Shown here one piece after another: positions 1 to 64,000 of a stretch of DNA of 64,000 nt. The DNA is from Streptomyces olivochromogenes (GTDB taxonomy: Bacteria > Actinomycetota > Actinomycetes > Streptomycetales > Streptomycetaceae): positions 62,001-126,000 of the forward strand of contig NZ_KQ948463.1 in the NCBI RefSeq assembly GCF_001514115.1, written 5' to 3'. Under the pieces are notes generated by a model that had not been told where the DNA came from, ran no database searches, and worked only from the letters and a program-made list of their open reading frames with translations. Positions within the stretch are counted from its first letter, which is position 1. Every line of letters starts with the position of its first letter. The position numbers and the translations under genes are program-made.

Positions 1-696
1 GCATTTTACCTGGGACATAACGAGCAGGACGTCGTCCCCATTCAGCACGGTCATGTCGCCGACCCAGAACCGTCCGTTCTCTGCCGGAGGGACGCCGAGG
101 ACTCCATCTTTTGCTCCATCAGGTAGGCCCTTGAACCTGTCGTCGAAGAGGTGCCTCGCTTGCTTGATCTTGATCTCCACTTCGCGCTGAATCTCGTCGC
201 GCTCCTTGTCGACCGCCACATTCACCGCGCTGGTCCAGCGGCCCCAGAACGCGTCCATGGGCTGTCCAATGTGCTTCAAGAGCGTCTCGACGTTCTCGGC
301 GAGCGTGGGGAGCAGGGCCTTCGCCTCATCGCCGACAGTCGTGTGCGCTGTGCCGTTACGAAGGGCGATCAACTGATCGAGTTGTTCATCCTGCGGGAGC
401 ACCTTCATGCGCCGGAGCCGCGCAATGGCTTCCGAGGCGCCGACGGTACGAACCTTCTTGGCGTCCAGATCCACGTCACCGCAGAGGTACAGCAGCATGT
501 CCGAGTTGCCGTTGCGCATTTCGACCAGGTAGGCCGGGTTCTTCGAGACGAGGACCGCTTTGGCGAGCTTCTCGAAGGCGACACCCCCGTGAAGGGCGAA
601 CTCGTCGTACTCGCCACGCGCGTGGTCGTCCATGGCCTTCTGGGCGGCAGTTCTGGCCGCTGCAAGGAAGCTCTCGAACGAGAGCGAATCGTCCAT
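1..696 (-). CDS. HEPN-motif hypothetical protein, 3' end beyond window
   Basis: I translated this on the minus strand from ATG at 696; it stays open for 232 codons and runs off the left edge, so the C-terminus is unknown. The product begins MDDSLSFESF and is helical and soluble. Residues 113-118 read RNGTAH, matching the R-x4-6-H signature of HEPN domains, which are RNase toxins or nucleotide-binding modules in many defence and toxin-antitoxin systems. A helix around residues 38-52 (GVAFEKLAKAVLV) is typical of the first half of such folds. It sits in a decayed mobile island with HNH, Abi_C and Trypco2 genes, which suits a defence role. The HEPN call rests on the motif and helical context only; the domain could instead be a non-catalytic HEPN relative. 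Confidence 0.6.
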   Translation of the reverse strand, partial: MDDSLSFESFLAAARTAAQKAMDDHARGEYDEFALHGGVAFEKLAKAVLVSKNPAYLVEMRNGNSDMLLYLCGDVDLDAKKVRTVGASEAIARLRRMKVLPQDEQLDQLIALRNGTAHTTVGDEAKALLPTLAENVETLLKHIGQPMDAFWGRWTSAVNVAVDKERDEIQREVEIKIKQARHLFDDRFKGLPDGAKDGVLGVPPAENGRFWVGDMTVLNGDDVLLVMSQVKC

Positions 697-736
697 GGAC
701 GGACGGTAGCGGCGCCTGTACTACAAACGCGACGGG

Positions 737-1507
737 TTATGTGCGGTTCGTAAGCGTTGCCGGACGCGCCCACTGAATCGGCAGAGTGGTTGGGCGGGCG
801 ATGGCCGCCATGTGGTCTGCTGGCAACTGCCTCGGCGGTGGCCACGTCAGCGCAGCGCCGACAGGCCACAGTGGATGGAACATGGGATGAGGATCGAAGG
901 GCGCAAGGATCTGATCGTCATCGAGGGACCCGGCCCGGACCAGCTGGATCAAAAACCAGCCGATCCTCAGCGTCGAGACATACGTCGGGTTGGCGGTAGG
1001 GGTTGGCCAGCTGTACTGAGGGCAAATAAATTCGATCGTGGCTGAACCCTCATCGCCTTTCCAGGGCTCCATGGCACCGATTCTGGCGATCATGAAGCGG
1101 CTGGGCTCACGATCGCGATAGAAGGCGGCGCAGTCCTTCAGCGGCAGCATCTCCAACCTGGGATGCTTGTTCTGGCCCGCGAACATGAACATGGTCTTGA
1201 GGGACCAAGAGGCCAGCGCTTTCTGGTCATCTGGGGTCAGTTCGGCGTCTCGTCCGTTGATCAAGTCGGGCAGGAACGAACGCACCTCGTCTTCGAGTCT
1301 GTTCATCCATCCGTTGTTGCAGGACGCACAAACGATCTTGACTGTGGAGTTAACCGCCGATGCGACGTGTTGATCCCGGGTTGATTCTGTCTCTCGGACG
1401 TGGAGGGCCCGAGAGCCGCCTGGCGGCAACACAGACTTGAGCCACTTGGGAAGTGTGTGCTCCTTCGTCAGCGGAGTGGCGCCACAGAAGACACAGGTAC
1501 GAGCCAT
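737..1507 (-). CDS. HNH-type zinc-binding protein (putative endonuclease)
   Basis: A 256-residue protein starting MARTCVFCGA. The N-terminus holds a C-x2-C knuckle (CVFCG), then EHTLPKWL about ten residues on, and a second knuckle near residue 60 in VCASCNNGWMNRLEDEV. This layout is that of the treble-clef HNH fold, with EH supplying the catalytic/metal histidine and the CNNGW segment closing the zinc site. The rest is alpha/beta with a hydrophobic WFLIQL segment, not a membrane span. I chose ATG at 1507 because the zinc knuckle begins four residues later; an upstream in-frame ATG at 1552 would add 15 unlikely residues. It lies 40 bp downstream of the HEPN gene on the same strand. Family members are often unannotated phage or island proteins; nuclease activity is inferred. 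Confidence 0.6.
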   Translation of the reverse strand: MARTCVFCGATPLTKEHTLPKWLKSVLPPGGSRALHVRETESTRDQHVASAVNSTVKIVCASCNNGWMNRLEDEVRSFLPDLINGRDAELTPDDQKALASWSLKTMFMFAGQNKHPRLEMLPLKDCAAFYRDREPSRFMIARIGAMEPWKGDEGSATIEFICPQYSWPTPTANPTYVSTLRIGWFLIQLVRAGSLDDDQILAPFDPHPMFHPLWPVGAALTWPPPRQLPADHMAAIARPTTLPIQWARPATLTNRT

Positions 1508-1548
1508 GCCGGGACGGTAACCGCCCCTGTGGTACAGGGTGATGGAAT

Positions 1549-1884
1549 TCAAAAAGACTCGGCCCCAGGGCGAACCACACCCAGGAGCTCCCGGGGCCGG
1601 GGGCTTGTGTCAGTCCTCGTGGGGGTGCGCGTGGCGTTCACCGCGCTGTGGGTGTGGACCGTCCACCGGAAATAGTTGGTAAAGGTGCTGGTCCCGATCA
1701 GGAACTCCAGACGGTCCAGGTGCGTGACGTCGTCGACCTTCAGGATGAGCCGGATCAGCTTGCCCGTGAGATTCATGGCGGACCCGGCGAGCTTGCGGAC
1801 CTCCCTCTGCGGAACTTCCTCCCGCGGATGGCCTGTTGCGTTGCGGCCCGACAAAGCCGCTGCGGCAAGGGACCGAAGAGCCAT
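1549..1884 (-). CDS. Hypothetical protein, possible gene remnant
   Basis: An open frame of 111 codons. The middle part (MNLTGKLIRLILKVDD, then VTHLDRLEFLIG) reads like genuine amphipathic protein, while both ends are low-quality: the first 36 residues have no good ribosome binding site and the last 30 are Pro/Thr/Arg-rich and overlap a GC-rich inverted stretch. The frame stays open upstream through a second HTH-gene remnant, so this may be a surviving piece of a longer gene fused to junk. A start at the internal ATG (1776) is as likely as the one given. No family recognised. Confidence 0.3.
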   Translation of the reverse strand: MALRSLAAAALSGRNATGHPREEVPQREVRKLAGSAMNLTGKLIRLILKVDDVTHLDRLEFLIGTSTFTNYFRWTVHTHSAVNATRTPTRTDTSPRPRELLGVVRPGAESF

Positions 1885-1916
1885 CAGAGGATCCGTCGAG
1901 GGCAGGCGCTTAGCCC

Positions 1917-2000
1917 TCAGGCAGCAGGGATCGGTACACGCTTGACCTTCGCCCGGGTGGCCATCTCGGCCCTCGCGACGTCGAGATGGCGGAAGAGCGG
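1917..2000 (-). pseudogene. C-terminal remnant of an excisionase-like HTH gene
   Basis: Read on the minus strand this codes for PLFRHLDVARAEMATR followed by about a dozen residues and a stop, with an in-frame stop just upstream. It is nearly the same as the C-terminal part of the broken HTH gene 600 bp away, and the DNA of 1921-2000 aligns with 2583-2663. It is therefore a leftover end of a second copy of that gene. It cannot be functional by itself. Confidence 0.6.
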
Positions 2001-2149
2001 TCAGGAGCTGACGGTCGTCAGGCGCTGCTTACGGTCAAGATCACAGTTGTGGCATGAGTGTAGACCCCATGAAGATTTTGGGGATAGCTTGCGCTGCCCG
2101 ACTCTTCGCGCACGGTGTCGTTGCCGGTCAGGGCTCTGAGGGGGTTGCC

Positions 2150-2563
2150 GTGAATCGGGTTCGGTACCGGTGGCGGGATGAGTACGAGGGTGATCCGGAG
2201 TACCAGCGCATCCTGGCGGCGGTGGAACGACCCTGGTGGAAGCGGCCGGTGACCATCATCGGAGGCGTGGTCGCTGTCACCGTCGCTTCGTTCCTCCTGG
2301 GTGGCGCGCTCATGGGCTCTGGGGGTAGCTCGGGCACATCTTCGCCGGACCCCTGGGTGCAAGGGCAGGGCGACGGCCAGTCGCAGAACAACCAGCAGCA
2401 GAACAATCAGCCTGTTGGGATGTCCGCCGCGCAGAAGTTTCAGCTTCTGAACCAGTTCTGCAATCAACAGGCTGGCGGCCCAACCAACGTGGACGAAGCC
2501 GCGCTCTTGGAGTGCAACAACAGCTACTACGTGACGGATCAGGGCCAGGTCCTGCCGAAGTAG
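2150..2563 (+). CDS. Small single-pass membrane protein of unknown function
   Basis: A 137-residue protein from GTG at 2150, which has a GGGGG run five bases upstream; an in-frame ATG at 2054 would add 32 residues that look non-coding. An acidic/aromatic N-terminus (RYRWRDEYEGDPEYQ) precedes one membrane span near residues 35-57 (VTIIGGVVAVTVASFLLGG). Next is a Gly/Ser/Gln/Asn-rich linker and a C-terminal region of about 45 residues with two cysteines (QFCNQQ and LLECNN) that could pair outside the membrane. N-in/C-out topology is predicted from the positive residues before the span. It is convergent with the broken HTH gene. No family recognised; likely cargo of the island. Confidence 0.65.
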   Translation: MNRVRYRWRDEYEGDPEYQRILAAVERPWWKRPVTIIGGVVAVTVASFLLGGALMGSGGSSGTSSPDPWVQGQGDGQSQNNQQQNNQPVGMSAAQKFQLLNQFCNQQAGGPTNVDEAALLECNNSYYVTDQGQVLPK

Positions 2564-2789
2564 CCCAGGGCCCCAGGGGCAGGCAGCAGGGACCAGCACG
2601 CGCACTTGGCCTTGGTTCGGGTGGCCATCTCGGCCCTAGCGACGTCGAGATGGCAGAAGAGCTTCTGGCCTCGGTGATCGAGGTACTCGACTTCAGATGT
2701 TTTCGGCGGACCCACGAATAGACCGTCACGGTGCTGACGCCCGTCAGCTTGGCGGCCTTGCGGGCGGTCAGCCAGAGTTCGCCCTTCAC
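2539..2789 (-). pseudogene. Frameshifted excisionase-like helix-turn-helix gene
   Basis: Translation begins at GTG 2789, six bases after a GGGAGG site, and gives VKGELWLTARKAAKLTGVS, then VTVYSWVRRKHLK: a classic MerR/excisionase-type winged HTH. After about 38 codons the frame is lost; the continuation YLDHRGQKLFCHLDVARAEM, followed by ATRTKAK, is found in another frame starting near 2690. One small indel around 2685-2692 restores a single small DNA-binding protein of about 80 residues. Proteins of this type regulate or direct excision of integrated elements. With the frameshift it is probably dead, though a sequencing error cannot be excluded. A related fragment lies at 1917-2000. Confidence 0.7.
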
Positions 2790-2921
2790 TGAAGCCCTCC
2801 CGAACATGCGAAAGGCCCCGGTCCGCCAGTGGCGTCGGGGCCTGCATGAGGACGTACGCGTCCTGCTGATCGCGATCAGGCGGTGCACTAGACAAAGTGC
2901 AAGCACCTGTTCTGACGGGCG

Positions 2922-3257
<336 letters not shown>

Positions 3258-3502
3258 GGACAGGCGAGTGTGCCGTCAGGACTCGGGGTCCGCCATGCAC
3301 GACTGACAGTCAACGCTGCTGTGACGTGGTGTGAGCTGATTCTCGACACTCTGGGCGACCCTGCTGCCCCGTGGCGCAAGGGCAAGGCGTGATCACTTGC
3401 GGAGGAGTTGATCAAGATCGCGATGAACGCCACAGAATCCCCGGGTTGAGCTGATCACCCCAACTGCCTGACACTGTCAGTCCGCCAGGGACGAGGGGCA
3501 TC

Positions 3503-3853
3503 GTGGGCGACGCGCAGTACCACCAGCAGAACCTCCACCAGCTCTATGACGACATGGCGCACGATGATCTGGCAGGGGAGGGGATCTTCGCCTCCGGCGG
3601 ATCCAGCACCCGGAGATGGCCCTATGCCGAAGAGGGGCCAGCGAACCGGGACAAGATCTGGAATCACACGGAGCGCAAGGAAGCCCAGGAGCGGGCCCAC
3701 GAGTTGCTCTTGAGGAGCTTGACCGAGGAGCAGGCGGACGCGCTGTTGATCTGTTCTATGGACAAGGACGTTCTGGATGACCTGATCGGGGCCCTCTGGA
3801 AGCAGTACCAGCGCGGCGTCATTGATGGAGCCCCCAAGATCGTGGGCACGTAG
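3503..3853 (+). CDS. Hypothetical soluble protein
   Basis: A 116-residue acidic protein beginning at GTG 3503, with a GACGAGGGG site eight bases upstream. It has no signal peptide or membrane span. The N-terminus is Gln/His/Asp-rich; the second half is two clear helices (KEAQERAHELLLRSLTEEQA and MDKDVLDDLIGALWKQYQRG). It ends 44 bp before the Trypco2 gene on the same strand, so the two may be co-transcribed. No family recognised; its neighbours suggest a partner role in a conflict module. Confidence 0.65.
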   Translation: MGDAQYHQQNLHQLYDDMAHDDLAGEGIFASGGSSTRRWPYAEEGPANRDKIWNHTERKEAQERAHELLLRSLTEEQADALLICSMDKDVLDDLIGALWKQYQRGVIDGAPKIVGT

Positions 3854-3896
3854 GTCACTTCCAGAAGATCCTGACAGTGCAGGTGGAGGCAGCGCC

Positions 3897-4277
3897 GTGG
3901 CGAAGATCGGACTCAAGGAAGCCATCCAGGCCGCATACGACGAGTTGTACGCAGCGATCACGGAGATCCCTGTCCGTCACGGTCTGAACTTCGAGTACCA
4001 GGCGATCGACATGGAGTTCACGGTCGAGATGGCGGAGTCCAAGGAGAGGTCCGGAGGCGTGAAGGTCTGGGTGGTAGAAGGGGCGGCCAAGGGCGCGACC
4101 GAGGAGCGGACGACCCACACGATTCGTCTATCCATCGCCCCGCGAGGCCCCGGGTGGGAAGGGTCCGACTTCGCGGATATCGTAGTTACCGACGAGATCA
4201 CTTCCAGAGGATCTCGACCCGGTCCGGGTTCCACACGTCGAGGAGCCGGATCGCAGGGTGAACCAGGATCTCTCTGA
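3897..4277 (+). CDS. Trypco2 (trypsin-co-occurring domain 2) protein
   Basis: A 126-residue protein from GTG 3897, nine bases after a GGTGGAGGC site. The first 85 residues follow the Trypco2 pattern: IGLKEAIQAAYDELYAA, a strand FEYQAIDMEFTVEMA, the hallmark GGVKVWVVEGAAKG, then THTIRLSIAP. Trypco2 is a small domain found in bacterial conflict systems, often with trypsin-like proteases or NTPase modules, and thought to mediate protein-protein contacts. The last 27 codons, from about 4198, run antisense through the 3' end of the integrase gene and look unnatural (SRGSRPGPGSTRRGAG), so the native stop was probably lost. A 16-bp near-repeat flanks the domain at 3855-3870 and 4198-4213. Confidence 0.75.
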   Translation: MAKIGLKEAIQAAYDELYAAITEIPVRHGLNFEYQAIDMEFTVEMAESKERSGGVKVWVVEGAAKGATEERTTHTIRLSIAPRGPGWEGSDFADIVVTDEITSRGSRPGPGSTRRGAGSQGEPGSL

Positions 4278-5683
4278 TCAGGCGCCGGTACACGGACTGC
4301 TTCCGGGCCACGGAGCAGTCCTTCCACTCCTTGCGGAGCTGGGCCGAACTGATCTCGGATAGGTTGGCCTTGACGCTGTACTCCGCCATCTCCCGACGGA
4401 TGTCCGCCATCCGCATGTTGAGCTTGTCGATCACGTTCTGAATCTCCCGAGCCGGATGGTCGCCGTCCAGGAGTTCGTCCTCCAGCTCCTTCTTCCGCTT
4501 CTCGTCGCGGACGAGCTTGGCCTCCAGAGCCGGCCGGGGTCGTTGACGTCCTCCTCGTCCGCCACCTCGACCTCCTCCAGCCGCTTGAACAGCGGCTTCT
4601 CCACGAGGGGTTCGAGGTCAGGGATCTGGATCGTCCGGCCGCCACAGCCGCCCCCGTCCTTCTTGCACGTATAGATGGCCATGTCCTTGTCCCCGCGCTG
4701 GCCCGTGCTCACCTTGTGGTGCTGCGTCCTCTCCTTCTTGCAGGAGCAGGGCTGGCCCACGACGTGCGGGACCTGCCAGGTGCACCGGAGCAGGCCCGAG
4801 TGCGGGTACTTCAGGGCCGTGGCGTCGAGCTCCCCGAACTCCGCCTTGCACTCCTCGGACCGCTCGCCCAGCAGGGCCCGGAGGGCGTCGCTCTTCTCCG
4901 ACGAGATGATCGCGGGCCAGACGGCCTTCCCCTTGATGACGCCCTTGTGCTCCTTGCGGCCCGAGATCCGGGCGGACATGAGCATGGCCCGCGTCCCCTG
5001 ATACGAGAAGTCGCCCCCGGTGGTGGTCTTCACGCCGTTGTCGATGGCGTCCATGACCGGGCTGTACAGCTTCTCGCCCTCCAGGGCCCGGTCCGCCCAG
5101 CGCCCGATCCACTTCGCCTCCCACTCGTTGACGGTCTCGTGGGTGATCTTTCGGCGCGGGCCCTCACCGTCGAAGTGCCGGTCATGACCGAAGGCCCGGT
5201 GGCCGGAGTTGTCGATCTTTCCGGCGGCCACCAGCTCCTCGGCCTTGCGGAGGATGCGCTCCTGCTTGTGTTCCACCTCGTACTTCGCGATGGCCCCGAG
5301 CATCCGGGCGACCAAGCGGCCCGTGGGGGTGCTCAGATCGAGATCGCCCGCATTGACGGTCGCGATCTCGGTCTTGTGGTCCTCCACGATGATGATCAGA
5401 TCTTCCAGCTCTGCGGGCCGGCGGTACATGCGGTCCGGGTGCCAGGTCACGATGGCGTCGATGTTGCCGGACTTCACGTCCTCCAGCATTCGCAGGTATT
5501 CCTTGCGCTTCTTCCGCCGGTCAGCGGCGGTCGTGTCGTCGTCCTTATAGAGGTCGACGAACTTCCAGCCGAGCTTGGCGATCTCCTGTTCGCAGTCCTC
5601 CCGCCGGCGCTTCGTACCAAGCCCGCCTCCCTCACGGTCATCTGAGATGCGGACGTAGATCCCGACGCGGCGGCCCCCTTCAT
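4198..5683 (-). pseudogene. Large serine integrase, two frameshifts
   Basis: Three consecutive frames combine into one recombinase of about 495 residues. The start ATG (5683, MKGAAA) is one frame off from VGIYVRISDDREG, which holds the nucleophilic serine; the indel lies near 5655-5678. The main frame has the resolvase core (AIVTWHPDRMYRRP, then STPTGRLVARMLGA), the recombinase domain, and a zinc ribbon with Cys pairs around 4640-4790 (CSCKKE and TCKKDGGGC). Near 4530-4538 (GGCCGG) the frame breaks again; the coiled coil and C-terminus (PALEAKLVRDEKRKK to VEILWK) continue in a third frame. The family catalyses phage or element integration between attP and attB. As sequenced it is inactive; sequencing error at both GC-rich spots is the alternative. 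Confidence 0.8.
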
Positions 5684-5758
5684 GCCGTCAAGGTTGGGCG
5701 AGTAGATGCCCTCCAAGGAAGGTGCGACACGGCCGCTCAGGCCGCCTACGATCCGTTC

Positions 5759-6202
5759 GTGGTCCTCTTCCAGCTGGAACGCGTGTCCCCTTCTTCCGTC
5801 GAAGAGAGCTGGCGTCGGCTCACCGACTGGCCCCGGCATGCGGCCGTCGTCCCGCTGACCCGGGTCACCGTGCGCACCCCGCCGCCGACCGGCGAGGGCA
5901 CGGTGTTCGTCGCGCGGTCGGGGGTGGGTCCGTTGGTCTTCGACGATCCGATGGAGGTCGTCATCTGGCGGCCACCCCAGGACGGGGGCGCGGGAAGGTG
6001 CCGGCTGGTCAAGCGCGGCACGTTCGTCACGGGGTGGGCCGAGATCGAGGTCCGTCCGGTGGCGGGCGGGGGCTCGCGGGTGCTCTGGCGGGAGGACCTG
6101 GACGTACGGTGGCTGCCGCGGTTCTTCGACCGGCCCCTGGGGTGGGCGGGGCGGTGGATGTTCGGGCGAGCGGTGGGAGGGCTGCTGCGGCCGGAATCCT
6201 GA
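5759..6202 (+). CDS. SRPBCC-family (START-like) protein
   Basis: A 147-residue protein of the SRPBCC/polyketide-cyclase fold: FQLERVSPSSVEESWRRLTD (first strand and helix), then PPPTGEGTVFVAR, a DPMEVVIWRPP turn, and a long C-terminal helix. Members bind small hydrophobic ligands or lipids in a deep cavity; the substrate here is unknown. The family usually begins a few residues before FQLER. GTG 5759 fits, but there is no ribosome binding site and the frame is open upstream to about 5714. Since the broken integrase starts only 75 bp away on the other strand, integration may have replaced the original promoter and start region. Confidence 0.75.
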   Translation: MVLFQLERVSPSSVEESWRRLTDWPRHAAVVPLTRVTVRTPPPTGEGTVFVARSGVGPLVFDDPMEVVIWRPPQDGGAGRCRLVKRGTFVTGWAEIEVRPVAGGGSRVLWREDLDVRWLPRFFDRPLGWAGRWMFGRAVGGLLRPES

Positions 6203-6266
6203 CGCTCCGTGCGCGCGGCGGGTCGCGCACCTATGTGTGAAACGGGAGAATTGTAGTCTTTACATC

Positions 6267-9224
6267 ATGAATACACGGCTGGCTCTGCTCAGCGCGGTGG
6301 ACCCTGGTGTCACGGAGAGTGAGATCTTCCGGCTGGCGCTCCAGCACGCGGTGGGGGAGCTGGGTGCCCTGGGGGGAATGATCCATCTGCGGGGCCCCAT
6401 GTCCGCGCTGCGCCTGGTGTCGACGACCGGCCTTCCCGCGGTCCTCACCCGGCCCTGGGAGATCATCGACCAGGAAGGCCCGCTGGCCCCGGCCCGGGCC
6501 CTGCACCAGGGCCGGGGTGTGTGGATCGCGCCGGGATCCGGCGAACAGCCCGGATCCGGTGCGGTCTCATGGCCCGGGACCGGGCTGGCGGCCGTGCCGG
6601 TGTTCAGCGGTGACCGCGGTATCGGCGCGCTCACCGTGGTGATGGGCGGCCAGGGGGAGCCGACCGTCGAGCAGTGGGGTTTCCTCCAGGCCGTGATCGC
6701 CTGGACCGAGGAGCGCATGCAGCAGGCACCGCCGCCCGCTCGGCCGCCCCGGGAGGAACTGAGCGGTGACCGGCTGCGGCAGGCTCTGGAGGAGGTCCGG
6801 GTCGGCTCGTGGGACTGGAACGTCGAGACCGGCCAGCTGGTCTGGGACGAGGCCGCCCTTGAGCTCTACGGCACCAGGCCGACCGAGTTCACCGGCAGGA
6901 TCGAGAACTGGATGAGGATCGTCCACCCCGACGACCTGGCGCCGACCCTGGGGGCGGCGCAAAAGGCGCTCCGGGACCGTACCGTGTTCGAGGCCGAGTA
7001 CCGGGTGCGCCGCCTGGACGGCACCTACGGATGGACCCAGGCCCGCGCCCGGGCGACCTACAACGCTCAGGGCGAGCCCGTACGGATGATCGGCGTCGGA
7101 TGGGAGAGCAACGAGTCCCGCTCCGCCCGCGACGCGCTCAGCCGCGCTCTTCGCCACATGAGCGACGGCTTCCTCGCCGTGGACGACCGGTGGCGGATCA
7201 CCTTCCTGAACCTGGCGGCCGAGCGCATGCTGGGCTCCTCCGAGGAGGAGCTGTTCGGCCGCGTCCTTTGGGAGCTTCCCTCCGTCCGGCAGGTCCCCGA
7301 TCTGGAGAAGCGCTGCCGGGAGGCCGCCGCCGCGCAGCAGCCCGCCGGCTTCGACATGGACACTCCGGACACCGGGCGCCGCCTCCACCTGCGGCTGGTC
7401 CCGGGACCCGACGGCCTCACCCTCTACTTCACCGACGTGACCGAGATCCGGCGGCACGAGGACGAACGGTCCGCCGCCGAGCAGGCCGCCGCCGAGCGCG
7501 CCGCCCGGATCGCCGAGCTGACCGCGTCCCTCGCCAAGGCGACGACCTCCCGGGACGTGGTGGACGCCGTCGCACGGCGCGTGCTGCCGCCGTTCGGCGC
7601 CACCGGCCTCGTGGTGCAGGCCATCGAGGACGACCGGGCGTACAACGTCGGGGCCGTCGGCTATTCGCCCGCCTTCCTCGACACGATCGACGGCCGTGCG
7701 CGGGTGGCCCGCGACCCGGTCTGGGACCCGATCCTGAGCGGCGAGCCGCTGTTCCTCTCCTCGCGCGCCGAGTACGTGGCCCGCTACCCCGAACTCGCCG
7801 CCCGGCCGCCCCAGGCGGGCAAACAGGCCTGGGCGTTCATGCCGCTGACCGCGTCCGGGCACACGTTCGGGGTGTGCGTGGTCTCCTTCGACCGGCCGCG
7901 CCGTCTCAGCGACGAGGAGCGCACCCTGCTGACCACGATCAGCGCCCTCGTCGCACAGGCCCTGGAACGGGCCCGGCTCTACGACGCCGAGCACACCCGT
8001 TCCCAGGAACTCCAGCGCAGTCTGCTCCCCAGCGGCCTGCCCGAACTGCCCGCGTGCACCGCTGCCGCCCGCTATCTCCCCGCCGGACAGGGCATGGACG
8101 TCGGCGGCGACTGGTACGACATCATCCCTCTCTCCGGCGGTCGGGTCGCCCTGGTCGTCGGTGACGTGATGGGCCACGGGCTGCCCGAGGCGGCCACCAT
8201 GGGGCGGCTGCGCACGGCGGTGCACACCCTGGCCGACCTCGAACTTCCCCCCGACGAGATCATGAGCCACCTCAACGACATCGTCGGCGGCATGGCGGAG
8301 GAGTCCTACGCCACCTGCCTGTACGCGCTCTACGACTCCACCACCCAGATCTGCTCCGTCGCCCGCGCCGGACACCCCCCGCCCGCCGTGGTCCACCCCG
8401 ACGGCAGTGTGCACTTCCCCGGCCCCGCCCCCGATCCGCCGCTCGGCGCGGCGGAGCCGCCCTTCGAGACCTTCGAGATGGCGGTGCCGGACGGGAGTCT
8501 GCTCGTCCTCTACACCGACGGCCTGGTCGAGTCGGCCACCCGCGAGATCGACGACGGCATGGCCGAACTCGCCCGGCTGCTGCGGGCCGCGCACGAGGGC
8601 CCCGGTGACGTGGCCGCCGACCTGGAGCGCCTCTGCGACACCGTCACCGCGGGACTGCTCCCCGCCGAGCACTCCACCGCCGACGACGCGGCCCTCCTCA
8701 TCGCCCGCCTCCACGCACTGACCGCCGACAACATGGCTTCCTGGCTGCTCCCCGAGGACCCGCGAGCGGCCGGGCAGGCCCGCCGCCACATCCGCGAGCA
8801 GCTCCACACCTGGGATCTGGACGACCTGACGCCGACGACGGAACTCCTCGCCAGCGAGCTGGTCGGCAACGTCGTGCGCCATGCGAAGGGCCCCGTGCGG
8901 CTGCGCCTCCTGCACGGCCCCGAGCTGGTCTGCGAGGTCTTCGACGGGAGTCTGACCATGCCGCGCATCCGCCGGGCGTCGGAGACCGACGAAGGCGGAC
9001 GCGGACTCCAACTCGTCACCGCGCTCTCCCGGCGCTGGGGCACCCGCTACACGGCGACCGGAAAGTGCATCTGGACCGAGCAGCCACTGTTCGGCCCGGA
9101 GAGCCCGACCGGCCTGCCCACCGACGTCCTGGACCTCCCGTTCCTGGACACCGAGGAGTTCGCCCGCGACCTCGACGCGCTCACCTCCGGGGACCAGGAA
9201 CTGCCGGGCCCGGCCCCCCAGTAG
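6267..9224 (+). CDS. PAS/GAF sensor with SpoIIE phosphatase and HATPase domains
   Basis: A 985-residue soluble regulator. Order of domains: GAF-like (about 10-140), PAS (about 165-280, GSWDWNVETGQLVWDEAALE), PAS (about 290-395), GAF (about 425-580), SpoIIE-type PP2C phosphatase (about 600-820, with GGDWYDIIPLSGGRVALVVG and the metal aspartates in GD..GHG), and an RsbW-like ATPase (about 845-960). Such fusions sense signals, dephosphorylate anti-anti-sigma factors and/or phosphorylate them, and so tune alternative sigma factors in Streptomyces. I prefer ATG 6267; GTG 6237 is in frame and adds ten residues, and neither has a clear ribosome binding site. It stands alone on the plus strand. Confidence 0.85.
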   Translation: MNTRLALLSAVDPGVTESEIFRLALQHAVGELGALGGMIHLRGPMSALRLVSTTGLPAVLTRPWEIIDQEGPLAPARALHQGRGVWIAPGSGEQPGSGAVSWPGTGLAAVPVFSGDRGIGALTVVMGGQGEPTVEQWGFLQAVIAWTEERMQQAPPPARPPREELSGDRLRQALEEVRVGSWDWNVETGQLVWDEAALELYGTRPTEFTGRIENWMRIVHPDDLAPTLGAAQKALRDRTVFEAEYRVRRLDGTYGWTQARARATYNAQGEPVRMIGVGWESNESRSARDALSRALRHMSDGFLAVDDRWRITFLNLAAERMLGSSEEELFGRVLWELPSVRQVPDLEKRCREAAAAQQPAGFDMDTPDTGRRLHLRLVPGPDGLTLYFTDVTEIRRHEDERSAAEQAAAERAARIAELTASLAKATTSRDVVDAVARRVLPPFGATGLVVQAIEDDRAYNVGAVGYSPAFLDTIDGRARVARDPVWDPILSGEPLFLSSRAEYVARYPELAARPPQAGKQAWAFMPLTASGHTFGVCVVSFDRPRRLSDEERTLLTTISALVAQALERARLYDAEHTRSQELQRSLLPSGLPELPACTAAARYLPAGQGMDVGGDWYDIIPLSGGRVALVVGDVMGHGLPEAATMGRLRTAVHTLADLELPPDEIMSHLNDIVGGMAEESYATCLYALYDSTTQICSVARAGHPPPAVVHPDGSVHFPGPAPDPPLGAAEPPFETFEMAVPDGSLLVLYTDGLVESATREIDDGMAELARLLRAAHEGPGDVAADLERLCDTVTAGLLPAEHSTADDAALLIARLHALTADNMASWLLPEDPRAAGQARRHIREQLHTWDLDDLTPTTELLASELVGNVVRHAKGPVRLRLLHGPELVCEVFDGSLTMPRIRRASETDEGGRGLQLVTALSRRWGTRYTATGKCIWTEQPLFGPESPTGLPTDVLDLPFLDTEEFARDLDALTSGDQELPGPAPQ

Positions 9225-9272
9225 CCGACCGGCGGCCGCATCACCCCCGCACTCCCCCGACACCGAACCGGC

Positions 9273-10424
9273 TCAGGCCACCGACCCGATCCGCCGCGCC
9301 GGGACCGACGTCGCGTCGTGGTGGATCGGCGTGTGTGCCCCCGTGAGCGACACCCCGCTCCCCCCGCGCCGGTTGGCCACGATCTCCGAGGCGATGGACA
9401 GGGCCGTCTCCTCCGGAGTGCGGGCGCCCAGGTCGAGGCCGATGGGGGACCTGAGGCGCGCCAACTCCAGCTCGGTGACGCCGACTTCGCGCAGACGGTC
9501 GTTGCGGTCCAGGTGCGTGCGCCGGGAGCCCATCGCGCCGACGTACGCGACCGGAAGCCGCAGCGCGAGGCGCAGCAGCGGTACGTCGAACTTGGCGTCG
9601 TGGGTGAGGACGCACAGGACGGTCCGGGCGTCCACCTCCGTGCGCTCCAGGTACCTGTGGGGCCACTCGACGACGATCTCGTCGGCGTCGGGGAAGCGGG
9701 TGGCGGTCGCGAAGACCGGGCGGGCGTCGCACACCGTGACGCGGTAGCCGAGGAACTTGCCCATGCGGACCAGCGCCGACGCGAAGTCGATCGCGCCGAA
9801 CACGATCATGCGCGGGGGCGGCACGGACGACTCGACGAGAACCGTGAGCGGCGCTCCGCAACGAGAGCCCTGCTCTCCGATCTCCAGGGTGCCGGTGCGG
9901 CCCGCGTCCAGGAAGGCGCCCGCCTCGCCGACCACCGTGCGGTCCAGCTCGGGATGGGCGCCGAAGCCGCCCTCGTACGAGCCGTCGGGACGGACGAGCA
10001 GCGCCCGGCCCCGCAGTTCGGCGGGACCGCCGACGATCCGCGCGACCGCGGCTGCCTCCCCCCTCGCGGCGGCGGCCAGCGCGGAGCCGAGCACCGGCCG
10101 GGCGGGGTCGCCCGCCCGGACCGGCGTGACGAGGATGTCGATGATGCCGCCGCAGGTCAGACCGACGGCGAAGGCGTCCTCGTCGCTGTATCCGAAGCGG
10201 TCAAGGACACTCTCGCCGTCCTCGAGCGCCTGCCGGCACAGTTCGTAGACCGCGCCCTCCACGCACCCGCCGGAGACCGAGCCGATCGCCGTGCCGTCGG
10301 AGTCGACGGCGAGTGCGGCGCCGGGCCGGCGGGGCGCGCTGCCGCTGACGGCCACCACGGTGGCCACGGCGAAGTCGCGTCCCTGCTCGACCCACCGGTG
10401 CAGCTCTTCGGCGATGTCCAGCAT
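9273..10424 (-). CDS. xdhC: XdhC/CoxI-family molybdenum cofactor maturation protein
   Basis: A 383-residue protein. The N-terminal XdhC_CoxI domain (about 12-80) has VSGSAPRRPGAALAVDSDG and the conserved SGGCVEGAV. The C-terminal half is a Rossmann domain (about 200-360: PPPRMIVFGAIDFASALVRM, then CDARPVFATATRFPDADE and VGAMGSRRTH). XdhC binds molybdenum cofactor, promotes its sulfuration and delivers it to xanthine dehydrogenase. It is the last gene of the leftward xdh operon, 55 bp after the permease, with a GGAGACC site before the ATG. Within the Rossmann part the usual glycine-rich loop reads VFGAIDFASAL, slightly atypical. Confidence 0.88.
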   Translation of the reverse strand: MLDIAEELHRWVEQGRDFAVATVVAVSGSAPRRPGAALAVDSDGTAIGSVSGGCVEGAVYELCRQALEDGESVLDRFGYSDEDAFAVGLTCGGIIDILVTPVRAGDPARPVLGSALAAAARGEAAAVARIVGGPAELRGRALLVRPDGSYEGGFGAHPELDRTVVGEAGAFLDAGRTGTLEIGEQGSRCGAPLTVLVESSVPPPRMIVFGAIDFASALVRMGKFLGYRVTVCDARPVFATATRFPDADEIVVEWPHRYLERTEVDARTVLCVLTHDAKFDVPLLRLALRLPVAYVGAMGSRRTHLDRNDRLREVGVTELELARLRSPIGLDLGARTPEETALSIASEIVANRRGGSGVSLTGAHTPIHHDATSVPARRIGSVA

Positions 10425-10478
10425 GTCTCGGTCTCCTTAACAGGGGTGCGTGGAGGGTCGTCGGCCGGAAGGGGCGTG

Positions 10479-11936
10479 TCAGTGCACGCCCATCCAGCTC
10501 TCGATCGGGTTCAGGGCGAAGAAGACGAGGAAGATCGCCGCCAGGCCCCACATGAACGCCCCGATCTCCCGGGCCTTGCCCTGGGCGATCTTGATGGCGA
10601 CGTACGACAGCACTCCGGCCGCGACGCCCGCGGTGATGGAGTACGTGAACGGCATGACGACGACGGTCAGGAAGACCGGGATCGCGGTGGCGCGGTCGGC
10701 CCAGTCCACATGGCGGGCGTTCATCATCATCATGGCGCCGATGACGACCAGTGCCGCCGCCGCGACCTCGCCGGGGACGATCGCCGTCAGCGGGGTGAAG
10801 AAGAGGCAGGCCGCGAAGAACAGGCCCGTGACGACGGAGGACAGGCCCGTACGGGCGCCCTCGCCGACCCCGGTCGCGGACTCGACGAAGACCGTCTGGC
10901 CCGACGCGCCCGCGACCCCGCCGACCGCCCCGCCCGCGCCGTCGATGAACAGCGCCTTGGACAGGCCCGGCATCCGGCCCTGCGCGTCGGCGAGCCCCGC
11001 CTCCGTGCCGACGCCGATGATGGTGGCCATCGCGTCGAAGAACCCGGCGAGGACGAGCGTGAAGACGATCATGCCGACCGTCATCACTCCGACGTCGCCC
11101 CAGCCGCCGAACTCGACCTTGCCGAAGAGCGAGAAGTCCGGCATCGAGACGGCGCTGCCGTGCAGTTCGGGGGCGCCGCTCGCCCACTGCTTGGGGGCGA
11201 TGACGCCGAGGGCGTTGAGGACCACCGCGAGTACGGTGCCGCCGACGATGCCGATCAGGATCGCGCCGGGGATGCCGCGCGCCTGGAGCATGAAGATGGC
11301 GAGCAGCGTGGCGGCGAAGAGCAGGACCGGCCAGCCGGCGAGTTCACCGGCCGGGCCGAGGGTGACCGGGGTGGACTTCCCCTGGTGCACGAAACCGGCC
11401 TTGTAGAAGCCGATCAGCGCGACGAACAGGCCGATGCCCATGGTGATGGCATGCTTCAGCGCCAGCGGGATCGCGTTCATGATCATCTCGCGCAGGCCGG
11501 TGACGACCAGGAGCATGATGACCACTCCGTAGATCACACACATGCCCATGGCCTGCGGCCAGGTCATCTGCGGGGCGACCTGCGAGGAGAGCACTCCTGA
11601 GACGGAGAGTCCGGCGGCGAGGGCCAGGGGCACCTTGCCGAAGAAGCCCATCAGGAGGGTGCTGAAAGCCGCCGCGAACGCGGTCGCGGTGATCAGCGCG
11701 TTCTGGCCGAGTGTGTGACCCGCCGCGTCCTTGCCGGACAGGATCAGGGGGTTGAGCAGGAGGATGTACGCCATCGCCATGAAGGTGGTGACGCCGCCGC
11801 GCACCTCACGCGCGACCGTGGATCCCCGCTGGGATATGTGGAAGTAACGGTCGAGCCAGGACCGCCCGGCCGGGACGCGGGTACCCGCACCCGCGTCGTC
11901 GGCGACGGTCCTGGGCTCCACTGACTGCTGGGTCAT
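10479..11936 (-). CDS. NCS2-family purine permease
   Basis: A 485-residue integral membrane protein with about 12-14 hydrophobic segments. It starts at ATG 11936 behind GGGAGATGG; the N-terminal 30 residues are cytosolic. RYFHISQRGSTVAREVRGGV and TTFMAMAYILLLNP mark the AzgA-like branch of the nucleobase:cation symporter-2 family, as does SATGVGEGARTGLSSVVTGL. These carry adenine, guanine or hypoxanthine with protons. Its place between xanthine dehydrogenase and XdhC shows it imports the purine that the operon oxidises; hypoxanthine or guanine is my guess. Confidence 0.88.
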   Translation of the reverse strand: MTQQSVEPRTVADDAGAGTRVPAGRSWLDRYFHISQRGSTVAREVRGGVTTFMAMAYILLLNPLILSGKDAAGHTLGQNALITATAFAAAFSTLLMGFFGKVPLALAAGLSVSGVLSSQVAPQMTWPQAMGMCVIYGVVIMLLVVTGLREMIMNAIPLALKHAITMGIGLFVALIGFYKAGFVHQGKSTPVTLGPAGELAGWPVLLFAATLLAIFMLQARGIPGAILIGIVGGTVLAVVLNALGVIAPKQWASGAPELHGSAVSMPDFSLFGKVEFGGWGDVGVMTVGMIVFTLVLAGFFDAMATIIGVGTEAGLADAQGRMPGLSKALFIDGAGGAVGGVAGASGQTVFVESATGVGEGARTGLSSVVTGLFFAACLFFTPLTAIVPGEVAAAALVVIGAMMMMNARHVDWADRATAIPVFLTVVVMPFTYSITAGVAAGVLSYVAIKIAQGKAREIGAFMWGLAAIFLVFFALNPIESWMGVH

Positions 11937-12046
11937 GGTGCCATCTCCCAAGGTTCACAGGGGCACCCGCGTCAGCAACCACGGTGGTTGCTGCGGGATT
12001 TGGGATGTGCACGACCCGGGGGACGGCCCGAGACGAACAGAGGGTG

Positions 12047-14431
12047 TTACTTGCCGGTCAGGTGCTCGGGGCGTACCGGCGTCCTGTTGAGCTCCAGACC
12101 CGTCGCGTTCCGGATCGCCGCGAGGACGGCCGGGGTGGACGACAGGGTCGGGGCCTCGCCGATGCCACGGAGCCCGTACGGGGCGTGGTCGTCGGCGAGT
12201 TCGAGCACGTCGACCGGGATGGTCGGCGTGTCGAGAATCGTGGGGATCAGATAGTCCGTGAAGGAGGGGTTCTTCACCTTCGCGGTCTTGGGGTCGACGA
12301 TGATCTCCTCCATGACCGCGATGCCCAGACCCTGGGTGGTGCCACCCTGGATCTGGCCGAGGACGGACAGCGGGTTGAGGGCCTTGCCGACGTCCTGGGC
12401 GCAGGCCAGCTCGATGACCTTGACCAGCCCGAGTTCGGTGTCGACCTCGACGACCGCGCGGTGCGCGGCGAACGTGTACTGGACGTGGCCGAAGCCCTGT
12501 CCGGTGCGGAGGTCGAAGGCCTCGGTCGGGCGGTGCCGCCACTCGGCCTCGATCTCGACGGACTCGTCGCCGAGCACGTCCACCAGGTCGGCCAGGACCT
12601 CGCCGCCGTCGGTGACGACCTTGCCGCCCTCCAGGAGCAGCTCCGCGGTCGCCCAAGCGGGGTGGTACGTACCGAACTTGCGGCGGCCCAGCTCCAGGAC
12701 CTTCTCGCGGACGAGCTCGCAGGAGTTCTTGACGGCGCCACCGGTGACGTACGTCTGCCGGGACGCGGACGTCGAACCGGCGCTGCCCACCTGGGTGTCG
12801 GCCGGCTGGATGGTCACCTGGGCGACGCCCAGCTCGGTGCGGGCGATCTGCGCGTGGACGGTGACACCGCCCTGGCCGACCTCGGCCATCGCGGTGTGCA
12901 CGGTCGCGACCGGCTCGCCGCCGACGACCTCCATGCGGACCTTGGCCGTCGAGTAGTCGTCGAAGCCTTCGGAGAAGCCGACGTTCTTGATGCCGACCGC
13001 GTAGCCGACACCGCGTACGACGCCCTCGCCGTGCGTGGTGTTGGAGAGGCCGCCCGGCAGCTGCCGTACGTCGGCGGCCTCGCCGGCGGTGAGCCACTGC
13101 TGCTCCGGCGGCATGGGCATCGCCTTGACGCGGCGCAGGAGTTCGGCGACCGGGGCCGGCGAGTCGACGACCTGCCCGGTCGGCATGACGGTCCCCTGCT
13201 CCATCGCGTTGAGCTGACGGAAGGCCACCCGGTCCATGCCCACCTTGTCGGCGAGCTTGTCCATCTGGGCCTCGTAGGCGAAGCAGGCCTGGACCGCGCC
13301 GAAGCCGCGCATGGCGCCGCAGGGCGGGTTGTTGGTGTAGAGGGCGATGGCCTCGATGTCGACGTCGTCGACGACGTACGGGCCCGCGCCCAGCGAGGAG
13401 GCGTTGCCGACGACCGCGGGGGAGGCGGAGGCGTAGGCGCCGCCGTCCAGGACGATCCGGGCCTTCAGGTGGGTGAGCTTGCCGTCCTTGGTCGCCCCGT
13501 GCTCGTAGTAGAGCTTCGCGGGGTGGCGGTGGACGTGCCCGAAGAAGGACTCGAAACGGTTGTAGACGATCTTGACGGGCTTGCCGGTGCGCAGGGCGAG
13601 CAGGCAGGCGTGGATCTGCATCGACAGGTCCTCGCGTCCGCCGAACGCGCCGCCGACGCCCGAGAGCGTCATCCGGACCTTGTCCTCGGGCAGGCCGAGG
13701 ACGGGTGCGATCTGGCGCAGGTCGGAGTGCAGCCACTGGGTGGCGATGTAGAGGTCGACGCCACCGTCCTCGGCGGGCACGGCGAGACCGGACTCGGGGC
13801 CCAGGAACGCCTGGTCCTGCATGCCGAAGGTGTACTCGCCCTTGACGACGAAGTCGGCCTTCTTGGCGGCCTCTTCGACGTTGCCGCGGACGATCGGCTG
13901 GCGGTGCACGATGTTCGGGTGCGGGACGTGGCCGATGTGATGGTCGTCGCGGCCCTCGTGGATCAGGATCGCGTCCGGCGCGGTCGCGGACGCCTCGTCC
14001 GTGATGACCGGCAGCTCGCGGTACTCCACCTTGATCTTGGCGGCGGCGCGGCGGGCGGTCTCCGGGTGGTCGGCGGCGACGATCGCGACCGGCTCACCGT
14101 GGTGGCGGACCTTGCCGTGCGCGAGGACCGGGGTGTCCTGGATCTCCAGGCCGTAGTTCTTCACCTCGGTCGGCAGGTCGTCGTACGTCATGACGGCGTA
14201 GACGCCGGGCGTCGCGAGGGCCTCGCCGGTGTCGATGGAGACGATCTCGGCGTGGGCGACCGTGGAGCGCAGGATCTGGCCCCAGAGCATGTCCTCGTGC
14301 CACATGTCGGACGAGTACGCGAACTCGCCGGTGACCTTGAGGATGCCGTCCGGGCGGAGCGTCGACTCGCCGATGCCGCCCCTGGTCCTGGAGCCCTGCG
14401 TGAGGTTGGTGGGTGTACCCGTGGTTCCCAT
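12047..14431 (-). CDS. Xanthine dehydrogenase, molybdopterin-binding subunit
   Basis: A 794-residue subunit of the xanthine oxidase family. It begins MGTTGTPTNL; residues 20-130 form the small aldehyde-oxidase a/b hammerhead domain (RPDGILKVTGEFAYSSDM). The molybdopterin domains follow with LSGVGGAFGGREDLSMQIHA, the PPCGAMRGFGAVQ loop (substrate arginine), MAEVGQGGVTVHAQIARTEL and, near the C-terminus, ACAQDVGKALNPLSVLGQIQ, GGTTQGLGIAVMEE and PYGLRGIGEAP, whose Glu is the catalytic base region. It hydroxylates hypoxanthine/xanthine to urate with the FAD and 2Fe-2S subunits. Its ATG is two bases after the stop of the 2Fe-2S gene, so translation is coupled. A long open frame on the opposite strand is a GC-driven shadow. 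Confidence 0.92.
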   Translation of the reverse strand: MGTTGTPTNLTQGSRTRGGIGESTLRPDGILKVTGEFAYSSDMWHEDMLWGQILRSTVAHAEIVSIDTGEALATPGVYAVMTYDDLPTEVKNYGLEIQDTPVLAHGKVRHHGEPVAIVAADHPETARRAAAKIKVEYRELPVITDEASATAPDAILIHEGRDDHHIGHVPHPNIVHRQPIVRGNVEEAAKKADFVVKGEYTFGMQDQAFLGPESGLAVPAEDGGVDLYIATQWLHSDLRQIAPVLGLPEDKVRMTLSGVGGAFGGREDLSMQIHACLLALRTGKPVKIVYNRFESFFGHVHRHPAKLYYEHGATKDGKLTHLKARIVLDGGAYASASPAVVGNASSLGAGPYVVDDVDIEAIALYTNNPPCGAMRGFGAVQACFAYEAQMDKLADKVGMDRVAFRQLNAMEQGTVMPTGQVVDSPAPVAELLRRVKAMPMPPEQQWLTAGEAADVRQLPGGLSNTTHGEGVVRGVGYAVGIKNVGFSEGFDDYSTAKVRMEVVGGEPVATVHTAMAEVGQGGVTVHAQIARTELGVAQVTIQPADTQVGSAGSTSASRQTYVTGGAVKNSCELVREKVLELGRRKFGTYHPAWATAELLLEGGKVVTDGGEVLADLVDVLGDESVEIEAEWRHRPTEAFDLRTGQGFGHVQYTFAAHRAVVEVDTELGLVKVIELACAQDVGKALNPLSVLGQIQGGTTQGLGIAVMEEIIVDPKTAKVKNPSFTDYLIPTILDTPTIPVDVLELADDHAPYGLRGIGEAPTLSSTPAVLAAIRNATGLELNRTPVRPEHLTGK

Positions 14432-14433
14432 GG

Positions 14434-15018
14434 TCAGACCGCCTCGGACTGCCGGGCGGCCGCGAGGCGGACCGCGTCCATGATCTTCTCGTAGCCGGTG
14501 CACCGGCACAGGTTGCCGGAGAGCGCCTCGCGGATGTCCGCGTCGGTCGGCGTGGGGTTGCGCTCCAGCATCTCGTCGGCGGCGACCAGCAGACCCGGGG
14601 TGCAGAAGCCGCACTGGACGGCGCCGGCGTCGATGAACGCCTGCTGGATGGGCGAGAGTTCTCCGCCCTCGCCGGTGTGGGAGTCCTGGGGCTTCGACTC
14701 CCAGCGCCTGGCCTCGTCCAGCGAGGTGCCGCAGGAGCCGGTCGCGCAACCGCCGTGCTCCGCGCGCTGCTTGGCGAACTCCGCGAGGCCCTCGACCGTG
14801 ACGACCTCGCGGCCCTCGACCTGGCCGGCCGCGACCAGACACGAACACACCGGCACACCGTCGAGGCGGACCGTGCAGGAACCGCACTCGCCCTGCTCGC
14901 AGGCGTTCTTGGAGCCGGGCAGGCCCAGGCGCTCGCGCAGCACGTACAGCAGGGACTCGCCCTCCCACACGTCGTCGGCTTCCTGCGGACGGCCGTTGAC
15001 CGTGAAATTGACGCGCAT
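14434..15018 (-). CDS. Xanthine dehydrogenase, 2Fe-2S subunit
   Basis: A 194-residue iron-sulfur subunit. The N-terminal plant-ferredoxin-type cluster ligands are in NACEQGECGSCTVRLDG with a further Cys in VCSCL; the C-terminal helical domain carries the second cluster in CGFCTPGL and LCRCTGYEKI. It passes electrons from the molybdenum centre to FAD. An insert of about 35 residues between the two domains (HGGCATGSCGTSLDEARRWE) is longer than in many bacterial homologues and contains two extra cysteines. Start ATG 15018 overlaps the stop of the FAD subunit gene (TAATG). Confidence 0.92.
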   Translation of the reverse strand: MRVNFTVNGRPQEADDVWEGESLLYVLRERLGLPGSKNACEQGECGSCTVRLDGVPVCSCLVAAGQVEGREVVTVEGLAEFAKQRAEHGGCATGSCGTSLDEARRWESKPQDSHTGEGGELSPIQQAFIDAGAVQCGFCTPGLLVAADEMLERNPTPTDADIREALSGNLCRCTGYEKIMDAVRLAAARQSEAV

Positions 15019-15908
15019 TACGCGACTCCCTCCGTGTGAGCGGCGGTGCCGCGGTACGACTCCCAGGTCCAGGTCAGGGTGCGGCGGGCCATGATGCCGA
15101 CCGCGTGGCGGCGGTAGCTCGCGGTGCCCCGGACGTCGTCGATCGGGTTGCAGGCGGCGGAGCAGAGGTCCGCGAACTGCTTGGCGACCGACGGGGTGAT
15201 GATCTTGCCGTTGTCCCAGAAGCCGCCCTCGTCGAGCGCGGCGTTCAGGAACTCCTCGGCGGCCTTGGCGCGGACCGGCGTGGGCGCGGCGGAGCCGATG
15301 CCGGTGCGGACCGTCCGCGTCTCGGGGTGCAGGGCCAGGCCGAAGGCGCAGACCGCGATCACCATGGCGTTGCGGGTGCCGACCTTGGAGTACTGCTGGG
15401 GGCCGTCGGCCTTCTTGATGTGGACGGCGCGGATCAGCTCGTCGGGCGCGAGCGCGTTGCGCTTCACGCCGGTGTAGAACGCGTCGATCGGGATCAGCCG
15501 CGTGCCCCGTACGGACTCGGCCTCGACCTCGGCGCCGGCCGCGAGGAGGGCGGGGTGGGCGTCGCCGGCCGGGGAGGCGGTGCCGAGGTTGCCGCCGACA
15601 CCGCCGCGGTTGCGGATCTGGGGAGAGGCCACGGTGTGGGAGGCCAGGGCCAGGCCGGGAAGCTCGCCGCGGAGGTTCTCCATGATCCGGGTGTACGGGA
15701 CGGAGGCGCCCAGGCGCACGCTCTCCTCGCCGACCTCCCACTCGCTCAGCTCGCCGACGCGGTTCAGGTCGAGGAGGTACTCGGGCCGGCGGTGATCGAA
15801 GTTGATCTCGACCATCACATCGGTGCCACCCGCAATCGGCACAGCGGTGGGGTGCTCGGCCTTCGCGGCGAGCGCCTCCTCCCAGCTGGCGGGGCGAAGG
15901 AAGTCCAT
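15018..15908 (-). CDS. Xanthine dehydrogenase, FAD-binding subunit
   Basis: A 296-residue flavoprotein of the CoxM/XdhB type. FAD-binding motifs are AVPIAGGTDVMVEI (about 23-36) and ASPQIRNRGGVGGNLGTASP (about 93-112); the C-terminal CO-dehydrogenase-flavoprotein domain follows. It accepts electrons from the 2Fe-2S subunit and gives them to NAD+. It is the first gene of the leftward operon FAD, 2Fe-2S, Mo, permease, XdhC, an order common in actinobacteria. The ATG follows AAGAAGAGAGCC. Its promoter must lie in the 343-bp gap shared with the divergent PucR gene. Confidence 0.92.
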   Translation of the reverse strand: MDFLRPASWEEALAAKAEHPTAVPIAGGTDVMVEINFDHRRPEYLLDLNRVGELSEWEVGEESVRLGASVPYTRIMENLRGELPGLALASHTVASPQIRNRGGVGGNLGTASPAGDAHPALLAAGAEVEAESVRGTRLIPIDAFYTGVKRNALAPDELIRAVHIKKADGPQQYSKVGTRNAMVIAVCAFGLALHPETRTVRTGIGSAAPTPVRAKAAEEFLNAALDEGGFWDNGKIITPSVAKQFADLCSAACNPIDDVRGTASYRRHAVGIMARRTLTWTWESYRGTAAHTEGVA

Positions 15909-16251
15909 GAGTGGCTCTCTTCTTCGTATCGTGGGTCGTTCTGATCAAGCCAGATCGTGTGCGGCGGCCCGGGCTCGTTCATGAGTTGTTCACGTGGAGT
16001 GAGGTCAGTACACCGCGCTGTCGTCCACCGGGGTCAGTCACCGAAACCATGAAGGAGTTGGCTGGCCAGGGCGGTCATCTTGTAGATTCGTATGAACGGA
16101 GGTCATCAGTAACCTCCTCGTTTTCCTAATGGAAACGACAGGAAACATCCAGCACACGCTGGGACCAGGGAGTACGGCTCGCGGATCCGCTCGCCCATTG
16201 CTCACCTTCAGATCCATCGTAGATTTCGAGACAAGAACGGCGGCGACGAGA
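15909..16251. promoter_or_regulatory. Divergent intergenic region of the xdh operon and PucR gene
   Basis: A 343-bp gap without a gene. It must hold both promoters and probably the PucR operator. On the plus strand TTGGCT (16058-16063), a 17-bp spacer and TGTAGA (16081-16086) resemble a weak sigma-70 promoter pointing at the PucR gene. I could not pick a confident promoter for the xdh side or a clear operator dyad. Confidence 0.4.
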
Positions 16252-17979
16252 ATGCGGCTGCGCGCACTGCTGGACACCGACGCGCTGGGCCTGCGGCTGC
16301 TCGGCGGCGAGGACGAGCTGGACCGCACCGTACGCGGTGTGATGACCACGGACCTCAAGGACCCCAGCCGCTACCTCTCCGGCGGCGAACTGGTCCTCAC
16401 CGGCCTGGCCTGGCGGCACGGCGCCGCGGACTCCGAGCCCTTCGTACGGATCCTGGCGGCCGCCGGGGTCGCGGCCCTCGCCGCCGGTGAGGCGGAGCTC
16501 GGCGACGTCCCGGAGGACCTCGTCCTGGCCTGCGTGCGGCACCGGCTGCCGCTGTTCGCCGTGCACGAGTCGGTGGCGTTCGCGACGATCACCGAGCATG
16601 TCGTACGACAGGTCTCGGGCGAGCGCGCCGGGGACCTCGCGGCCGTGGTGGACCGGCACCGGCGGATGATGACGTCCGGCCCGGCGGGCGGCGGCCCCGA
16701 CGTGGTCCTCGACCTGCTCGGCACCGACCTGGACCTGCGGGCCTGGGTGCTCTCCCCCACCGGCCGCCCCATCGCCGGTTCGAAGCTCGCCGGGGCCGCG
16801 CTGCCCGCCGACGTGTCCGCGAAGCTGGCCGCGGAACACCTCGCGGCGGCGCGCACCGGGCGACGCGGACCACACCGGGCGCTCGTGGGCACGACGACCT
16901 ACTCCCTCTTCCCGATCCGCTCCTCCGGGCGCTCCGCGGCCGCCTCCCGCGATGTGCGCGAGACCGTGCTCTCCGACTGGCTGCTCGCGGTCGAGGCGGA
17001 CGCCGGGGACTGGCCCGCGGAGCGGCTCGACCTGCTCCAGGGCGTCACCCAGCTGATCGCGGTCGAGCGGGACCGGCGGGACGCGGCGCGCACGGTACGG
17101 CGCCGGCTCGCGCAGGAGGTCCTCGAACTGGTGCAGACGGGGGCTGCCCCCGCGGAGATCGCGGCCCGGCTGCGCGTCGCCGCGCCGGTGCTGCTGCCCG
17201 GGCTCGGCGCCGCACCGCACTGGCAGGTGGTGGTGGCCCGCGTCGAGTGGGAAGAAGTGGGGGGCGGGCCCGCAGGGCCCTCGGTCGAGGGTGGTGGCGG
17301 GAGACGGGCGGGCGGGATCGAGGGCGGGCCGGTCACCCAGTCGCTCCTGGAGGAGATCCTCGTCGACCCGCTGACCAGCGGCCCCGAGCACTCCGACCGG
17401 ATCGCCGTCGCCCATACGGGTGAGGAGGCGATCGCGCTCGTACCTCTCCCGGCGGTCTCCGCGGAACACGACGGCTCCGAGTCGGGCATCCTCGCGGACA
17501 CCCTCCTGGAGGCCGTACGCGACCCGCTGTCGGCCGGCCTGAACGACGACGGGCGGCTCACGCTCGGCGTCAGCGCCGCCGTGCACTCGGCCGAGGGGCT
17601 GCGCGGCGCCCTGGAGGAGGCCCGGCACGCGCGCCGGGTCGCCGCCGCCCGCCCCGGCCGGGTCTGCGCGGCCGGACACCAGGAGCTGGCCTCGCACGTC
17701 CTCCTGCTGCCCTTCGTGCCGGACGACGTACGCCGCGCCTTCACCGCGCGCCTGCTCGACCCGCTCCGGGACTACGACCGCCGCCACCGCGCCGAACTCA
17801 TCCCCACCCTGGAGGCGTTCCTCGACTGCGACGGCTCCTGGACGCGCTGCGCCACGCGGCTCCACCTGCACGTCAACACACTGCGCTACCGGGTGGGCCG
17901 CATCGAGCAGTTGACGGGCCGGGACCTCTCCCGCCTCGAGGACAAGCTCGACTTCTTCCTCGCGTTGCGCATGAGCTGA
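16252..17979 (+). CDS. PucR-family transcriptional regulator
   Basis: A 575-residue regulator. The N-terminal PucR sensory domain spans about 1-125 (RALLDTDALGLRLLGG, then GGELVLTGLAWRHG). A GGDEF-like middle segment follows, and the C-terminal helix-turn-helix of the PucR type is at about 515-570 (CATRLHLHVNTLRYRVGRIE, then LTGRDLSRLEDKLDFFLALR). PucR senses purine-derived signals and activates purine-degradation genes; here it is divergent from the xdh operon, its likely target. A 20-residue Gly/Arg-rich insert (around 345-365) interrupts the middle domain. I chose ATG 16252 because the family begins at MRLRALL; an in-frame ATG at 16129 would add 41 poorly coding residues. Confidence 0.88.
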   Translation: MRLRALLDTDALGLRLLGGEDELDRTVRGVMTTDLKDPSRYLSGGELVLTGLAWRHGAADSEPFVRILAAAGVAALAAGEAELGDVPEDLVLACVRHRLPLFAVHESVAFATITEHVVRQVSGERAGDLAAVVDRHRRMMTSGPAGGGPDVVLDLLGTDLDLRAWVLSPTGRPIAGSKLAGAALPADVSAKLAAEHLAAARTGRRGPHRALVGTTTYSLFPIRSSGRSAAASRDVRETVLSDWLLAVEADAGDWPAERLDLLQGVTQLIAVERDRRDAARTVRRRLAQEVLELVQTGAAPAEIAARLRVAAPVLLPGLGAAPHWQVVVARVEWEEVGGGPAGPSVEGGGGRRAGGIEGGPVTQSLLEEILVDPLTSGPEHSDRIAVAHTGEEAIALVPLPAVSAEHDGSESGILADTLLEAVRDPLSAGLNDDGRLTLGVSAAVHSAEGLRGALEEARHARRVAAARPGRVCAAGHQELASHVLLLPFVPDDVRRAFTARLLDPLRDYDRRHRAELIPTLEAFLDCDGSWTRCATRLHLHVNTLRYRVGRIEQLTGRDLSRLEDKLDFFLALRMS

Positions 17980-18128
17980 GGTCACGGGTCCGTGCGGCGC
18001 GTGTCAGCAAGTGCCGCACCAGTCCCACGACTTTGTGAAATCCTTCACCCACCCCCTTGGCCGGGTACCGCGATCCGTGCTGAGATGCCACCACTCAACA
18101 GCTCAATGGCGTGCTCGGGGAGGGCAAC

Positions 18129-18902
18129 GTGGCGCATACCGCCATGTCTGGTTCCGGAACGAACGCAGGGGACGATCCACTCCAGACCGCGGTATGGCGG
18201 CTGCGCTCGCGCGCCTGCTGGGTCGACGCGGCCGCACTGCTCCAGCCCGGGACGGCGGGTCCCGCACTGCAGAGAGCCTCGCTCCTCGTCGAGCGGTGCC
18301 TGTACACCGAGCAGGGCTGGGCCGAGGCGGAGGACGCGCTGCGGACGGCGGAGGCGGTGGCCCAGAGCGACGACGAACGCGGGGCGGCGGCCTGTGAGCG
18401 CGGCCAGCTCGCGTACGCGGCCACACTGCTCGGGGTGCGCGACCGGGCGGACGAGGCGCGGGCCGCGCTCGGGCGGGCCGCCGCGCTGATCGCCCCGGGG
18501 GCGCCGGGGCGGGCGCTGCTGGACTTCCGGCGCGGGCTGCTCGCCGAGAACCTCGCGCAGTCGCCGCAGGCCGCGCGGGCCGCGTACCGGCGTGCCCACG
18601 CGGGCGCTGTCGCCCAGGGCGACCCGCTCCTGCTCTCCTTCACCTGGCGGCACCTCGCCGGACTCGCCCTGCGGGAAGGGGAGTTGGCGGAGGCCCGGCA
18701 CGGGTTCGGTGAATCCCTGCGGATTCGGGAGGAGTTGGGGTACTTGGTGGGCACGGCTCCGGCATTGGCCTCGCTCGCGGATGCCGAGACCGAGCCGGAG
18801 GCGACTCGATTGCGGGCGGAGGCGGGACGGTTGTTCCGGTTGCTCGGGGGTGTGCCGACGTGGCTGGCGCGGCAATTGACCCCGCCCGCCGCGACCGCTT
18901 GA
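18129..18902 (+). CDS. Tetratricopeptide-like repeat protein
   Basis: A 257-residue all-helical, alanine-rich protein. From residue 60 on, paired helices of about 34-40 residues follow each other (EQGWAEAEDALRTAEAVAQS; DEARAALGRAA; SPQAARAAYRRAHAGAVAQG; GELAEARHGFGESLRIREEL), the TPR pattern. TPR proteins bind partner peptides; the partner is unknown. GTG 18129 is preceded by GGGGAGGG and is clearly better than ATG 18111. No membrane span or signal peptide; cytosolic. It stands alone between PucR and a small membrane protein. Confidence 0.75.
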   Translation: MAHTAMSGSGTNAGDDPLQTAVWRLRSRACWVDAAALLQPGTAGPALQRASLLVERCLYTEQGWAEAEDALRTAEAVAQSDDERGAAACERGQLAYAATLLGVRDRADEARAALGRAAALIAPGAPGRALLDFRRGLLAENLAQSPQAARAAYRRAHAGAVAQGDPLLLSFTWRHLAGLALREGELAEARHGFGESLRIREELGYLVGTAPALASLADAETEPEATRLRAEAGRLFRLLGGVPTWLARQLTPPAATA

Positions 18903-18991
18903 GGTTGTGCGGAGGGAGCGGGTGAATCGTGGCTGGTCGCGCCCGCGCGGCGGAGCCGCATGTGTCACGGCCCCGCGTTCGCCGGACCGGG

Positions 18992-19291
18992 TCAGCTGCT
19001 CTGGACGTGCGCCAAGAGGTTGCGGGCGAAGTTCCCCACCGCGGTGCGCAGTTCGGGGTCGTGGGCGACGTAGACCACGACCCCGACGATGATGATCAGG
19101 ACCAGGAGGCCGCGCAGGCCGCCGCCCCGGGCGCCGGTGTGCGGCACGGGGCGGTGCGTGTGGGGTGCGCCGGTGTGACGGGCGTGGGCCCGGGCCATGT
19201 CGTGCGCCGCACGGTGGTGGCGTACGTGGTTCTGGTGGATCTGCTGGGCCTGCTGCGCTTGCTGCATCGCCTGCCAGGACGGGTCGGGCAT
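18992..19291 (-). CDS. Small single-pass membrane protein, His/Gln-rich N-terminus
   Basis: A 99-residue protein from ATG 19291 with GGGGAGAAG upstream. The first 60 residues are very rich in Gln, His, Ala and Arg (MQQAQQAQQIHQ, then HHRAAHDMARAHARH); one membrane span follows (GLRGLLVLIIIVGVVVYVA) and a short C-terminal helix. The histidines could bind metal or be unstructured. It is a typical Streptomyces orphan; no function can be assigned. Confidence 0.7.
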   Translation of the reverse strand: MPDPSWQAMQQAQQAQQIHQNHVRHHRAAHDMARAHARHTGAPHTHRPVPHTGARGGGLRGLLVLIIIVGVVVYVAHDPELRTAVGNFARNLLAHVQSS

Positions 19292-19423
19292 CGTCTTCTC
19301 CCCCGGTGTGCTGCTGGTACCGGGGGACACGCGTGCGGGGCCGTCCGGGTTCCCGGCGACGCGTCCTGTTGCCCGGCGTCCACGGAGCCGTGACGTCCGT
19401 CAGGGGAAGGGCACGTACCGGAC

Positions 19424-20302
19424 CTAGCTGTCGGCGAAGTGCTCTCGTACGAGGGACTGGACGGCCGGGAGGTCCTGGGCGGTCAGGGCGTCCAAAAGGG
19501 CGAGGTGCTCGGCGGCGTCGGCCATGAGGTCCGCGCGGCCGCGCGGGACGGGGCCGCCCACGAGGGGCCACTGGGCGCGGCGGTGCAGGTCGTCGGCGAT
19601 CTGCACGAGCTGGTCGTTGCCGGCGAGGGCGAGGATCGCGTGGTGGAAGGCGCGGTCGCACTCGGCGTAGGTGGCACGGCACCCCGCGGACGCGGCGCGC
19701 GCCGCCGCCTCGGCGAGCGGGCGCAGTTCGGCCCAGCGCGCGGCGGGCACCGTGCGGGCGAGGCGCAGCACCACCGGGACTTCGAGGAGGGCGCGGATCT
19801 CGGCGAGTTCGGCCAGCTCGCGCGTCCCGCGCCGGACGACCCGGAAACCCCGGTTCGGTACGACCTCGACGGCGCCTTCGAGGGCGAGCTGCTGCATCGC
19901 CTCGCGTACGGGTGTGGCGGACACCCCGAAGCGTTCGCCGAGCACGGGCGCCGAGTACACCTGGCCGGGGGCGAGCTCGCCCGCGACGAGGGCGCTGCGC
20001 AGGGCGTCGAGGATCTGCCCGCGGACCGAGGCCCGCTGGACCACGGGGCGCGCGGTCTCCACGGGGCGGCCCGTCTCCACAGGGCGCGCCGTCTCCACGC
20101 GGGGGTGCGGGATGGGCGGCTCGCTGTGGGTGTGCTCGCCACGGGCCCCGGAGGCGGACCGGGACTCGTCGGAGGCGACGCCCCGCTCCCGCTCGACGTC
20201 CGCCGCCCGCGCCTGTGCGGGCACCCGGACGGACGCCGTACGGATGTCCGGGGCCGCCGACCCGGTGGAACCGCGCGCGCCCAGCGAACCGGCCTGCTCC
20301 AC
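19424..20302 (-). CDS. GntR-family (FadR-type) transcriptional regulator
   Basis: A 292-residue regulator. Residues 85-155 form the GntR winged HTH (SVRGQILDALRSALVAGELA, then VLGERFGVSATPVREAMQQL); residues 165-290 form the helical FCD ligand domain (ATYAECDRAFHHAILALAGN). FadR-type GntR proteins respond to small carboxylates or sugars acids. The first 85 residues are a disordered tail with a short internal repeat (VETARPVETGRPVETARPV), unusual for the family, so the real start could be further in; no internal start has a better site. It is divergent from the FhuF-like gene, but the iron box between them does not look like its own operator. Confidence 0.85.
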   Translation of the reverse strand: MEQAGSLGARGSTGSAAPDIRTASVRVPAQARAADVERERGVASDESRSASGARGEHTHSEPPIPHPRVETARPVETGRPVETARPVVQRASVRGQILDALRSALVAGELAPGQVYSAPVLGERFGVSATPVREAMQQLALEGAVEVVPNRGFRVVRRGTRELAELAEIRALLEVPVVLRLARTVPAARWAELRPLAEAAARAASAGCRATYAECDRAFHHAILALAGNDQLVQIADDLHRRAQWPLVGGPVPRGRADLMADAAEHLALLDALTAQDLPAVQSLVREHFADS

Positions 20303-20413
20303 GGGGTCCTCCTCCGGGCTTGGTGGTACTTGGGGGTCATTGCGGCGGTTGTTACCCGTCCGTCAAGCACCATAGGCGCACATGGCCCCAGTTCAAACAT
20401 CCGATATTGAGGG

Positions 20414-20432
20414 TAAGGTAAGCCTAACCTTT
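20414..20432. promoter_or_regulatory. Iron box (DmdR/DtxR operator)
   Basis: The 19-bp stretch TAAGGTAAGCCTAACCTTT is a near-perfect palindrome around AGGTaAGcCTaACCT and matches the DtxR/DmdR iron-box consensus (TTAGGTTAGGCTCACCTAA type). It lies 26 bp before the FhuF-like gene, where a bound repressor would block transcription in iron-replete cells. Confidence 0.85.
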
Positions 20433-20458
20433 CAACGATCGTGAAGCGGGGTACCCGT

Positions 20459-21337
20459 ATGTCCGCTCCCGCCCTGGCCACAGGCGCCCCGGGCCTCGCC
20501 GACGGCCACCCCGCCCGCTCCGCCGTCACGGACGCGTACACCCGGCTGACCGAGGTCTTCCCGGAGCTGAGCGTGCGGGAACTGGGACACGGGGAAGCGG
20601 CCCCGCAGGGCGACGGCTGGGTCGGCGCCGCCGGGCTCGCGGCGGGCGGGGCGGACCTCGACACCTTCCTCGCCTGGGACGAGGCGCAGGTCATCAGGGA
20701 CTACGGGCAGCGGGCGCGCCCGGACGTGGTGGCGAGCTTCGGGCTGCACCGGTACGCCTGGCCGGCCTGTCTGCTGATCACCGTCCCGTGGTTCCTGCTG
20801 CGCCGGGTGCCCCGCCTCCCTGTGGAGCGCGTCACATTCCAGCGCACACTCGGCCGGATGGCGGTGCGGGTCGAGGAATTCGCCTGCCTGCCGGGCGACC
20901 CGGCGGCCCGGCTGCCCGGTGCCCGGGTCGTCCCGGACGAGGAGGCACTGCGGGCCGAGGTGCGGGCGGCGGCGGCCGAACACCTGGAGCCGGTCCTCGG
21001 CGGCTTCGGCCCGCGCATGCGACGCCGCGGCCGGGCCCTGTGGGGCATGGCGACCGACGAGGTCGTCGAGGGCCTCTGGTACGTCGCCGAACTGCTCGGC
21101 GAGGAGCGGCGCGCGCGACGCGAGCTCGAGCTGCTGCTGCCGGGGGCGACCCGGCCGTACGTCGGTTCCGCCGCGTTCCGGGAGCTGAGCGGCCCGAACG
21201 GGGAGTCCCTGCCCACCCGCGACCGGGCGAGCTGCTGCTTCTTCTACACCCTGAATCCCGAGGACACCTGCGTCAACTGCCCGCGCACCTGCGACACGGA
21301 CCGCATCGCCAAGTTGACGGCCACCGCGACGGATTGA
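20459..21337 (+). CDS. FhuF-like (2Fe-2S) ferric-siderophore reductase
   Basis: A 292-residue protein with the FhuF C-terminal cluster motif: RASCCFFYTLNPEDTCVNC, a C-C-x10-C-x2-C arrangement that binds an unusual 2Fe-2S centre. The N-terminal two thirds are helical, as in FhuF/IucA-IucC-associated reductases. The family reduces ferric iron in imported siderophores and releases it in the cytosol. The iron box just upstream supports induction by iron starvation. ATG 20459 is eight bases after GCGGGG; GTG 20441 would add six residues. No siderophore transport gene is next to it, so it probably serves systems encoded elsewhere. Confidence 0.85.
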   Translation: MSAPALATGAPGLADGHPARSAVTDAYTRLTEVFPELSVRELGHGEAAPQGDGWVGAAGLAAGGADLDTFLAWDEAQVIRDYGQRARPDVVASFGLHRYAWPACLLITVPWFLLRRVPRLPVERVTFQRTLGRMAVRVEEFACLPGDPAARLPGARVVPDEEALRAEVRAAAAEHLEPVLGGFGPRMRRRGRALWGMATDEVVEGLWYVAELLGEERRARRELELLLPGATRPYVGSAAFRELSGPNGESLPTRDRASCCFFYTLNPEDTCVNCPRTCDTDRIAKLTATATD

Positions 21338-21655
21338 GCGCCGGCACCGCCGTACGGACGGGCCTCCCGGGTGCTCTAAGATCAACTCCGATAGAGACTC
21401 CCGACGGGTGCCCGACAGATGACAGGCACTTCACAACTTCCTCACTTGTCGCAGGAACTTTCCGTAGAACCATCCGTACGGGTAATCTTATTCGCACTCA
21501 GCTCCCGTCCCTCGCGCGGCAGTTCGAGCAGAATGTCGCCCTGCGCATCCCCTTGCACTCTCTTGGCGGCCTCTTGCCCCGAAACCCCCTGAGGGTCGAC
21601 GGGCGTGGGCCAATATGGCGGGCGTTACGCCCTATCCCAATGCAAGGGACCCCAG
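21338..21655. other. Intergenic region upstream of the DUF2637 gene
   Basis: A 318-bp gap. It is less GC-rich than its surroundings (AACTTCCTCACTTGTCGCAG, then GGTAATCTTATTCGC), so it probably contains the promoter of the downstream gene, but I see no ORF, hairpin or recognisable operator. Confidence 0.5.
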
Positions 21656-22705
21656 ATGAGATTGACCGACATATCGCTGAACTGGCTGCTTCCGGGCGCC
21701 GTTTTGCTCCTGGGACTGCTGGCGGCGGTGGCGGTGCTCGCGCGCAGCAAGCGGTCCGGGGAGAACACGAGCAGCAGCAACGACGACTCGTGGGAGCGCA
21801 GCGAGGAGCGTCGCAGGCGTAAGGAAGCCGTCTACGGTACGGCCTCCTATGTGCTGCTCTTCTGCTGTGCCGCGGTCGCCGCGGCGCTCTCCTTCCACGG
21901 CCTCGTCGGCTTCGGCCAGCAGAACCTCGGACTCACCGACGGCTGGGAGTACCTCGTCCCGTTCGGTCTGGACGGCGCGGCCATGTTCTGCTCCGTCCTC
22001 GCCGTGCGCGAGGCCAGCCACGGTGACGCGGCGCTCGGCTCCCGGATACTCGTGTGGACCTTCGCCGGTGCCGCCGCCTGGTTCAACTGGGTGCACGCTC
22101 CGCGGGGTGTGGACCACTCGGGCGCTCCCCAGTTCTTCGCGGGCATGTCCCTGTCGGCCGCCGTGCTGTTCGACCGGGCGCTGAAGCAGACCCGCCGTGC
22201 CGCGCTGCGTGAGCAGGGCCTGGTTCCGCGTCCGCTGCCGCAGATCCGTATCGTCCGCTGGCTGCGCGCGCCCCGTGAGACGTACAGCGCCTGGTCGCTG
22301 ATGCTCCTGGAGAACGTCCGCACGCTGGACGAGGCGGTCGAGGAGGTCCGCGAGGACAAGCGCCAGAAGGAGCAGAACCGCCTGCGTCGGCGGAACGAGG
22401 AGCGGGTCGAGCGGGCGCACCTCAAGGCGCTCAGCCGCGGTCACCGGGGCCTGCCCGGCCGTGGTGGCGGCGGCGGTGGCCGGCAGCAGCTGGAGACGAC
22501 CGTGGAGCGTGCTCCCGCGCAGGCCACCGCGGAGCCTGCCATAGCGCCGGAGCTGCCCGTACGCTCACGGCCCTCCCTTCAGCCCGTCCGCAAGAGTGGT
22601 GACCCGATCACCGTCGATCTCACCGCGGAGGACGACACCATGGCCCTGCCGCGACTCGACTCCCTGGAGCGCAAGCTCAAGGACCTGGAGCAGCAGTTCG
22701 GCTGA
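21656..22705 (+). CDS. DUF2637 (SpdB-like) membrane protein
   Basis: A 349-residue protein from ATG 21656 with AAGGGA upstream. One span at about 8-28 and four more between 65 and 170 (TASYVLLFCCAAVAAALSFH, FGLDGAAMFCSVLAVR, ILVWTFAGAAAWFNWVHAP, FFAGMSLSAAVLFDRAL) define DUF2637, the domain of plasmid spread proteins SpdB and their chromosomal relatives in Streptomyces. After residue 180 the protein is cytosolic: a charged helix (DEAVEEVREDKRQKEQNRLR), a poly-Gly linker and a tail ending in a coiled coil. SpdB proteins assist TraB-dependent DNA spread across hyphal septa; the role of stand-alone chromosomal copies is not established. Confidence 0.8.
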   Translation: MRLTDISLNWLLPGAVLLLGLLAAVAVLARSKRSGENTSSSNDDSWERSEERRRRKEAVYGTASYVLLFCCAAVAAALSFHGLVGFGQQNLGLTDGWEYLVPFGLDGAAMFCSVLAVREASHGDAALGSRILVWTFAGAAAWFNWVHAPRGVDHSGAPQFFAGMSLSAAVLFDRALKQTRRAALREQGLVPRPLPQIRIVRWLRAPRETYSAWSLMLLENVRTLDEAVEEVREDKRQKEQNRLRRRNEERVERAHLKALSRGHRGLPGRGGGGGGRQQLETTVERAPAQATAEPAIAPELPVRSRPSLQPVRKSGDPITVDLTAEDDTMALPRLDSLERKLKDLEQQFG

Positions 22706-22717
22706 GACACCGGGGTG

Positions 22718-22740
22718 GTCCGGCCGTTGAACGGCCGGAC
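22718..22740. terminator. Bidirectional hairpin terminator
   Basis: GTCCGGCCG, loop TTGAA, CGGCCGGAC: a perfect 9-bp GC stem. It lies between the convergent DUF2637 and ATPase genes, 13 bp after the first stop. No U tract, as is usual in Streptomyces. Confidence 0.75.
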
Positions 22741-22769
22741 CCCGGACAGGAATCACGGCGGCGCGGTGA

Positions 22770-23267
22770 CTACACCGCGCCGCCGTCCAGTTCGAACCAG
22801 ACCGACTTGCCCACGCCGTGGGGGCGTACCCCCCAGGCGTCCGCGAGGGACTGGACCAGGACGAGGCCTCTGCCGTGCGTACCGTCGTCGGCGATCGGTA
22901 CCCGCAGTCTGGGCCTGCGTCCCACGAAGTCCCGTACCTCCACGTGGAGTCCGCGGGGTCCGACGGTGGCCGTCAGGACCGCGTCGTGGTCGGTGTGGAT
23001 GAGGGCGTTGGTGACGAGTTCGCTGGTCAGCAACTCGGCTATCTCGGACTTCTCCGGCTTCCCCCAGTGCCGTAAGAGTTCCCTCAGCGCTCTGCGGGCC
23101 TCTGGCACCGCCCGCAGATCGGCCCTGGCCAGCCGCCGCCTGAGCTGCGCGGCGGCCGGGTCCCTCGTGCCGTCGGTCGCTTCTTCCTCCACTGCCTGTG
23201 CCGAGGAGGCCCCGATGGCCACGGGACCGCCCCCTCGTACCTGCCTCTTCATGACCCCCGCCTGCAT
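22770..23267 (-). CDS. RsbW-like ATP-binding regulatory protein
   Basis: A 165-residue single-domain GHKL ATPase. The N box is in ELLTSELVTNALIHTDHDAV, the G1 region in VEVRDFVGRRPRLR, and the G2 region in DGTHGRGLVLVQSLADAWGV. Streptomyces has dozens of such proteins; those characterised act as anti-sigma or switch kinases for anti-anti-sigma factors, or with conservons. No sigma or anti-sigma partner gene is adjacent. I chose ATG 23267 (GGGG about 14 bases upstream); ATG 23252 and 23315 are in frame. It is convergent with the DUF2637 gene. Confidence 0.8.
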   Translation of the reverse strand: MQAGVMKRQVRGGGPVAIGASSAQAVEEEATDGTRDPAAAQLRRRLARADLRAVPEARRALRELLRHWGKPEKSEIAELLTSELVTNALIHTDHDAVLTATVGPRGLHVEVRDFVGRRPRLRVPIADDGTHGRGLVLVQSLADAWGVRPHGVGKSVWFELDGGAV

Positions 23268-23710
23268 GCCGATGTCGGGTTCCCCTCCTGATCGAACATG
23301 TTCACGGGAATCCATGCCCCATCGGGGACGCGGCAGTCATGTCGAATGGTCAACCACCAGCCAATCCCGAGCGGAAGCACGGCGTCGCGCCGAGGCGGTG
23401 GCTCGTGGGGCGCCTCAGCCCGTACGTCGGGGCTCTGCGGGGCCGGCCCGCGCGACGGCGATCCGCCCCGTGGAAAGCCCTGCTTGCCCTGCTCAACGCC
23501 TGTTGAGGCGCACGGCTGGGCCCCGGCGCACGGAGGCGGCGCGCCCGGCGGGACCGCACCACCCGGCGCCTCCCCTCCCGGGCGACGTGTTGACCGCGGG
23601 CGCTCGGTCCATCTACCGACACTCGGCTGCGGGTATGGCCGTACTCGACGGGGAGTCGGCACCGCGGTCCCCCACCCGCCGCGACGGCCGGGCCAGGAGA
23701 CGGTCGGCGG
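23268..23710. other. Intergenic region, no gene seen
   Basis: A 443-bp gap between the ATPase start and the pyruvate oxidase stop, both on the minus strand. The open frames over it have no start signals or recognisable protein features. It should include the promoter of the ATPase gene, in the less GC-rich stretch around 23330-23375. Confidence 0.5.
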
Positions 23711-25453
23711 TCAGGGACGCGGCACGTTGCGCAGGTTGGAGCGGGCCATCTGCACCATCCGGCCGACGCCCCCGTCCAGGACCATCTTCGACGCCGACAG
23801 GGCGAACCCGGTCACCATCTCCGCGCTGATCTTCGGAGGGATGGACAGGGCGTTGGGGTCGGTGACGATGTCGACGAGGGCGGGGCCCTTGTGCTTGAAG
23901 GCGGCCTTCAGGGCGCCGGTGAGGTCCTTGGGCTTCTCGACACGCACGCCGTACGCCCCGCACGCGCGCGCGACGGCCCCGAAGTCGGGATTCTTGTTCG
24001 TGGTCCCGTACGAGGGCAGCCCGGCGACCAGCATCTCCAACTCGACCATGCTCAGTGCGGAGTTGTTGAAGAGGACGACCTTCACGGGCAGGTCGTACTG
24101 GACGAGGGTGAGGAAGTCGCCCATCAGCATGGCGAACCCGCCGTCTCCGGACATCGAGACGATCTGGCGGCCCCGGTCGGTGAACTGGGCCCCGATCGCC
24201 ATCGGCAGCGCGTTCGCCATCGAACCGTGCGAGAACGAACCGATGACCCGGCGGCGGCCGTTGGGCGAGATGTAGCGGGCCGCCCACACGTTGCACATCC
24301 CGGTGTCGACCGTGAACACCGCGTCCTCGTCGGCGAGTTCGTCGAGGACGGAGGCCACGTACTCGGGGTGGATCGGCACGTGCTTCTCGACCTTGCGCGT
24401 GTACGCCTTGACGACACCCTCGAGCGCGTCCGCGTGCTTCTTCAGCATCTTGTCGAGGAAACGGCGGTTTCCCTTGGGCTTCACCCGGGGCGTCAGACAG
24501 CGCAGGGTCTCCTTCACATCGCCCCACACCGCCAGATCCAGCTTGGAGCGGCGGCCCAGGCGCTCGGGCCGGACGTCGACCTGGGCGATCTTGACGTCGT
24601 CCGGGAGGAAGGCGTTGTACGGGAAGTCGGTGCCGAGCAGGATCAGCAGGTCGCACTCGTGGGTGGCCTCGTAGGCGGCGCCGTAGCCGAGCAGACCGCT
24701 CATACCGACGTCGTACGGGTTGTCGTACTGGATCCACTCCTTGCCCCGCAGCGCGTGTCCGACCGGGGACTTGATCTTCTCCGCGAACTCCATGACCTCG
24801 GCGTGCGCGCCCGCCGTGCCGCTGCCGCAGAAGAGCGTGATCCTGTCGGCCTCGTCGATCATCGCGACGAGCTTGTCGATCTCGGTGTCTCCGGGGCGGA
24901 CAGTGGGCCGGGAGGTGACGAGGGCGGTTTCCAGGGTCTTGTCCGGGGCGGGCTCGGAGGCGATGTCGCCGGGGAGGGAGACGACGCTGACGCCCGACTG
25001 GCCCACCGCGTGCTGGATGGCGGTCTGCAGCAGCCTCGGCATCTGCTTCGGGTTGGAGATCATCTCGTTGTAGTGACTGCACTCGCGGAAGAGCTGGTCC
25101 GGATGGGTCTCCTGGAAGTAGCCGAGGCCGATCTCGCTGGAGGGGATGTGCGAGGCGAGGGCGAGAACCGGGGCCATGGAGCGGTGGGCGTCGTACAGGC
25201 CGTTGATGAGGTGCAGGTTGCCGGGGCCGCAGGAGCCGGCGCAGGCGGCGAGCTTGCCGGTGATCTGGGCCTCGGCGCCCGCGGCGAAGGCAGCCGTCTC
25301 CTCGTGCCGGACGTGGATCCAGTCGATCGCCGCGTTGCGCCGGATCGCGTCCACCACCGGGTTGAGGCTGTCGCCGACGACGCCGTACAGGCGCTTGACG
25401 CCCGCGCGGACGAGGATGTCGACGAACTGCTCGGCGACGTTCTGCTTGGCCAT
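23711..25453 (-). CDS. poxB: Thiamine-diphosphate-dependent pyruvate oxidase/dehydrogenase
   Basis: A 580-residue enzyme with the three domains of the PoxB/acetolactate synthase superfamily. N-terminal pyrimidine-binding domain has the catalytic Glu in DWIHVRHEETAAFAAGAEAQ; the central domain binds FAD; the C-terminal PP domain has GDGGFAMLMGD and, after it, VVLFNNSALSMVELEM (the GDG-NN thiamine motif). PoxB oxidises pyruvate to acetate and CO2 and feeds electrons to the membrane quinone pool; it is typically used on entry to stationary phase. Start at ATG 25453, with AAGGGGTG upstream. A closely related activity (sulfoacetaldehyde or phosphonopyruvate type) is less likely given the sequence of the N-terminal domain. 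Confidence 0.88.
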   Translation of the reverse strand: MAKQNVAEQFVDILVRAGVKRLYGVVGDSLNPVVDAIRRNAAIDWIHVRHEETAAFAAGAEAQITGKLAACAGSCGPGNLHLINGLYDAHRSMAPVLALASHIPSSEIGLGYFQETHPDQLFRECSHYNEMISNPKQMPRLLQTAIQHAVGQSGVSVVSLPGDIASEPAPDKTLETALVTSRPTVRPGDTEIDKLVAMIDEADRITLFCGSGTAGAHAEVMEFAEKIKSPVGHALRGKEWIQYDNPYDVGMSGLLGYGAAYEATHECDLLILLGTDFPYNAFLPDDVKIAQVDVRPERLGRRSKLDLAVWGDVKETLRCLTPRVKPKGNRRFLDKMLKKHADALEGVVKAYTRKVEKHVPIHPEYVASVLDELADEDAVFTVDTGMCNVWAARYISPNGRRRVIGSFSHGSMANALPMAIGAQFTDRGRQIVSMSGDGGFAMLMGDFLTLVQYDLPVKVVLFNNSALSMVELEMLVAGLPSYGTTNKNPDFGAVARACGAYGVRVEKPKDLTGALKAAFKHKGPALVDIVTDPNALSIPPKISAEMVTGFALSASKMVLDGGVGRMVQMARSNLRNVPRP

Positions 25454-25536
25454 GCTGCACGCACCCCTTTGTGATCCATGGATCCCGCGGGTCCCTTGGT
25501 TCGACCTTTGGGTCCATGAATTCACACGGCGCGCCC

Positions 25537-27546
25537 TTACGCCTCCCAAACGGCCGCGACGGTCCGGTCGTCGGCGTATCCCTTGACCCGTACCTGGGTG
25601 TCGGCGAGGAACGCGGCGAGGCCGGGCGGCTCGCCCGCCGACCACCGCGCCGTCAGGTGCTCGCAGAACTGCGGTTCGCCGCGCAGGGGCTCCGCGAGGC
25701 CGCCGGTGCACAGCAGCAGCGTGTCACCCGGTCGGGCGACGGAGGCGCGGAAACGGAAGGGTTCGCGGGGCGGTTCGGTGGGGGTACCTCCCTGGTCGAG
25801 CGCAGCCGAGAGCTTGGGGGACGGTTCGTACGGGCTCGGGGGCGTGGTGATGCCCAGGTCCATGGTGAGCCGGTCGCCCTCGGGGGTCTCGTGCGGCAGC
25901 GATCCGAAGCCGACCACGGCCTCGCCGGTGGTCTCGGCGACCCGCGGCTCGATGTCCTGCCACTCGCCGTCCCGCAGCCGGAACAGACCGCCGGCGCCGA
26001 CTCCGAAGAAGACGCGTGTACGGCACTCGGGGTCCCCGGTGAGCAGCAGGCAGCGCAGTCCGGCGGTGTACTCCTCGGGTTCTATGCCCTGTTCGGCGGC
26101 GCTCGCGCGCAGCTTGCCGAGAGTGCGGTCGGTGAGCCGGTGCAGGCCCGACTTCAGGTCGCCGCGACGGGCCGCCCTTATGTCCTCGGCCAGCCGTGCG
26201 TGACTGCGGCCCACGGCACGCCCGATCCAGTGGCACGCCTCGGCCGCCGCCCGGTGCGCGCCGGGGGTCGCCCGGGCGCCGGTCGCCATCGCCACCAGCA
26301 CCAGCGCGTGCTCGCCCGCTCCGAAGCGGGCGGTGAGCAGGGAGTCGCGGCGGGGCTCGCCCCTGAAGCGCGCGGAGTCGCCGCGCACGGAGGCCGCGCG
26401 CAGGGTGCTCGCCCCGTAGCGCGCTCCGTCCAGGACGGTGTCGGCGACCAGGTCGTCGAGGTCGTCCGGATCGGCGGGCGGGAGGGAGGTGGGCTCGGCG
26501 TCGTAGGTGGGCGGGCCCGAGCCGAGGTAGTCGACGGGGGGTGGCTGGTGGGGGACGGTGAGGACCGGCTCGGGGAGGGCCTCCACGGGGGCGGCCGCGC
26601 CGGGCGGGGCGGGATCCGGCGGCGCGGTGGGGCGCGGCGGCACCGCCGCGCCGGGCGATTCCTCGGACGTACGGTCACGGAGCGACTCGGGGTGGAACCC
26701 CGGCGGCGTCGGTCCCGGCGGGAAGATCGCGAGGGTCGGCGGTTCGGCGGGCGGGGGTTCCCAGGGAGGCAGGGGCTCTTCGCCACCCCCCGCGGAGCGC
26801 GGATCCACACCACTGCGAGAGAGGCCGGTGGCCTCGCTGCTCCACCAAGGAACGGGCTCCGCATCCACCGACGAGGAGCCGGGATCCTCCCCGCTCGCCG
26901 AGGGCCCCGGGTACCCGCTGCTCCACGAAAGGCCCGGGTCCCCGTCACCCCACGCAGAACCCGGGTCCCCGTCACCCCGGGATAAGCCGGAGCCCTCCCC
27001 GCTCCCCGGGAGACCAAGGTCCTCCTCGCCCCGAGAAGAAGCCGAGTCTCCGCCACTCCGCGAGGAGGCGCGGCCCCCGCCGCTCCACAAGGGTCCGGAA
27101 TCCTCCCCGCTCCCCGAGCGGCCGGAGTTCACCCCGCTCCCCGAGGGGCCGGAGTTCACCCCGCTGCCCGAAGGGACGGCGTCCTCGGGCTCCGAGGGGC
27201 CTGGGGCCGCGTCCGCGCTCGTCGAGGGGGCCGGGTTCTCGGCCGGCCGTGTCGGGGCGAGGAAGCGGTCCGGTGGGTCGGACCGGGGCTCGCGGTCCCA
27301 GCGGGCGAGGCGCCGGCCCAGTGCCTCGCCGCGCGGGGTGGCGCCGCCGCCCCGTTGCTCGGGGACGACGGGAGGCCCGTGCGGCTCGGGTGGCGCGGTC
27401 CCCGGTCCCACCGTCCCCGCGGCCGACGCGAAGCGGTCGTCGAGGGAATCGGCCGCGGGCGCGGGCCCCGTGTCCCCGGTGGCGTCGTACAGCTGCCCCC
27501 ACCAGTCGTCCTCGTGACCGGTAGGCCTCTCCCCCTGCTGACTCAT
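25537..27546 (-). CDS. PP2C-like protein with long low-complexity linker, metal sites lost
   Basis: A 669-residue protein. Residues 1-100 hold a short conserved head (GHEDDWWGQLYDATGDTG); residues 100-390 are Ser/Gly/Pro/Asp-rich imperfect repeats (SGSGVNSGPSGSGVNSG and similar) from 27240 back to about 26560. Residues 400-669 form a PP2C-type domain (VLVAMATGARATPG ... DTLLLCTGGLAEPL ... DDRTVAAVWE). In active PP2C enzymes the first motif has DG-GG and the second SDGL; here they read MATGARAT and TGGLAE, so two metal-binding aspartates are missing. I infer a pseudophosphatase or phosphoprotein-binding role. The ATG at 27546 follows AGCAGGGGGAG further upstream by convention of the Streptomyces family; no operon partner is certain, although pyruvate oxidase follows 83 bp downstream. 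Confidence 0.75.
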   Translation of the reverse strand: MSQQGERPTGHEDDWWGQLYDATGDTGPAPAADSLDDRFASAAGTVGPGTAPPEPHGPPVVPEQRGGGATPRGEALGRRLARWDREPRSDPPDRFLAPTRPAENPAPSTSADAAPGPSEPEDAVPSGSGVNSGPSGSGVNSGRSGSGEDSGPLWSGGGRASSRSGGDSASSRGEEDLGLPGSGEGSGLSRGDGDPGSAWGDGDPGLSWSSGYPGPSASGEDPGSSSVDAEPVPWWSSEATGLSRSGVDPRSAGGGEEPLPPWEPPPAEPPTLAIFPPGPTPPGFHPESLRDRTSEESPGAAVPPRPTAPPDPAPPGAAAPVEALPEPVLTVPHQPPPVDYLGSGPPTYDAEPTSLPPADPDDLDDLVADTVLDGARYGASTLRAASVRGDSARFRGEPRRDSLLTARFGAGEHALVLVAMATGARATPGAHRAAAEACHWIGRAVGRSHARLAEDIRAARRGDLKSGLHRLTDRTLGKLRASAAEQGIEPEEYTAGLRCLLLTGDPECRTRVFFGVGAGGLFRLRDGEWQDIEPRVAETTGEAVVGFGSLPHETPEGDRLTMDLGITTPPSPYEPSPKLSAALDQGGTPTEPPREPFRFRASVARPGDTLLLCTGGLAEPLRGEPQFCEHLTARWSAGEPPGLAAFLADTQVRVKGYADDRTVAAVWEA

Positions 27547-28022
27547 GCCCCTAATTGTCCACCGCGAGAGCCGGATGAAAATGGGGCATCCGGAAAAACC
27601 GGCCACGGGACTGGTAGTCGAACGGCATATCGGGTGACGTGTCGAACGGCCGTATGGGCGTGGAGGGTTGATGAAAGGTCGGACGCCGCGTCGAAGTGGA
27701 CGCCACGTCGAAGCCGCCGGACGATCCCACCCCCCACGGGAGAACCGCCCGGCGGCGCCCTGAGTGTGACCTGCTTCCCTGAGGTTCCCCTGTGACGCGC
27801 GCTGCCGCGCTCCCCAAGGCGCCACTCCCAAGATCACTCCGCCCGCGTCCACGCAGGCCGGTCTGACCCAAGCCGGGCATTACGGGCGGCTGTTGCTGCC
27901 GCGGTGCCGTGAGCTTGGCAGAGTTACGGGTGCTGCGGCGATGATGTGCCGAGGCGGGTTTGCGCCGTGGCCGATTTCCGCCAGGTCACGGCCGGAACGG
28001 GATTTGGGGAGGGCATCGCCGC
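27547..28022. other. Divergent intergenic region
   Basis: A 476-bp gap between the PP2C-like gene and the divergent two-HTH regulator. I see no gene. The nonamer TCGAACGGC occurs twice, near 27617 and 27639, followed by ATAT and CGTATG; it could be a regulator site. Nothing else stands out. Confidence 0.45.
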
Positions 28023-29003
28023 ATGCTGGGAGCGATAGGTCTGGACGAGACGCACGAGTCGGCGTACCGGGCACTGGTGTCCGTGGGCGCCGCCGACGTG
28101 CCCGACCTCGCGCGGCGGCTCACGCTCGGCGAGCACGACACCGAGCGCGCCCTGCGCCGACTGGAGCGGCACGGTCTCGCGGCCCAGTCCTCGGGCCGCC
28201 CCGGACGCTGGGTCGCGGCGCCGCCCGGCGTCGCCCTCGGCGCACTGCTCACCCAGCAGCGGCACGAGCTGGAGAAGGCGGAACTGGCGGCCGCACTACT
28301 CGCCGAGGAGTACCGCGCCCAGGCCACCGAACCCGCCGTGCACGACCTGGTGGAGGTGGTGATCGGAGCGGCGGCGGTCACCCAGCGGTTCCTCCAGCTC
28401 CAGCTCGGCGCGGCCACGGAGGTGTGCGCGCTGGTCACCGGGAACCCGATGGTGGTCTCCGGGATGGACAACGACGCGGAGGAACAGGCCGCGGGACGGG
28501 GCGTCGGCTACCGCGTGGTGCTCGAACGCGCCGTCCTCGACCAGCCCACCGGCCTCACCGAGCTGTCCGCCGCGCTCAGCCGCGACGAGCAGGTACGGGT
28601 CGTGGACAAGGTGCCGACCAAGCTGGTGATCGCCGACCGGACGCTCGCGATGGTGCCCCTCACCTCGCACACCGCGGAGCCCGCCGCCCTCGTCGTGCAC
28701 GCCAGCGGGCTCCTGGAACTGCTGTCGGGCCTGTTCGAGTCGGTGTGGCGGGACGCGCTGCCGCTGCGCCTCGGCAGCCGGGGTGTCATGGAGCAGGAGC
28801 CGGACGGCCCCGACGTCACCGACCTGGAGATCCTCTCCCTGCTGCTGGCCGGGCTGACCGACGCGAGCGTCGCCAAACAGCTCGACCTGGGCCTGAGGAC
28901 CGTACAGCGCCGGGTGAAGCGGCTGATGGAGCTGGCGGGCGTCACGACCCGGCTCCAGCTGGGCTGGCACGCCTACGAGAGGGGCTGGGTGGCCCGCGAC
29001 TGA
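28023..29003 (+). CDS. TrmB-like/LuxR-type two-HTH transcriptional regulator
   Basis: A 326-residue regulator with DNA-binding parts at both ends. Residues 5-60 form a TrmB-like winged HTH (ESAYRALVSVGAADVPDLAR, then ALRRLERHGLAAQ). The middle resembles a phospholipase-D-like or effector domain. Residues 265-320 form a LuxR/GerE HTH (VTDLEILSLLLAGLTDASVA, then LGLRTVQRRVKRLMELAGV). This combination is frequent in Streptomyces, where such regulators often control secondary or specialised genes, but the target is unknown. ATG 28023 lies ten bases after GGGGAGGG. Confidence 0.8.
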   Translation: MLGAIGLDETHESAYRALVSVGAADVPDLARRLTLGEHDTERALRRLERHGLAAQSSGRPGRWVAAPPGVALGALLTQQRHELEKAELAAALLAEEYRAQATEPAVHDLVEVVIGAAAVTQRFLQLQLGAATEVCALVTGNPMVVSGMDNDAEEQAAGRGVGYRVVLERAVLDQPTGLTELSAALSRDEQVRVVDKVPTKLVIADRTLAMVPLTSHTAEPAALVVHASGLLELLSGLFESVWRDALPLRLGSRGVMEQEPDGPDVTDLEILSLLLAGLTDASVAKQLDLGLRTVQRRVKRLMELAGVTTRLQLGWHAYERGWVARD

Positions 29004-29039
29004 CCTGCGCTTTCGCGCTCGCTCAGTCACCCTGGGCAG

Positions 29040-29522
29040 ATGGGAGCGTGGGAACTCCTGCTGGTCGGCGTGGTGATCGTGCTCGGCCTGTGCGGAGTGC
29101 TGGTGCCCGGCGTGCCGGGGTCGTGGCTGGTCTGGGCCGCGGTCCTGTGGTGGGCCCTGACCGACCCACGGGCCCTCACCTGGGGCGTGCTGGTGGGCGC
29201 AACCGTGGTCCTGGTGCTGGCCCAGGCGATCCGCTGGGGGCTGCCGCCCCGACGGCTCCGGGAGGCCGGCGCCACTCCCCGCATGGGCGTGTACGCCGGG
29301 GTCGGGGCGCTGCTCGGTTTCATTCTGCTGCCGGTGGTCGGCGCGGTCCCTGGCTTCCTCGGCGGGATCTATCTCCACGAGCGGACGCGGCTGGGCGGGC
29401 ACGGACCGGCGAAGGCGGCGGTGGGGACGGTCATGCGGTCGGGCGGCTGGAACGTCCTGACGGAGCTGTTCGCCTGCCTGCTGGTCACGGCCGCGTGGCT
29501 GGCCACGGTGATCTGCGGCTGA
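29040..29522 (+). CDS. DUF456 membrane protein
   Basis: A 160-residue hydrophobic protein with about five membrane segments, very rich in Gly, Val and Leu. The start (LLLVGVVIVLGLCGVLVPGV, then PGSWLVWAAVLWWAL) and the GFILLPVVGAVPGFLGGIYL segment are the signature of DUF456, a small family related in pattern to glycine-zipper membrane proteins. Function unknown. It follows the two-HTH regulator by 36 bp and may be co-transcribed. Confidence 0.85.
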   Translation: MGAWELLLVGVVIVLGLCGVLVPGVPGSWLVWAAVLWWALTDPRALTWGVLVGATVVLVLAQAIRWGLPPRRLREAGATPRMGVYAGVGALLGFILLPVVGAVPGFLGGIYLHERTRLGGHGPAKAAVGTVMRSGGWNVLTELFACLLVTAAWLATVICG

Positions 29523-29532
29523 CCAGCGCTGC

Positions 29533-29588
29533 CGGCGGAGCCAACACTTCGGACGAAGCCAGCGGAGCCAACGGAGCCAACACATCGG
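29533..29588. repeat. Short GGAGCCAAC repeats
   Basis: The nonamer GGAGCCAAC occurs three times in about 45 bp (near 29537, 29563 and 29572), two of them adjacent. It lies in the gap between the DUF456 and glycosidase genes. No function can be read from it. Confidence 0.7.
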
Positions 29589-29603
29589 ATCTCTCCCTTC
29601 ATA

Positions 29604-29632
29604 TTGACGGGCTCCAGCCACTTCTCTACGTT
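29604..29632 (+). promoter_or_regulatory. Sigma-70-type promoter of the glycosidase gene
   Basis: TTGACG (29604-29609), a 17-bp spacer and TACGTT (29627-29632) match the HrdB-type consensus well. The predicted transcript would start about 70 bp before the glycosidase ATG. Confidence 0.6.
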
Positions 29633-29706
29633 GCATCGCGGGATAGCTCCGATGAATCGACGAATCACCCGAAGTGCAGTCGCTAGAGCCGCCTGGAGGC
29701 ACCCGC

Positions 29707-32019
29707 ATGCCCAGCCCGTCCAGACGTACCGTCCTCGCCACCGGATCCGCCCTCGGCGGCACCCTGCTCGCCGGAGGCCTGCCCGCCCAGGCCCGGGCGG
29801 CCGAGCACGCGGACACCTCCGACCCCTGGCGCAGCGTCCTCGACGACGCCGATCTGGTCTGGCAGCGGATGCCGAAGACCTGGTACGAGGGCCCGTACCT
29901 CGGCAACGGCTTCCTCGGCTCCGGGATCTACGCCGAACCGGGCGCGGAGACCGGTTCCTTCTCGGCCGTGCGCTTCAACGTCCAGCACTCGCAGGTGCAG
30001 GACCACCGCCCCGAGTTCGGCTCCCTCTTCGGCCTCGCCCGGCTGCCCATCGGCTGGTTCACGCTGGAACCGGTCGGCGCGATCACGGGCCTGGACTGGC
30101 GGCTCGGCCTGCGCGACGCCGAACTGACCGGCACGCTCACCACGGACAAGGGCACGCTCACGCTCCGCGCGCTGGTGCACAACTCCCGCTCGGTCCTCGC
30201 CGTCGAGGTGACCCCCAGCGAGGGCGAGCGCGACTTCCGCTGGGTCTTCCACCCGGCGGACGCGATCAGCCCGCGCGCCGCCTTCAAGCCCCTCCCGGAC
30301 GGCTACCAGGGCAACCCACCCGCCGAGGTCGCCACACACGACGGCGTCTCCACCGCCGTACAGCCCCTGCTCTCGGGTGGACAGCATGTGACCGCGTGGC
30401 GGGAGCGGACGCGGGGCAGAACACGATGCCTGTACGCGCATGTCGCGCACTCGTATCCCAAGTCCACGGCGCTGGGCCGGGCGCTCGCCACCGTGCGCGG
30501 GGCTTCGGCGCTGCCGTACGACCTGCTGGCCGGAACCCATCGCGCCTGGTGGCACGCCTACTACCGGAAGAGCTTCCTCTCCCTCCCCGACGCGCGCATC
30601 CAGCGCTTCTACTGGATCCAGCTCTACAAGACGGCGTCGGCGGCCCGGCGGGACGCGCCCGTCATGGCGACCAGCGGCCCCTGGCTGGAGTCCACACCCT
30701 GGCCCAACACCTGGTGGAACCTCAACGTCCAGCTGGAGTACTGGCTGATCCACGGCTCGAACCATCTCGAACTCGACGCAGTGACCCGGGCGTTAAGCGA
30801 GTTCCGGGGCAACCTCTCGAAGGAGGTGTCGGACCGGTACCGCGCCGACTCGCTCGGCATCCCGCGCACGACGGACCCGCAGCTCGTCAACGGCGCGGCG
30901 GGGACCCTCACCGGCTACGGCGTCGGCATCCCCGGCCAGGACCCGCCCACTCCCGAGGTCGGCAACCTCACCTGGGCCCTGCACAACGTCTGGCTCAGCT
31001 ACCGCCACACCATGGACGAGTCGATCCTGCGGGACGTCCTCTTCCCCCTGCTGCGCAAGGCGATCAACTACTACCTGCACTTCCTGGAGCCGGGCACGGA
31101 CGGGAAGTTGCACCTGCCCGCCACCTTCTCCCCCGAGTACGGCGGCAACTCGCGCGACTGCAACTACGACCTGATGCTGCTGACCTGGGGCTGCCGCACC
31201 CTGCTGGAGTCGGCCGAACTCCTCGGCATCGAAGACGAGTTGGCGCCGCGCTGGCGCGAGGTACTGACCAGGCGGGTGCCGTACCCGACCGACGCGAACG
31301 GCTTCATGATCGGCGCGGACATCCCCTTCGCGAAGTCGCACCGGCACTACTCGCATCTGCTCGCGGTGTACCCGCTGTACGAGCTGACCGGCCGCACCCC
31401 CGACGAACTGGCCCTGATCGAGAAGTCGTTGGCGCACTGGGTGGGCTTCGAGGGCGCCCTCCAGGGCTACACCTTCACGGGCGCCGCCTCGATGTCCGCG
31501 CTGCTCGGCAAGGGCGAGGACGCTCTCAAGTACCTCGGTCAGCTCATGACCCGCTTCATCCAGCCCAACACCATGTACAAGGAGTCGGGCCCGGTCATCG
31601 AGACCCCGCTGTCGGCCGCCCAGTCCCTGCACGACATGGTCTGCCAGTCCTGGGGCGGCGTCGTCCGGGTCTTCCCCGCCCTGCCCGCCGACTGGGCGGA
31701 CCTGACGGTCCACGACTTCCGCACCCAGGGCGCCTTTCTGCTCAGCGCGGTACGGAAGGGCGGCGTGACCCGCTGGGTCCGGCTGGTCAGCGAGGCGGGC
31801 GCGCCCTGCGTCGTACGGCACGGCATCGCGGGCGCGATCGACGTGCGGGACGGGCGAGGACGGCCGCTGCGGTACGAGACGGTGGGCGACGGGACGATCC
31901 AGGTCACCCTGCGCCGCGGCGACTCTGCGCTCATCACCGCCAAGGGCGACCGCCCGGACCTCACCGTCACGCCGGTACGGCCGAACGCGGACGCTCCCCG
32001 GTGGGGGCTGCCCGCCTAG
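29707..32019 (+). CDS. Tat-exported GH95-like glycoside hydrolase
   Basis: A 770-residue secreted enzyme. It begins with a twin-arginine signal (SRRTVLATGSALGG, cut after about QARA), and GGAGGC precedes ATG 29707. The N-terminal beta-domain has YEGPYLGNGFLGSGIY (the family's WPVGNGxLGA-type motif), and the (alpha/alpha)6 barrel has LPATFSPEYGGNSRDCNYD, where the Glu corresponds to the GH95 general acid, and SHRHYSHLLAVYPLYE. GH95 enzymes remove alpha-1,2-L-fucose or alpha-L-galactose from glycans. Sequence around the active site is divergent (ETG-type motifs replaced), so the sugar specificity is uncertain. It is convergent with an SGNH hydrolase; the two stop codons overlap by 4 bp, which suggests joint use on a modified polysaccharide. 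Confidence 0.8.
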   Translation: MPSPSRRTVLATGSALGGTLLAGGLPAQARAAEHADTSDPWRSVLDDADLVWQRMPKTWYEGPYLGNGFLGSGIYAEPGAETGSFSAVRFNVQHSQVQDHRPEFGSLFGLARLPIGWFTLEPVGAITGLDWRLGLRDAELTGTLTTDKGTLTLRALVHNSRSVLAVEVTPSEGERDFRWVFHPADAISPRAAFKPLPDGYQGNPPAEVATHDGVSTAVQPLLSGGQHVTAWRERTRGRTRCLYAHVAHSYPKSTALGRALATVRGASALPYDLLAGTHRAWWHAYYRKSFLSLPDARIQRFYWIQLYKTASAARRDAPVMATSGPWLESTPWPNTWWNLNVQLEYWLIHGSNHLELDAVTRALSEFRGNLSKEVSDRYRADSLGIPRTTDPQLVNGAAGTLTGYGVGIPGQDPPTPEVGNLTWALHNVWLSYRHTMDESILRDVLFPLLRKAINYYLHFLEPGTDGKLHLPATFSPEYGGNSRDCNYDLMLLTWGCRTLLESAELLGIEDELAPRWREVLTRRVPYPTDANGFMIGADIPFAKSHRHYSHLLAVYPLYELTGRTPDELALIEKSLAHWVGFEGALQGYTFTGAASMSALLGKGEDALKYLGQLMTRFIQPNTMYKESGPVIETPLSAAQSLHDMVCQSWGGVVRVFPALPADWADLTVHDFRTQGAFLLSAVRKGGVTRWVRLVSEAGAPCVVRHGIAGAIDVRDGRGRPLRYETVGDGTIQVTLRRGDSALITAKGDRPDLTVTPVRPNADAPRWGLPA

Positions 32020-33269
32020 AGAAGGAGCGTGTCCAGGTCGATGTTGTCGGCCAGCGCCTGCATTCCCGTGTCGTTGAAGTGGAGATGGTCGCCGGGGTCG
32101 TAGGCGGGAAGGATGCGGTGCGGGTCGGCCGGGTCACGGACGACGGCGTCGAAGTCCACGACTGCGTCGAAGAGATCGGCGTTGCGGATGAAGGCGTTGA
32201 CCGTCAGCCGCACCGCCTCGCGGGACTCCGTATAGGCGCTGTACCCGCCGTACGGGGTGATCGTGGCACCGACGACCCGGATCCCGCGGGCGTGCGCGCG
32301 CTCCACGATCCGGCGGTATGCGTCCTCGATGGCGAGGGGATCCTTCTGCTCGGGCGTGCCCTTGATGTCGTTGATGCCCTCCAGCACGATCACCGCGCGC
32401 ACCCCGGCGCGGGAGAGCGCGTCGGCGTCGAGGCGGGTCAGGGCGCTCGGGCCGCCGCTCCCCAGCAGGAGGCGGTTTCCGGAGATCCCCGCGTTGAGGA
32501 CACCGAGCCGGCGGTGCGCGGGGAGCGCGCGGAGACGGGCGGCGAGCAGGTCGGGCCAGCGGCGGTTGGCGCTGGACGTCGAGCCGGTGCCGTCGGTGAG
32601 GGAGTCCCCGAGCGCGACCACGCTGCCCGCGGCGGGAGCGCCGAGTACGTCGACGCCGGTCACGTAGTACCAGTTGTCGAGGGTGACGGTGTACGCGGTG
32701 CCGGGCTCGTCGGCGGTCCGGTCCCCTTCGCGGGCCAGGAAGTTGGCCTGGAATGCGGAGCGGTGGTAGGTCGCCGGGCCGGAGTCGGCGGGGGTGTGGA
32801 CCGAGATCAGGAGGTTGGCGTCGGCGGGGATCGGGAGGTCGACGGGGTCGCTGACCATGTCCTGCCCCACGGGGACCGTCACGGATCGGCGGCCGGCGAA
32901 CGTGGCGACGCGCAGCGACCCCGGCGCGGCGTTCGGGCTCATGGGCCTGCCCCACTCCTGCAACGCGACCGTGACGGCGTCGAGTTGGAGGGGCGCGGTG
33001 CCGAGCCGGTTGGAGACGCGGACGCGGGCGGCGCTGCCGCCGACGCTGGTGTGCACGACGTTGCGGATCGAGGCGCCCGGCAGGGCGGGGGCGGTTCCGG
33101 AAGGGGCGCTCTCCCAGGTGCCGGTCCAGCGGGCCTGGTCGTTGTCGTGGCCGTGACCGTGGCCGGTGAGGGGGGTGGACCCCGCATCGGCGCTCGCGGC
33201 CGGCGGGACGAGCGCCAGGACGGTCACCAGGGCGGTGAAGAGATGGCGAGCCTTGATCACGCGGGTCAT
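32016..33269 (-). CDS. Secreted SGNH/GDSL hydrolase
   Basis: A 417-residue exported enzyme with a Sec signal peptide (LFTALVTVLALVPPAASADA). The N-terminal beta-domain (about 40-200) precedes the SGNH domain. Its four blocks are visible: VVALGDSLTDGTGS (Ser nucleophile), NAGISGNRL (block II Gly), LEGINDIKG (block III Asn) and GDHLHFNDTG (block V Asp and His). The family removes acyl groups from polysaccharides, lipids or xylan. It lies tail-to-tail with the GH95-like gene and may deacetylate the same substrate. The ATG at 33269 lies after GGGAAGCG. Confidence 0.87.
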   Translation of the reverse strand: MTRVIKARHLFTALVTVLALVPPAASADAGSTPLTGHGHGHDNDQARWTGTWESAPSGTAPALPGASIRNVVHTSVGGSAARVRVSNRLGTAPLQLDAVTVALQEWGRPMSPNAAPGSLRVATFAGRRSVTVPVGQDMVSDPVDLPIPADANLLISVHTPADSGPATYHRSAFQANFLAREGDRTADEPGTAYTVTLDNWYYVTGVDVLGAPAAGSVVALGDSLTDGTGSTSSANRRWPDLLAARLRALPAHRRLGVLNAGISGNRLLLGSGGPSALTRLDADALSRAGVRAVIVLEGINDIKGTPEQKDPLAIEDAYRRIVERAHARGIRVVGATITPYGGYSAYTESREAVRLTVNAFIRNADLFDAVVDFDAVVRDPADPHRILPAYDPGDHLHFNDTGMQALADNIDLDTLLL

Positions 33270-33465
33270 GCGGTATCGCTTCCCTGCCCCTGGGGGCGGT
33301 CAACGAAAGGTCACACCGTTGGCCGTGCCCACTCACCCGCACCACTGATTCGTAGGACCTATCGTTCGATCGTCCCGAACAGAGCGACGTCCGAACCGCT
33401 TTGGGGCGGGAGACCTAGGACCAGGACCCGATGCGGTCCGCGCACGGGCGTGTTTGGCTGCGTCC

Positions 33466-33834
33466 ATGACCGAATTCAGCGAGAAGGAACGCGCCTACCT
33501 CACCACACAGCGGCTGGGCCGGCTGGCCACCGTCGACGCCCACGGGCAGCCGCAGGCGAACCCCGTCGGTTTCTTCCCGCAGGACGACGGGACGATCCTG
33601 ATCGGCGGTTACGCGATGGGCACCACGAAGAAGTGGCGCAACCTGCGCGAGAACCCGAAGGTGGCGCTCGTCGTCGACGACATCGTCAGCCACCAGCCGT
33701 GGAAGGTGCGCGGCATCGACATCCGGGGGGAGGCCGAACTCCTCACCGGCCCCCACGACTTGGGGCCGCACTTCAGCGAGGAGCTGATCCGTATCCGTCC
33801 CCGGCGTATCCACAGCTGGGGTCTGGAGGACTGA
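33466..33834 (+). CDS. PPOX-class F420- or flavin-dependent oxidoreductase
   Basis: A 122-residue split-barrel protein of the pyridoxine-5'-phosphate-oxidase type: RLGRLATVDAHGQPQANPVG, DDGTILIGGYAMGTTKKWRN, then NPKVALVVDDI and GIDIRGEAELL. In actinobacteria these short forms usually use coenzyme F420, and TKKWRNL is where the phosphate is held. Substrate unknown. ATG 33466 is preferred since it begins the conserved EFSEKERAYL helix; ATG 33454 adds four residues. No ribosome binding site is obvious, so the mRNA may be nearly leaderless. Confidence 0.85.
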   Translation: MTEFSEKERAYLTTQRLGRLATVDAHGQPQANPVGFFPQDDGTILIGGYAMGTTKKWRNLRENPKVALVVDDIVSHQPWKVRGIDIRGEAELLTGPHDLGPHFSEELIRIRPRRIHSWGLED

Positions 33835-33870
33835 CCGTAGCCCCGGCGGCGCTTGGTAGGGTCACCGACC

Positions 33871-34611
33871 ATGACCGCCACGGAACCCACCGTCCTGGCC
33901 ACGTCGGGTGGTCACCGCGTCGGCGGCCGCACCTGGCTGACCTTCGACGCGCTCGTCCACCACGCCGTCGAACTGTCGGGCGTGCACGGGCGCCGACCCC
34001 GGGTCATGTACGTCGGTACCGCGATCGGCGACGCCGAGCACTTCGCCGCCCGGATGAGCGAGGCGGCTCGCGTGGCGGGCTTCGACCTGACGCCGCTGCG
34101 CCTCTTCCCCATGCCCAACTTCGATGACATCGAGGCGGCGGTGCTGGAGCAGGACGTGGTGTGGGTGATGGGCGGTTCGGTGGCGAACCTGCTCGCCGTA
34201 TGGCGCGTGCACGGACTGGACGCGATCCTGCGTCGCGCGTGGCAGGCCGGGGTCGTCCTCAGCGGGGTGAGCGCCGGATCGATCTGCTGGTTCCAGGGCG
34301 GCACCACCGACTCCTTCGGCCCCGAGCTGCGCCCGCTCACCGACGGTCTCGGCTTCCTGCCGTACGGCAACGGCGTCCACTACGACACCGACCCCGGCCG
34401 CCGCCCCCTGGTCCACCGGCTCGTCGCCGAGGGCACGCTGCCGCTCAGCCACTGCACCGACGACGGCGTGGGCCTGGTCTACCGCGGCACCGAACTCGTC
34501 GAGACCGTCAGCGAGACACCGGGCAAGGGGGCGTACGTCGTCCGGCGGGAGGGGGACCGGGCGGTCGAGGAGCGTCTGGAACCGCGCCTGCTCCCGGCGC
34601 CGCGACACTGA
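33871..34611 (+). CDS. Peptidase E (S51 family) homologue
   Basis: A 246-residue cytosolic protein of the class I glutamine-amidotransferase-like fold. WVMGGSVANLLAVWRVHGLD and SGVSAGSICWFQGG give the nucleophile elbow with Ser, HYDTDPGRRP supplies the probable catalytic His, and CTDDGVGLVYRG follows. S51 peptidases cleave Asp-X dipeptides. The start is ATG 33871, 37 bp after the PPOX gene, so they may be cotranscribed. The Ser-His pair is intact; the third residue of the triad (Glu or Asp) could not be fixed by eye. Confidence 0.85.
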   Translation: MTATEPTVLATSGGHRVGGRTWLTFDALVHHAVELSGVHGRRPRVMYVGTAIGDAEHFAARMSEAARVAGFDLTPLRLFPMPNFDDIEAAVLEQDVVWVMGGSVANLLAVWRVHGLDAILRRAWQAGVVLSGVSAGSICWFQGGTTDSFGPELRPLTDGLGFLPYGNGVHYDTDPGRRPLVHRLVAEGTLPLSHCTDDGVGLVYRGTELVETVSETPGKGAYVVRREGDRAVEERLEPRLLPAPRH

Positions 34612-34636
34612 CCTTCCCGACGGCGGTCCGGGAGCT

Positions 34637-36004
34637 TCACTCCAACTCCCCGGCCGCCCTGAGGTGTTGAACGGCGTACGAGCGCCACGGGCGCCACGCG
34701 TCCGGCACATCCACCCCCGGCGGCACCACGTCGGGGTCGCCGAGCGCGCGCGTACGGATTTCGGCGGCGGTACGGCCGTCCAGCCCCGGCAACGCCAGCA
34801 GCGCCTCCTGCGCCTCGTCGCGCTCCGCGCCCGCGTCCAGCCGCAGGGTGCCGTCGGCGAGGGCGGTGGTGAGCGCGCCGAGGGGGCCGTCCGGCTCGGC
34901 CTCCGCGAGGACGGCCGGCTCCGGGAACACATGGGTGAGCGTGCCGCTCGGGGCGTCCAGCGCCTTCCCGTACCGCCGCACCAGCCGCTCGGCCTCCGCC
35001 CGCCCCACCAGTGCGCGCACGGCGAGCTCGTCCGGATCGGCGGCACCCGGCGAGCGCAGGCCGGGGCGCGCGGCGACCAGCGGGGCCAGCCGGGGATCGG
35101 CGCCCAGCCGCTCGTCGACGGCGTACGGGTCGGCGTCGAGGTCGAACAGCCGGCGCAGGCGTTGGACGGCGGTGGTGAGGTCGCGCAGGTCGGTGAGGTG
35201 GAGCCGGGCGTCGAGCCAGCCGCGCGAGCGTTCGTCCACCGCGACGATTCCGGTGCCGTACGGGAGGCGGAGGGTGCGGCGGTACGTACGACGGCCGGGG
35301 GTGCCGTCGATGTCCTCCACCCCCGGGACCGCCTCGCGGGCGAGCAGGTCGAAGACGGCGGTGGACTGGTACGGGCCCCGGTGGGCGAGACGCAGCGGGA
35401 TCCCGGCGGTGGGGGTGACGGTGCGCCGGGCTCCGGTCCCGCCCCGTGGTGCGACGGCCGCGCGCAGTTCGCTCGGCGTCGAGGCGTACACCGCGCGGAT
35501 CGTGTCGTTGAACTGCCGGACGCTGGCGAAACCGGCCGCGAACGCGATCTCCGTGATCGGCAGGCCGGTGGTCTGGAGCAGGACACGGGCGGTGTGGGCG
35601 CGCTGGGCGCGGGCGAGGGCGACGGGGCCCGCGCCGACCTCCGCGGTGAGCTGCCGCTGCACCTGGCGGGCGCTGTACCCGAGCCGGACGGCGAGCCCTC
35701 CGACCCCCTCCCGGTCGACCACGCCGTCCCCGATGAGTCGCATGGCGCGGCCTACGACGTCGGCCCGCACGTTCCACTCCGCGGAGCCGGGGACGGCGTC
35801 CGGGCGGCATCTGCGGCAGGCTCGGAAGCCGGAGCTCTGCGCCGCGGCGGCCGTCGTGTAGTACCGCACGTTCTGCCGCTTCGGCGTCACCGCCGGGCAG
35901 CTGGGCCGGCAGTAGATCCCGGTCGTCTCCACCGCGAAGAAGAACTCCCCGTCAAACCGGGCGTCCCTGCTCCGCACCGCCTCGTACCTGGTCTCCGCGT
36001 CCAT
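34637..36004 (-). CDS. Ada regulatory domain-AlkA glycosylase fusion
   Basis: A 455-residue DNA alkylation-repair protein. The Ada zinc domain is at 10-75 (FFFAVETTGIYCRPSCPAVT, FRACRRCRPDA: four Cys, the first of which takes the methyl group); an AraC-type HTH is at 80-180 (ITEIAFAAGFASVRQFNDTI); AlkA_N and the HhH-GPD glycosylase follow. Methylated Ada activates alkylation-response genes and AlkA removes 3-methyladenine. The C-terminal half is odd: between ALGDPDVVPPG and AWRPWRSYAVQHL there are only about five residues, where AlkA proteins have some 35 including the catalytic aspartate (PTDLG). The glycosylase may therefore be inactive unless VDVPD substitutes. Start ATG 36004; GTG 36013 also possible. 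Confidence 0.85.
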   Translation of the reverse strand: MDAETRYEAVRSRDARFDGEFFFAVETTGIYCRPSCPAVTPKRQNVRYYTTAAAAQSSGFRACRRCRPDAVPGSAEWNVRADVVGRAMRLIGDGVVDREGVGGLAVRLGYSARQVQRQLTAEVGAGPVALARAQRAHTARVLLQTTGLPITEIAFAAGFASVRQFNDTIRAVYASTPSELRAAVAPRGGTGARRTVTPTAGIPLRLAHRGPYQSTAVFDLLAREAVPGVEDIDGTPGRRTYRRTLRLPYGTGIVAVDERSRGWLDARLHLTDLRDLTTAVQRLRRLFDLDADPYAVDERLGADPRLAPLVAARPGLRSPGAADPDELAVRALVGRAEAERLVRRYGKALDAPSGTLTHVFPEPAVLAEAEPDGPLGALTTALADGTLRLDAGAERDEAQEALLALPGLDGRTAAEIRTRALGDPDVVPPGVDVPDAWRPWRSYAVQHLRAAGELE

Positions 36005-36054
36005 CACACCCACCAGTCTGCGCCGCCGCCCACCCCCTCGACCGGCGGCTTTCA

Positions 36055-36300
36055 GACACAGCCCTCAACCCAACCCCTGCTCCCGCCCCCGCCGCCCCTA
36101 CCCAACCCATCCCCAGGGGCTCCGCCCCTCCAACCCCACCGGGGCCCAGGCCCCCGCCCCCCCACGGGACCAAGCCCCCGAACCCCCGCGGGGCTCCGCC
36201 CCCTGCACCCCCATGGGGCTCCGCCCCAGACCCCCGCATCGGCCTGAACGGCCTCGTCCTCAAACGCCGGACGGGCTGAAGATGTGCGCAGCGCCCCCTC
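36055..36300. repeat. Intergenic palindromic GGGGCTCCGCCCC-type repeats
   Basis: This stretch is made of variants of the GC-rich dyad GGGGCTCCGCCCC (near 36115, 36190 and 36213) followed by TCGTCCTCAAACGCCGGACG, a sequence often seen between Streptomyces genes. No gene. It leads directly into the 90-bp tandem repeat and could act as terminator of the flanking genes. Confidence 0.65.
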
Positions 36301-36660
36301 AGGGGCGCGGGGAACTGCGCGACCAACCCCCACCGACCCGCAGCCAAACGAACCGGACAGGCGGGGGATGCGGGGCGAAGCCCCCGCCTTGGGGGCGCGG
36401 GGAACTGCGCGACCAACCCCCACCGACCCGCAGCCAAACGAACCGGGCGGGCGGGGGATGCGGGGCGAAGCCCCCGCCTCAGGGGCGCGGGGAACTGCGC
36501 GATCGGCCCCCACCGGCCGTCAGCCAAAGAACTTCGGGCGAAGGGGGACGGGGGGCGTAGCCCCACCCCCAGGGGCGCGGGGAACTGCGCGATCGGCCCC
36601 CTCCCGCCCGCAGTCGAAGAACACACGCAGGGGGCCTGGGGCGCAGCCCCGGAACGCCGT
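36301..36660. repeat. Four-unit 90-bp tandem repeat
   Basis: Four copies of a 90-bp unit begin at exactly 36301, 36391, 36481 and 36571. Each starts GGGGCGCGGGGAACTGCGCG, then a C/A-rich segment (ACCCGCAGCCAAACGAACCG in the first two), a GC-rich spacer and a closing inverted stretch GGGGCGAAGCCCC. Units 1 and 2 are nearly identical; 3 and 4 have drifted. Because 90 is a multiple of three, chance ORFs run through it on both strands; I do not consider them genes. Confidence 0.9.
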
Positions 36661-36671
36661 TCCGTGTGGGC

Positions 36672-37841
36672 TCAGTGCCAACGACCCCGTTTGGCGTCCA
36701 TCGCCGCCCTCCCCTCCGCCCCCTTCCGCTTCCAGTCCCGCCGAATCTCCGCCCGCACCCGCGCATCCGTCTTCGCGACGATCCGCTGGTTCTCCCGCAG
36801 CAGCTTGCGATAACTGGCGAGGCGGCGTTCGGGAAGGACCCCGGAGTCGAGGGCGGCGAGCACCGCGCAGCCGGGCTCCGCTTCGTGCGCGCAGTCGTGG
36901 AAGCGACAGTCGGCGGCGAGTTCCTCGATCTCGGAGAAGACCTGGCCGACGCCGGTCTCGGCGTCCCAGAGGCCGACCCCGCGCAGTCCGGGCGTGTCGA
37001 TGAGGACACCCCCGCCGGGGAGGGCGAGAAGGTTGCGGGTCGTCGTGGTGTGGCGGCCCTTGCCGTCCACGTCACGCGCGGCCCGTACGTCCATCACGTC
37101 CTCGCCGATCAGCACGTTGGCAAGGGTCGACTTGCCGGCGCCGGACTGTCCGAGGAGGACGGACGTACCGCCCGACAGCACCGCCGCGAGTACGTCCAGC
37201 CCCTCCCCGGCGCTGGAGCTGACCGGCAGCACCGGGACCCCGGGCGCCGTCTTCTCGACGTCCTGGACGAGGTGTCCGAGCGTCGCCGCGTCGGGCACGA
37301 GGTCGGCCTTGGTGAGGACGACCAGGGGCTGCGCACCGGACTCCCAGGAGAGTGCCGACTTATGCAGCAGTGCCTCACCACTGGAGCAGGACATCGCGAG
37401 CGCGAGGAACCGCTCGATGCGCCCGAGGTCCAGTTCAAGCGCGAGCGACACACAGATGACGACGTAATCGATGTTGGTGGCCAGCACCTGGCCCTCGGAA
37501 CGCTTGGACGAGGTCGAGCGTACGAAGGCGGTGCGGCGAGGCAACAGCGTCCGCACATACCGCGGATCGTCACCTTCGGGGTCGACGGCGACCCAGTCAC
37601 CCGTACACACGACCTTCATCGGGTCACGGGGCACAACGAACTCGGTATCGGCACGGATGACGCCTGCCGGAGTGACGACATCGCACAGACCACGGTCGAC
37701 CCGTACGACACGGCCGGGCAGCAGACCCTGCTCCGCGTACGGGGCGAACTCGGCCTCCCAGTCCGTATCCCAGCCGTACAGGGCGAGAGGATGCGAAGCA
37801 GGGAGCTGAAAGGAGGAGAAAGACAAGGGGTGACCCTTCAC
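36672..37841 (-). CDS. rsgA: Ribosome small-subunit-dependent GTPase A
   Basis: A 389-residue ribosome-biogenesis GTPase. An N-terminal OB-fold (about 35-100) precedes a circularly permuted G domain in the order G4 (VVLTKADLV), G1 (LLGQSGAGKSTLAN), G3 (LIDTPGLRGVGLWD). A C-terminal zinc site has CRFHDCAHEAEPGC. RsgA tests maturation of the 30S decoding centre and is released on GTP hydrolysis. GTG 37841 is given, but TTG 37826 lies behind AAGGGTC and would start LSFSSFQLPASHPLALYGWD, which fits the family better. A 23-codon ORF ends 45 bp upstream on the same strand. Confidence 0.9.
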   Translation of the reverse strand: MKGHPLSFSSFQLPASHPLALYGWDTDWEAEFAPYAEQGLLPGRVVRVDRGLCDVVTPAGVIRADTEFVVPRDPMKVVCTGDWVAVDPEGDDPRYVRTLLPRRTAFVRSTSSKRSEGQVLATNIDYVVICVSLALELDLGRIERFLALAMSCSSGEALLHKSALSWESGAQPLVVLTKADLVPDAATLGHLVQDVEKTAPGVPVLPVSSSAGEGLDVLAAVLSGGTSVLLGQSGAGKSTLANVLIGEDVMDVRAARDVDGKGRHTTTTRNLLALPGGGVLIDTPGLRGVGLWDAETGVGQVFSEIEELAADCRFHDCAHEAEPGCAVLAALDSGVLPERRLASYRKLLRENQRIVAKTDARVRAEIRRDWKRKGAEGRAAMDAKRGRWH

Positions 37842-37886
37842 AAGGGTGGCCCCGGCACCGCGCTCACTGGCGCGGGAAGAGAGAGG

Positions 37887-37958
37887 TCAGCCGGAGACCA
37901 CGGGGGTGGACTTGATGAACTTCCGGATGCGGGCAGCGCCCATCTCAACGACAGCCAT
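37887..37958 (-). CDS. 23-residue small ORF upstream of rsgA
   Basis: Read on the minus strand: ATG at 37958, five bases after a strong GGGAGGTG site, gives MAVVEMGAARIRKFIKSTPV plus VSG and TGA. Nearly every codon ends in G or C after the first few, so it looks translated. The peptide is basic and could form one short amphipathic helix (RIRKFIK). It precedes rsgA by 45 bp in the same direction, so it may be a leader peptide controlling rsgA or an independent small protein. No family recognised. Confidence 0.55.
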   Translation of the reverse strand: MAVVEMGAARIRKFIKSTPVVSG

Positions 37959-38058
37959 CGGTCACACCTCCCGAACAAGTCAAATCACCCGCGGCAACCC
38001 GAGGTCGCCGCTCGAACGGTTCCGACTCTAGAGGTACGCGGACCACGACGCCATCGAT

Positions 38059-40776
38059 TTACGGCGCACCCGACAGCCGTCCCGGGCCGGGCTGGCCGGT
38101 GGTCCGCGGCAGTGCCTGTTCGGCCCAGATCACCTTGCCCTGGGGGGTGTACCGGGTGCCCCAGCGCTCGGCCATCTGCGACACCAGGAACAGGCCCCGG
38201 CCTCCCTCGTCCATGGTCGCCGCGTACCGCAGATGCGGCGAGGTGCTGCTGCTGTCGGCCACCTCGCAGATGAGCGTACGGTCGTAGATCAGCCGTACGT
38301 GGATCGGCTCGGAGCCGTAGCGGATGGCGTTGGTGATGAGCTCGCTCAGGATGAGTTCCATGCTGAAGCCGAGCTCGGACAGGCCCCACTCGTCGAGCTT
38401 CTGGGACACGGTCTCGCGCATCCCGGCGACGGCCGCCGGGTCGAGCGGCACGTCCCAGTCGGCGATCCGGTCGGGCGGCAGCCCCTGGGTGCGGGCGATG
38501 AGCAGGGCGACGTCGTCCTTGGGGCGGCCTGGCAGCAGTTCGTCCAGCACGGCCTGGCAGCTCTCCTCCGGCGACCGGTCGGGGTGCCCCGCCAGTGCCT
38601 CGCGGAGCAGTTCCATGCCCACGTCCAGGTCGCGCCTGCGGTCCTCGATGAGGCCGTCGGTGTACAGCACGAGCTGGGCGCCCTCCTCGATGTCCAGTTC
38701 GGCGGTCTGGAACGGCAGGCCGCCCAGGCCGAGGGGAGGCCCCGTCGGCACGTCCACGAAGGTGACGGTTCCGTCGGGGTGGACCAGCGCGGGCGCCAGG
38801 TGCCCCGCACGTGCCATGACACAGCAGCGCGTCACGGGGTCGTAGATCGCGTACAGGCAGGTGGCGCCCACGACGCCCGCGGCGGCGTCCGTGTCCCGCT
38901 CGTCCTGGTCGATCCGGCCGACCAGGTCGTCCAGATGGCTCAGCAGCTCGTCGGGGGGCAGGTCGAGGGTGGAGAAGTTGTGCACCGCGGTCCGCAGCCG
39001 TCCCATCGTGGCGGCGGCGTGCAGCCCGTGGCCGACCACGTCGCCGACGGCCAGCGCCACCCGGCTCCCCGGCAGGGGAATCACGTCGAACCAGTCCCCG
39101 CTCACGCCCGACTGGGCGGGCAGGTAGCGGTAGCCGACGTCGAGGGCGCTCTGCTCGGGCAGGGCCCGCGGCAGCAGGCTGCGCTGGAGGGTGACCGCCA
39201 GCGCGTGCTCGCGGGTGTAGCGGCGGGCGTTGTCGATGCTGACCGCGGCACGGGCCACCAGTTCCTCCGCCAGCGACAGCTCCTCCTCGTCGAAGGGCTC
39301 GTGCTGCTTGGCGCGCCAGAAGTTGGCCACGCCCAGCACGACACCGCCGGCCTGGATCGGGGCGGCGATGAGGGAGTGGATGCCGTAGTCGATGATCTCC
39401 TTGGTGCGCTCCGGGTCCTGCGCGTGCCAGCCCGTGGCGGTCGACAGGTCCGTCACCAGTTCGGAGCGGCCGCTGCCGTAGCCGCGCGCCTGGGGCGTGG
39501 AGGGCACGAAGTCGATCAGTCGGCCCCTTTCGTAGAGCGGATGGTCGTTCCGCAGGCCGCACACGGCGATGCGTCGCAGGTCCGTGGCCGTGGGGGCCGG
39601 CTCCTCGCCGTGCAGCACGGCGTCGGCCAGGTCGACGGTGACGAAGTCGGCGAAGCGGGGGACGGCGACCCGTGCCAGCTCGTCGGCGGTACACCGCACG
39701 TCCAGGGTGGTGCCGACGCCGAGTCCGGCGTCGTACAGCAGCTTGAGCCGCTCCCGCGCGACCTCTGCCCTGCCGGTGACCGCCTGGAGCTCGGTGGAGT
39801 CGCGCAGCGTCACCACCGTTCCCTCGACGCCTCCGTCACGCCCCGTGGGCCGCTGGTTGACCGCGAGCAGCCGCTCCCCGGCGAAGTGCACCTCGTCGGT
39901 GGCCTCGCGCCCGGAGACGAGCAGCTCCACCATCTCGGGTTCGAGGTTCGACAGCTGCGACACGAGTCGTCCCTCGGCGTCGGGGGGCAGCTCCAGCAGC
40001 CGTCTGGCCTCGTCGTTCGCCAGCAGCAGCCGCCCGTCGCCGGCGACGATGAGCACTCCTTCGCGTACGGAGTGCAGCACCGTGTCGTGGTGGTCGTACA
40101 TGCGGGTCATCTCGTCCGGGGCCAGGCTGTGGGTCTGCCGTCGCAGCCGCCTGACCACCAGTGACGTCACCCCGGTGGACACCACGAGTGCCCCGGCCCC
40201 GGCGCCCAGGATGATCGGTAGTTGCCGGTTCACCTCGCTGGTCACGTTCTTGACCTTCAGACCGGCCGACACCAGGCCCACCACCTTGTCCGCGGTGTTC
40301 TTGATGGGGACGGTGGCCTGTACCTCGTGGCCGAGCGGGCCGTGGACGCTCTCCGTGTAGACCTTCCCCGCCAGCGACGGCCCGATGGTGCCCACGAACC
40401 GCTTTCCGATCAAGCCCGGTATGGGGTGGGTGTAGCGGATGCCCTTGGTGTTCATGACCACGATGAAGTCGACCCCGGCGGCCTTGCGGGCCGCCTCGGT
40501 GGCCGGCTGGAGGATCTTGCTCGGGTCGGGGGTCCGCAGTGCCGCCACGACCCCGGGAGCGTGCGCGAAGGTCTCCGCCGTGGCCACGGAGCGGCGCTTG
40601 GCCTCGGCGGTGGTGTCCCGCTCCGACTGCAGGGCAAGGGCGAACACGCCACAGGCCACGAGCAGCACGATCAGGGCCACCTGAAGTACGAACACCTGCC
40701 CGGCTACGCTTCGCGGGCTCCTGCTGACCAGTGGCCTGAGTGAAAAGCGTCGAGAACCGGCGAAACGATTCGCCAT
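38059..40776 (-). CDS. Membrane Cache/PAS/GAF sensor with SpoIIE phosphatase and HATPase
   Basis: A 905-residue membrane sensor. TM1 (about 28-48, VFVLQVALIVLLVACGVFAL), an extracytoplasmic CitA/DcuS-like Cache domain (about 50-185: FIVVMNTKGIRYTHPIPGL, then KRFVGTIGPSLAGKVYTES), TM2 (about 188-208), PAS (about 225-330), GAF (about 345-520), SpoIIE phosphatase (about 540-760: SGDWFDVIPLPGSRVALAVG, GHGLHAAATMG) and a C-terminal ATPase (about 785-890: ELILSELITNAIRYGSEP, DEGGRGLFLVSQM). The CitA-like domain suggests sensing of an external carboxylate; output would be control of an anti-anti-sigma cascade. It is separated by 73 bp from the GAP1-like gene and faces the same way, but lacks an obvious link to it. 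Confidence 0.87.
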   Translation of the reverse strand: MANRFAGSRRFSLRPLVSRSPRSVAGQVFVLQVALIVLLVACGVFALALQSERDTTAEAKRRSVATAETFAHAPGVVAALRTPDPSKILQPATEAARKAAGVDFIVVMNTKGIRYTHPIPGLIGKRFVGTIGPSLAGKVYTESVHGPLGHEVQATVPIKNTADKVVGLVSAGLKVKNVTSEVNRQLPIILGAGAGALVVSTGVTSLVVRRLRRQTHSLAPDEMTRMYDHHDTVLHSVREGVLIVAGDGRLLLANDEARRLLELPPDAEGRLVSQLSNLEPEMVELLVSGREATDEVHFAGERLLAVNQRPTGRDGGVEGTVVTLRDSTELQAVTGRAEVARERLKLLYDAGLGVGTTLDVRCTADELARVAVPRFADFVTVDLADAVLHGEEPAPTATDLRRIAVCGLRNDHPLYERGRLIDFVPSTPQARGYGSGRSELVTDLSTATGWHAQDPERTKEIIDYGIHSLIAAPIQAGGVVLGVANFWRAKQHEPFDEEELSLAEELVARAAVSIDNARRYTREHALAVTLQRSLLPRALPEQSALDVGYRYLPAQSGVSGDWFDVIPLPGSRVALAVGDVVGHGLHAAATMGRLRTAVHNFSTLDLPPDELLSHLDDLVGRIDQDERDTDAAAGVVGATCLYAIYDPVTRCCVMARAGHLAPALVHPDGTVTFVDVPTGPPLGLGGLPFQTAELDIEEGAQLVLYTDGLIEDRRRDLDVGMELLREALAGHPDRSPEESCQAVLDELLPGRPKDDVALLIARTQGLPPDRIADWDVPLDPAAVAGMRETVSQKLDEWGLSELGFSMELILSELITNAIRYGSEPIHVRLIYDRTLICEVADSSSTSPHLRYAATMDEGGRGLFLVSQMAERWGTRYTPQGKVIWAEQALPRTTGQPGPGRLSGAP

Positions 40777-40849
40777 GTGACCTTTCTAGCACTGGTGATC
40801 CCGAGCGGCCATGGCCCACCCTCGCGGTGACGCGCGGGTGGGCCTGCGC

Positions 40850-43057
40850 TCACAAAGCGATCAGGACGATGGTGAGGAGCACGGCGATCACCGCGAAGCC
40901 GACTCCCATCACACAACCCGGGTTGTTCGTCAGGTCGGAGAGCCGGGACGTGAGCGTGGGGGGTCTCGGCGGGGTGGAGGAGGGTTCCGGGGCCGTCGTG
41001 GGGGCCGGGACGATGTAGGGCGACTGGGAGGCGGGGGGCGGCTGCGGGGCGGAGGGCGACTGGGAGACGGAGGGCTGCTGGGGGACGGAGGGCGACTGGG
41101 GGACGGAGGGGGCTCGCTCGCCCCGGCTGAGCACGTCGCGCAGGATCTGCTGCCACAGGACCGGCGGCAGGTCGGGGACCTGGCCGTTCGGCGGGGCGAT
41201 GATGCTCTGGCGGAGCCAGTTGCCCCCGGTGGGGTGGCTGTCCCGGGTCATACGGTGGAGCAGCTCACGCAGATCGCGCAGATAACGTTCTTCCCGGGCC
41301 AGCGGGGCGACGGCCCAGGTGAAGAGGTCGGCGGCCCGGCTGACCATGGCCGTCCTGGAAACGGGTTCCGGTCCCTGTCCGTACGGCGTGAAGTACAGGC
41401 CGTTGTGGAGCACCTCCGCGCACAGGTCGTGCCGCATCTGCGGTCGGCGCTCCTGGACACGGCGGTCGTTCCCCAGCTCGTCGAGCAGGAGTTCCACGGA
41501 CTCCGGTGGCAGGTCGGCGGAGCGCAGCTCGCCCAGGAGCAACTCGTCGGGCAGGGTGTGCAGACGCGCCGCCAGGAGGCCGCGTTGCCTGTGGTTCGCG
41601 CGCCGATGGTCACGGAGGTCCTCGTGGAGCCCGTACTCCTCGTGGGCGGGAGTCCGGACCGGCGCCTGGCCCGGCGTCCGCAGCGGCCGCGGAGGGGCCA
41701 TGGGGGGAGAGTCCTCGGGTGCCGGGGCCGCGTAGGTGTCCGGATACGGGTCGGCGTACGAGTCCGGATACGGATCGGGATACGAGTCCGGATGCCGGTC
41801 GGTATACGAGTCCGGATGCGGGTCCGAGTACGCATCCGGGTGTGGGTCGAGGTACGGGTCGGGGTACGCGTCCGGCTTCGGGGGCCGCGGCGGGGGCGTC
41901 GTCTCGGCCCGCTCCTTGTCCTCGTTCCCGTCCCCCTTCCCATCCCCATCCCCGTGCCCGTTCCCGTGCCCGTTCCCGTTCCCGTCCCCGATCGGGCCCG
42001 GTTCCGGAGAGTGGGGCGCCTGCGCGTCGGTGCGCGGGCCGGTTCGGCGGTCGGTGCTGAGGATCTCGTTCAGCAGGACGCGCCGCCGCGCCCACTCCAG
42101 CCCCGCGCCGTCGGCGAGCTCATCGACCAGCTGGGGCACCCCGGCGGCCGCGTCGGGGTGCGCGAGGTGGTGGTCGAGAAGGTGGTCCACCAGTCGGGCG
42201 GCCGCCTTGTGCTCGAACCGGGGGGTGACCCGACGGCCCGTGACCCGGGCCAGCGGACCGGCCCCGCCCGCGTCCGGCTCCCAGCGCGGGACGCACATCA
42301 GACGCAGCTGATGGGTGTCCACCGTGTCGTGGGTGGCGAACGTCCACTCCTGCCCCAGCCAGCGCCCGAAGAGCAGGAACAGCCCCAGATACGCCACCGG
42401 CACGGCATCCTGGTCCGGCCAGCCGGGCTGCCCCTTCTCCTCCGCGAGCAGCGACACCCGCTGCGCCGGATCGCGCAGCCACTCCGCGGCGACCAGGATC
42501 AGCGCGTGCTTGACCGCCGGCAGCAGTTCCAGCATGGCCGGGAGCCGCTTGCGTGCCACCGCGTCGAGCTGGGCGCACTCGATCACGCGCAGGCGTCCGG
42601 AGGCCTTCTCGGCGGACTCCCGGCTGCCCCAGCCGCCGTAGGAGAGGCCGAGGCACTGGCGGGTCTTCAGGGTTGCGGGGTCACCGATCAGGACATGGCT
42701 GATCGTGCTGGGCCGGCCGCCGCGGTCGGTGGTGGGCCAGCGCTGGACGAGCATGACGTCGCCGTCCTGGGACACGGTGCGTACGACGCTCTGCCGTGCG
42801 GCGGCCGCACCGGACACCCACAGCAGCGGACCCAGTTCCCGGCCCAGTTCCTCGGCGCGTTCGGCCGGGCAGGAGTGGGCGACGGCCTTCATGCCGGTGC
42901 CCTGGCGGCCCTGGTTGCCGTCCCACCGGAAGACGACCTGGTGCACCGAGCCCCCGGCGCCGCCACCGCCCGGCCCCTGCGCGCCGGCCTGGTCCCCGTG
43001 GGCGGCCGGACTCCTGCGATCCCGGAAGTCGCTCACTCGATCCTGGAAGTCGCTCAC
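40850..43057 (-). CDS. Tail-anchored GTPase-associated protein 1 (GAP1-like)
   Basis: A 735-residue protein, last gene of the operon. The N-terminal part (about 38-170: VHQVVFRWDGNQGRQGTGMK, then ISHVLIGDPATLKTRQCLG) matches what I know of the GAP1-N2 domain of bacterial GTPase conflict systems; a helical GAP1-M-like region follows to about 350. Residues 350-450 are Asp/Pro/Tyr repeats; residues 460-610 are helical again, then a Ser/Pro/Gln stretch. It ends with one membrane span (CVMGVGFAVIAVLLTIVLIA), so it is tail-anchored with its bulk in the cytosol. The start GTG overlaps the stop of the GTPase gene (GTGA), which points to coupled expression and a shared complex. GAP1 naming is from memory of the family, not a search. 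Confidence 0.65.
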   Translation of the reverse strand: MSDFQDRVSDFRDRRSPAAHGDQAGAQGPGGGGAGGSVHQVVFRWDGNQGRQGTGMKAVAHSCPAERAEELGRELGPLLWVSGAAAARQSVVRTVSQDGDVMLVQRWPTTDRGGRPSTISHVLIGDPATLKTRQCLGLSYGGWGSRESAEKASGRLRVIECAQLDAVARKRLPAMLELLPAVKHALILVAAEWLRDPAQRVSLLAEEKGQPGWPDQDAVPVAYLGLFLLFGRWLGQEWTFATHDTVDTHQLRLMCVPRWEPDAGGAGPLARVTGRRVTPRFEHKAAARLVDHLLDHHLAHPDAAAGVPQLVDELADGAGLEWARRRVLLNEILSTDRRTGPRTDAQAPHSPEPGPIGDGNGNGHGNGHGDGDGKGDGNEDKERAETTPPPRPPKPDAYPDPYLDPHPDAYSDPHPDSYTDRHPDSYPDPYPDSYADPYPDTYAAPAPEDSPPMAPPRPLRTPGQAPVRTPAHEEYGLHEDLRDHRRANHRQRGLLAARLHTLPDELLLGELRSADLPPESVELLLDELGNDRRVQERRPQMRHDLCAEVLHNGLYFTPYGQGPEPVSRTAMVSRAADLFTWAVAPLAREERYLRDLRELLHRMTRDSHPTGGNWLRQSIIAPPNGQVPDLPPVLWQQILRDVLSRGERAPSVPQSPSVPQQPSVSQSPSAPQPPPASQSPYIVPAPTTAPEPSSTPPRPPTLTSRLSDLTNNPGCVMGVGFAVIAVLLTIVLIAL
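41731..41877. repeat. DPYPDSY-encoding tandem repeat inside the GAP1-like gene
   Basis: About 147 bp of degenerate tandem repeats with a 15/30-bp period (variants of TCCGGATACGGATCGGGATA). On the coding strand it gives DPHPDSYTDRHPDSYPDPYP and similar. The segment is acidic, Tyr/Pro-rich and probably unstructured; its length may vary between strains. Confidence 0.8.
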
Positions 43058-45189
43058 TTCGCCTCACCTCGCGCGGATCCCACAGCTCCCACCGCTCCCC
43101 CGGTTCCTCCGGCCCTCCCCGACGGCACCGCCTCGAACGCGGGCGCCTCTCCCACGGCGAACGCCTCCGCGCCGCCCGGCACTTCGACCATCCCGTGCAG
43201 CGCCAGCAGCGCGAGCAGCGGCTCCAGCACCCGTCGGGGCCCCGCCCCCGCCGGATAGCGGCCCTGGTCCTCCTGGCCGCCGGTGGCCGACGCGACATGC
43301 AGGGTGCACCGGCGGATCGCGTCGAAGGGACGCAGCCAGGCCGCACCGGCGTGCTGCCGCAGCAGCCCGTACACGTCCCGGCTCTCCTCACGCGTCCGTT
43401 CGGGGTCGAGGGAGGTGGCCGGTGCCCGGCCGAGCCACCGGTCGACGGGCGGCTGGAACCGCAGGAGGTCCGCCTTGCCGAGCACCATCGCGGCGGCCAC
43501 GTCCAGATACGGTCCGTTCTTCGGCAGCCGGTCGAGGACGGTGCCGAAGGCGAGGTCACCGTCCCGGTTCACCTCGACACCCCAGCGTTCCCTGGCGTGG
43601 TCCAGGTGTGGCAGCGGAAGGGCCAGCGCCGGGTCGACGACGAAGATCAGGGCGTCGATCCCGAGCAGGAAGCGCAGCGCGGCGTCGGTCCGTACGAGGT
43701 CCTCGCCGCCGAGGTCGAAGAAGGCGACCGGACGTACCTGCCCGTGGACGTCGGTGATGAGGAGGGACTCCACGAAACGCGCGAAGCCGTCCAGGCCCAG
43801 GGCGCCGGTGTGGTCGAGGACCTTGCCGTTGCGCAGCGGCTGCACCCGTTCGCGTACGAACCGCGCGTGCTGCTCAGGGTTGACGGACTGCCACTTCAGG
43901 CCGAACGGCTCCAGGCCGCCGTCGGTGATCTCCGCGATCATCTGGGTCAGCAGATGGCTCTTGCCGGTGGACGACTGGCCGACCATCGCGACGGTCAGCG
44001 GGCGGCCGTAGGTGAGGTAGGGCACCGGGATGAAGTGCTCGGGGAAGTCCCGGTCCGCGGTGCACTTCTGGACGGCACCGCGCATGACGTCCTGGCGGCG
44101 CAGGGCGTTGCCGATCGTCGAGACGTCCAGCGGCTTGTACTGCATCCTGCTGTCGGTGACGAAGAGCTGGGCGAGGTCGAGCTGGATGTTCTCCAGGCAG
44201 TACGGGCACAGCACCTGGCCGTCGCTGCTGCGCCCGGCCGGTGTCCCGGGCCCCTGGTGGGTGACGGGTGCCTGCCGTTTGAGGAGCAGCGCCTGCTCGA
44301 ACGCCTCCCGGTGCGCGCGGGTCTCGTCGGCGGGCACGGTGAGCGTGACGCGCCGGGCGGCCCCCGGCGCCAGCAGGTCGAGCAGTTGGGCGGGGGTCGG
44401 CCGGTCGGCCGCCAGCGGGGCGAAGGCGCCCCGCAACGTCTCGGCGAGCACCCGGTGTTCGCCGAGGTCGGTGGGTGCCCGGTCACCGGGGCCTGGCCGG
44501 CCGGTCACCAGCTGGTAGAGCACCTGGGCGGCGCTCCACACCGCGTCCCGGGGGTCGACGAGCCCCTCGCCCCTGCGCTGTTCGGGCGAGCAGTAGGGCG
44601 CCCGGCCCCACCGGGTCCTCGGCCGTCCGGTACGGGCCGCCCCCTCCAGTCCCCAGAGCTGGACCGAGGCGCCGTCCCAGAGCACGGTGGCGGGTGAGAT
44701 GCCCCGCAGCACCAGTTCCTGGCTGTCCAGCAGGCACAGGGCGAGCATCAGGTCGCGGGTGAGGACCCGTTGGTCGGTCGCGGACATCACATGGGTACGC
44801 GCGAGGGCGGCGCCGCGTGGCGCGGCGTACAGCAGGAACGGCTCGGCCGCGTCCAGTTCGTAGCCGACGATCCTCGGGAAGAGCGCCGTGTACTCCGTGT
44901 CGTCGAGCGCCCGGTGCAGGTGCAGGGCGGTGCCCGCCTCCGCGTCGAGCAGGGCGCGCGCGGCCGGGTTCGCCGCGTCGGCGGCGTTCAGGCGGACCTG
45001 GACACACTGCTGCCCCTCGTCGTCGAGCAGTCCGTTGCGGATCAGCTGGGGCAGCAGCGGATCGCGGCGGGACTCGGGGCCGAAGCGGACGGGGGCGACC
45101 CGGCGCCGGCCCGAGGGGACGGTGAACGCGAGCGTCTTCCAGCGCGGACCGTCCGGCTCCGTCAGGCGGGGGTGCGAGGTGCTGGTCAC
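43054..45189 (-). CDS. Pseudokinase-zinc ribbon-GTPase fusion protein
   Basis: A 711-residue protein with three parts. Residues about 20-275 look like the C-lobe of a Ser/Thr kinase: RGISPATVLWD stands where HRDLKPENVL is expected, VQLWGLEGAAR where the DFG segment is, then APYCSPEQRRGEG and DAVWSAAQVLYQLVTGRP. The catalytic Asp and DFG are missing, so it should be a pseudokinase. CPYC (328-331) and a Cys at 376 suggest a zinc ribbon. The GTPase follows: G1 VAMVGQSSTGKSHLL (404-411), G3 FFDLGGEDLV, G4 LGKADLLRF. The layout recalls the 'double-GTPase/TRAFAC' proteins of predicted conflict systems. GTG 45189 is the likely start; it overlaps the GAP1-like gene by 4 bp downstream. Confidence 0.72.
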   Translation of the reverse strand: MTSTSHPRLTEPDGPRWKTLAFTVPSGRRRVAPVRFGPESRRDPLLPQLIRNGLLDDEGQQCVQVRLNAADAANPAARALLDAEAGTALHLHRALDDTEYTALFPRIVGYELDAAEPFLLYAAPRGAALARTHVMSATDQRVLTRDLMLALCLLDSQELVLRGISPATVLWDGASVQLWGLEGAARTGRPRTRWGRAPYCSPEQRRGEGLVDPRDAVWSAAQVLYQLVTGRPGPGDRAPTDLGEHRVLAETLRGAFAPLAADRPTPAQLLDLLAPGAARRVTLTVPADETRAHREAFEQALLLKRQAPVTHQGPGTPAGRSSDGQVLCPYCLENIQLDLAQLFVTDSRMQYKPLDVSTIGNALRRQDVMRGAVQKCTADRDFPEHFIPVPYLTYGRPLTVAMVGQSSTGKSHLLTQMIAEITDGGLEPFGLKWQSVNPEQHARFVRERVQPLRNGKVLDHTGALGLDGFARFVESLLITDVHGQVRPVAFFDLGGEDLVRTDAALRFLLGIDALIFVVDPALALPLPHLDHARERWGVEVNRDGDLAFGTVLDRLPKNGPYLDVAAAMVLGKADLLRFQPPVDRWLGRAPATSLDPERTREESRDVYGLLRQHAGAAWLRPFDAIRRCTLHVASATGGQEDQGRYPAGAGPRRVLEPLLALLALHGMVEVPGGAEAFAVGEAPAFEAVPSGRAGGTGGAVGAVGSARGEAK

Positions 45190-45247
45190 CAGCGGTTGCC
45201 GTCCTCTCGGTCGTACGGGTGCGCCGGGCCGGGATGCGGGGTGCGGG

Positions 45248-47851
45248 TCACCAGCTGTCGCCGTCCTCACGGTCGTACGCGTTCTCGCGGCCGTACGCGT
45301 CCTCGCTGTCGTACGGGTGGAGGCCGTCCGCCGGGGAGTTCTGGCGGGAGCGGACGGTGTCCACCACGCCCATCCGCAGCGGGGTGAGCCGGACCAGGCC
45401 GGCGTAGCGTCCCGACGAGGTCCACAGCGTCTGCTCCGGCGGTACGCAGCCGGTGGTCCGCCAGGTCTTCTCGACCTCGTCGCGCACGGCCTCCGGCGCG
45501 AACCTGATCCACACCGCGGCCGCCGGGTCCCGGCTGAGCAGCGTTCCCTGCTCGGGTGAGGAGAGTTGGACCACGGCCTGCCGGTCCGCCTCCATGCCGA
45601 CCAGGTCGGCCACCCGGCGCGGGTCGGTGCCCAGCAGGTTCGCCGAGCCTGCCCGGGTGCGGTGGTCGGCGGCGAACGGGGGTGGGGCCAGTACTCCGTT
45701 GTGCTGGAGGTGGCGGCGGGCCGTCGAGAGCAGGTCGCGGACCCGTTCCTCGGTGCGCCGGACGGCGAGGGCACCGGCCTGGCCGCGCTCGACGGCACCC
45801 CAGTAGGGCTCCATCGCCACCATGGCGGCGTCCGTCAGATCACCGGCCAGGACGGCGACGAGCTCCGGTCCGCCCTCGCCGTTCTCACGGTCCAGCCAGC
45901 GCGGAACCCCCGCGGTGCGGTCCGCCCACGGGTCGGCGGGCCCCGCGGACTCGCCCTGCCCGCCGGGCTCGCCGGGCTCGCTCCAGGAAGCCCCGTCCTG
46001 CCAGGCGTACGCGCTCGCCCAGTCGCTGTCCCCGTCGTCGGGCACCGCGAACGCGTCCGTCTCCAGGACCGAGGTACTGGCCAGCCAGTCGTCCGCGTCG
46101 AGCGGCTCGGGACCGAGCGCGCCGGTGACCGTGGGCCGCTCGGGCTCGGGCACCGCCTCGGCGGCCGCGGCGGCGGCCGTCGCCCGCAGCATGCCGGCGA
46201 CGGACCGGGCGGCGTCGGCGCAGTGCAGGCGCTCCTCGACGGCCCAGTGTTCACGGACCGCCTCGGCCAGCAGCGCGTCGAGCCCGGCCAGGGCCTTGCG
46301 CAGCGCGGCGGTGGCGTGGAAGGCCGCCCAGGAGTCGATCGCGGCGCGCCACAGCCGGCGTGCCGTCTCCACCGCGACACCGAGGCCCACCAGGAGACCG
46401 ACGGCGCTCAGCCAGAGCGGGGGCCCGACCGCGTACGCCACCGCCACACCGGCCGCGGCGCCACCGAGTGCCGCGGCCCGGGGACCCCAGCCCCAGCGGG
46501 CCGGGCGTCCCGCGCCCCGCAGCCTGGACGCGCCGAGCAGCGCCACCGCGACGAACACCAGCGGGACGGCGATCGCCAGCACCGCCAGGGGCCCCCGCCA
46601 CAGGGCCCCGAGCAGCCCCGCCACGGCCGCCGCGGGCAGCGCGCCGCGCCCCGTGGCCACGGGGCCGTTGCCCACGGCGGGCCGCCGGGACACCGCTTCG
46701 GTGGAGTGCTCGGCGAGTTTGCGCACCAGTGCCGAACCCGGTACGGGCTCCACCCGCCCGGCCAGTCCGGTGAAGCGCTGGGCCACGGACCGCAGGGCGA
46801 GCCCCTGTCCCAGCAGCTTTCCGGCGAACTCCCGCAGGCCCTCGCCGATCCGCTCCCCCATGCCCTCGGCCGAGGGCACCCGCAGGCCGAGGGCCCCGAG
46901 CCGGGCCGCCGTCTCGGCGGCGGACGGCGCCGTACCGGAGCCGCCGCCGCGCAGGGCCGTGCCGACGAGGTCCCGGTACTCGCCGAGCGCCTGGTGCGCC
47001 TGGTCGAGGTCCGTCTCGAACGCCTGCCTGCGGGAGGCCCACAACAGCCCGGGCAGGGAGCGCAGTCCGGCCAGCGCGTCCTCGGCGTAGTCGAGGGCCC
47101 CTGCGCAGGCGGCGTAGGTGCTGTCCGCCACGCCGCCCGGCTCCCGGTGCCGTTGGTCGCGGCCGCCCCGGCCCGCCACCAGGCTCCGCAGCGGCTCCGG
47201 CAGATCGGCGCCGGAGGAGGCGGTCACCAGCAGGTCGGGGGCGAGTTCGGTGTCCTCGCCCGCGAACCTGAGGAGCGCGTCGCGCCAGGCCCGGTCGCGC
47301 ACCTCCAGCGGCAGGTCCTGCTCCAGCAGCCGCACGCCGGGCGCGGCGACGGCGTCGGGCAGCGCCCCGAGGCCGTCGAGGACCTTCAGGTAGACGTCCG
47401 GGACCGACAGCACGTCCACCAGGACGGCGAGCGCCTCCGGGGCGTCGGGCTCGGGCTGTTCCAGGGCCGTGCGCGCGGAGCGCAGATCGCCCGCCCACAG
47501 CAGGGCGGTGCCCGAGGCCCGCAGCACCGCGGGCCGTACCAGGCGCCGGTCGGGCTGGAAGGCCTCGTCCTCGCCCGCGTACGAACCGGGTGCGCTGCCC
47601 ACCAGCAGGACCAGGATCCTGACCTCGCCCACGGCCCGGTAGGCGGTGAGCAGTTCGTACTGCCGCTGGTGGTCGGTCAGCCCGGCCGGGGTGTCGACCA
47701 CCAGGAACAGCGGGTCGTCGGGTTCGGGCAGCCCGGCCCTGCCCAACTGCCGGGCGACTCCGGCCCGCAGGGCCTTGGCCGTGTCGAGTTCCGCCGCGCC
47801 GCTGCGCAGGTCCAGCTGGATGACGGTGCCGAGGTCTTCGGACGTCTTCAC
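45248..47851 (-). CDS. Large membrane protein of unknown function in GTPase operon
   Basis: An 867-residue protein. The N-terminal 200 residues look alpha/beta and GTPase-like in pattern (DPLFLVVDTPAGLTDHQRQY, then ILVLLVGSAPGSY), but no P-loop is present. A long helical region follows, then four membrane segments around 405-500 (LPAAAVAGLLGALWRGPLAV, LAIAVPLVFVAVALLG, AALGGAAAGVAVAYAVGPPL, LWLSAVGLLVGLGVAVETA). The C-terminal 350 residues are helical and acidic. The ATG overlaps the tubulin-like stop (ATGA), and 58 bp separate it from the GTPase gene. I infer a membrane platform for the complex; I do not recognise the family. Confidence 0.65.
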   Translation of the reverse strand: MKTSEDLGTVIQLDLRSGAAELDTAKALRAGVARQLGRAGLPEPDDPLFLVVDTPAGLTDHQRQYELLTAYRAVGEVRILVLLVGSAPGSYAGEDEAFQPDRRLVRPAVLRASGTALLWAGDLRSARTALEQPEPDAPEALAVLVDVLSVPDVYLKVLDGLGALPDAVAAPGVRLLEQDLPLEVRDRAWRDALLRFAGEDTELAPDLLVTASSGADLPEPLRSLVAGRGGRDQRHREPGGVADSTYAACAGALDYAEDALAGLRSLPGLLWASRRQAFETDLDQAHQALGEYRDLVGTALRGGGSGTAPSAAETAARLGALGLRVPSAEGMGERIGEGLREFAGKLLGQGLALRSVAQRFTGLAGRVEPVPGSALVRKLAEHSTEAVSRRPAVGNGPVATGRGALPAAAVAGLLGALWRGPLAVLAIAVPLVFVAVALLGASRLRGAGRPARWGWGPRAAALGGAAAGVAVAYAVGPPLWLSAVGLLVGLGVAVETARRLWRAAIDSWAAFHATAALRKALAGLDALLAEAVREHWAVEERLHCADAARSVAGMLRATAAAAAAEAVPEPERPTVTGALGPEPLDADDWLASTSVLETDAFAVPDDGDSDWASAYAWQDGASWSEPGEPGGQGESAGPADPWADRTAGVPRWLDRENGEGGPELVAVLAGDLTDAAMVAMEPYWGAVERGQAGALAVRRTEERVRDLLSTARRHLQHNGVLAPPPFAADHRTRAGSANLLGTDPRRVADLVGMEADRQAVVQLSSPEQGTLLSRDPAAAVWIRFAPEAVRDEVEKTWRTTGCVPPEQTLWTSSGRYAGLVRLTPLRMGVVDTVRSRQNSPADGLHPYDSEDAYGRENAYDREDGDSW

Positions 47852-50800
47852 TCCGGGTCACCGTCCCAGGGGTTGCGGCGGGGGCGTTCGCGCTCGCCGT
47901 CGTCGCCGTACGGGCCGGGGTCACCGGGTTCGTCCCAGGGCACGGACGGCCGGTCGGCGCCGCCGGAGCGCCCGTTGACGCGGTCGCCCCGATCACCGCG
48001 ATCACTCCGATCAACGCGGTCACTCCGATCACCGCGGTCGGCGTCGTACCCGTCGTCGTAGTCGTCCACGGACGCGCGGCGAGAGCGTTCCTCCGTGCCG
48101 CTCGGGTACTTGTCGAAGGAGGCGCGCGGTGCGGTGCCCCAGTCGTCGTCATCGGGCACGGCACGCCCGGGTTCGGGGAACTCCTTGCGGACGCGCGGCG
48201 CGGGAGTTCCGCCGCGTACGTGCTCCAGCAGCGTGCGCAGCGTCGGCTGGACGGCGCGCTGGTCCCCGAACTCGGTGTCCAGCGCGGCCGGCAGTGTCTT
48301 CGCCCAGAACTCCCACAGCGGGCGCACCCATCCCTCGACCCGCTCGCCGCCGCGCTCCCGTCGCTCGGCCAGCAGCTCCAGCTGACGCGGGGCGGTCTTC
48401 TCGACGAGTTCGACGAAGAGCGGATGCGGTTCGCTCACGCTCCTGGCCAGACCCAGCGGCTGAGCCCCCATCAGTTGACTGCAGTACTCCTCCACGGTCC
48501 GTTCGTCGTCGAGGACGGTCCAGCGTTCGTAACTGCGCAGCAGCTCCGCCCAGCTCGACACCCCGCCGGGGAAGTCCCCCAGCCGCAGCCGGACGCCGGG
48601 CACATGGGCGCCCTTCTCGGGGAACAGCCGCAGCCTCAGCCGTTCCGGCGACGACGGGTCGCCGTCCACCACGTCGACCTGGCCGTTCCACATGCAGCAC
48701 AGCAGCCGGTGCAGGATGACGCGGCGGTCCTCCTCGCTGCTGACCATCCAGCTGTCCCGGTAGCCGAGCCGCTGCCGCCAGCGCAGCACGTCCTGGGCCT
48801 GCTCGGAGTCCTTCGCCCTGGCCCACTGACGCAGCACCTTGCGGGCCTCGGGGACCTGGGTGAGGCTCATCTCGCTGCGGAAGAGGACCACGGTGACGGA
48901 GTCGCTCTCCACTCCCCGGTACTCCACGGAGTTCTTGGCGTCGGACGGCAGCCGCAGCGCCTTGCCGAGGTACTCCTGCACCTCCTCCACGGCCTGCACG
49001 CGCGGGTGGGTGACCAGGACCCGCAGCGGTCCGGTGCCCTCCGGGGTGAAGCCCACCGGCAGCAGCCCGGTCAGCTTGCGGCCGAACAGGTCGAGCGCCT
49101 CCTTGCTGACCTGGTCGGCGGCGTCCGCGTCGCCCGCCGCGGCGGCCAGCAGGGTGCCCATGGCCGGCAGCAGCGGGCGTTCCTCCAGGTGTTCGCCGCT
49201 CTCCGCGAACAGCCGGGTGATGCGGCCCTCCAGCTGTGCCTTGACGACCGCGACCGCGTTGTCCGGATTGCGGCGGCTGAGGGTGTGGACCTCGCGCCAG
49301 ATGTCCCCGTCGATCATCCTGAGCAGGAGCGCGGCCTCGTCGTCGTTCTCGCGCATTCCCTCCCGGCGGATCAGCCGGGTGACCACGTCCTCGTAGAAGT
49401 GGTTGAGGGTGCGCTGCGGCGGCAGCAGATACGAGATCCCGGTGCGGTCCTCGTACAGTTCGAGGCCCTTCTGCGCGGAGATCTTGCGTTCCTGGTCGGA
49501 GTGTTTGCGGAAGGCGTTGACCAGGCGTCCGAGGTCGGCCCCGGCGGTGGCCGCCGGGGGCTGCCACTGCTGCTGCTGTTCCCGCCAGGCCTCGTGCCAC
49601 ACGGTCCGGCTGCGCCACTGGTACCAGAGGTCCTGCTCCTGGAGCGCCGCCTGTACGTCGTCGTCGCCCCAACGGGCCGGTGACATACCGGCCAGCCGCC
49701 CCTTGATCCTGGGCGTCTTGGGCGGCTGATCGGTCACGCCCGGCGGGCGCTGGGGGGCGCGGGAGCGGCTGTCGAGCATGCCGAGGAAGCCGATCCGGGC
49801 GATCGCCTCGTCGCTGCCGGGGACGCCTCTGACGATGCGTTCGGCGAGGAAGGGGTCCACGGTCTGGAGGAGTTTGTCGATGGCGGGGCGCGGGGCGAAA
49901 CGGTCGGCCATCGAGGCGGCCTGGCGGTCGGCGAGGGACTGGAGGTCGGACAGCAGGCGCTGCATGTCCGCGACCCGTTCGCCGAGCGCCTGCTCGATGG
50001 CCTTGCCGCCGCGCGGCAGCGGATCGGGTTCCGGGACGGCCAACTGGGCTCGTTCCCACAGCTCTTCGAGGTGGGAGTCGGCGAACAGCTGCCGGATCAG
50101 CGGCACCGCGTTGTCGCGCAGCGCGGTACGGGGCCGCTCCACGAGGTCGGTGACCGCCTCCCGCAGCAGTCGGCCGGCCACCAGGTCGGCCAGTTGGTCC
50201 ATGGGGGCGGTCATGGACGCCACCAGGCTGGTGGAGACGCCCTGCCGGCCGATGCCGGTGGGGGACACGGCGCTGCGGTGCACACCCCGGTTGATGAAGC
50301 TGGCGGCGAAGGTCTGGAAGTCGTCGTCGGTCGCCGTCGCCCGGCCCCTGGGGCGGCTGTCGCCCAGTTCGGTGCCGATCAGCGACATCACCAGGGAGAC
50401 GATGGAGCGGCGCAGGTCGTCCTGGCGGATGCCGGCGGTCGGGCTGAACAGGAAGGCGGTGGGCAGGATGCCGCTGCGCAGCCGGATCGGTGTGGTGCCC
50501 GGGTAGCGGATGCCGAGCCCGGAGTCGAGGTCGAGGTCCAGGTCGCCGATCTCCGTTCCCTCGCTCGGCGCGTTCTGCGCGTCGACCAGCCGGAACAGGT
50601 CGACCAGCGCGCGGGCCGCGTTGAGTTCCGCCTCCCGTCCGCCGCCGCCCGCCGAGGAGAACGAGGACGGCATGACGACCAGCGGGTAGATCTTCACCCC
50701 GTCGAAGCGGCGCAGCTGGAAGGCGTGGTTGATGAGGTGCAGATAGTCCAGGAAGATCCCGGCGCCGGTGCCTCCGGCCACCGAGAACGCGACGAACACG

Positions 50801-51357
50801 TCGCAGCCGTTGACCTTGCCGCCGCCCAGCTCGGCCAGTTCACCTGCCGACTTGGCGATCGCGTCGATCGCCTGGAGCAGCGGCTCCAGGACCGGGGCGA
50901 GGCTGTGCCGGAGCGTGGCGAACAGGGCGGCCCGTCCGACGGTGGGCAGTTGGCCCGCGCCGTTGTGCAGCGGGGTGACCTTCGGTTCGTCGACGCGCGG
51001 CGGCAGCCAGTCGGCGACCTCGTCGCGCAGGCTCGCCCGGAGCATCTTGGTCAGTTCGGGTGACGCGTCGAAGTTCGGCAGCAGGTTGTGGGTGGCCCGT
51101 GAGGTACGGGAGTACGCGGCCCGCAGCGAGGGGTCCACGTTGAACTGGGGCAGCCGCTGGAGGTCGGACTCGCTGTAGTCCGCGTAGACGAACTGGAGGC
51201 AGTCGGGCAACTGGTAGGGGGCGTGTCCGCTGAGGTGGCTGAGCGCGACGCCGTCCGGCCCGCACAGCTCGGCGCGCAGTTTGCGTTCCAGTTCGGCGCC
51301 GACCAGGCCACCGGTGCCGCCCAGGCCGACGAAGAGCATCGGCTGGAAGATCTTCAT
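47848..51357 (-). CDS. Tubulin/FtsZ-like protein (Tubulin_2 type)
   Basis: A 1169-residue cytosolic protein from ATG 51357 with GGGGAGGAAA upstream. It opens MKIFQPMLFVGLGGTGGLVG, the nucleotide-binding start of tubulin-like proteins, and has FVAFSVAGGTGAGIFLDYLH at about 189-208, the counterpart of the tubulin signature GGGTGSG. A GTPase-domain-like region is followed by some 700 residues of mostly helical sequence with no close parallel that I know, and an Asp/Arg-rich disordered tail. Tubulin_2 (PF13809) genes often accompany vWA and GTPase genes in bacterial operons. It may polymerise on GTP and scaffold the system; catalytic T7 loop residues could not be identified. Confidence 0.75.
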   Translation of the reverse strand: MKIFQPMLFVGLGGTGGLVGAELERKLRAELCGPDGVALSHLSGHAPYQLPDCLQFVYADYSESDLQRLPQFNVDPSLRAAYSRTSRATHNLLPNFDASPELTKMLRASLRDEVADWLPPRVDEPKVTPLHNGAGQLPTVGRAALFATLRHSLAPVLEPLLQAIDAIAKSAGELAELGGGKVNGCDVFVAFSVAGGTGAGIFLDYLHLINHAFQLRRFDGVKIYPLVVMPSSFSSAGGGGREAELNAARALVDLFRLVDAQNAPSEGTEIGDLDLDLDSGLGIRYPGTTPIRLRSGILPTAFLFSPTAGIRQDDLRRSIVSLVMSLIGTELGDSRPRGRATATDDDFQTFAASFINRGVHRSAVSPTGIGRQGVSTSLVASMTAPMDQLADLVAGRLLREAVTDLVERPRTALRDNAVPLIRQLFADSHLEELWERAQLAVPEPDPLPRGGKAIEQALGERVADMQRLLSDLQSLADRQAASMADRFAPRPAIDKLLQTVDPFLAERIVRGVPGSDEAIARIGFLGMLDSRSRAPQRPPGVTDQPPKTPRIKGRLAGMSPARWGDDDVQAALQEQDLWYQWRSRTVWHEAWREQQQQWQPPAATAGADLGRLVNAFRKHSDQERKISAQKGLELYEDRTGISYLLPPQRTLNHFYEDVVTRLIRREGMRENDDEAALLLRMIDGDIWREVHTLSRRNPDNAVAVVKAQLEGRITRLFAESGEHLEERPLLPAMGTLLAAAAGDADAADQVSKEALDLFGRKLTGLLPVGFTPEGTGPLRVLVTHPRVQAVEEVQEYLGKALRLPSDAKNSVEYRGVESDSVTVVLFRSEMSLTQVPEARKVLRQWARAKDSEQAQDVLRWRQRLGYRDSWMVSSEEDRRVILHRLLCCMWNGQVDVVDGDPSSPERLRLRLFPEKGAHVPGVRLRLGDFPGGVSSWAELLRSYERWTVLDDERTVEEYCSQLMGAQPLGLARSVSEPHPLFVELVEKTAPRQLELLAERRERGGERVEGWVRPLWEFWAKTLPAALDTEFGDQRAVQPTLRTLLEHVRGGTPAPRVRKEFPEPGRAVPDDDDWGTAPRASFDKYPSGTEERSRRASVDDYDDGYDADRGDRSDRVDRSDRGDRGDRVNGRSGGADRPSVPWDEPGDPGPYGDDGERERPRRNPWDGDPE

Positions 51358-51493
51358 GGGTTTCCTCCCCGCTTGCGGCCGTCGCGGCGGCCGGTTCGTG
51401 CTCGGTACGTCCGTGGAGTGCGCGCGGCACGGCGGCCGGACCGCGGTGCGGTGCGCGGGGGCGGCCCGGTGACGCGTCGGGCCGCCCGTGGCG

Positions 51494-53809
51494 TCACAGG
51501 TACGACCCGTACGAGCTCCCGCTCTCGCCGGTACCGGTCGCGGAGGTGGTGGAGCCCGCGGTCGTCCGCGCGGAGGGCCGCGGTCGGCGGACCTTCGAGG
51601 CGCGGGTGTCCTCACCGAGGGCCAGGCTCAGCGTGTCGGTCAACTGAACCTGGCCGCGGGCGGGCAGCGGGGTCCGGCCGCCGCCGCGCTTGCGCAGGAC
51701 CGCTCCGCCCTCGGGGCTGCGCTGGACGGCGTACGGGCCGTGGGCGCGCCGTTCGATGCGCGGGCTGCGGTGGGGTTCGACGACGGCGAACTCGTACCAC
51801 TGCTTGTGTCCGTGTCCGGCGAGGTGCTCCCCGAGGACGTTGCCCTCCGCGGAGACCAGCCGCAGCACCAGGCCGAACGGGTCCCTGCGGGTGCGGCGCT
51901 GGCGCAGCCAGGCGAGGACCGCCGCGGTGGCCAGCGCGATCAGTGCGGCGGCGGACACGAACGCCCACCAGAACTTCGCCCAGATGCCCGGCTCGGGTGT
52001 CACCCGGACCGAGAGCGGGGTGCGCACCAGTGTCCGGTCGTGGTCGGTGGTGTCGACCACGGTCACGGTGCCGCCGAGTCGCAGCCCGCCGTCGCCGAGG
52101 CGGTCGCCGAAGACGTCGCGGGGGGCGACCTCGACCGTGACCTTCCGGGTGCCGGACTCGCCGGGCTTCACCTGGATCTCGGCCGGGGTGACCGTGAGCA
52201 GCCCGGACTTGAGGTCGGCGACGGACAGCCGCAGGGTGTGCGGGGTGTCGCTGGTGTTGTGGACGGCCAGCGTGCCGGTGACTTTGGAGCCGGGGTGGGT
52301 GTTCGCGGTGGGCAGTTCGAGCGCGGTGGTGACGGGCAGTGCGCCGGGTGCGATCTGGCCGCCCTCGCTGCGGGTGTCGGCGCTCAGCCCCGAGGCCGTC
52401 AGCGTGCCGCTCACCTTCAGTGCCCCGTCGGCGCTCTTGGGGATCCCGACGGAACCGGTGAAGGAGCCGTCGCTCGCCTTGGAGTCGGGCCCCTGGCCGT
52501 CGTCGGTGAGGCGCAGCGCCAGCGGCTCGAAGCCGTCGCCGGTCAGTTCACTGCGGACGCGCAGCCCCTCGTAGTCGCGCGCGTCCTTGATCTCGTAACC
52601 CTCGCGGGTCTGCAGGCGCATGGTCACCGTGACCTTCTCGCCGGCCTGCGGGGACGGCGGGTCCATGGTGATGGCGCCGCGCAACTCGCCCTGCCACAGC
52701 ACGCTGACGGCGACGGGCACCGAGCGGTGGCCCTCCGGCGCCTCGGCCTTCACGCGCCAGGTGCCGGGCACCGGATCGACGATCTTCAGCGCCTCCACGG
52801 TGCCGCTGCCGCCCGCCAGCTCGAATCCCGACTTGCGGTACGTCCCCGTGGTGGGGACCTGGTGGCCGTTGGGGTCGAGGTAGGTGATCTTCACCTGGGG
52901 GTCGCCCTTGTCGACGACGATGCTGCCCACGGTCGCCAGCGGGGAGATGCCGATCTCCAGGGTGGCGGGCGGCCGCTTGCTGGGGCCCTGTTCGTGGCGC
53001 AGGCAGTGGGCGGCGGCGAAGATCTTCTCCAGCATGGGGCCGACGTCCTTGGCCCCGGAGACCTTGCCCGCACTCGGGCGGGCGGAGGGCAGTTCGACGC
53101 AGCCCTTCTGGTATCCACCGGCGGCGATCCGGTCGAGCTGCGCCTTGTCCGGGTCGGGTCCGAAGCCGAGCGGCCAGATCTGTACGTGCTGGGCGGCGGC
53201 GTTCTCGAGTTCCTGCGTCAGCTGCTGTTCGCCCTCGTCCTTGCGGTGCGCGGGGTCGCCGTACTTGGGGCTGTCCTGGACGTCCAGCTTTCCGTCGGTG
53301 AGGAGGAACAGCACGCGGGGCTGGGAGGGGTCGGTGCCGGTGGTGAGGTCGTGGACTCCCTGGCGTATCGCGCTCGGGAAGTCGGTGCCGGTGCCCTCGT
53401 TCTTCGTGCGGCCGCGCAGCTTGCCGACGCAGGTGCCGATCGTCTCGCGGCCCGCCGCGTCCAGCGTGGTGCGCGGGCAGACGGGGTCCACCGCGCGCTG
53501 GGCGCCGGACTCGGCGGCGGCGAAACCGAAGACGGTGGCGTGGGAGGACGAGGAGACGTCGCCGAGCGCGATGCGTGCGGCGGCGGCCTTCTCGGCCTTC
53601 ATGTCCTCGGGCGCGAGGCTGGCGGACTCGTCCACGGCGATGGAGTAGTTGACCGCCGGGAAGGCGGGTTCGGAATCCGCCGCCGGCACCGGATCATGAC
53701 CGGCGGGTGCCAGCAGGGACACGAGCACCGCCATACCGCCGAGCGCGCCGACCGCGGCGCGGCGCACCCGGCCCCTTCCTGTCTGCCGTCTTCCCGTGAT
53801 GCTTTCCAC
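51494..53809 (-). CDS. Exported, membrane-anchored vWA domain protein
   Basis: A 771-residue protein from GTG 53809 (GGGGGACGG upstream). A signal peptide (VGALGGMAVLVSLLAPAGHD) leads to a vWA domain at about 50-270 with an intact MIDAS: DESAS (60-64), GTGTDF and LTDGK. Several Ig-like beta-domains follow (about 290-600: HNTSDTPHTLRLSVADLKSG and others). One membrane span (AKFWWAFVSAAALIALATAA) is followed by a C-terminal cytosolic tail of about 140 residues. Metal-dependent ligand binding outside the cell could be passed to the cytosolic GTPase/tubulin proteins encoded around it. It lies between the PycTM-like and tubulin-like genes, 57 and 136 bp apart. Confidence 0.8.
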   Translation of the reverse strand: MESITGRRQTGRGRVRRAAVGALGGMAVLVSLLAPAGHDPVPAADSEPAFPAVNYSIAVDESASLAPEDMKAEKAAAARIALGDVSSSSHATVFGFAAAESGAQRAVDPVCPRTTLDAAGRETIGTCVGKLRGRTKNEGTGTDFPSAIRQGVHDLTTGTDPSQPRVLFLLTDGKLDVQDSPKYGDPAHRKDEGEQQLTQELENAAAQHVQIWPLGFGPDPDKAQLDRIAAGGYQKGCVELPSARPSAGKVSGAKDVGPMLEKIFAAAHCLRHEQGPSKRPPATLEIGISPLATVGSIVVDKGDPQVKITYLDPNGHQVPTTGTYRKSGFELAGGSGTVEALKIVDPVPGTWRVKAEAPEGHRSVPVAVSVLWQGELRGAITMDPPSPQAGEKVTVTMRLQTREGYEIKDARDYEGLRVRSELTGDGFEPLALRLTDDGQGPDSKASDGSFTGSVGIPKSADGALKVSGTLTASGLSADTRSEGGQIAPGALPVTTALELPTANTHPGSKVTGTLAVHNTSDTPHTLRLSVADLKSGLLTVTPAEIQVKPGESGTRKVTVEVAPRDVFGDRLGDGGLRLGGTVTVVDTTDHDRTLVRTPLSVRVTPEPGIWAKFWWAFVSAAALIALATAAVLAWLRQRRTRRDPFGLVLRLVSAEGNVLGEHLAGHGHKQWYEFAVVEPHRSPRIERRAHGPYAVQRSPEGGAVLRKRGGGRTPLPARGQVQLTDTLSLALGEDTRASKVRRPRPSARTTAGSTTSATGTGESGSSYGSYL

Positions 53810-53866
53810 GGCCGTCCCCCTGGTTCCTTGGTTCGTCTCTGTGTCGTGTACGTGCTGTGCCGCGTG

Positions 53867-54415
53867 TCAGCGGGCGGTCAGGCTCCAGGCCAGCGCCAGC
53901 GCCGTGGAAGGGGCGAGCGAGCCCACTCCCCAGCGGATGGCCCGGTACTTGGCGGACAGGATCGAGCTGACGTCCACGGCCTGGACGAGCAGCCATCCGG
54001 CGGTGTCGCGTCCGGCCTCGGTGACGTCGGCGGACAGCCCCGCGAGGTCGCGGGGGGCCAGCAGGTCGCCGAAGTACGTCACCCCGTCCCGGCCGCGGAC
54101 CGTGCGGGTGCGCGGCATGAGCGCCCCGACCAGCGCGGTCACCGCGACCACCCAGAGCACGCTCGCGAGGATCAGCGTCACGTCGGCGAGCCCGCGCCAG
54201 TCGGGCGGGCCGTGCCGCCCGATCAGGAACGCGGGCAGCGCCAGCGTTCCCGAGAGCAGTACGGCCGCTTTCGCGTCGGCCCGGCCGAGGTCCTCCCTGA
54301 CCGTGCTCAGCAGCCGTTCGGCGATGCGCTCCCCCCGGTCGGACCCGTGCGGACCCCCGTCCGGCACGGGCCCGACCGGGTCGCAGGAGGTGCGCGCCGG
54401 GCCGTCGCCGGTCAC
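53867..54415 (-). CDS. PycTM-like membrane effector
   Basis: A 182-residue membrane protein. An amphipathic helix (RIAERLLSTVREDLGRADAK) leads directly into TM1 (AAVLLSGTLALPAFLIG); TM2 is VTLILASVLWVVAVTALVGA; a soluble segment and a third, weaker hydrophobic helix end the protein. The helix-ADAKAA-TM pattern is that of the Pycsar effector PycTM family (PF18967), which, on binding cyclic UMP or CMP, damages the membrane to abort phage infection. GTG 54415 lies right behind GGAGGAGG and overlaps the SPFH gene stop (GTGA); ATG 54439 is less likely. A cyclase is encoded three genes upstream in the same operon. Assignment is by pattern; without a search I cannot exclude another two-TM family. 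Confidence 0.7.
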   Translation of the reverse strand: MTGDGPARTSCDPVGPVPDGGPHGSDRGERIAERLLSTVREDLGRADAKAAVLLSGTLALPAFLIGRHGPPDWRGLADVTLILASVLWVVAVTALVGALMPRTRTVRGRDGVTYFGDLLAPRDLAGLSADVTEAGRDTAGWLLVQAVDVSSILSAKYRAIRWGVGSLAPSTALALAWSLTAR

Positions 54416-55509
54416 CGGTCCTCCTCCGCCCAGGACCATCCGTCGTCCCGGGAGCGTGTGCGGCGGCGCGGCGGTTCGGGTTCGGCGTCCTGGGGGTCGC
54501 CCGAGTAGGGCTCTCTCGCGCGTGGTCCCCGGTCCGCCCGGGAGGGCGGTTCGTCCGCCACCCAGTCCGGCGTGAACGGCTCGTCGGCGGCCGGCGCCAG
54601 CTGCGGTGTCTCGCGGCGGGCGGGCAGCGAGCCGATGGGCCCCTGGAGGGGGTGGCGACCCTGGTTGAGGAGGTTGAGGGCCTGTGTCTCCATGTCGTTG
54701 GACTGGATCTGGCCGCTGGCGACCATGGCGAAGAGCCGGTCGACACGTTCCTTCTCGTCCTGCCGCCCCTCCTGGCGGATCTTCTCCAGGAAGTCCTTGG
54801 CCGCCTCGGGCTCGGCCGCCAGCATGTAGCTGAGCTGTTCCAGCTCACCGCCCTGCAGCATCTTGCGGAACGCGGCCTGATGCACCCGGGTCACCTCGGC
54901 CGAGGCGTGCGCGTCCCGGATGCCGTCCATGTGCTCGATCGTCCGGTCGTCCACCCGCAGGCGGACGTACAGCCTTACCCGCAGGCCGAGTTCGGTGCCC
55001 AGCTCGGCCCAGCGACTGCCGGCGCACTCCAGGGTGATGGCACGGTCGGCCTGTTCGGCCTGGGTCACCCGGTAGGCCGAGGACACCTCGCGCAGCCGCT
55101 CCAGCACCGGGGCGGTGAGCCGCTGGGCGACGTCGGTGACGACCTCGGTGGCGGCCAGATGGGGATCGGTCACCGTCCAGTGGATGTCCACCTCGGCCTT
55201 GAAGAAGGTCGTCCCACCCGCGGCGGGCAACTCCATCTGAAGCGTCGTCACATAGGTGCCCAGCGCGATCTCGCAGACGGTGTACGGCCGGGCCAGCGCC
55301 CGCTTGTCGACGTGCCGGACACCGGAGACGGTGACCACGCTGTAGCCGCCGTTGCGGTAGAACAGCACCGAGGCCTTCTGGGCGCTCACCTGCGGGAACC
55401 CGCCCGTCGGCGCGTACTCCCGCAGGAAGGGACCCACCGGCCCCGCGGCCGCCTTCCGCGCCCTCAGCCGCTCCCTCGCCTTCGCCCTCGCGTCCTGGTC
55501 CTCAGCCAT
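54412..55509 (-). CDS. SPFH/band-7-like protein
   Basis: A 365-residue cytosolic protein. Residues 20-190 follow the SPFH/prohibitin pattern: SVLFYRNGGYSVVTVSGVRH, YTVCEIALGTYVTTLQMELP, FFKAEVDIHWTVTDPHLAAT, then a helix starting VVTDVAQRLTAPVLERLREV; a coiled helix (ASAEVTRVHQAAFRKMLQGG) and a Pro/Arg-rich tail follow. There is no membrane anchor, unlike flotillins. SPFH proteins form ring-like scaffolds at membranes; here it probably holds the effector or NTPases of the operon. It begins at ATG 55509, overlapping the P-loop/HEAT stop by 8 bp, and ends overlapping the PycTM-like start. Confidence 0.75.
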   Translation of the reverse strand: MAEDQDARAKARERLRARKAAAGPVGPFLREYAPTGGFPQVSAQKASVLFYRNGGYSVVTVSGVRHVDKRALARPYTVCEIALGTYVTTLQMELPAAGGTTFFKAEVDIHWTVTDPHLAATEVVTDVAQRLTAPVLERLREVSSAYRVTQAEQADRAITLECAGSRWAELGTELGLRVRLYVRLRVDDRTIEHMDGIRDAHASAEVTRVHQAAFRKMLQGGELEQLSYMLAAEPEAAKDFLEKIRQEGRQDEKERVDRLFAMVASGQIQSNDMETQALNLLNQGRHPLQGPIGSLPARRETPQLAPAADEPFTPDWVADEPPSRADRGPRAREPYSGDPQDAEPEPPRRRTRSRDDGWSWAEEDR

Positions 55510-58024
55510 GGCTGTCCTCCTCGCCCGTCCTCTCCCGCGTCGGGACGGCGAGCCACCACAGGGCACGCGCAGAAGCGTCGGGGAGCGGATTCTCCGGATC
55601 GTTCATCATTCGGCGCAGCAGCCAGTCCAGCCGCCGCCGGTCGTTCTCCTCGGTCGCCAGCGCGGGCAGCAGCGCCGCCAGCCCCGGCCGGGTCCCCTCG
55701 GTGCCGTCCCCGCGCACCGCCGAACGCAGCAGGGACTCCAGCGCGTCCAGGGCCACATCCTTCGAGCGCGCCGTGTTCAGCGCGCTCCACATCAAGTCGG
55801 CCATGGGGAGCACGAGTTCGGGGCGGGGGACGGCGAGGGCGAGCGGCAGTGGCCAGTCGGCGCGGTCGGCCAGCGGGGAGTCGGGCTCGTCGGACAGCAC
55901 CTCGTCCACCGAGGTCACGGCGAGCCGGACGGTGGTCACCAGACCGAGGTCCTGGTACTCCGCGCGCTTGTGGTGGGTCCAGTCGGCCATCCGTCGCAGC
56001 ACCTTGGCACCGTCCGGGAGTGCCAGCAGCCGTACGGCGTTGAACGAGGCGACCGCCAGCTGCTCCCCGTCGTCGCGGACCCCGATGCGGGCCAGGGCGT
56101 CCAGGGCGTCCTCCGTCGTGTCCGCGGCGTTCCCGTATCCCAGTGCCATCGCCGCGGTCCAGCGCAGCGACTTCGTCCCGTACCTGCTCCAGTCGTCGAC
56201 CAGCTTGCGTACCGCCTTGCGGTGCGAGGCGTGACCGGCCGCCTGGTCGAGCGTGGTGGCCGCGAAGATCCTCCGGCGGGGCGTGGCCGCCTCGGCGAGC
56301 GGCCGGATCAGCTCCGCGTATCCGTGGTCGAAGTCCCGTGCGCACAGCTCCCCGGCGGCCACCGCTGCGCGCATCCACACCTGGGGGCGTGGATCGTCCG
56401 CGAGCAGCCGCAGCCAGCGCACGATCGGTGCCCGGACGGGGAAGTGCCGGTCCCAGATCTCGGTCAGCACCGCGGAGGGCAGGGCGGATCCCCGGTACCA
56501 GATCAGCCGGGCCGGAACCTCGGTCCCGGCCACCTCGAGCCGGCCGTCGGTCAGTTCGGCTCGGGAGAGAGCGAGATCGGCTTCCGGGTCGTCGCAGAAC
56601 AGCGGGCGGGCCGGGGTGTGGTCCGGATCGCACTGCACGGACAGTTCCCAGGTCAGCAGGTGGGCGGCGGCGGCCACGGCGCTGTGCGAGGCGCCGCCCA
56701 GTACGGCGAGCGCGATACGGAACGCCACCGGGTGGAACAGGGCCGCCGTACCCGGCCGTCCCGCGCCGCCCTCCGGCTCGGTGGGAGGTGCCGTCAGCGC
56801 CCGGTCCACTCCGGCGAACCACTCCTGGGCCTGGTCGGCGGCGAGGCTGCGGCAACCGGCCAGCAGCTCGTCCCGGGAGACCTCCCCCAGTTGGTGTGCG
56901 GCCAGCAGCGAGGCGAGCAACTCGGCCTCGGCGGGGCGCAGGTCCTTCAGTCCGACCGCGTCCGTGACGTCCTGGCGGACCGCCAGTTCCTCCGCCCCGG
57001 CGAGCAGGTCCGCCAGCCGGACCTCACCGTCCGGGGCGGCGGCGACATGCTCCTCCAGCCGTTCCCGTAACCGGGTGGTGAGCAGTTCCTGGGTGGGTGC
57101 GGGAGGGCAGAGCCTGCCGTACCGCCCGGCCAGCAGCGGGTTGGCCGCCGACCCGACCGTGACGACGACCACCGCGTACGACGCGCACCGGGCCAGGGCC
57201 GCGGCGAGCCCGTCGAGGTCCATCTCGTCCGGGGGCAGCGCACCGGGCCCGGTGAGGGAGAGCTCCAGCAGGTACCCGGTGCCGCGCCGCGCCTCCTCGC
57301 CCTCGCCGGCCAGGGAGCCCGCCAACTTCCGCACCCCACCGTCCGGATCGACCCGGCGCACCCGGGATCCGGCCCCGGGCTCCGTGCCCGTGGCGTCCGC
57401 CGCGAGGCCGGTGACCTCGTCGAGGAGCGAGAGCGCGGTGCTGGTGCGTCCGGTGCCGGGGGCGGCGCCGAGCACCAGCAGCCGACGGGCGCCGAGGGCG
57501 TTGCGCAGCTGTACGTATCCCTGCGGTTCCACATGGACGCGGCGGAGCCTGCGCAGTTCCTCGTCGGGCACGGGTCCGCTGCGCATCCCCGCGCCGGAGT
57601 GGCGGGCGTCCATCCGCAGGTGGATGTCGCCGATGTGGGCGCTCTGGAAGTACGAGCGGTCGAAGCTGTTGAGGTCCCGGCCGGTGTCGAACAGCATCCG
57701 GGTGGCGCGGCGGGCCCGCGAGGCGGCGGCGAGGTCGGTGGTCCCGTCCTCGCCCTGCTCCTCGGCGAGCGGGTCGCGGGTGTGCTCCTTGAACCGCCCC
57801 GCGGCGCGCTCGCGTTCCTCCTCCTGCTTCTTCCCCTGGTCCTTCTTGGCGTCGCCCTCTTCCGGGGCGTCGTTGCCTGCGGCTCCCTCGTCGCCTTCGG
57901 CCTTGCCCTCGTCGGCACGGGGCGGGTCGTTCCTGGCCTTCCCGTCGGCCTCGGGCGCACGGCCGTCGGCCCCCTTGCGGGGTGCGGGCTCGGCGCCGCC
58001 GCCCGCTTGCTGATCGTCGGTCAC
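55502..58024 (-). CDS. P-loop NTPase with HEAT-like repeats
   Basis: An 840-residue cytosolic protein. The first 85 residues are a charged, disordered tail. A short motif SYFQSAHIGDIHLRMD (about 124-139) precedes the P-loop at about 186-194 (LVLGAAPGTGRTSTALSLLD). I could not see a clear Walker B acid; the expected strand reads SYAVVVVTVG. From about 480 on the sequence is all-helical, with HEAT-like pairs (PIVRWLRLLADDPRPQVWMR, AAVAAGELCARDF, RWTAAMALGYGNAAD). This recalls STAND-type signal NTPases whose repeats sense a ligand. GTG 58024 follows GAAGGG and lies 5 bp from the cyclase stop, so the two genes are translationally linked. Confidence 0.7.
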   Translation of the reverse strand: MTDDQQAGGGAEPAPRKGADGRAPEADGKARNDPPRADEGKAEGDEGAAGNDAPEEGDAKKDQGKKQEEERERAAGRFKEHTRDPLAEEQGEDGTTDLAAASRARRATRMLFDTGRDLNSFDRSYFQSAHIGDIHLRMDARHSGAGMRSGPVPDEELRRLRRVHVEPQGYVQLRNALGARRLLVLGAAPGTGRTSTALSLLDEVTGLAADATGTEPGAGSRVRRVDPDGGVRKLAGSLAGEGEEARRGTGYLLELSLTGPGALPPDEMDLDGLAAALARCASYAVVVVTVGSAANPLLAGRYGRLCPPAPTQELLTTRLRERLEEHVAAAPDGEVRLADLLAGAEELAVRQDVTDAVGLKDLRPAEAELLASLLAAHQLGEVSRDELLAGCRSLAADQAQEWFAGVDRALTAPPTEPEGGAGRPGTAALFHPVAFRIALAVLGGASHSAVAAAAHLLTWELSVQCDPDHTPARPLFCDDPEADLALSRAELTDGRLEVAGTEVPARLIWYRGSALPSAVLTEIWDRHFPVRAPIVRWLRLLADDPRPQVWMRAAVAAGELCARDFDHGYAELIRPLAEAATPRRRIFAATTLDQAAGHASHRKAVRKLVDDWSRYGTKSLRWTAAMALGYGNAADTTEDALDALARIGVRDDGEQLAVASFNAVRLLALPDGAKVLRRMADWTHHKRAEYQDLGLVTTVRLAVTSVDEVLSDEPDSPLADRADWPLPLALAVPRPELVLPMADLMWSALNTARSKDVALDALESLLRSAVRGDGTEGTRPGLAALLPALATEENDRRRLDWLLRRMMNDPENPLPDASARALWWLAVPTRERTGEEDSHG

Positions 58025-58029
58025 TGCGA

Positions 58030-58866
58030 TCAGCCCTTCCGTCGGCCGGCGTCGCCGGTGGTCCGCCCGATGTGCACGGGCTGCTGGTAGACGTTGTCGC
58101 TGTGCTGCGACATGTCGCCGTGGACGGTGTAGCGGGCACCAGGGCCGTCGGCCGGGTCGTCACACTTGACGTCCTGGACTTCCTGGACGTCATCGGCGCG
58201 ACCGGCGGTCGTGTCCGCGTTGGGCGGCGGGTCAGCGGCCGGTGCGGCAGGCGGTACGGGTGCGGCGGGGATCTGCGGAGCGGGTCGGCCTGGAAGGTGG
58301 AACCAGGCGGTGACCTCGCCCTCCTTGAGCTCCAGGCGGGCGGAGGAGTAGTGCGCGGGCTCGATGAACTTGCCGCCGCCGCTGACCACGTCCTCGTAGA
58401 GCGACTGGGAGGTCACCAGCACGAGGTCGGCCCGCTCGGCGTCCAGCAGTCGCCGGGCGAGCGGCGAGTCGGCCAGCCGGCAGGCGAGGTCGACCGCGCG
58501 CCCGCTGATGCCCCGGCCGTCGTGCCGGACAGGCCCGACGTGCATGCCCACCCGAAGCCCGAGGGGGACACGCAGGCCGCGGTTCTCGTCCCGCAGATTC
58601 TCGTGCACCTCGACCATCCACAGGCCGAGCAGCCGGGTCACCGCGATCCGGCCGACCACCGACAGCAGCACACCGTCGCCGCGGTCCTCCATGTGTACGG
58701 CGTCGCGCGCCACCTTGGCGTGGGTGAAGGCCGCCTCCAGCACCCGGTAGATCCGCTCGCGCATGCGCTGCTTGTCGACGTCGTCGTACTCCCCGGAACG
58801 CCGGGCGTCGACGCTGATCACCAACTCGTAGCGTGCTTCGGTGAGATCCATCGCGTCGTGGTCCAC
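58030..58866 (-). CDS. Class III nucleotidyl cyclase, Pycsar-like context
   Basis: A 278-residue protein with a class III cyclase fold. The two metal-binding aspartates are at the expected places: ELVISVDARRSG (Asp20) and HMEDRGDGVLLSV (Asp64). The later LRVGMHVGPV and GISGRAVDLACRLADS correspond to the dimer arm and the N-x3-R transition-state region; Asn is replaced by Asp and Arg is kept. Residues 190-255 are a Pro/Ala linker; the tail YTVHGDMSQHSDNVYQQPVH resembles short oligomerisation motifs of conflict proteins. No sensor domain is fused. With a PycTM-like gene in the same operon it may make cUMP or cCMP on infection. GTG 58866 (AAGGGGG upstream) is chosen over GTG 58890. Confidence 0.72.
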   Translation of the reverse strand: MDHDAMDLTEARYELVISVDARRSGEYDDVDKQRMRERIYRVLEAAFTHAKVARDAVHMEDRGDGVLLSVVGRIAVTRLLGLWMVEVHENLRDENRGLRVPLGLRVGMHVGPVRHDGRGISGRAVDLACRLADSPLARRLLDAERADLVLVTSQSLYEDVVSGGGKFIEPAHYSSARLELKEGEVTAWFHLPGRPAPQIPAAPVPPAAPAADPPPNADTTAGRADDVQEVQDVKCDDPADGPGARYTVHGDMSQHSDNVYQQPVHIGRTTGDAGRRKG

Positions 58867-58932
58867 CCCGTGCCCCCTTGCTCTCTCCACTTGCCGTCCC
58901 CCTCAGCGTCGGGCCCGGGGACGAGGGCCGTC

Positions 58933-58948
58933 TGTAGCCGTTTACACA
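58933..58948. promoter_or_regulatory. Possible CRP-type operator before the cyclase gene
   Basis: TGTAGCCGTTTACACA is an imperfect dyad with TGT/ACA ends and a 6-bp centre, the spacing of CRP/FNR sites (TGTGA-N6-TCACA). It lies 67 bp before the cyclase start and just downstream of the CRP-like gene. Only the outer three positions of each arm match, so this is a guess. Confidence 0.3.
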
Positions 58949-58980
58949 CGACGAGGCGTGGGTTACGACAAGGCGTGGGT

Positions 58981-59694
58981 CTACTCCTGATGACCGTCCG
59001 CGAGGAGTGCGAGCAGTTCGGGGTCGAGAATCTCCACCATCCGGTTGCCGGTACGCACGACGTGCTGGGTGCGCAGCAGCTTCAGTGCCTTGGCGACGGC
59101 TTCCCGGGTGGCTCCGATGGTGGCGGCCAGTTCGTCCTGGGCCAGTTGGACGACGGTGCCCGTGTGCGTGGCGCCGCCCGGTACGGCCGGGTGGTAGGGG
59201 CCGGAGGGCTCGGCTCTCGACAGTTCGGTGAGCCGGCTGGCCAGCCGTTGCAGCACGGTGAGCGAGGCGAGCGCGGACCGCTCCTGGTCGGCGCTGCGCA
59301 GCCGGAAGGTGAGCTGGCGTATCACCAGACCACTGACGCGGGGGTGCAGCGCGAGGAACCGGCGGAACGCGTCCCCGGAGATGACCTGGGTCTCGGTCGG
59401 ACCCAGCGCGCGCACGGTGGCGCTGCGGGGATGCGGGTCCAGGGCGGCCATCTCGCCGAGCAGTTCACCGGGACCCCGCAGACCGAGTATCAGCCGCGTG
59501 GCACCCCGGTCCGTCGCCACGGAAACGGTCACCCAGCCCCGAATGATGATCAGGACGTGACTGGACCGGTCGCCCTCCGTCAGAAGATGGGCATCGGCCG
59601 CGTAGTGCTTCCGGCTGCCGAGAGCCATCACGCTCTCGCGCTCCTGAGGGGTCAGAGCGCGTGCGAAAGCCAGCTCATTGCCGAGCAGCCCCAT
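58981..59694 (-). CDS. CRP/FNR-family regulator with cyclic-nucleotide-binding motif
   Basis: A 237-residue regulator. The cNMP-binding jelly roll (about 15-125) has the phosphate-binding cassette LLGEMAALDPHPRSATVRAL with the Glu and Arg that hold ribose and phosphate in CRP, so binding of a cyclic nucleotide is likely. The C-terminal winged HTH (about 165-235) contains QLAQDELAATIGATREAVAK followed by ALKLLRTQHVV. It is upstream of, and in the same direction as, the cyclase gene, 114 bp away. It could sense the product of that cyclase and adjust the operon. ATG 59694 lies seven bases after GGGGGG and gives the normal family length; ATG 59763 would add 23 residues without a site. Confidence 0.85.
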   Translation of the reverse strand: MGLLGNELAFARALTPQERESVMALGSRKHYAADAHLLTEGDRSSHVLIIIRGWVTVSVATDRGATRLILGLRGPGELLGEMAALDPHPRSATVRALGPTETQVISGDAFRRFLALHPRVSGLVIRQLTFRLRSADQERSALASLTVLQRLASRLTELSRAEPSGPYHPAVPGGATHTGTVVQLAQDELAATIGATREAVAKALKLLRTQHVVRTGNRMVEILDPELLALLADGHQE

Positions 59695-60106
59695 GGCCAC
59701 GCCCCCCGCCGCAATCGTGCCGCCTGACTTTTCAGAGGCGTTGATGGTGGCAGAGCGAAGCATTGAGACGAGTGAATTACGCCAGATCGGCCGTACTGGT
59801 CGGTAAGTGGCGAAGTGCCAGGTGGGTCGCCCGGGCGTGCCGTCCCCTCATGACACCCCACCAGCGGTGACCGCGGCCGGACCGTCCGCCTCCGCTCCCG
59901 CCCCACCGACGACCTTGAGGTCAGGACCGGCGCCGAACGGCCGGCCCCCTCGATACGGGGAACCGGCCAGGGCGGCGGACTTGGCGAAAAATCAGGTTTC
60001 CGCCGCCGCAGGGGTGGTGGGGAGGTGGTGACGGGGTGAGGGGACGGTGTCCGGTTCTTCGCGCGTCACACCGGCTCTTCGCGCGTCACACCGGTCGGCC
60101 GGATGC
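59695..60106. other. Intergenic region, no gene seen
   Basis: A 412-bp gap between the CRP-like gene's start and the end of the CBM2 gene. It must hold the promoter of the CRP gene, probably in the less GC-rich part around 59765-59800. No ORF with a start signal and no strong hairpin were found. Confidence 0.5.
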
Positions 60107-61630
60107 TCAGCCGACGGCCTGGCAACTGGCCGTGTTGAGGGTGAAGTCGCGCGCGGCCGAGTTGGCCCCGGTCCAGGAACCGACGAAGCCGAAGGTGAAG
60201 GTGCCGTTCGCGGTGACGGTCTTGTTGTAGTCGGCGGCGGTGGCCGTGACGTGGGAGTCGTCCTGGGTGAAGGTACCGTCCCACATCTGGCCCACGTGCT
60301 GGCCGTCCTTGAAGGTCCAGCCGAGGCTCCAGGTGGCGAGGGCCTTGGTGGAGGTGACGGTGACGGTGGCCTGGAAGCCGTCCGGCCACTCGCTCACGAT
60401 CTCGTACTTCACCCGGCAGTCCGGCGCGGCGCTCTTCGGCGAACTCGTCACCCCGCCCTGCTTCCCGGCGGGCGACGAGGACTCGCCCTGGGCCTCCTGA
60501 TCGGAGTTGCCCGCCGGACGCGAGGTCGAGTCCGCCACCGCGGGCGAGCCCGCCGTCGCCGTCCCCGATCCCGAACCCGAACCCGAACCCGACTTCGTCT
60601 TCGAGCCCGAGGGGAGGGAGGGGCCCGGGTCCGCAAGGGACTGCCCGTCCGTCGCCTCGCCCTGCGCGGCGTTCGCGTCGCCGCCCTTCGAGCCGCCGAA
60701 GGGCATCAGCGAGACCGTGAGCGCGAGTGCGGACACGAGGACGGCCGTGACCAGGATCCCGGTCCGGCCGATCCGGGGCCGGACCGGCTTGCCCTCGTCC
60801 AGCCCCGTGTCCACCGCCGCGTCCGTGCGTCCGCCGATCATGCCGGCCTCGGCGGCCCGGCGCCGCCGTTCGAGATACGCGAGGCCGCCCCAGCCGATCA
60901 CACCGCTGGAGAGCGCCGCGGGCAGCCCGCCGCCGTGCAGCCGCAGACAGGCGGCGGCCTCCGCGCACTCGACGCAGCGCGCCAGGTGCCGGGAGAGGTC
61001 CTCGGGCGTCTCGGCGCTGGGTGAGCGGGTGACCGCGTCGAGGAGCCGCGCGTAGCTGCGGCAGTAGGCGTCCATCGGCGTGTCGAGGTGGTTGCGGTGG
61101 CAGCGGTCCCGGAACAGCACCCGCACCTGGGCGAGTTCGGTGGCCGCGGCCGCCGGATCGAGACCGAGCCGCCGGGCCACCGCGGACATGGGCAGCGACT
61201 CGACTTCGGCCAGCCACAGCAGAACGGCGTCCGGCTCCTGCATGTCCCGGAGGCCGCGCAGCGCGAGCGGGCGGTGCAGCGGCGGTCCGACGTAGCGGGC
61301 GGCCTTGTCGGAGTGGAGCCACAGGCGCAGGTCGGGGTCGAGCCGATGGCCGAGCCCGTTCGTCTCCCAGGCGGCGGCCACGGTACGGACGGAGGCCAGC
61401 AGCAGCGGAATGCGGGGCAGCCTGAGCGCCCGGCGTCCGGTACCGGTACTCTTCGATGCCGCGGTGGCGGCGCGCAGTTCGTCGATGCCGTGTGTGAACG
61501 CCTCGGTCGCCAGCTGCGTGGCCGAGGCCGAACCGGACGTGCACAGATCGGCGTACGACAGGACCGCGTCCCAACACTCCGAGAGCAGCGCGGCCTCGGC
61601 GGCGTTCTGGGGGGTCGGCAGGTCAGGCAT
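60107..61630 (-). CDS. Membrane protein joining sigma/anti-sigma-like region to external CBM2
   Basis: A 507-residue protein. The cytosolic N-terminus (1-240) resembles a degenerate sigma factor: a helical region-2-like part and a region-4-like HTH (LPMSAVARRLGLDPAAAATE). It is followed by an anti-sigma-type zinc motif, HLARCVECAEAAACLRLHG. One membrane span (GILVTAVLVSALALTVSL, about 290-308) leads to a Ser/Gly-rich linker and a C-terminal CBM2 domain (about 405-507: YEIVSEWPDGFQATVTVTST, SLGWTFKDGQ, FTFGFVGSWTGANS), bounded by two Cys that should form a disulfide. CBM2 binds cellulose, chitin or xylan. It thus looks like a one-protein sensor of insoluble polysaccharide. ATG 61630 has GGAG seven bases upstream. 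Confidence 0.8.
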   Translation of the reverse strand: MPDLPTPQNAAEAALLSECWDAVLSYADLCTSGSASATQLATEAFTHGIDELRAATAASKSTGTGRRALRLPRIPLLLASVRTVAAAWETNGLGHRLDPDLRLWLHSDKAARYVGPPLHRPLALRGLRDMQEPDAVLLWLAEVESLPMSAVARRLGLDPAAAATELAQVRVLFRDRCHRNHLDTPMDAYCRSYARLLDAVTRSPSAETPEDLSRHLARCVECAEAAACLRLHGGGLPAALSSGVIGWGGLAYLERRRRAAEAGMIGGRTDAAVDTGLDEGKPVRPRIGRTGILVTAVLVSALALTVSLMPFGGSKGGDANAAQGEATDGQSLADPGPSLPSGSKTKSGSGSGSGSGTATAGSPAVADSTSRPAGNSDQEAQGESSSPAGKQGGVTSSPKSAAPDCRVKYEIVSEWPDGFQATVTVTSTKALATWSLGWTFKDGQHVGQMWDGTFTQDDSHVTATAADYNKTVTANGTFTFGFVGSWTGANSAARDFTLNTASCQAVG

Positions 61631-61833
61631 GGGGGGCTCCTGCATCAACTGCTTCCAGGTGCAACGTCTAGAAACGTCTGAACAACGTGATCGTCAACTC
61701 ACCCTCTGTACAGGGGAGTTGAGGCCGTCTCAACGACGGGGCCCGAGCCTTTCACGCTTTCCACACAACTGACAAGCGAGGTATTCAATTAGCGTGGCAA
61801 GCGGTTGCGGCGCCGTGCGTCCGAACGCGCGCA

Positions 61834-61874
61834 GCCTCCCTCCCGCCCTATGGAAAGGGATACGGAAGGGAGGC
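61834..61874 (-). terminator. Possible hairpin terminator after the radical SAM gene
   Basis: GCCTCCCT (61834-61841) pairs with AGGGAGGC (61867-61874), with an inner CCCT/AGGG pair. It lies 37 bp past the stop of the radical SAM gene. No U tract. Confidence 0.45.
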
Positions 61875-61910
61875 CGATACGTCTCGATCGCCGTCGACTT
61901 TTGAGAGGTT

Positions 61911-63257
61911 CTACGGAACCTTCGGTCCGGCCGCTTCCGTCACCGCGGGTTCCCGCGCCGGGAGGCTGTCCATGAAGGAGCTCACCGAGAAGACCGCCTG
62001 GCCGGGTCCGGGCGGGCCGTATCCGGGCGGCGAGGACAGCCCGAAGTCCTCCATGGTCGACCGGTAGGCCTCCAGCAGCCGGATGTGGTACTCCAGCGGC
62101 GCGCCCTGGGGGTTGGCCTTGCCGAGCGGGGTCGTGGGCTCCGGGCACCAGGTGGTGAAGCGGGGCGTGATGCCGTGCGACATGAAGAAGCGCAGCCCCT
62201 CGGTGGTGGAGGCGATGGCCTCGTCGACGGTCGTGAAGCCGAACGGCTCCGCCATCTCCACGCCGGCCACGAAGTTGGGGATCACGTTGCGCGCGCCGAA
62301 GACCTCCGCGGAGTCGAGGATGCGCTTGTGCCACTCGTCGCGGCCGACATAACGCTCCTTGCCCGGGCAGTACAGCTCGAACAACCGCCGGTCCCACACC
62401 TCGTAGTTGGGGTGGTAGATCTGCACGCCGTAGTCCTTGAACCGCTGCACGTCGTCGCGCGGCAGCGCCTGTGCGACGACCTTGCCGATCCAACGCCCCG
62501 GGAAGCGCTCCTCGATGGCCTTGGCGTAGTGGCCGTAGAAGTCGGCCTCGTCGCGCCCCTGCAGCTTCGAGGTGATCGCGCCGCCGGTGAGGGTGTACGC
62601 GGTGGAGGCCTTCGCCGTGTCGTACCGGTCGATGATCTCCAGGGCTTCGAGGACCTCCTCGACGTCCTTCACCCCGGTGTACGGGCGCCCCGCCGCCTTG
62701 TGCTGGCGCCAGTTGTGGTTGATGTCGCAGTACTGGCACTCCTCCTTGGCGCCGAAGTACTGGCAGACCCGGAAGACGGTGAGGTAGATCAGATAGCCCC
62801 ACTGGATGGTGGGGGCGACCTCCATCACGGACTTCCCGTTGGAGAGCGTGTGCCGGTAGTACTCGGGCATCGGGGGCACGCCGACGTCGGCGATCCGCTT
62901 CCCGTCGAGGTAGAGCCCGAGCACCCCTTCGTCGTCCGCGGCGACGCGATAGGGCGAGGCGGGATTGACCCGCACGGACACCACGGTCCGCCGCAGGTCG
63001 TACGGCCCACCCGTGAGGATGATCTCCTCGGGCGGGCGGCGCAGGGCGGCCTCGCCGAGTTCGGGCAGGGTGCCGTGGTCGAAGGAGAAGATGAAGTACG
63101 ACTTCGGCTTGACGTCACCGTCCTCGTTGTCGGAGAGCGCCGACTCGTCGAAGGCCACACCTCCGCGGAGCAGGTCCTCCTTGAAGACGGCCTCCCGCGG
63201 TACGTGCGGGAACCGCTCCATCAGATCCTCGACCAACGCGGTGCGGCTGCCGACCAT
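61911..63257 (-). CDS. Atypical radical SAM protein (C-x8-C-x2-C)
   Basis: A 448-residue protein. After about 160 residues of mixed N-terminal domain comes YLTVFRVCQYFGAKEECQYC (158-177). The three cysteines are spaced C-x8-C-x2-C instead of the common C-x3-C-x2-C; the last pair with a following aspartate still looks like a radical SAM cluster loop. A TIM-barrel-like pattern follows (TAYTLTGGAITSKLQGRDE with the GGE-like GG, VVAQALPRDDVQRFKDYGVQ, NVIPNFVAGVEMAEPFGF). The reaction is unknown. ATG 63257 is preceded by AGGAGAAC. No obvious partner gene is adjacent; the right neighbour is a tandem repeat. Confidence 0.75.
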   Translation of the reverse strand: MVGSRTALVEDLMERFPHVPREAVFKEDLLRGGVAFDESALSDNEDGDVKPKSYFIFSFDHGTLPELGEAALRRPPEEIILTGGPYDLRRTVVSVRVNPASPYRVAADDEGVLGLYLDGKRIADVGVPPMPEYYRHTLSNGKSVMEVAPTIQWGYLIYLTVFRVCQYFGAKEECQYCDINHNWRQHKAAGRPYTGVKDVEEVLEALEIIDRYDTAKASTAYTLTGGAITSKLQGRDEADFYGHYAKAIEERFPGRWIGKVVAQALPRDDVQRFKDYGVQIYHPNYEVWDRRLFELYCPGKERYVGRDEWHKRILDSAEVFGARNVIPNFVAGVEMAEPFGFTTVDEAIASTTEGLRFFMSHGITPRFTTWCPEPTTPLGKANPQGAPLEYHIRLLEAYRSTMEDFGLSSPPGYGPPGPGQAVFSVSSFMDSLPAREPAVTEAAGPKVP

Positions 63258-63569
63258 CCCGTTCTCCTCGCTCCCGACCCGTTCCCGACTCGTTCAAGTC
63301 CCCGTGCTCGACTCCTCACGGTATGCCCCTGCCTGTACGTCAGCCGTGCCGGGTCCCCTCGCGGCGCGCGATACGCACGTCCGACGGCAGCGCCGGGCCG
63401 GGTTCGGCCGCACCCCAGGCGACCGCGAGCGGCACGGCCCCGACCCAGACTCCGAGGGCCCCGCCGGAAACGCCCGTACGGATCTCCACCCCCCGAAGCC
63501 CCCTCCGAGAGACAGCACAAGCAGCGCCGTCGCGCCGAGTCCCCCACGGGCGCCCCGAAACGGGCCCCG
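63258..63569. other. Intergenic region upstream of the radical SAM gene
   Basis: About 310 bp with no convincing gene. Open frames on the minus strand here are extensions of the repeat to the right. The promoter of the radical SAM gene should lie in the first 100 bp. Confidence 0.45.
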
Positions 63570-64000
63570 AGCACAGACCCAGGTGCTGGCGCGCCCCAGA
63601 GCCCCAAAAGCCACTCCGGGACACAGCCCCGAGCGTGTACCCAACGGGCAACCCCCGAACACGGGCCGACGCACAAGCCCGGGAACAGGCCCGGGGCACA
63701 GCCCTGGGTGCGGGGCGGGGGGCACAGCCCCGGGTGGGGGCCGGGGGCACAGCCCCGGGCAGGGGACCAGAGGCACACGCCCAGGTAGGGGACCAGGGAC
63801 ACAGCCCCGGGCAGGGAACCGGAGGTACAGCCCCAAGGGCGAGCCCAGGGCGCAGCCCCAAGTGGAGGTCTCAGGGGCACAGGCCCAGGCAGGTGGCCGG
63901 GGGCACAGCCCCGAGAGCGGCTCCGGGGCGCATCCCCAAGCGGGGCTCCCAGGGTCAAGTCCCGAGCGCGGGCCCGGGGCGCAGCCCCAAGCGGGGATCC
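63570..64000. repeat. Degenerate 26-bp-period tandem repeat, runs off the window
   Basis: The core GGGGCACAGCCCCGGG recurs with variation every 25-27 bp: CACAGCC or close variants start near 63622, 63648, 63672, 63697, 63723, 63748, 63774, 63800, 63826, 63851, 63878, 63904, 63929, 63955 and 63980. At least 15 units are present and the array continues past 64000. Each unit is itself a GC-rich dyad (GGGGC...GCCCC). Long minus-strand ORFs over it (PGLCP, PGAVPP patterns) are produced by the repeat and are not called as genes. Confidence 0.85.

Follow-up and report, generated by a model that had tools for sequence, protein, structure and literature searches.

A 64,000-nucleotide stretch of Streptomyces olivochromogenes DNA (the window) carries a gene for a Crp/Fnr-family regulator (CRP) followed by a gene for a predicted nucleotidyl cyclase. 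This arrangement raises the question whether the product of the cyclase acts on the regulator and, if so, what the regulator controls. A preliminary description of the locus had proposed that the system's own messenger feeds back on transcription and that this messenger could be cCMP or cUMP. The first half of this proposal was retained, as the pairing of both genes, their distance matrices and a predicted operator indicate that CRP is part of the system and probably its regulator. The second half, a pyrimidine messenger, was not supported. With moderate confidence we propose that CRP is a dedicated, cNMP-dependent class II activator that would place a Pycsar-like conflict operon under positive feedback (Table 1).

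The reading frame of crp ends with a stop at 58981 and is open up to an ATG at 59763. The start proposed before, ATG 59694, is backed by the orthologs. The protein consists of an N-terminal cNMP-binding domain (PF00027, E 1.2e-18), a C-helix and a C-terminal winged HTH (HTH_Crp_2, PF13545, E 1.1e-12). Orthologs encoded directly upstream of a cyclase share 74–99% identity. Pfam, alignment and conservation all confirmed the earlier claim of an intact cNMP cassette with its Glu and Arg. CRP carries LLGEMAALDPHPRSATVRAL, with which the E. coli CRP cassette GELGLFEEGQERSAWV aligns, the length of the cassette differing by one residue. Arg90, Ser91 and Ala92 were found in 75/75 cyclase-linked CRPs, and the ribose-binding acid at position 81 was Glu in 51 and Asp in 24 of them. 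With a Gly-Glu...Arg-Ser cassette in its CNBD and a winged HTH, whose recognition helix retains the Arg-Glu of CRP, the protein is a member of the Crp/Fnr family. Its score against the cAMP-CRP equivalog NF008732 was 87.2 bits and lay below the cut-off of 266. E. coli CRP reads the base of its ligand by Thr127/Ser128. Base contacts of this type are missing from the window's CRP, which has Ala135/Asp136 instead. Asp136 was present in all 75 cyclase-linked CRPs and, in a wider set, in 25/26 linked versus 1/7 unlinked proteins. The housekeeping Crp of the same genome has Thr-Asn at this pair. Two loci (L047 and L049) encode a further CRP homolog in opposite orientation. In their cassette CRP adjoining the cyclase, His-Asn replaces Arg-Ser in the phosphate-binding cassette, so this protein may not bind cNMP.

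The neighbour had been described as a cyclase gene in the same direction, which fold, residues and strand bear out: both genes lie on the minus strand, CRP directly upstream, separated by a gap of about 90–114 bp. Homologs and a Shine-Dalgarno-like AAGGGGG make GTG 58866 a more likely cyclase start than 58890. No Pfam, NCBIfam or PADLOC cyclase model matched the protein at E ≤ 1. Among its homologs, Pfam Guanylate_cyc matched 2/44 (best E 0.066; no match at E ≤ 1 for the window cyclase), and PADLOC PycC gave weak matches in 8/44 (best 0.0009; again none at E ≤ 1 for the window cyclase). An AlphaFold model built with 44 homologs showed a confident core with pLDDT mostly >90. When this model was compared with known structures, class III cyclases ranked first. 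The best match was the GTP-adapted triple mutant of Ma1120 (Z 17.4, 2.2 Å, 155 residues), a ranking which by itself is no sign of the substrate since rows within 1 Z are tied. No PycC structure was among the 50 VIA-align matches listed, which excludes nothing. The metal-binding Asp28 and Asp72 as well as Glu68, Arg70, Gly127, Asp134 and Arg138 were invariant or nearly so in 80 homologs; Asp28, Asp72 and the transition-state Arg138 occurred in all 80 cyclase sequences readable there. At the position of the transition-state Asn the protein has Asp134. Activity is still possible, because Ma1120 has Ala at this position and is nevertheless active (PMC4215837). Judged by fold and residues, the neighbour is a probable class III nucleotidyl cyclase and presumably catalytically active.

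Table 1: Features of the CRP-cyclase locus and of the genes downstream (window positions).
Feature	Position	Strand	Basis
Crp/Fnr-family regulator, 237 aa	58981..59694	-	Pfam domains and orthologs
Phosphate-binding cassette GEMAALDPHPRSATV (Glu81, Arg90, Ser91)	59410..59454	-	conservation in cyclase-linked CRPs
C-helix Ala135-Asp136, positions of E. coli CRP Thr127/Ser128	59287..59292	-	conservation
Predicted CRP operator TGTGTAAACGGCTACA	58933..58948	-	conservation across loci and genomes
Putative -10-like hexamer GACGCT	58905..58910	-	conserved A and T positions; operator 22 nt upstream
Divergent class III nucleotidyl cyclase (predicted)	58030..58890	-	fold and residues; likely start 58866
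P-loop NTPase, STAND-like, HEAT/ARM-like repeats at the C-terminus (probable sensor)	55502..58024	-	AlphaFold, Foldseek
SPFH/Band 7-like protein, start approximate	54412..55509	-	positional homolog in L047
PycTM-family membrane effector, 190 aa	53867..54439	-	PF18967, PADLOC
vWA-domain protein, accessory module	51494..53809	-	weak vWA/Ig matches (Pfam)
Tubulin_2 protein, accessory module, start approximate	47848..51357	-	PF13809 5.3e-68

In one related genome (L048 in G058) neither metal aspartate of the cyclase is left (VSAGVCGPR, MDRPGGLV), and CRP, operator, NTPase, vWA and tubulin are retained. This catalytically dead cyclase may have another role. Solitary cyclases of the same family were found within far longer ORFs at L093:9974-12454 and L099:8042-11089, without CRP or operator; the one in L099 lies near a transposase-like ORF.

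For the pairing of both genes, 100 related genomes were searched for the cyclase and for CRP. A genome scan yielded 80 named cyclase loci, all from Streptomyces but one from Wenjunlia and related to one another. In 74/80 of these loci the gene immediately upstream of the cyclase, in the same orientation, encodes CRP. Conversely, of the 35 CRP homologs at E ≤ 1e-28 in the 100 genomes (window excluded), 34 have a cyclase gene within 2.5 kb. The remaining one, L052, belongs to a degraded cassette which kept CRP and NTPase and lost the cyclase and the downstream genes. In a further genome (L042), crp carries a frameshift and most of the operon is gone. The distance matrices of CRP and cyclase were correlated with r 0.94 (0/500 permutations), to which shared descent contributes. 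The pairing of CRP and cyclase is conserved and not incidental, and the counts rule out a chance neighbourhood. The preliminary description had named the same CRP in relatives without the cyclase as an observation that would speak against its proposal; this was encountered solely at the degraded locus L052.

The gap between 58890 and 58981, singled out earlier for footprinting, contains an almost invariant CRP-type operator. The sequence TGTGTAAACGGCYACA was found with ≤1 mismatch upstream of the cyclase in 72/74 CRP-bearing loci. None of 1580 shuffles matched at ≤2 mismatches, the best shuffle having 3. The motif is unique in its own 11.67-Mb genome. In the 100 genomes it has 15 exact matches, each immediately downstream of a gene for a CRP of this family; in 14 cases a cyclase gene flanks the other side, and in the remaining genome (G055) the cyclase is lost. 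A reversed control pattern gave 0 matches in the 100 genomes. The form TGTG-N8-(C/T)ACA is that of a CRP site, with a perfect CACA in some homologs, and it is nearly invariant in 40 promoter regions that are <70% identical outside the motif. We infer that a CRP dimer binds TGTGTAAACGGCYACA.

A CRP bound at this operator could, in principle, answer the cAMP of a housekeeping adenylyl cyclase, i.e., global metabolic control, and not the messenger of the adjacent cyclase. The cassette is canonical, housekeeping Crp homologs exist in nearly all relatives, and Asp136 could accept the N6-amine of adenine. However, the base-contact pair has changed from Thr-Ser/Asn to Ala-Asp with the Asp fixed throughout the linked proteins, and the genomic link of CRP is to the cyclase and not to metabolic genes. 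We regard this explanation as unlikely, though as the likeliest of the rival readings.

A conserved hexamer follows the operator at a distance of 21 nt in most of the 40 diverged promoters and of 22 nt in the window. Its position 2 is A in 31/40 and its position 6 is T in 31/40. These are the two most conserved positions of a -10 element, so the hexamer is a candidate -10. Activator sites of class II CRP promoters are centred at -41.5. If the hexamer is taken as -10, the operator is centred at -41.5 (-42.5 in the window), and its spacing thus appears to fit class II activation. Neither a consensus sigma-70 promoter (-35/-10) nor an RNA element was found in the gap between crp and the cyclase; the former is as expected if the promoter depends on an activator. 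CRP might also act here as a repressor, with the messenger lifting the repression or the ligand-free protein keeping the operon silent. A lone site in a promoter region could block RNA polymerase, and conflict operons are often repressed. The distance to the conserved hexamer and the missing consensus -35/-10 argue for class II activation instead, and repression appears rather unlikely to us. This preference for activation rests on a degenerate -10.

In order to narrow down the messenger, the base-contact residues of both proteins were considered. Clades of PycC select pyrimidines with Y50/D94/R97, F60/K104/F109 or F100/R142/Q144 (PMC11224242). The window cyclase has Ser26, Glu68, Arg70, Gly73 and Leu75 at these positions, i.e., none of the published combinations, although a new clade could differ. 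Its base-contact positions look purine-type. Glu68 and Gly127 correspond to the residue pair introduced into the adenylyl cyclase Ma1120 (K101E/D157G), which gave the best GTP activity among the double mutants and still preferred ATP (PMC4215837). On the receptor side, the equivalent threonines of Clr contact N6 of cAMP or O6/N2 of cGMP (PMC10127613), and PycTIR, a cUMP receptor, reads uracil with an Asn at the position of CRP Ser128 (PMC11224242). Asp136 of the window's CRP would suit an amino group (guanine, adenine, cytosine) and disfavour uracil. The idea of cGMP from a matched cyclase Glu/Gly and CRP Asp136 was weakened, as the subfamilies differ in the residues with which the cyclase contacts the base (E, A, D, K, Q, V), and Asp136 hardly changes. 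For this reason cGMP receives a plurality only. The residues point weakly to a purine cNMP, cGMP first, rather than to cUMP or cCMP.

A messenger cCMP or cUMP as in true Pycsar would make CRP a pyrimidine-responsive activator that amplifies a Pycsar-like immune response through TGTGTAAACGGCYACA. To our knowledge, no transcription factor for a pyrimidine cyclic nucleotide has been described. The operon does contain a PycTM effector, some cyclase homologs match PycC weakly, Arg70 occupies the position of AnPycC Lys104, and CNBDs can read cUMP, as PycTIR does (PMC11224242). Against this stand the absence of all three selecting combinations, the agreement of Glu68/Gly127 with the guanylyl pattern, and an Asp at the position of PycTIR Asn143, which should disfavour uracil. 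An assignment of the cyclase as PycC was rejected, since neither model nor residues fit. Consequently, we consider the pyrimidine reading improbable.

The preferred reading, a dedicated activator, has to account for operons without an adjacent CRP. The expectation that the operator occurs only where CRP is adjacent failed at three loci (L100, L106 and L117), which retain it with one mismatch. Each of these genomes holds a CRP of this family (51–56% identical) in another cassette, beside another operator copy with ≤1 mismatch. The operator at the three loci is explained by CRP in trans, and some genomes probably use one CRP for a second cassette that lacks its own. The operator was absent from the solitary cyclase locus L093 and from L099, whose genome has a housekeeping-type Crp only. 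A different protein, either housekeeping Crp or an unknown factor, might bind the 16-mer while the linked CRP acts elsewhere. This would suit the general CRP form of the site and the three operons that keep it without an adjacent CRP, but is very improbable, because these genomes have CRP in trans beside a near-copy of the site, L099 lacks both this CRP and the site, and housekeeping Crp is everywhere while the site occurs solely beside this CRP. A second subfamily, which includes a diverged cassette in the window's own genome (L051), has a different CRP-type site, TGTGCANNNNGTCACA, before the cyclase.

The usual core of the cassette consists of CRP, cyclase, STAND-like NTPase, SPFH-like protein and PycTM, followed in the window by the vWA/tubulin module. 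This module is absent from several cassettes with an intact core, PycTM is missing in some, and in L047 PycTM lies between CRP and cyclase. The AlphaFold model of the NTPase reached a pTM of 0.77. Foldseek gave weak matches to ARM/HEAT proteins and Avs5, and the L051 homolog matched HEAT and, weakly, nSTAND3; given these weak matches, the NTPase is a putative STAND sensor. The SPFH-like protein itself had no Pfam match, and its positional homolog in L047 matched Band_7 (3.4e-07). PycTM was assigned by PF18967 (2.6e-15, 57.2 bits, over the curated cut-off of 27.2) and by PADLOC (PycTM, 8e-14). The L051 cassette ends with an M48 metallopeptidase (L051:14802-16265; PF01435 1.6e-18) in the place of PycTM in others, which suggests that effectors may be exchangeable.

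We propose the following sequence of events. The STAND-like NTPase would sense an invader, and the cyclase would then make a cyclic mononucleotide. By analogy with Pycsar, this messenger would act on the membrane effector PycTM; given the intact cassette, it would also be bound by CRP. A CRP dimer would occupy the conserved TGTGTAAACGGCYACA between crp and the cyclase and, judged by the spacing, activate the cyclase-NTPase-SPFH-PycTM operon from about -41.5. The outcome would be a positive feedback loop in which the system's own messenger raises transcription of its operon. A defence role of the operon and killing by PycTM are assumed in this scheme. The L048 cyclase without metal aspartates, beside a retained CRP and site, calls for caution on the feedback model. 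If the scheme is true, a messenger that drives transcription of its own operon would explain how an immune system stays quiet and then commits, and a Crp-family factor would enter bacterial immunity. As the operator is single and almost invariant, the feedback idea lends itself to a direct test.

The Pycsar systems known so far are built from a cyclase and a receptor-effector. The present system resembles them in a class III-fold cyclase that shares an operon with a PycTM-family membrane effector. It differs in that the cyclase is no PycC by model or published selectivity residues, the effector lies three genes from the cyclase, and a CRP regulator, a STAND-like NTPase and an SPFH-like protein are added. 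Without a PycC the system was not filed as Pycsar, although it would work like one with a regulator. Among the papers covered by a text search for Pycsar joined with CRP, none described such a system.

CgrA of R. centenum and Clr of S. meliloti, which respond to cGMP or to both cAMP and cGMP, are Crp-family proteins with an intact cassette; their ligand comes from a class III cyclase and is not, or not only, cAMP (PMC10127613, PMC3770947). Their targets lie in development or symbiosis, unlike the conflict operon here, and Clr has Thr140-Thr141 where this CRP has Ala135-Asp136. BrxR/CapW-type regulators are likewise dedicated local regulators of phage-defence operons with suspected nucleotide sensing, but contain a WYL domain (PMC9122601), in contrast to Crp/Fnr here, where the operon itself encodes a likely ligand maker and the regulator is predicted to activate. 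The downstream tubulin and membrane vWA genes match the theme of the actinobacterial GAP1-N2 tubulin/vWA conflict systems of Kaur et al. 2020 (PMC7159879, section 29); the Tubulin_2 match was strong and the vWA match weak. The same source also couples cNMP cyclases with Band 7 domains, and it mentions CRP-like factors near peptide-processing systems. Its GAP1-N2 section describes neither a CRP-cyclase-STAND-PycTM head module nor an operator, and the head module is here also found without tubulin/vWA. Two ORFs of 735 and 914 aa, considered as GAP1-N2/GTPase candidates, had no Pfam match over the cut-off.

Several minor observations concern the surroundings of these genes. A TGTGGCGYAATTCACT near -92 of crp was rejected as more than a weak candidate: it occurs in about half of the close orthologs, at a per-sequence frequency not above chance in most of them, and is lost in distant ones. 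About 285–307 bp upstream of crp (window 59979-60001) lies a block with the consensus AAACCNGAGTTTTCGCC, highly conserved in 41 orthologs, a candidate for another regulatory site or for the promoter of crp. Further upstream the window encodes a protein with a CBM_2 domain (60107-61648, minus strand; 2e-24) and one with a weak radical SAM match (61911-63257, minus strand). Short, look-alike glycine-rich tails occur within one locus at the C-terminus of the cyclase and in the N-terminal region of the NTPase, namely GGDQHGVSGGQVTGDVHLGG and GGAQHGVSGGEVAGDVFMGG in L051 (9840-12883), and likewise in L047:9022-12017 and in the window (58030-58890 and 55502-58024). Their likeness suggests that cyclase and NTPase may pair through these tails. 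Divergent to the CRP gene of L041, a type 2 encapsulin shell protein is encoded (L041:6676-8130, minus strand), which has a cNMP-binding domain of its own (PF19307 7.6e-141, PF00027 7e-17).

Follow-up and report, generated by a model that had tools for sequence, protein, structure and literature searches.

The radical SAM gene and its locus

The window, by which we mean the whole stretch of 64,000 nucleotides of Streptomyces olivochromogenes DNA that was analysed, contains a gene on the minus strand whose product of 448 amino acids is referred to below as the query. The gene, its parts and its downstream neighbour are as follows, with positions counted along the window.

61911..63257, minus strand: radical SAM gene P0001, 448 aa, group A of the NF045502 family (ORF with an ATG start)
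62727..62765, minus strand: codons of C165-x8-C174-x2-C177, CQYFGAKEECQYC, putative [4Fe-4S] cluster loop (sequence and orthologue conservation)
62358..62402, minus strand: codons of E286-V-W-D289 ... P298-G-K300, conserved in the family, putative element of the SAM or substrate pocket (invariant columns)
63264..63269, minus strand: GAGGAG, likely ribosome-binding site 6 nt upstream of the start codon (63264-63269 in plus-strand numbering; sequence)
61835..61873, minus strand: GC-rich hairpin 3' of the stop codon, possible transcript end (folding)
60107..61648, minus strand: downstream neighbour, 513 aa, with a C-terminal CBM_2 domain, across a gap of 262 bp (frequent synteny in Streptomyces)

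The post-stop hairpin gave -32 kcal/mol over the 76 nt folded (z -2.56); it has no T-run and was absent from the output of the terminator scan. Upstream, the gene is preceded by a long gap that contains a GC-rich tandem repeat with a 26-base unit in about 18 diverged copies, extending from window position 63719 past the end of the window (L111:15720-16200). The genome from which the window comes (11.67 Mb in 98 contigs) contains one match to the radical SAM protein, and the closest named record, from Streptomyces diastatochromogenes, showed 99% identity across the whole protein.

Family assignment and the cluster loop

We compared the query with family models, solved structures and its own relatives. 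The NCBIfam model NF045502, "variant_rSAM", matched the query with 173.5 bits, well over its cut-off of 125, which bears out the initial annotation of the gene as a radical SAM protein. Nothing in this model excludes the query; it describes a domain family, and its description reads merely 'radical SAM protein'. The Pfam family PF04055 (Radical_SAM) reached 20.1 bits, below its own cut-off of 29.5, and the assignment therefore rests on NF045502 and the family profile. TIGR04043 (NitD) matched weakly, with 31.2 bits where its cut-off is 303.7. Five branches of the family were named, A (that of the query, also called group A) to E, each of which formed a clade with high support (99-100 / 95 or more). 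The LipS2 and LipA models of NCBIfam gave no listing for the query at E values up to 1 and none for the members of branches A and E scanned at 0.001, while LipS2 was matched weakly by branches B, C and D.

A search of solved structures with the single query sequence returned nothing useful. The profile of 16 diverse members, by comparison, matched the PDB sequences of biotin synthase (3.2e-06) and ThiH (6.6e-06), followed by weaker matches to HydG (0.0013) and PylB (0.0015). The AlphaFold model of the query, for which 48 close sequences served as input, was poor (mean pLDDT 47.3, pTM 0.52), and the structural matches are thus supportive only. Foldseek placed lipoyl synthase on top with an E value of 2.1e-03, gave no match at E <= 0.001 and listed unrelated barrels, such as homocitrate synthase, from rank 6. 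In a second structural comparison with the same poor model, the first 43 rows were radical SAM proteins by title, with Z from 9.0 down to 7.1. These rows include LipA, HydG, LIAS, HydE, MqnE and PylB, with lipoyl synthase and HydG leading at Z 9.0; unrelated barrels start at Z 7.0, and values near 8-9 are modest.

The query is very probably a radical SAM enzyme. Its family appears to share the scaffold of LipA/LipS2/BioB/ThiH/PylB, putatively a partial TIM barrel as in the superfamily, to which some 130 N-terminal residues peculiar to the family are added. The query thereby joins a family already modelled by NCBI as 'variant_rSAM', in which an x8 loop is ordinary. Among the literature matches listed, covered by their titles and the starts of their abstracts and with most subscription papers outside the search, we found no paper that tests the reaction of a family member. 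For radical SAM proteins with CX8CX2C, the matches listed were one title on NMR of Fe-S clusters and others mainly on plant cysteine-rich (DUF26) proteins, none of these latter titles naming radical SAM.

The C-x8-C-x2-C motif lies at C165, C174 and C177, as the initial annotation stated, and the invariance of these residues among orthologues had been proposed there as the check that could refute it. In an HMM search of the collected loci that made no use of the motif, all three cysteines were kept in 132 of the 133 distinct group A ORFs, and the lone exception, in L021, represents just the C-terminal part of a broken gene copy. Each of the eight residues C165, C174, C177, E286, D289, C297, K300 and C371 is likewise kept in 132/133, every miss falling in one of the two pieces of that broken copy. 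The annotated loop therefore withstood this check, and the conservation of E286, D289 and K300 along with the three cysteines supports its interpretation as well. In the 16-sequence alignment, in which identity outside the query's own branch is 20-28%, 17 columns are invariant and three of them are C165, C174 and C177.

The spacing of the loop does differ from C-x3-C-x2-C, the usual though not required arrangement in radical SAM proteins, but it is no oddity of this protein, although the initial annotation reads as though it were. Outside group A, x8 is the commonest spacing, found in 36 of the 49 distinct ORFs; the others have x9 (3 ORFs: L210, L160, L233), x6 (6 ORFs: L229, L232, L234-L237), x5 (3 ORFs: L159, L207, L231) or x3 (1 ORF: L209). 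When these 49 ORFs were placed on the family profile, the second and third cysteines, K300 and G226 were present in all of them, E286 and P298 in 48 and D289 in 43. E204, which is invariant in the 16-sequence alignment, is lost in the x3 member, in 4 of the 6 x6 members and in 3 of the 36 x8 members. The loop thus ranges from x3 to x9 while K300 and E286 stay, which indicates a single family with an elastic loop before CX2C. Such elasticity is useful to know for motif-based annotation, since the Pfam Radical_SAM model falls below its own cut-off on the query.

The departure from CX3CX2C could also be taken as the mark of a different cofactor or cluster type and hence of new chemistry. We consider this exceedingly improbable, because the whole range from x3 to x9 occurs among members of a single family, in which the second and third cysteines, E286 and K300 are kept almost throughout, and because longer loops are known elsewhere. 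The spacing may vary among radical SAM proteins, with CX5CX2C in HmdB and CX14CX2C in QueE, the latter having the canonical motif with one extended loop, and ThiC also departs from the CX3CX2C spacing (PMC4389238).

Distribution, selection and gene context

The group A gene is patchily distributed. Among 36 same-genus relatives, 21 had a match, two of which were broken copies (one, in G022, consists of fragments; the other, in G027, is split over two frames). A class sample, in which scoring was limited to the four best candidates of each genome, gave a match in 24 of 39 other same-genus genomes; the two samples have one genome in common besides the window's own. The gene was not found in the remaining 15/36 and 15/39, and these absences, together with the broken copies, show that it is dispensable. 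By genus, the class sample contained a match at E <= 1e-10 in 3 of 137 genera, two of them weak. Matches with about 60% identity were present in 10 of 14 genomes from a second family within the order. Copies also occur on two Streptomyces plasmids, with 90.5% and 86.1% identity, and no relatives were found in the viral contigs scanned.

Selective constraint was estimated from five orthologue pairs of the branch, the window protein itself lying outside these pairs. Within Streptomyces, for L071 against L004, L010 and L188, dN/dS was 0.041/0.40, 0.048/0.35 and 0.075/0.57, and the two pairs reaching to the second family gave 0.35/0.60 and 0.35/0.58. The patchy distribution, the two broken copies among 36 relatives and the orphan position described below would also suit a radical SAM protein that has degenerated and is no longer catalytic. 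This reading appears very unlikely, given that dN was smaller than dS in all five pairs, that the three cysteines, E286, D289 and K300 are kept in 132/133 ORFs with the misses confined to one broken copy, and that the gene is also carried on the two plasmids.

Two copies of the gene are accompanied by small ORFs. In L196 (9207-9371), a 54-aa ORF right behind the gene repeats the radical SAM C-terminus and is 70% identical to that of the query. In L189, a Streptomyces plasmid, a 193-aa ORF with no Pfam match (9314-9895) overlaps the end of the radical SAM gene; it was not noticed beside other copies.

To describe the neighbourhood of group A, we used 80 loci, 79 of them titled Streptomyces, and the window's own, 81 in all. 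The gene with the CBM2 domain stood at +1 in 70 of them and was the sole fixed adjacent gene in most loci. An alditol-oxidase-like gene (named by eye) lay one to six genes upstream in 64, at varying distance. By eye, no CBM2-domain gene was seen in the 15 loci L188-L202, which showed about ten different neighbourhoods. Nor was one seen at the four second-family loci, whose gene names, also read by eye, revealed no constant partner. None of 15 marker proteins of branches B, D and E was present in the 20 group A loci tested, and no nitrilase cluster was noticed by eye at group A loci. No Rfam family, including the TPP riboswitch, matched at the query locus, and the upstream sequences of differing loci had no shared block among the alignment parts listed. 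A function for the query based on its neighbours was rejected: the CBM2-domain gene is 262 bp off and was unseen in L188-L202 and the second family, and it is probably not a partner. As far as tested, the group A gene is an orphan, as the initial annotation had it. The hope, also expressed there, that neighbours in other genomes would give clues to the substrate was fulfilled for other branches; for the query's own branch, the loci tested gave none.

The family as a whole is wider than group A. Among 396 genomes from across the phylum, NF045502 matched in 108 at E <= 0.001, 51 of them over the cut-off. Four members of branch C scored 393-416 bits with TIGR04043, so that this branch is NitD, the MSMEG_0568 family of the Nit1C nitrilase cluster; genetic work on the role of the Nit1C cluster in cyanide use reportedly exists. 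In branch B, MetY and CBS genes lie beside the radical SAM gene in 6 of 7 loci (L148, L149, L241-L244), which often also carry MetX and MetW together with a gene resembling cystathionine gamma-synthase. At the seventh locus, L147, all of these methionine and transsulfuration genes are missing. In branch D, the gene is followed by a DASS-family transporter, CysK/M and ThiS in all six loci (L150-L152, L205, L206, L228) and preceded by Sat and CysH in three of the six, some contigs ending early. The families at branch B and D loci were named by HMM, and the CysK/M protein scored just below its subfamily cut-off (342.1 vs 344.15). To our knowledge, no substrate has been shown for branch B, C or D.

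Branch E was found in 4 of the 197 genomes of its class. In all four loci (L153, L203, L215, L216), genes for YkoF, YkoE, YkoD and YkoC adjoin the radical SAM gene and a TPP riboswitch precedes the operon. A small unknown domain is encoded next in the row and is fused to the radical SAM C-terminus in L215 and L216. Of the four genomes, none had ThiC (controls were positive in 13/14) and none had ThiE over the cut-off, with two weak partial matches, while all four had a match to thiamin pyrophosphokinase, three of them over the cut-off. From this gene content, we infer that the branch E genomes look like thiamin auxotrophs that import thiamin. The operons of the sister branches, for methionine and transsulfuration, cysteine synthesis and TPP-regulated thiamin uptake, give testable substrates for the family.

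Two further members were noted in other surroundings. On an Agrobacterium pusense plasmid (L187:5729-9131), a radical SAM gene with CX8CX2C overlaps the gene before it, whose product has a Radical_SAM domain and a B12-binding match just below the cut-off. In L217 (5349-10717), a CX8CX2C member sits in an apparent biosynthetic cluster, judged by eye, with a methyltransferase, an aldo/keto reductase and an ATP-grasp protein.

Proposed reaction and comparison with known systems

The position of group A in the tree bears on which of these contexts might speak for the query. With four long-branch rows left out, A and E formed a clade (99/96) inside a group of A, B and E (98/95), and a clade of A and B excluding E was weakly rejected (p-AU 0.024). 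When the four long rows were included, the deep forks, the A-E join among them, were not resolved, and even for the reduced tree the program warned that both A and E have long branches, so that their grouping may be spurious. A and E also have in common an insertion after G332, which reads GxExAxPxGFxTVDEAxAS in both the query and L137. Branch E may be the branch nearest to the orphan group A.

The boldest reading for group A follows from this clade and insertion: the enzyme would act on thiamin or a thiamin-like heterocycle, as branch E presumably does, given its four riboswitch-led YkoF/E/D/C loci and genomes that have thiamin pyrophosphokinase matches without ThiC or ThiE over the cut-off. 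We regard this as improbable for the query, because the A-E join depends on the rows included, no TPP riboswitch lies near the query and its identity to L137 is only 28%. Nor was the YkoE family PF09819 matched in any of the 75 same-genus genomes, whether or not they carry the gene. Co-occurrence with YkoE was accordingly rejected as a link to thiamin (2 of 14 controls were positive), since a family absent from all 75 cannot separate carriers from non-carriers and lends the link no support. It is likewise improbable that A and E together make up an undescribed family of radical SAM enzymes acting on thiamin or thiamin-like heterocycles. If it were true, the branch E form would serve thiamin auxotrophs in salvage or repair and be controlled by TPP, and the Streptomyces form would be a free-standing accessory enzyme, perhaps directed against thiamin analogues or acting on a thiamin-derived metabolite.

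The other branches point elsewhere. The enzyme might modify an amino-acid-type sulfur or nitrogen metabolite, in line with the MetY and CBS genes of branch B, the transporter, CysK/M and ThiS genes of branch D and the nitrilase clusters of NitD, and A, B and E do fall on one side of a branch in the reduced tree. However, the marker genes were near none of the 20 group A loci tested, and the grouping of A with B to the exclusion of E was weakly rejected as noted above. This reading is rather unlikely.

The reading that we prefer is that the query is a stand-alone, single-cluster radical SAM enzyme acting on a small metabolite, and we consider it probable. In the proposed mechanism, C165, C174 and C177 would hold one [4Fe-4S] cluster, to whose free iron SAM would bind. 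A general housekeeping donor would supply an electron, and SAM would be cleaved to methionine and a 5'-deoxyadenosyl radical, which would take a hydrogen atom from the small-molecule substrate and so set off a rearrangement, a lyase reaction or an oxidation. Compared with x3, there are five more residues between C165 and C174, and these would be a loop insertion on the same scaffold with the same cofactor. Both the cluster and the cleavage of SAM are predicted for the query. The substrate is likely to be a small metabolite rather than a peptide, protein or RNA, and a small heterocyclic or a sulfur or nitrogen metabolite is the most likely kind.

That the query has a single cluster is quite probable. 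It contains five cysteines in total, 165, 174, 177, 297 and 371, and of the two conserved in group A besides those of the loop, C297 adjoins the PGK element while C371 lies a long way from it in the sequence. Lipoyl synthase and biotin synthase need a second set of cysteines for an auxiliary cluster that gives sulfur. The query has no such LipA/BioB-type set, C297 and C371 being its only further cysteines, and because there is no further conserved pair or triad that could hold a second cluster, its branch is probably not one of sulfur inserters.

Compared with its nearest relatives, the query is an ordinary member of NF045502, in which most of the relatives examined have CX8CX2C as it does. 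The NitD members have the same conserved residues and CX8CX2C or CX9CX2C; those aligned carry a C-terminal CxxCxxC, whereas the query has no cysteine after 371. The branch B members aligned end in CxxC, and the query is without this C-terminal motif as well. Branch E differs in its low identity to the query and in the TPP riboswitch and YkoFEDC genes of its loci, which the query's locus is without. Among characterised proteins, LipA/LipS2, biotin synthase, ThiH, HydG and PylB were matched best, be it by sequence profiles of the family or by the structural model, and the query differs from them by its X8 loop and its N-terminal part. QueE and HmdB, which otherwise belong to different families, resemble the query in having a longer first loop before CX2C.
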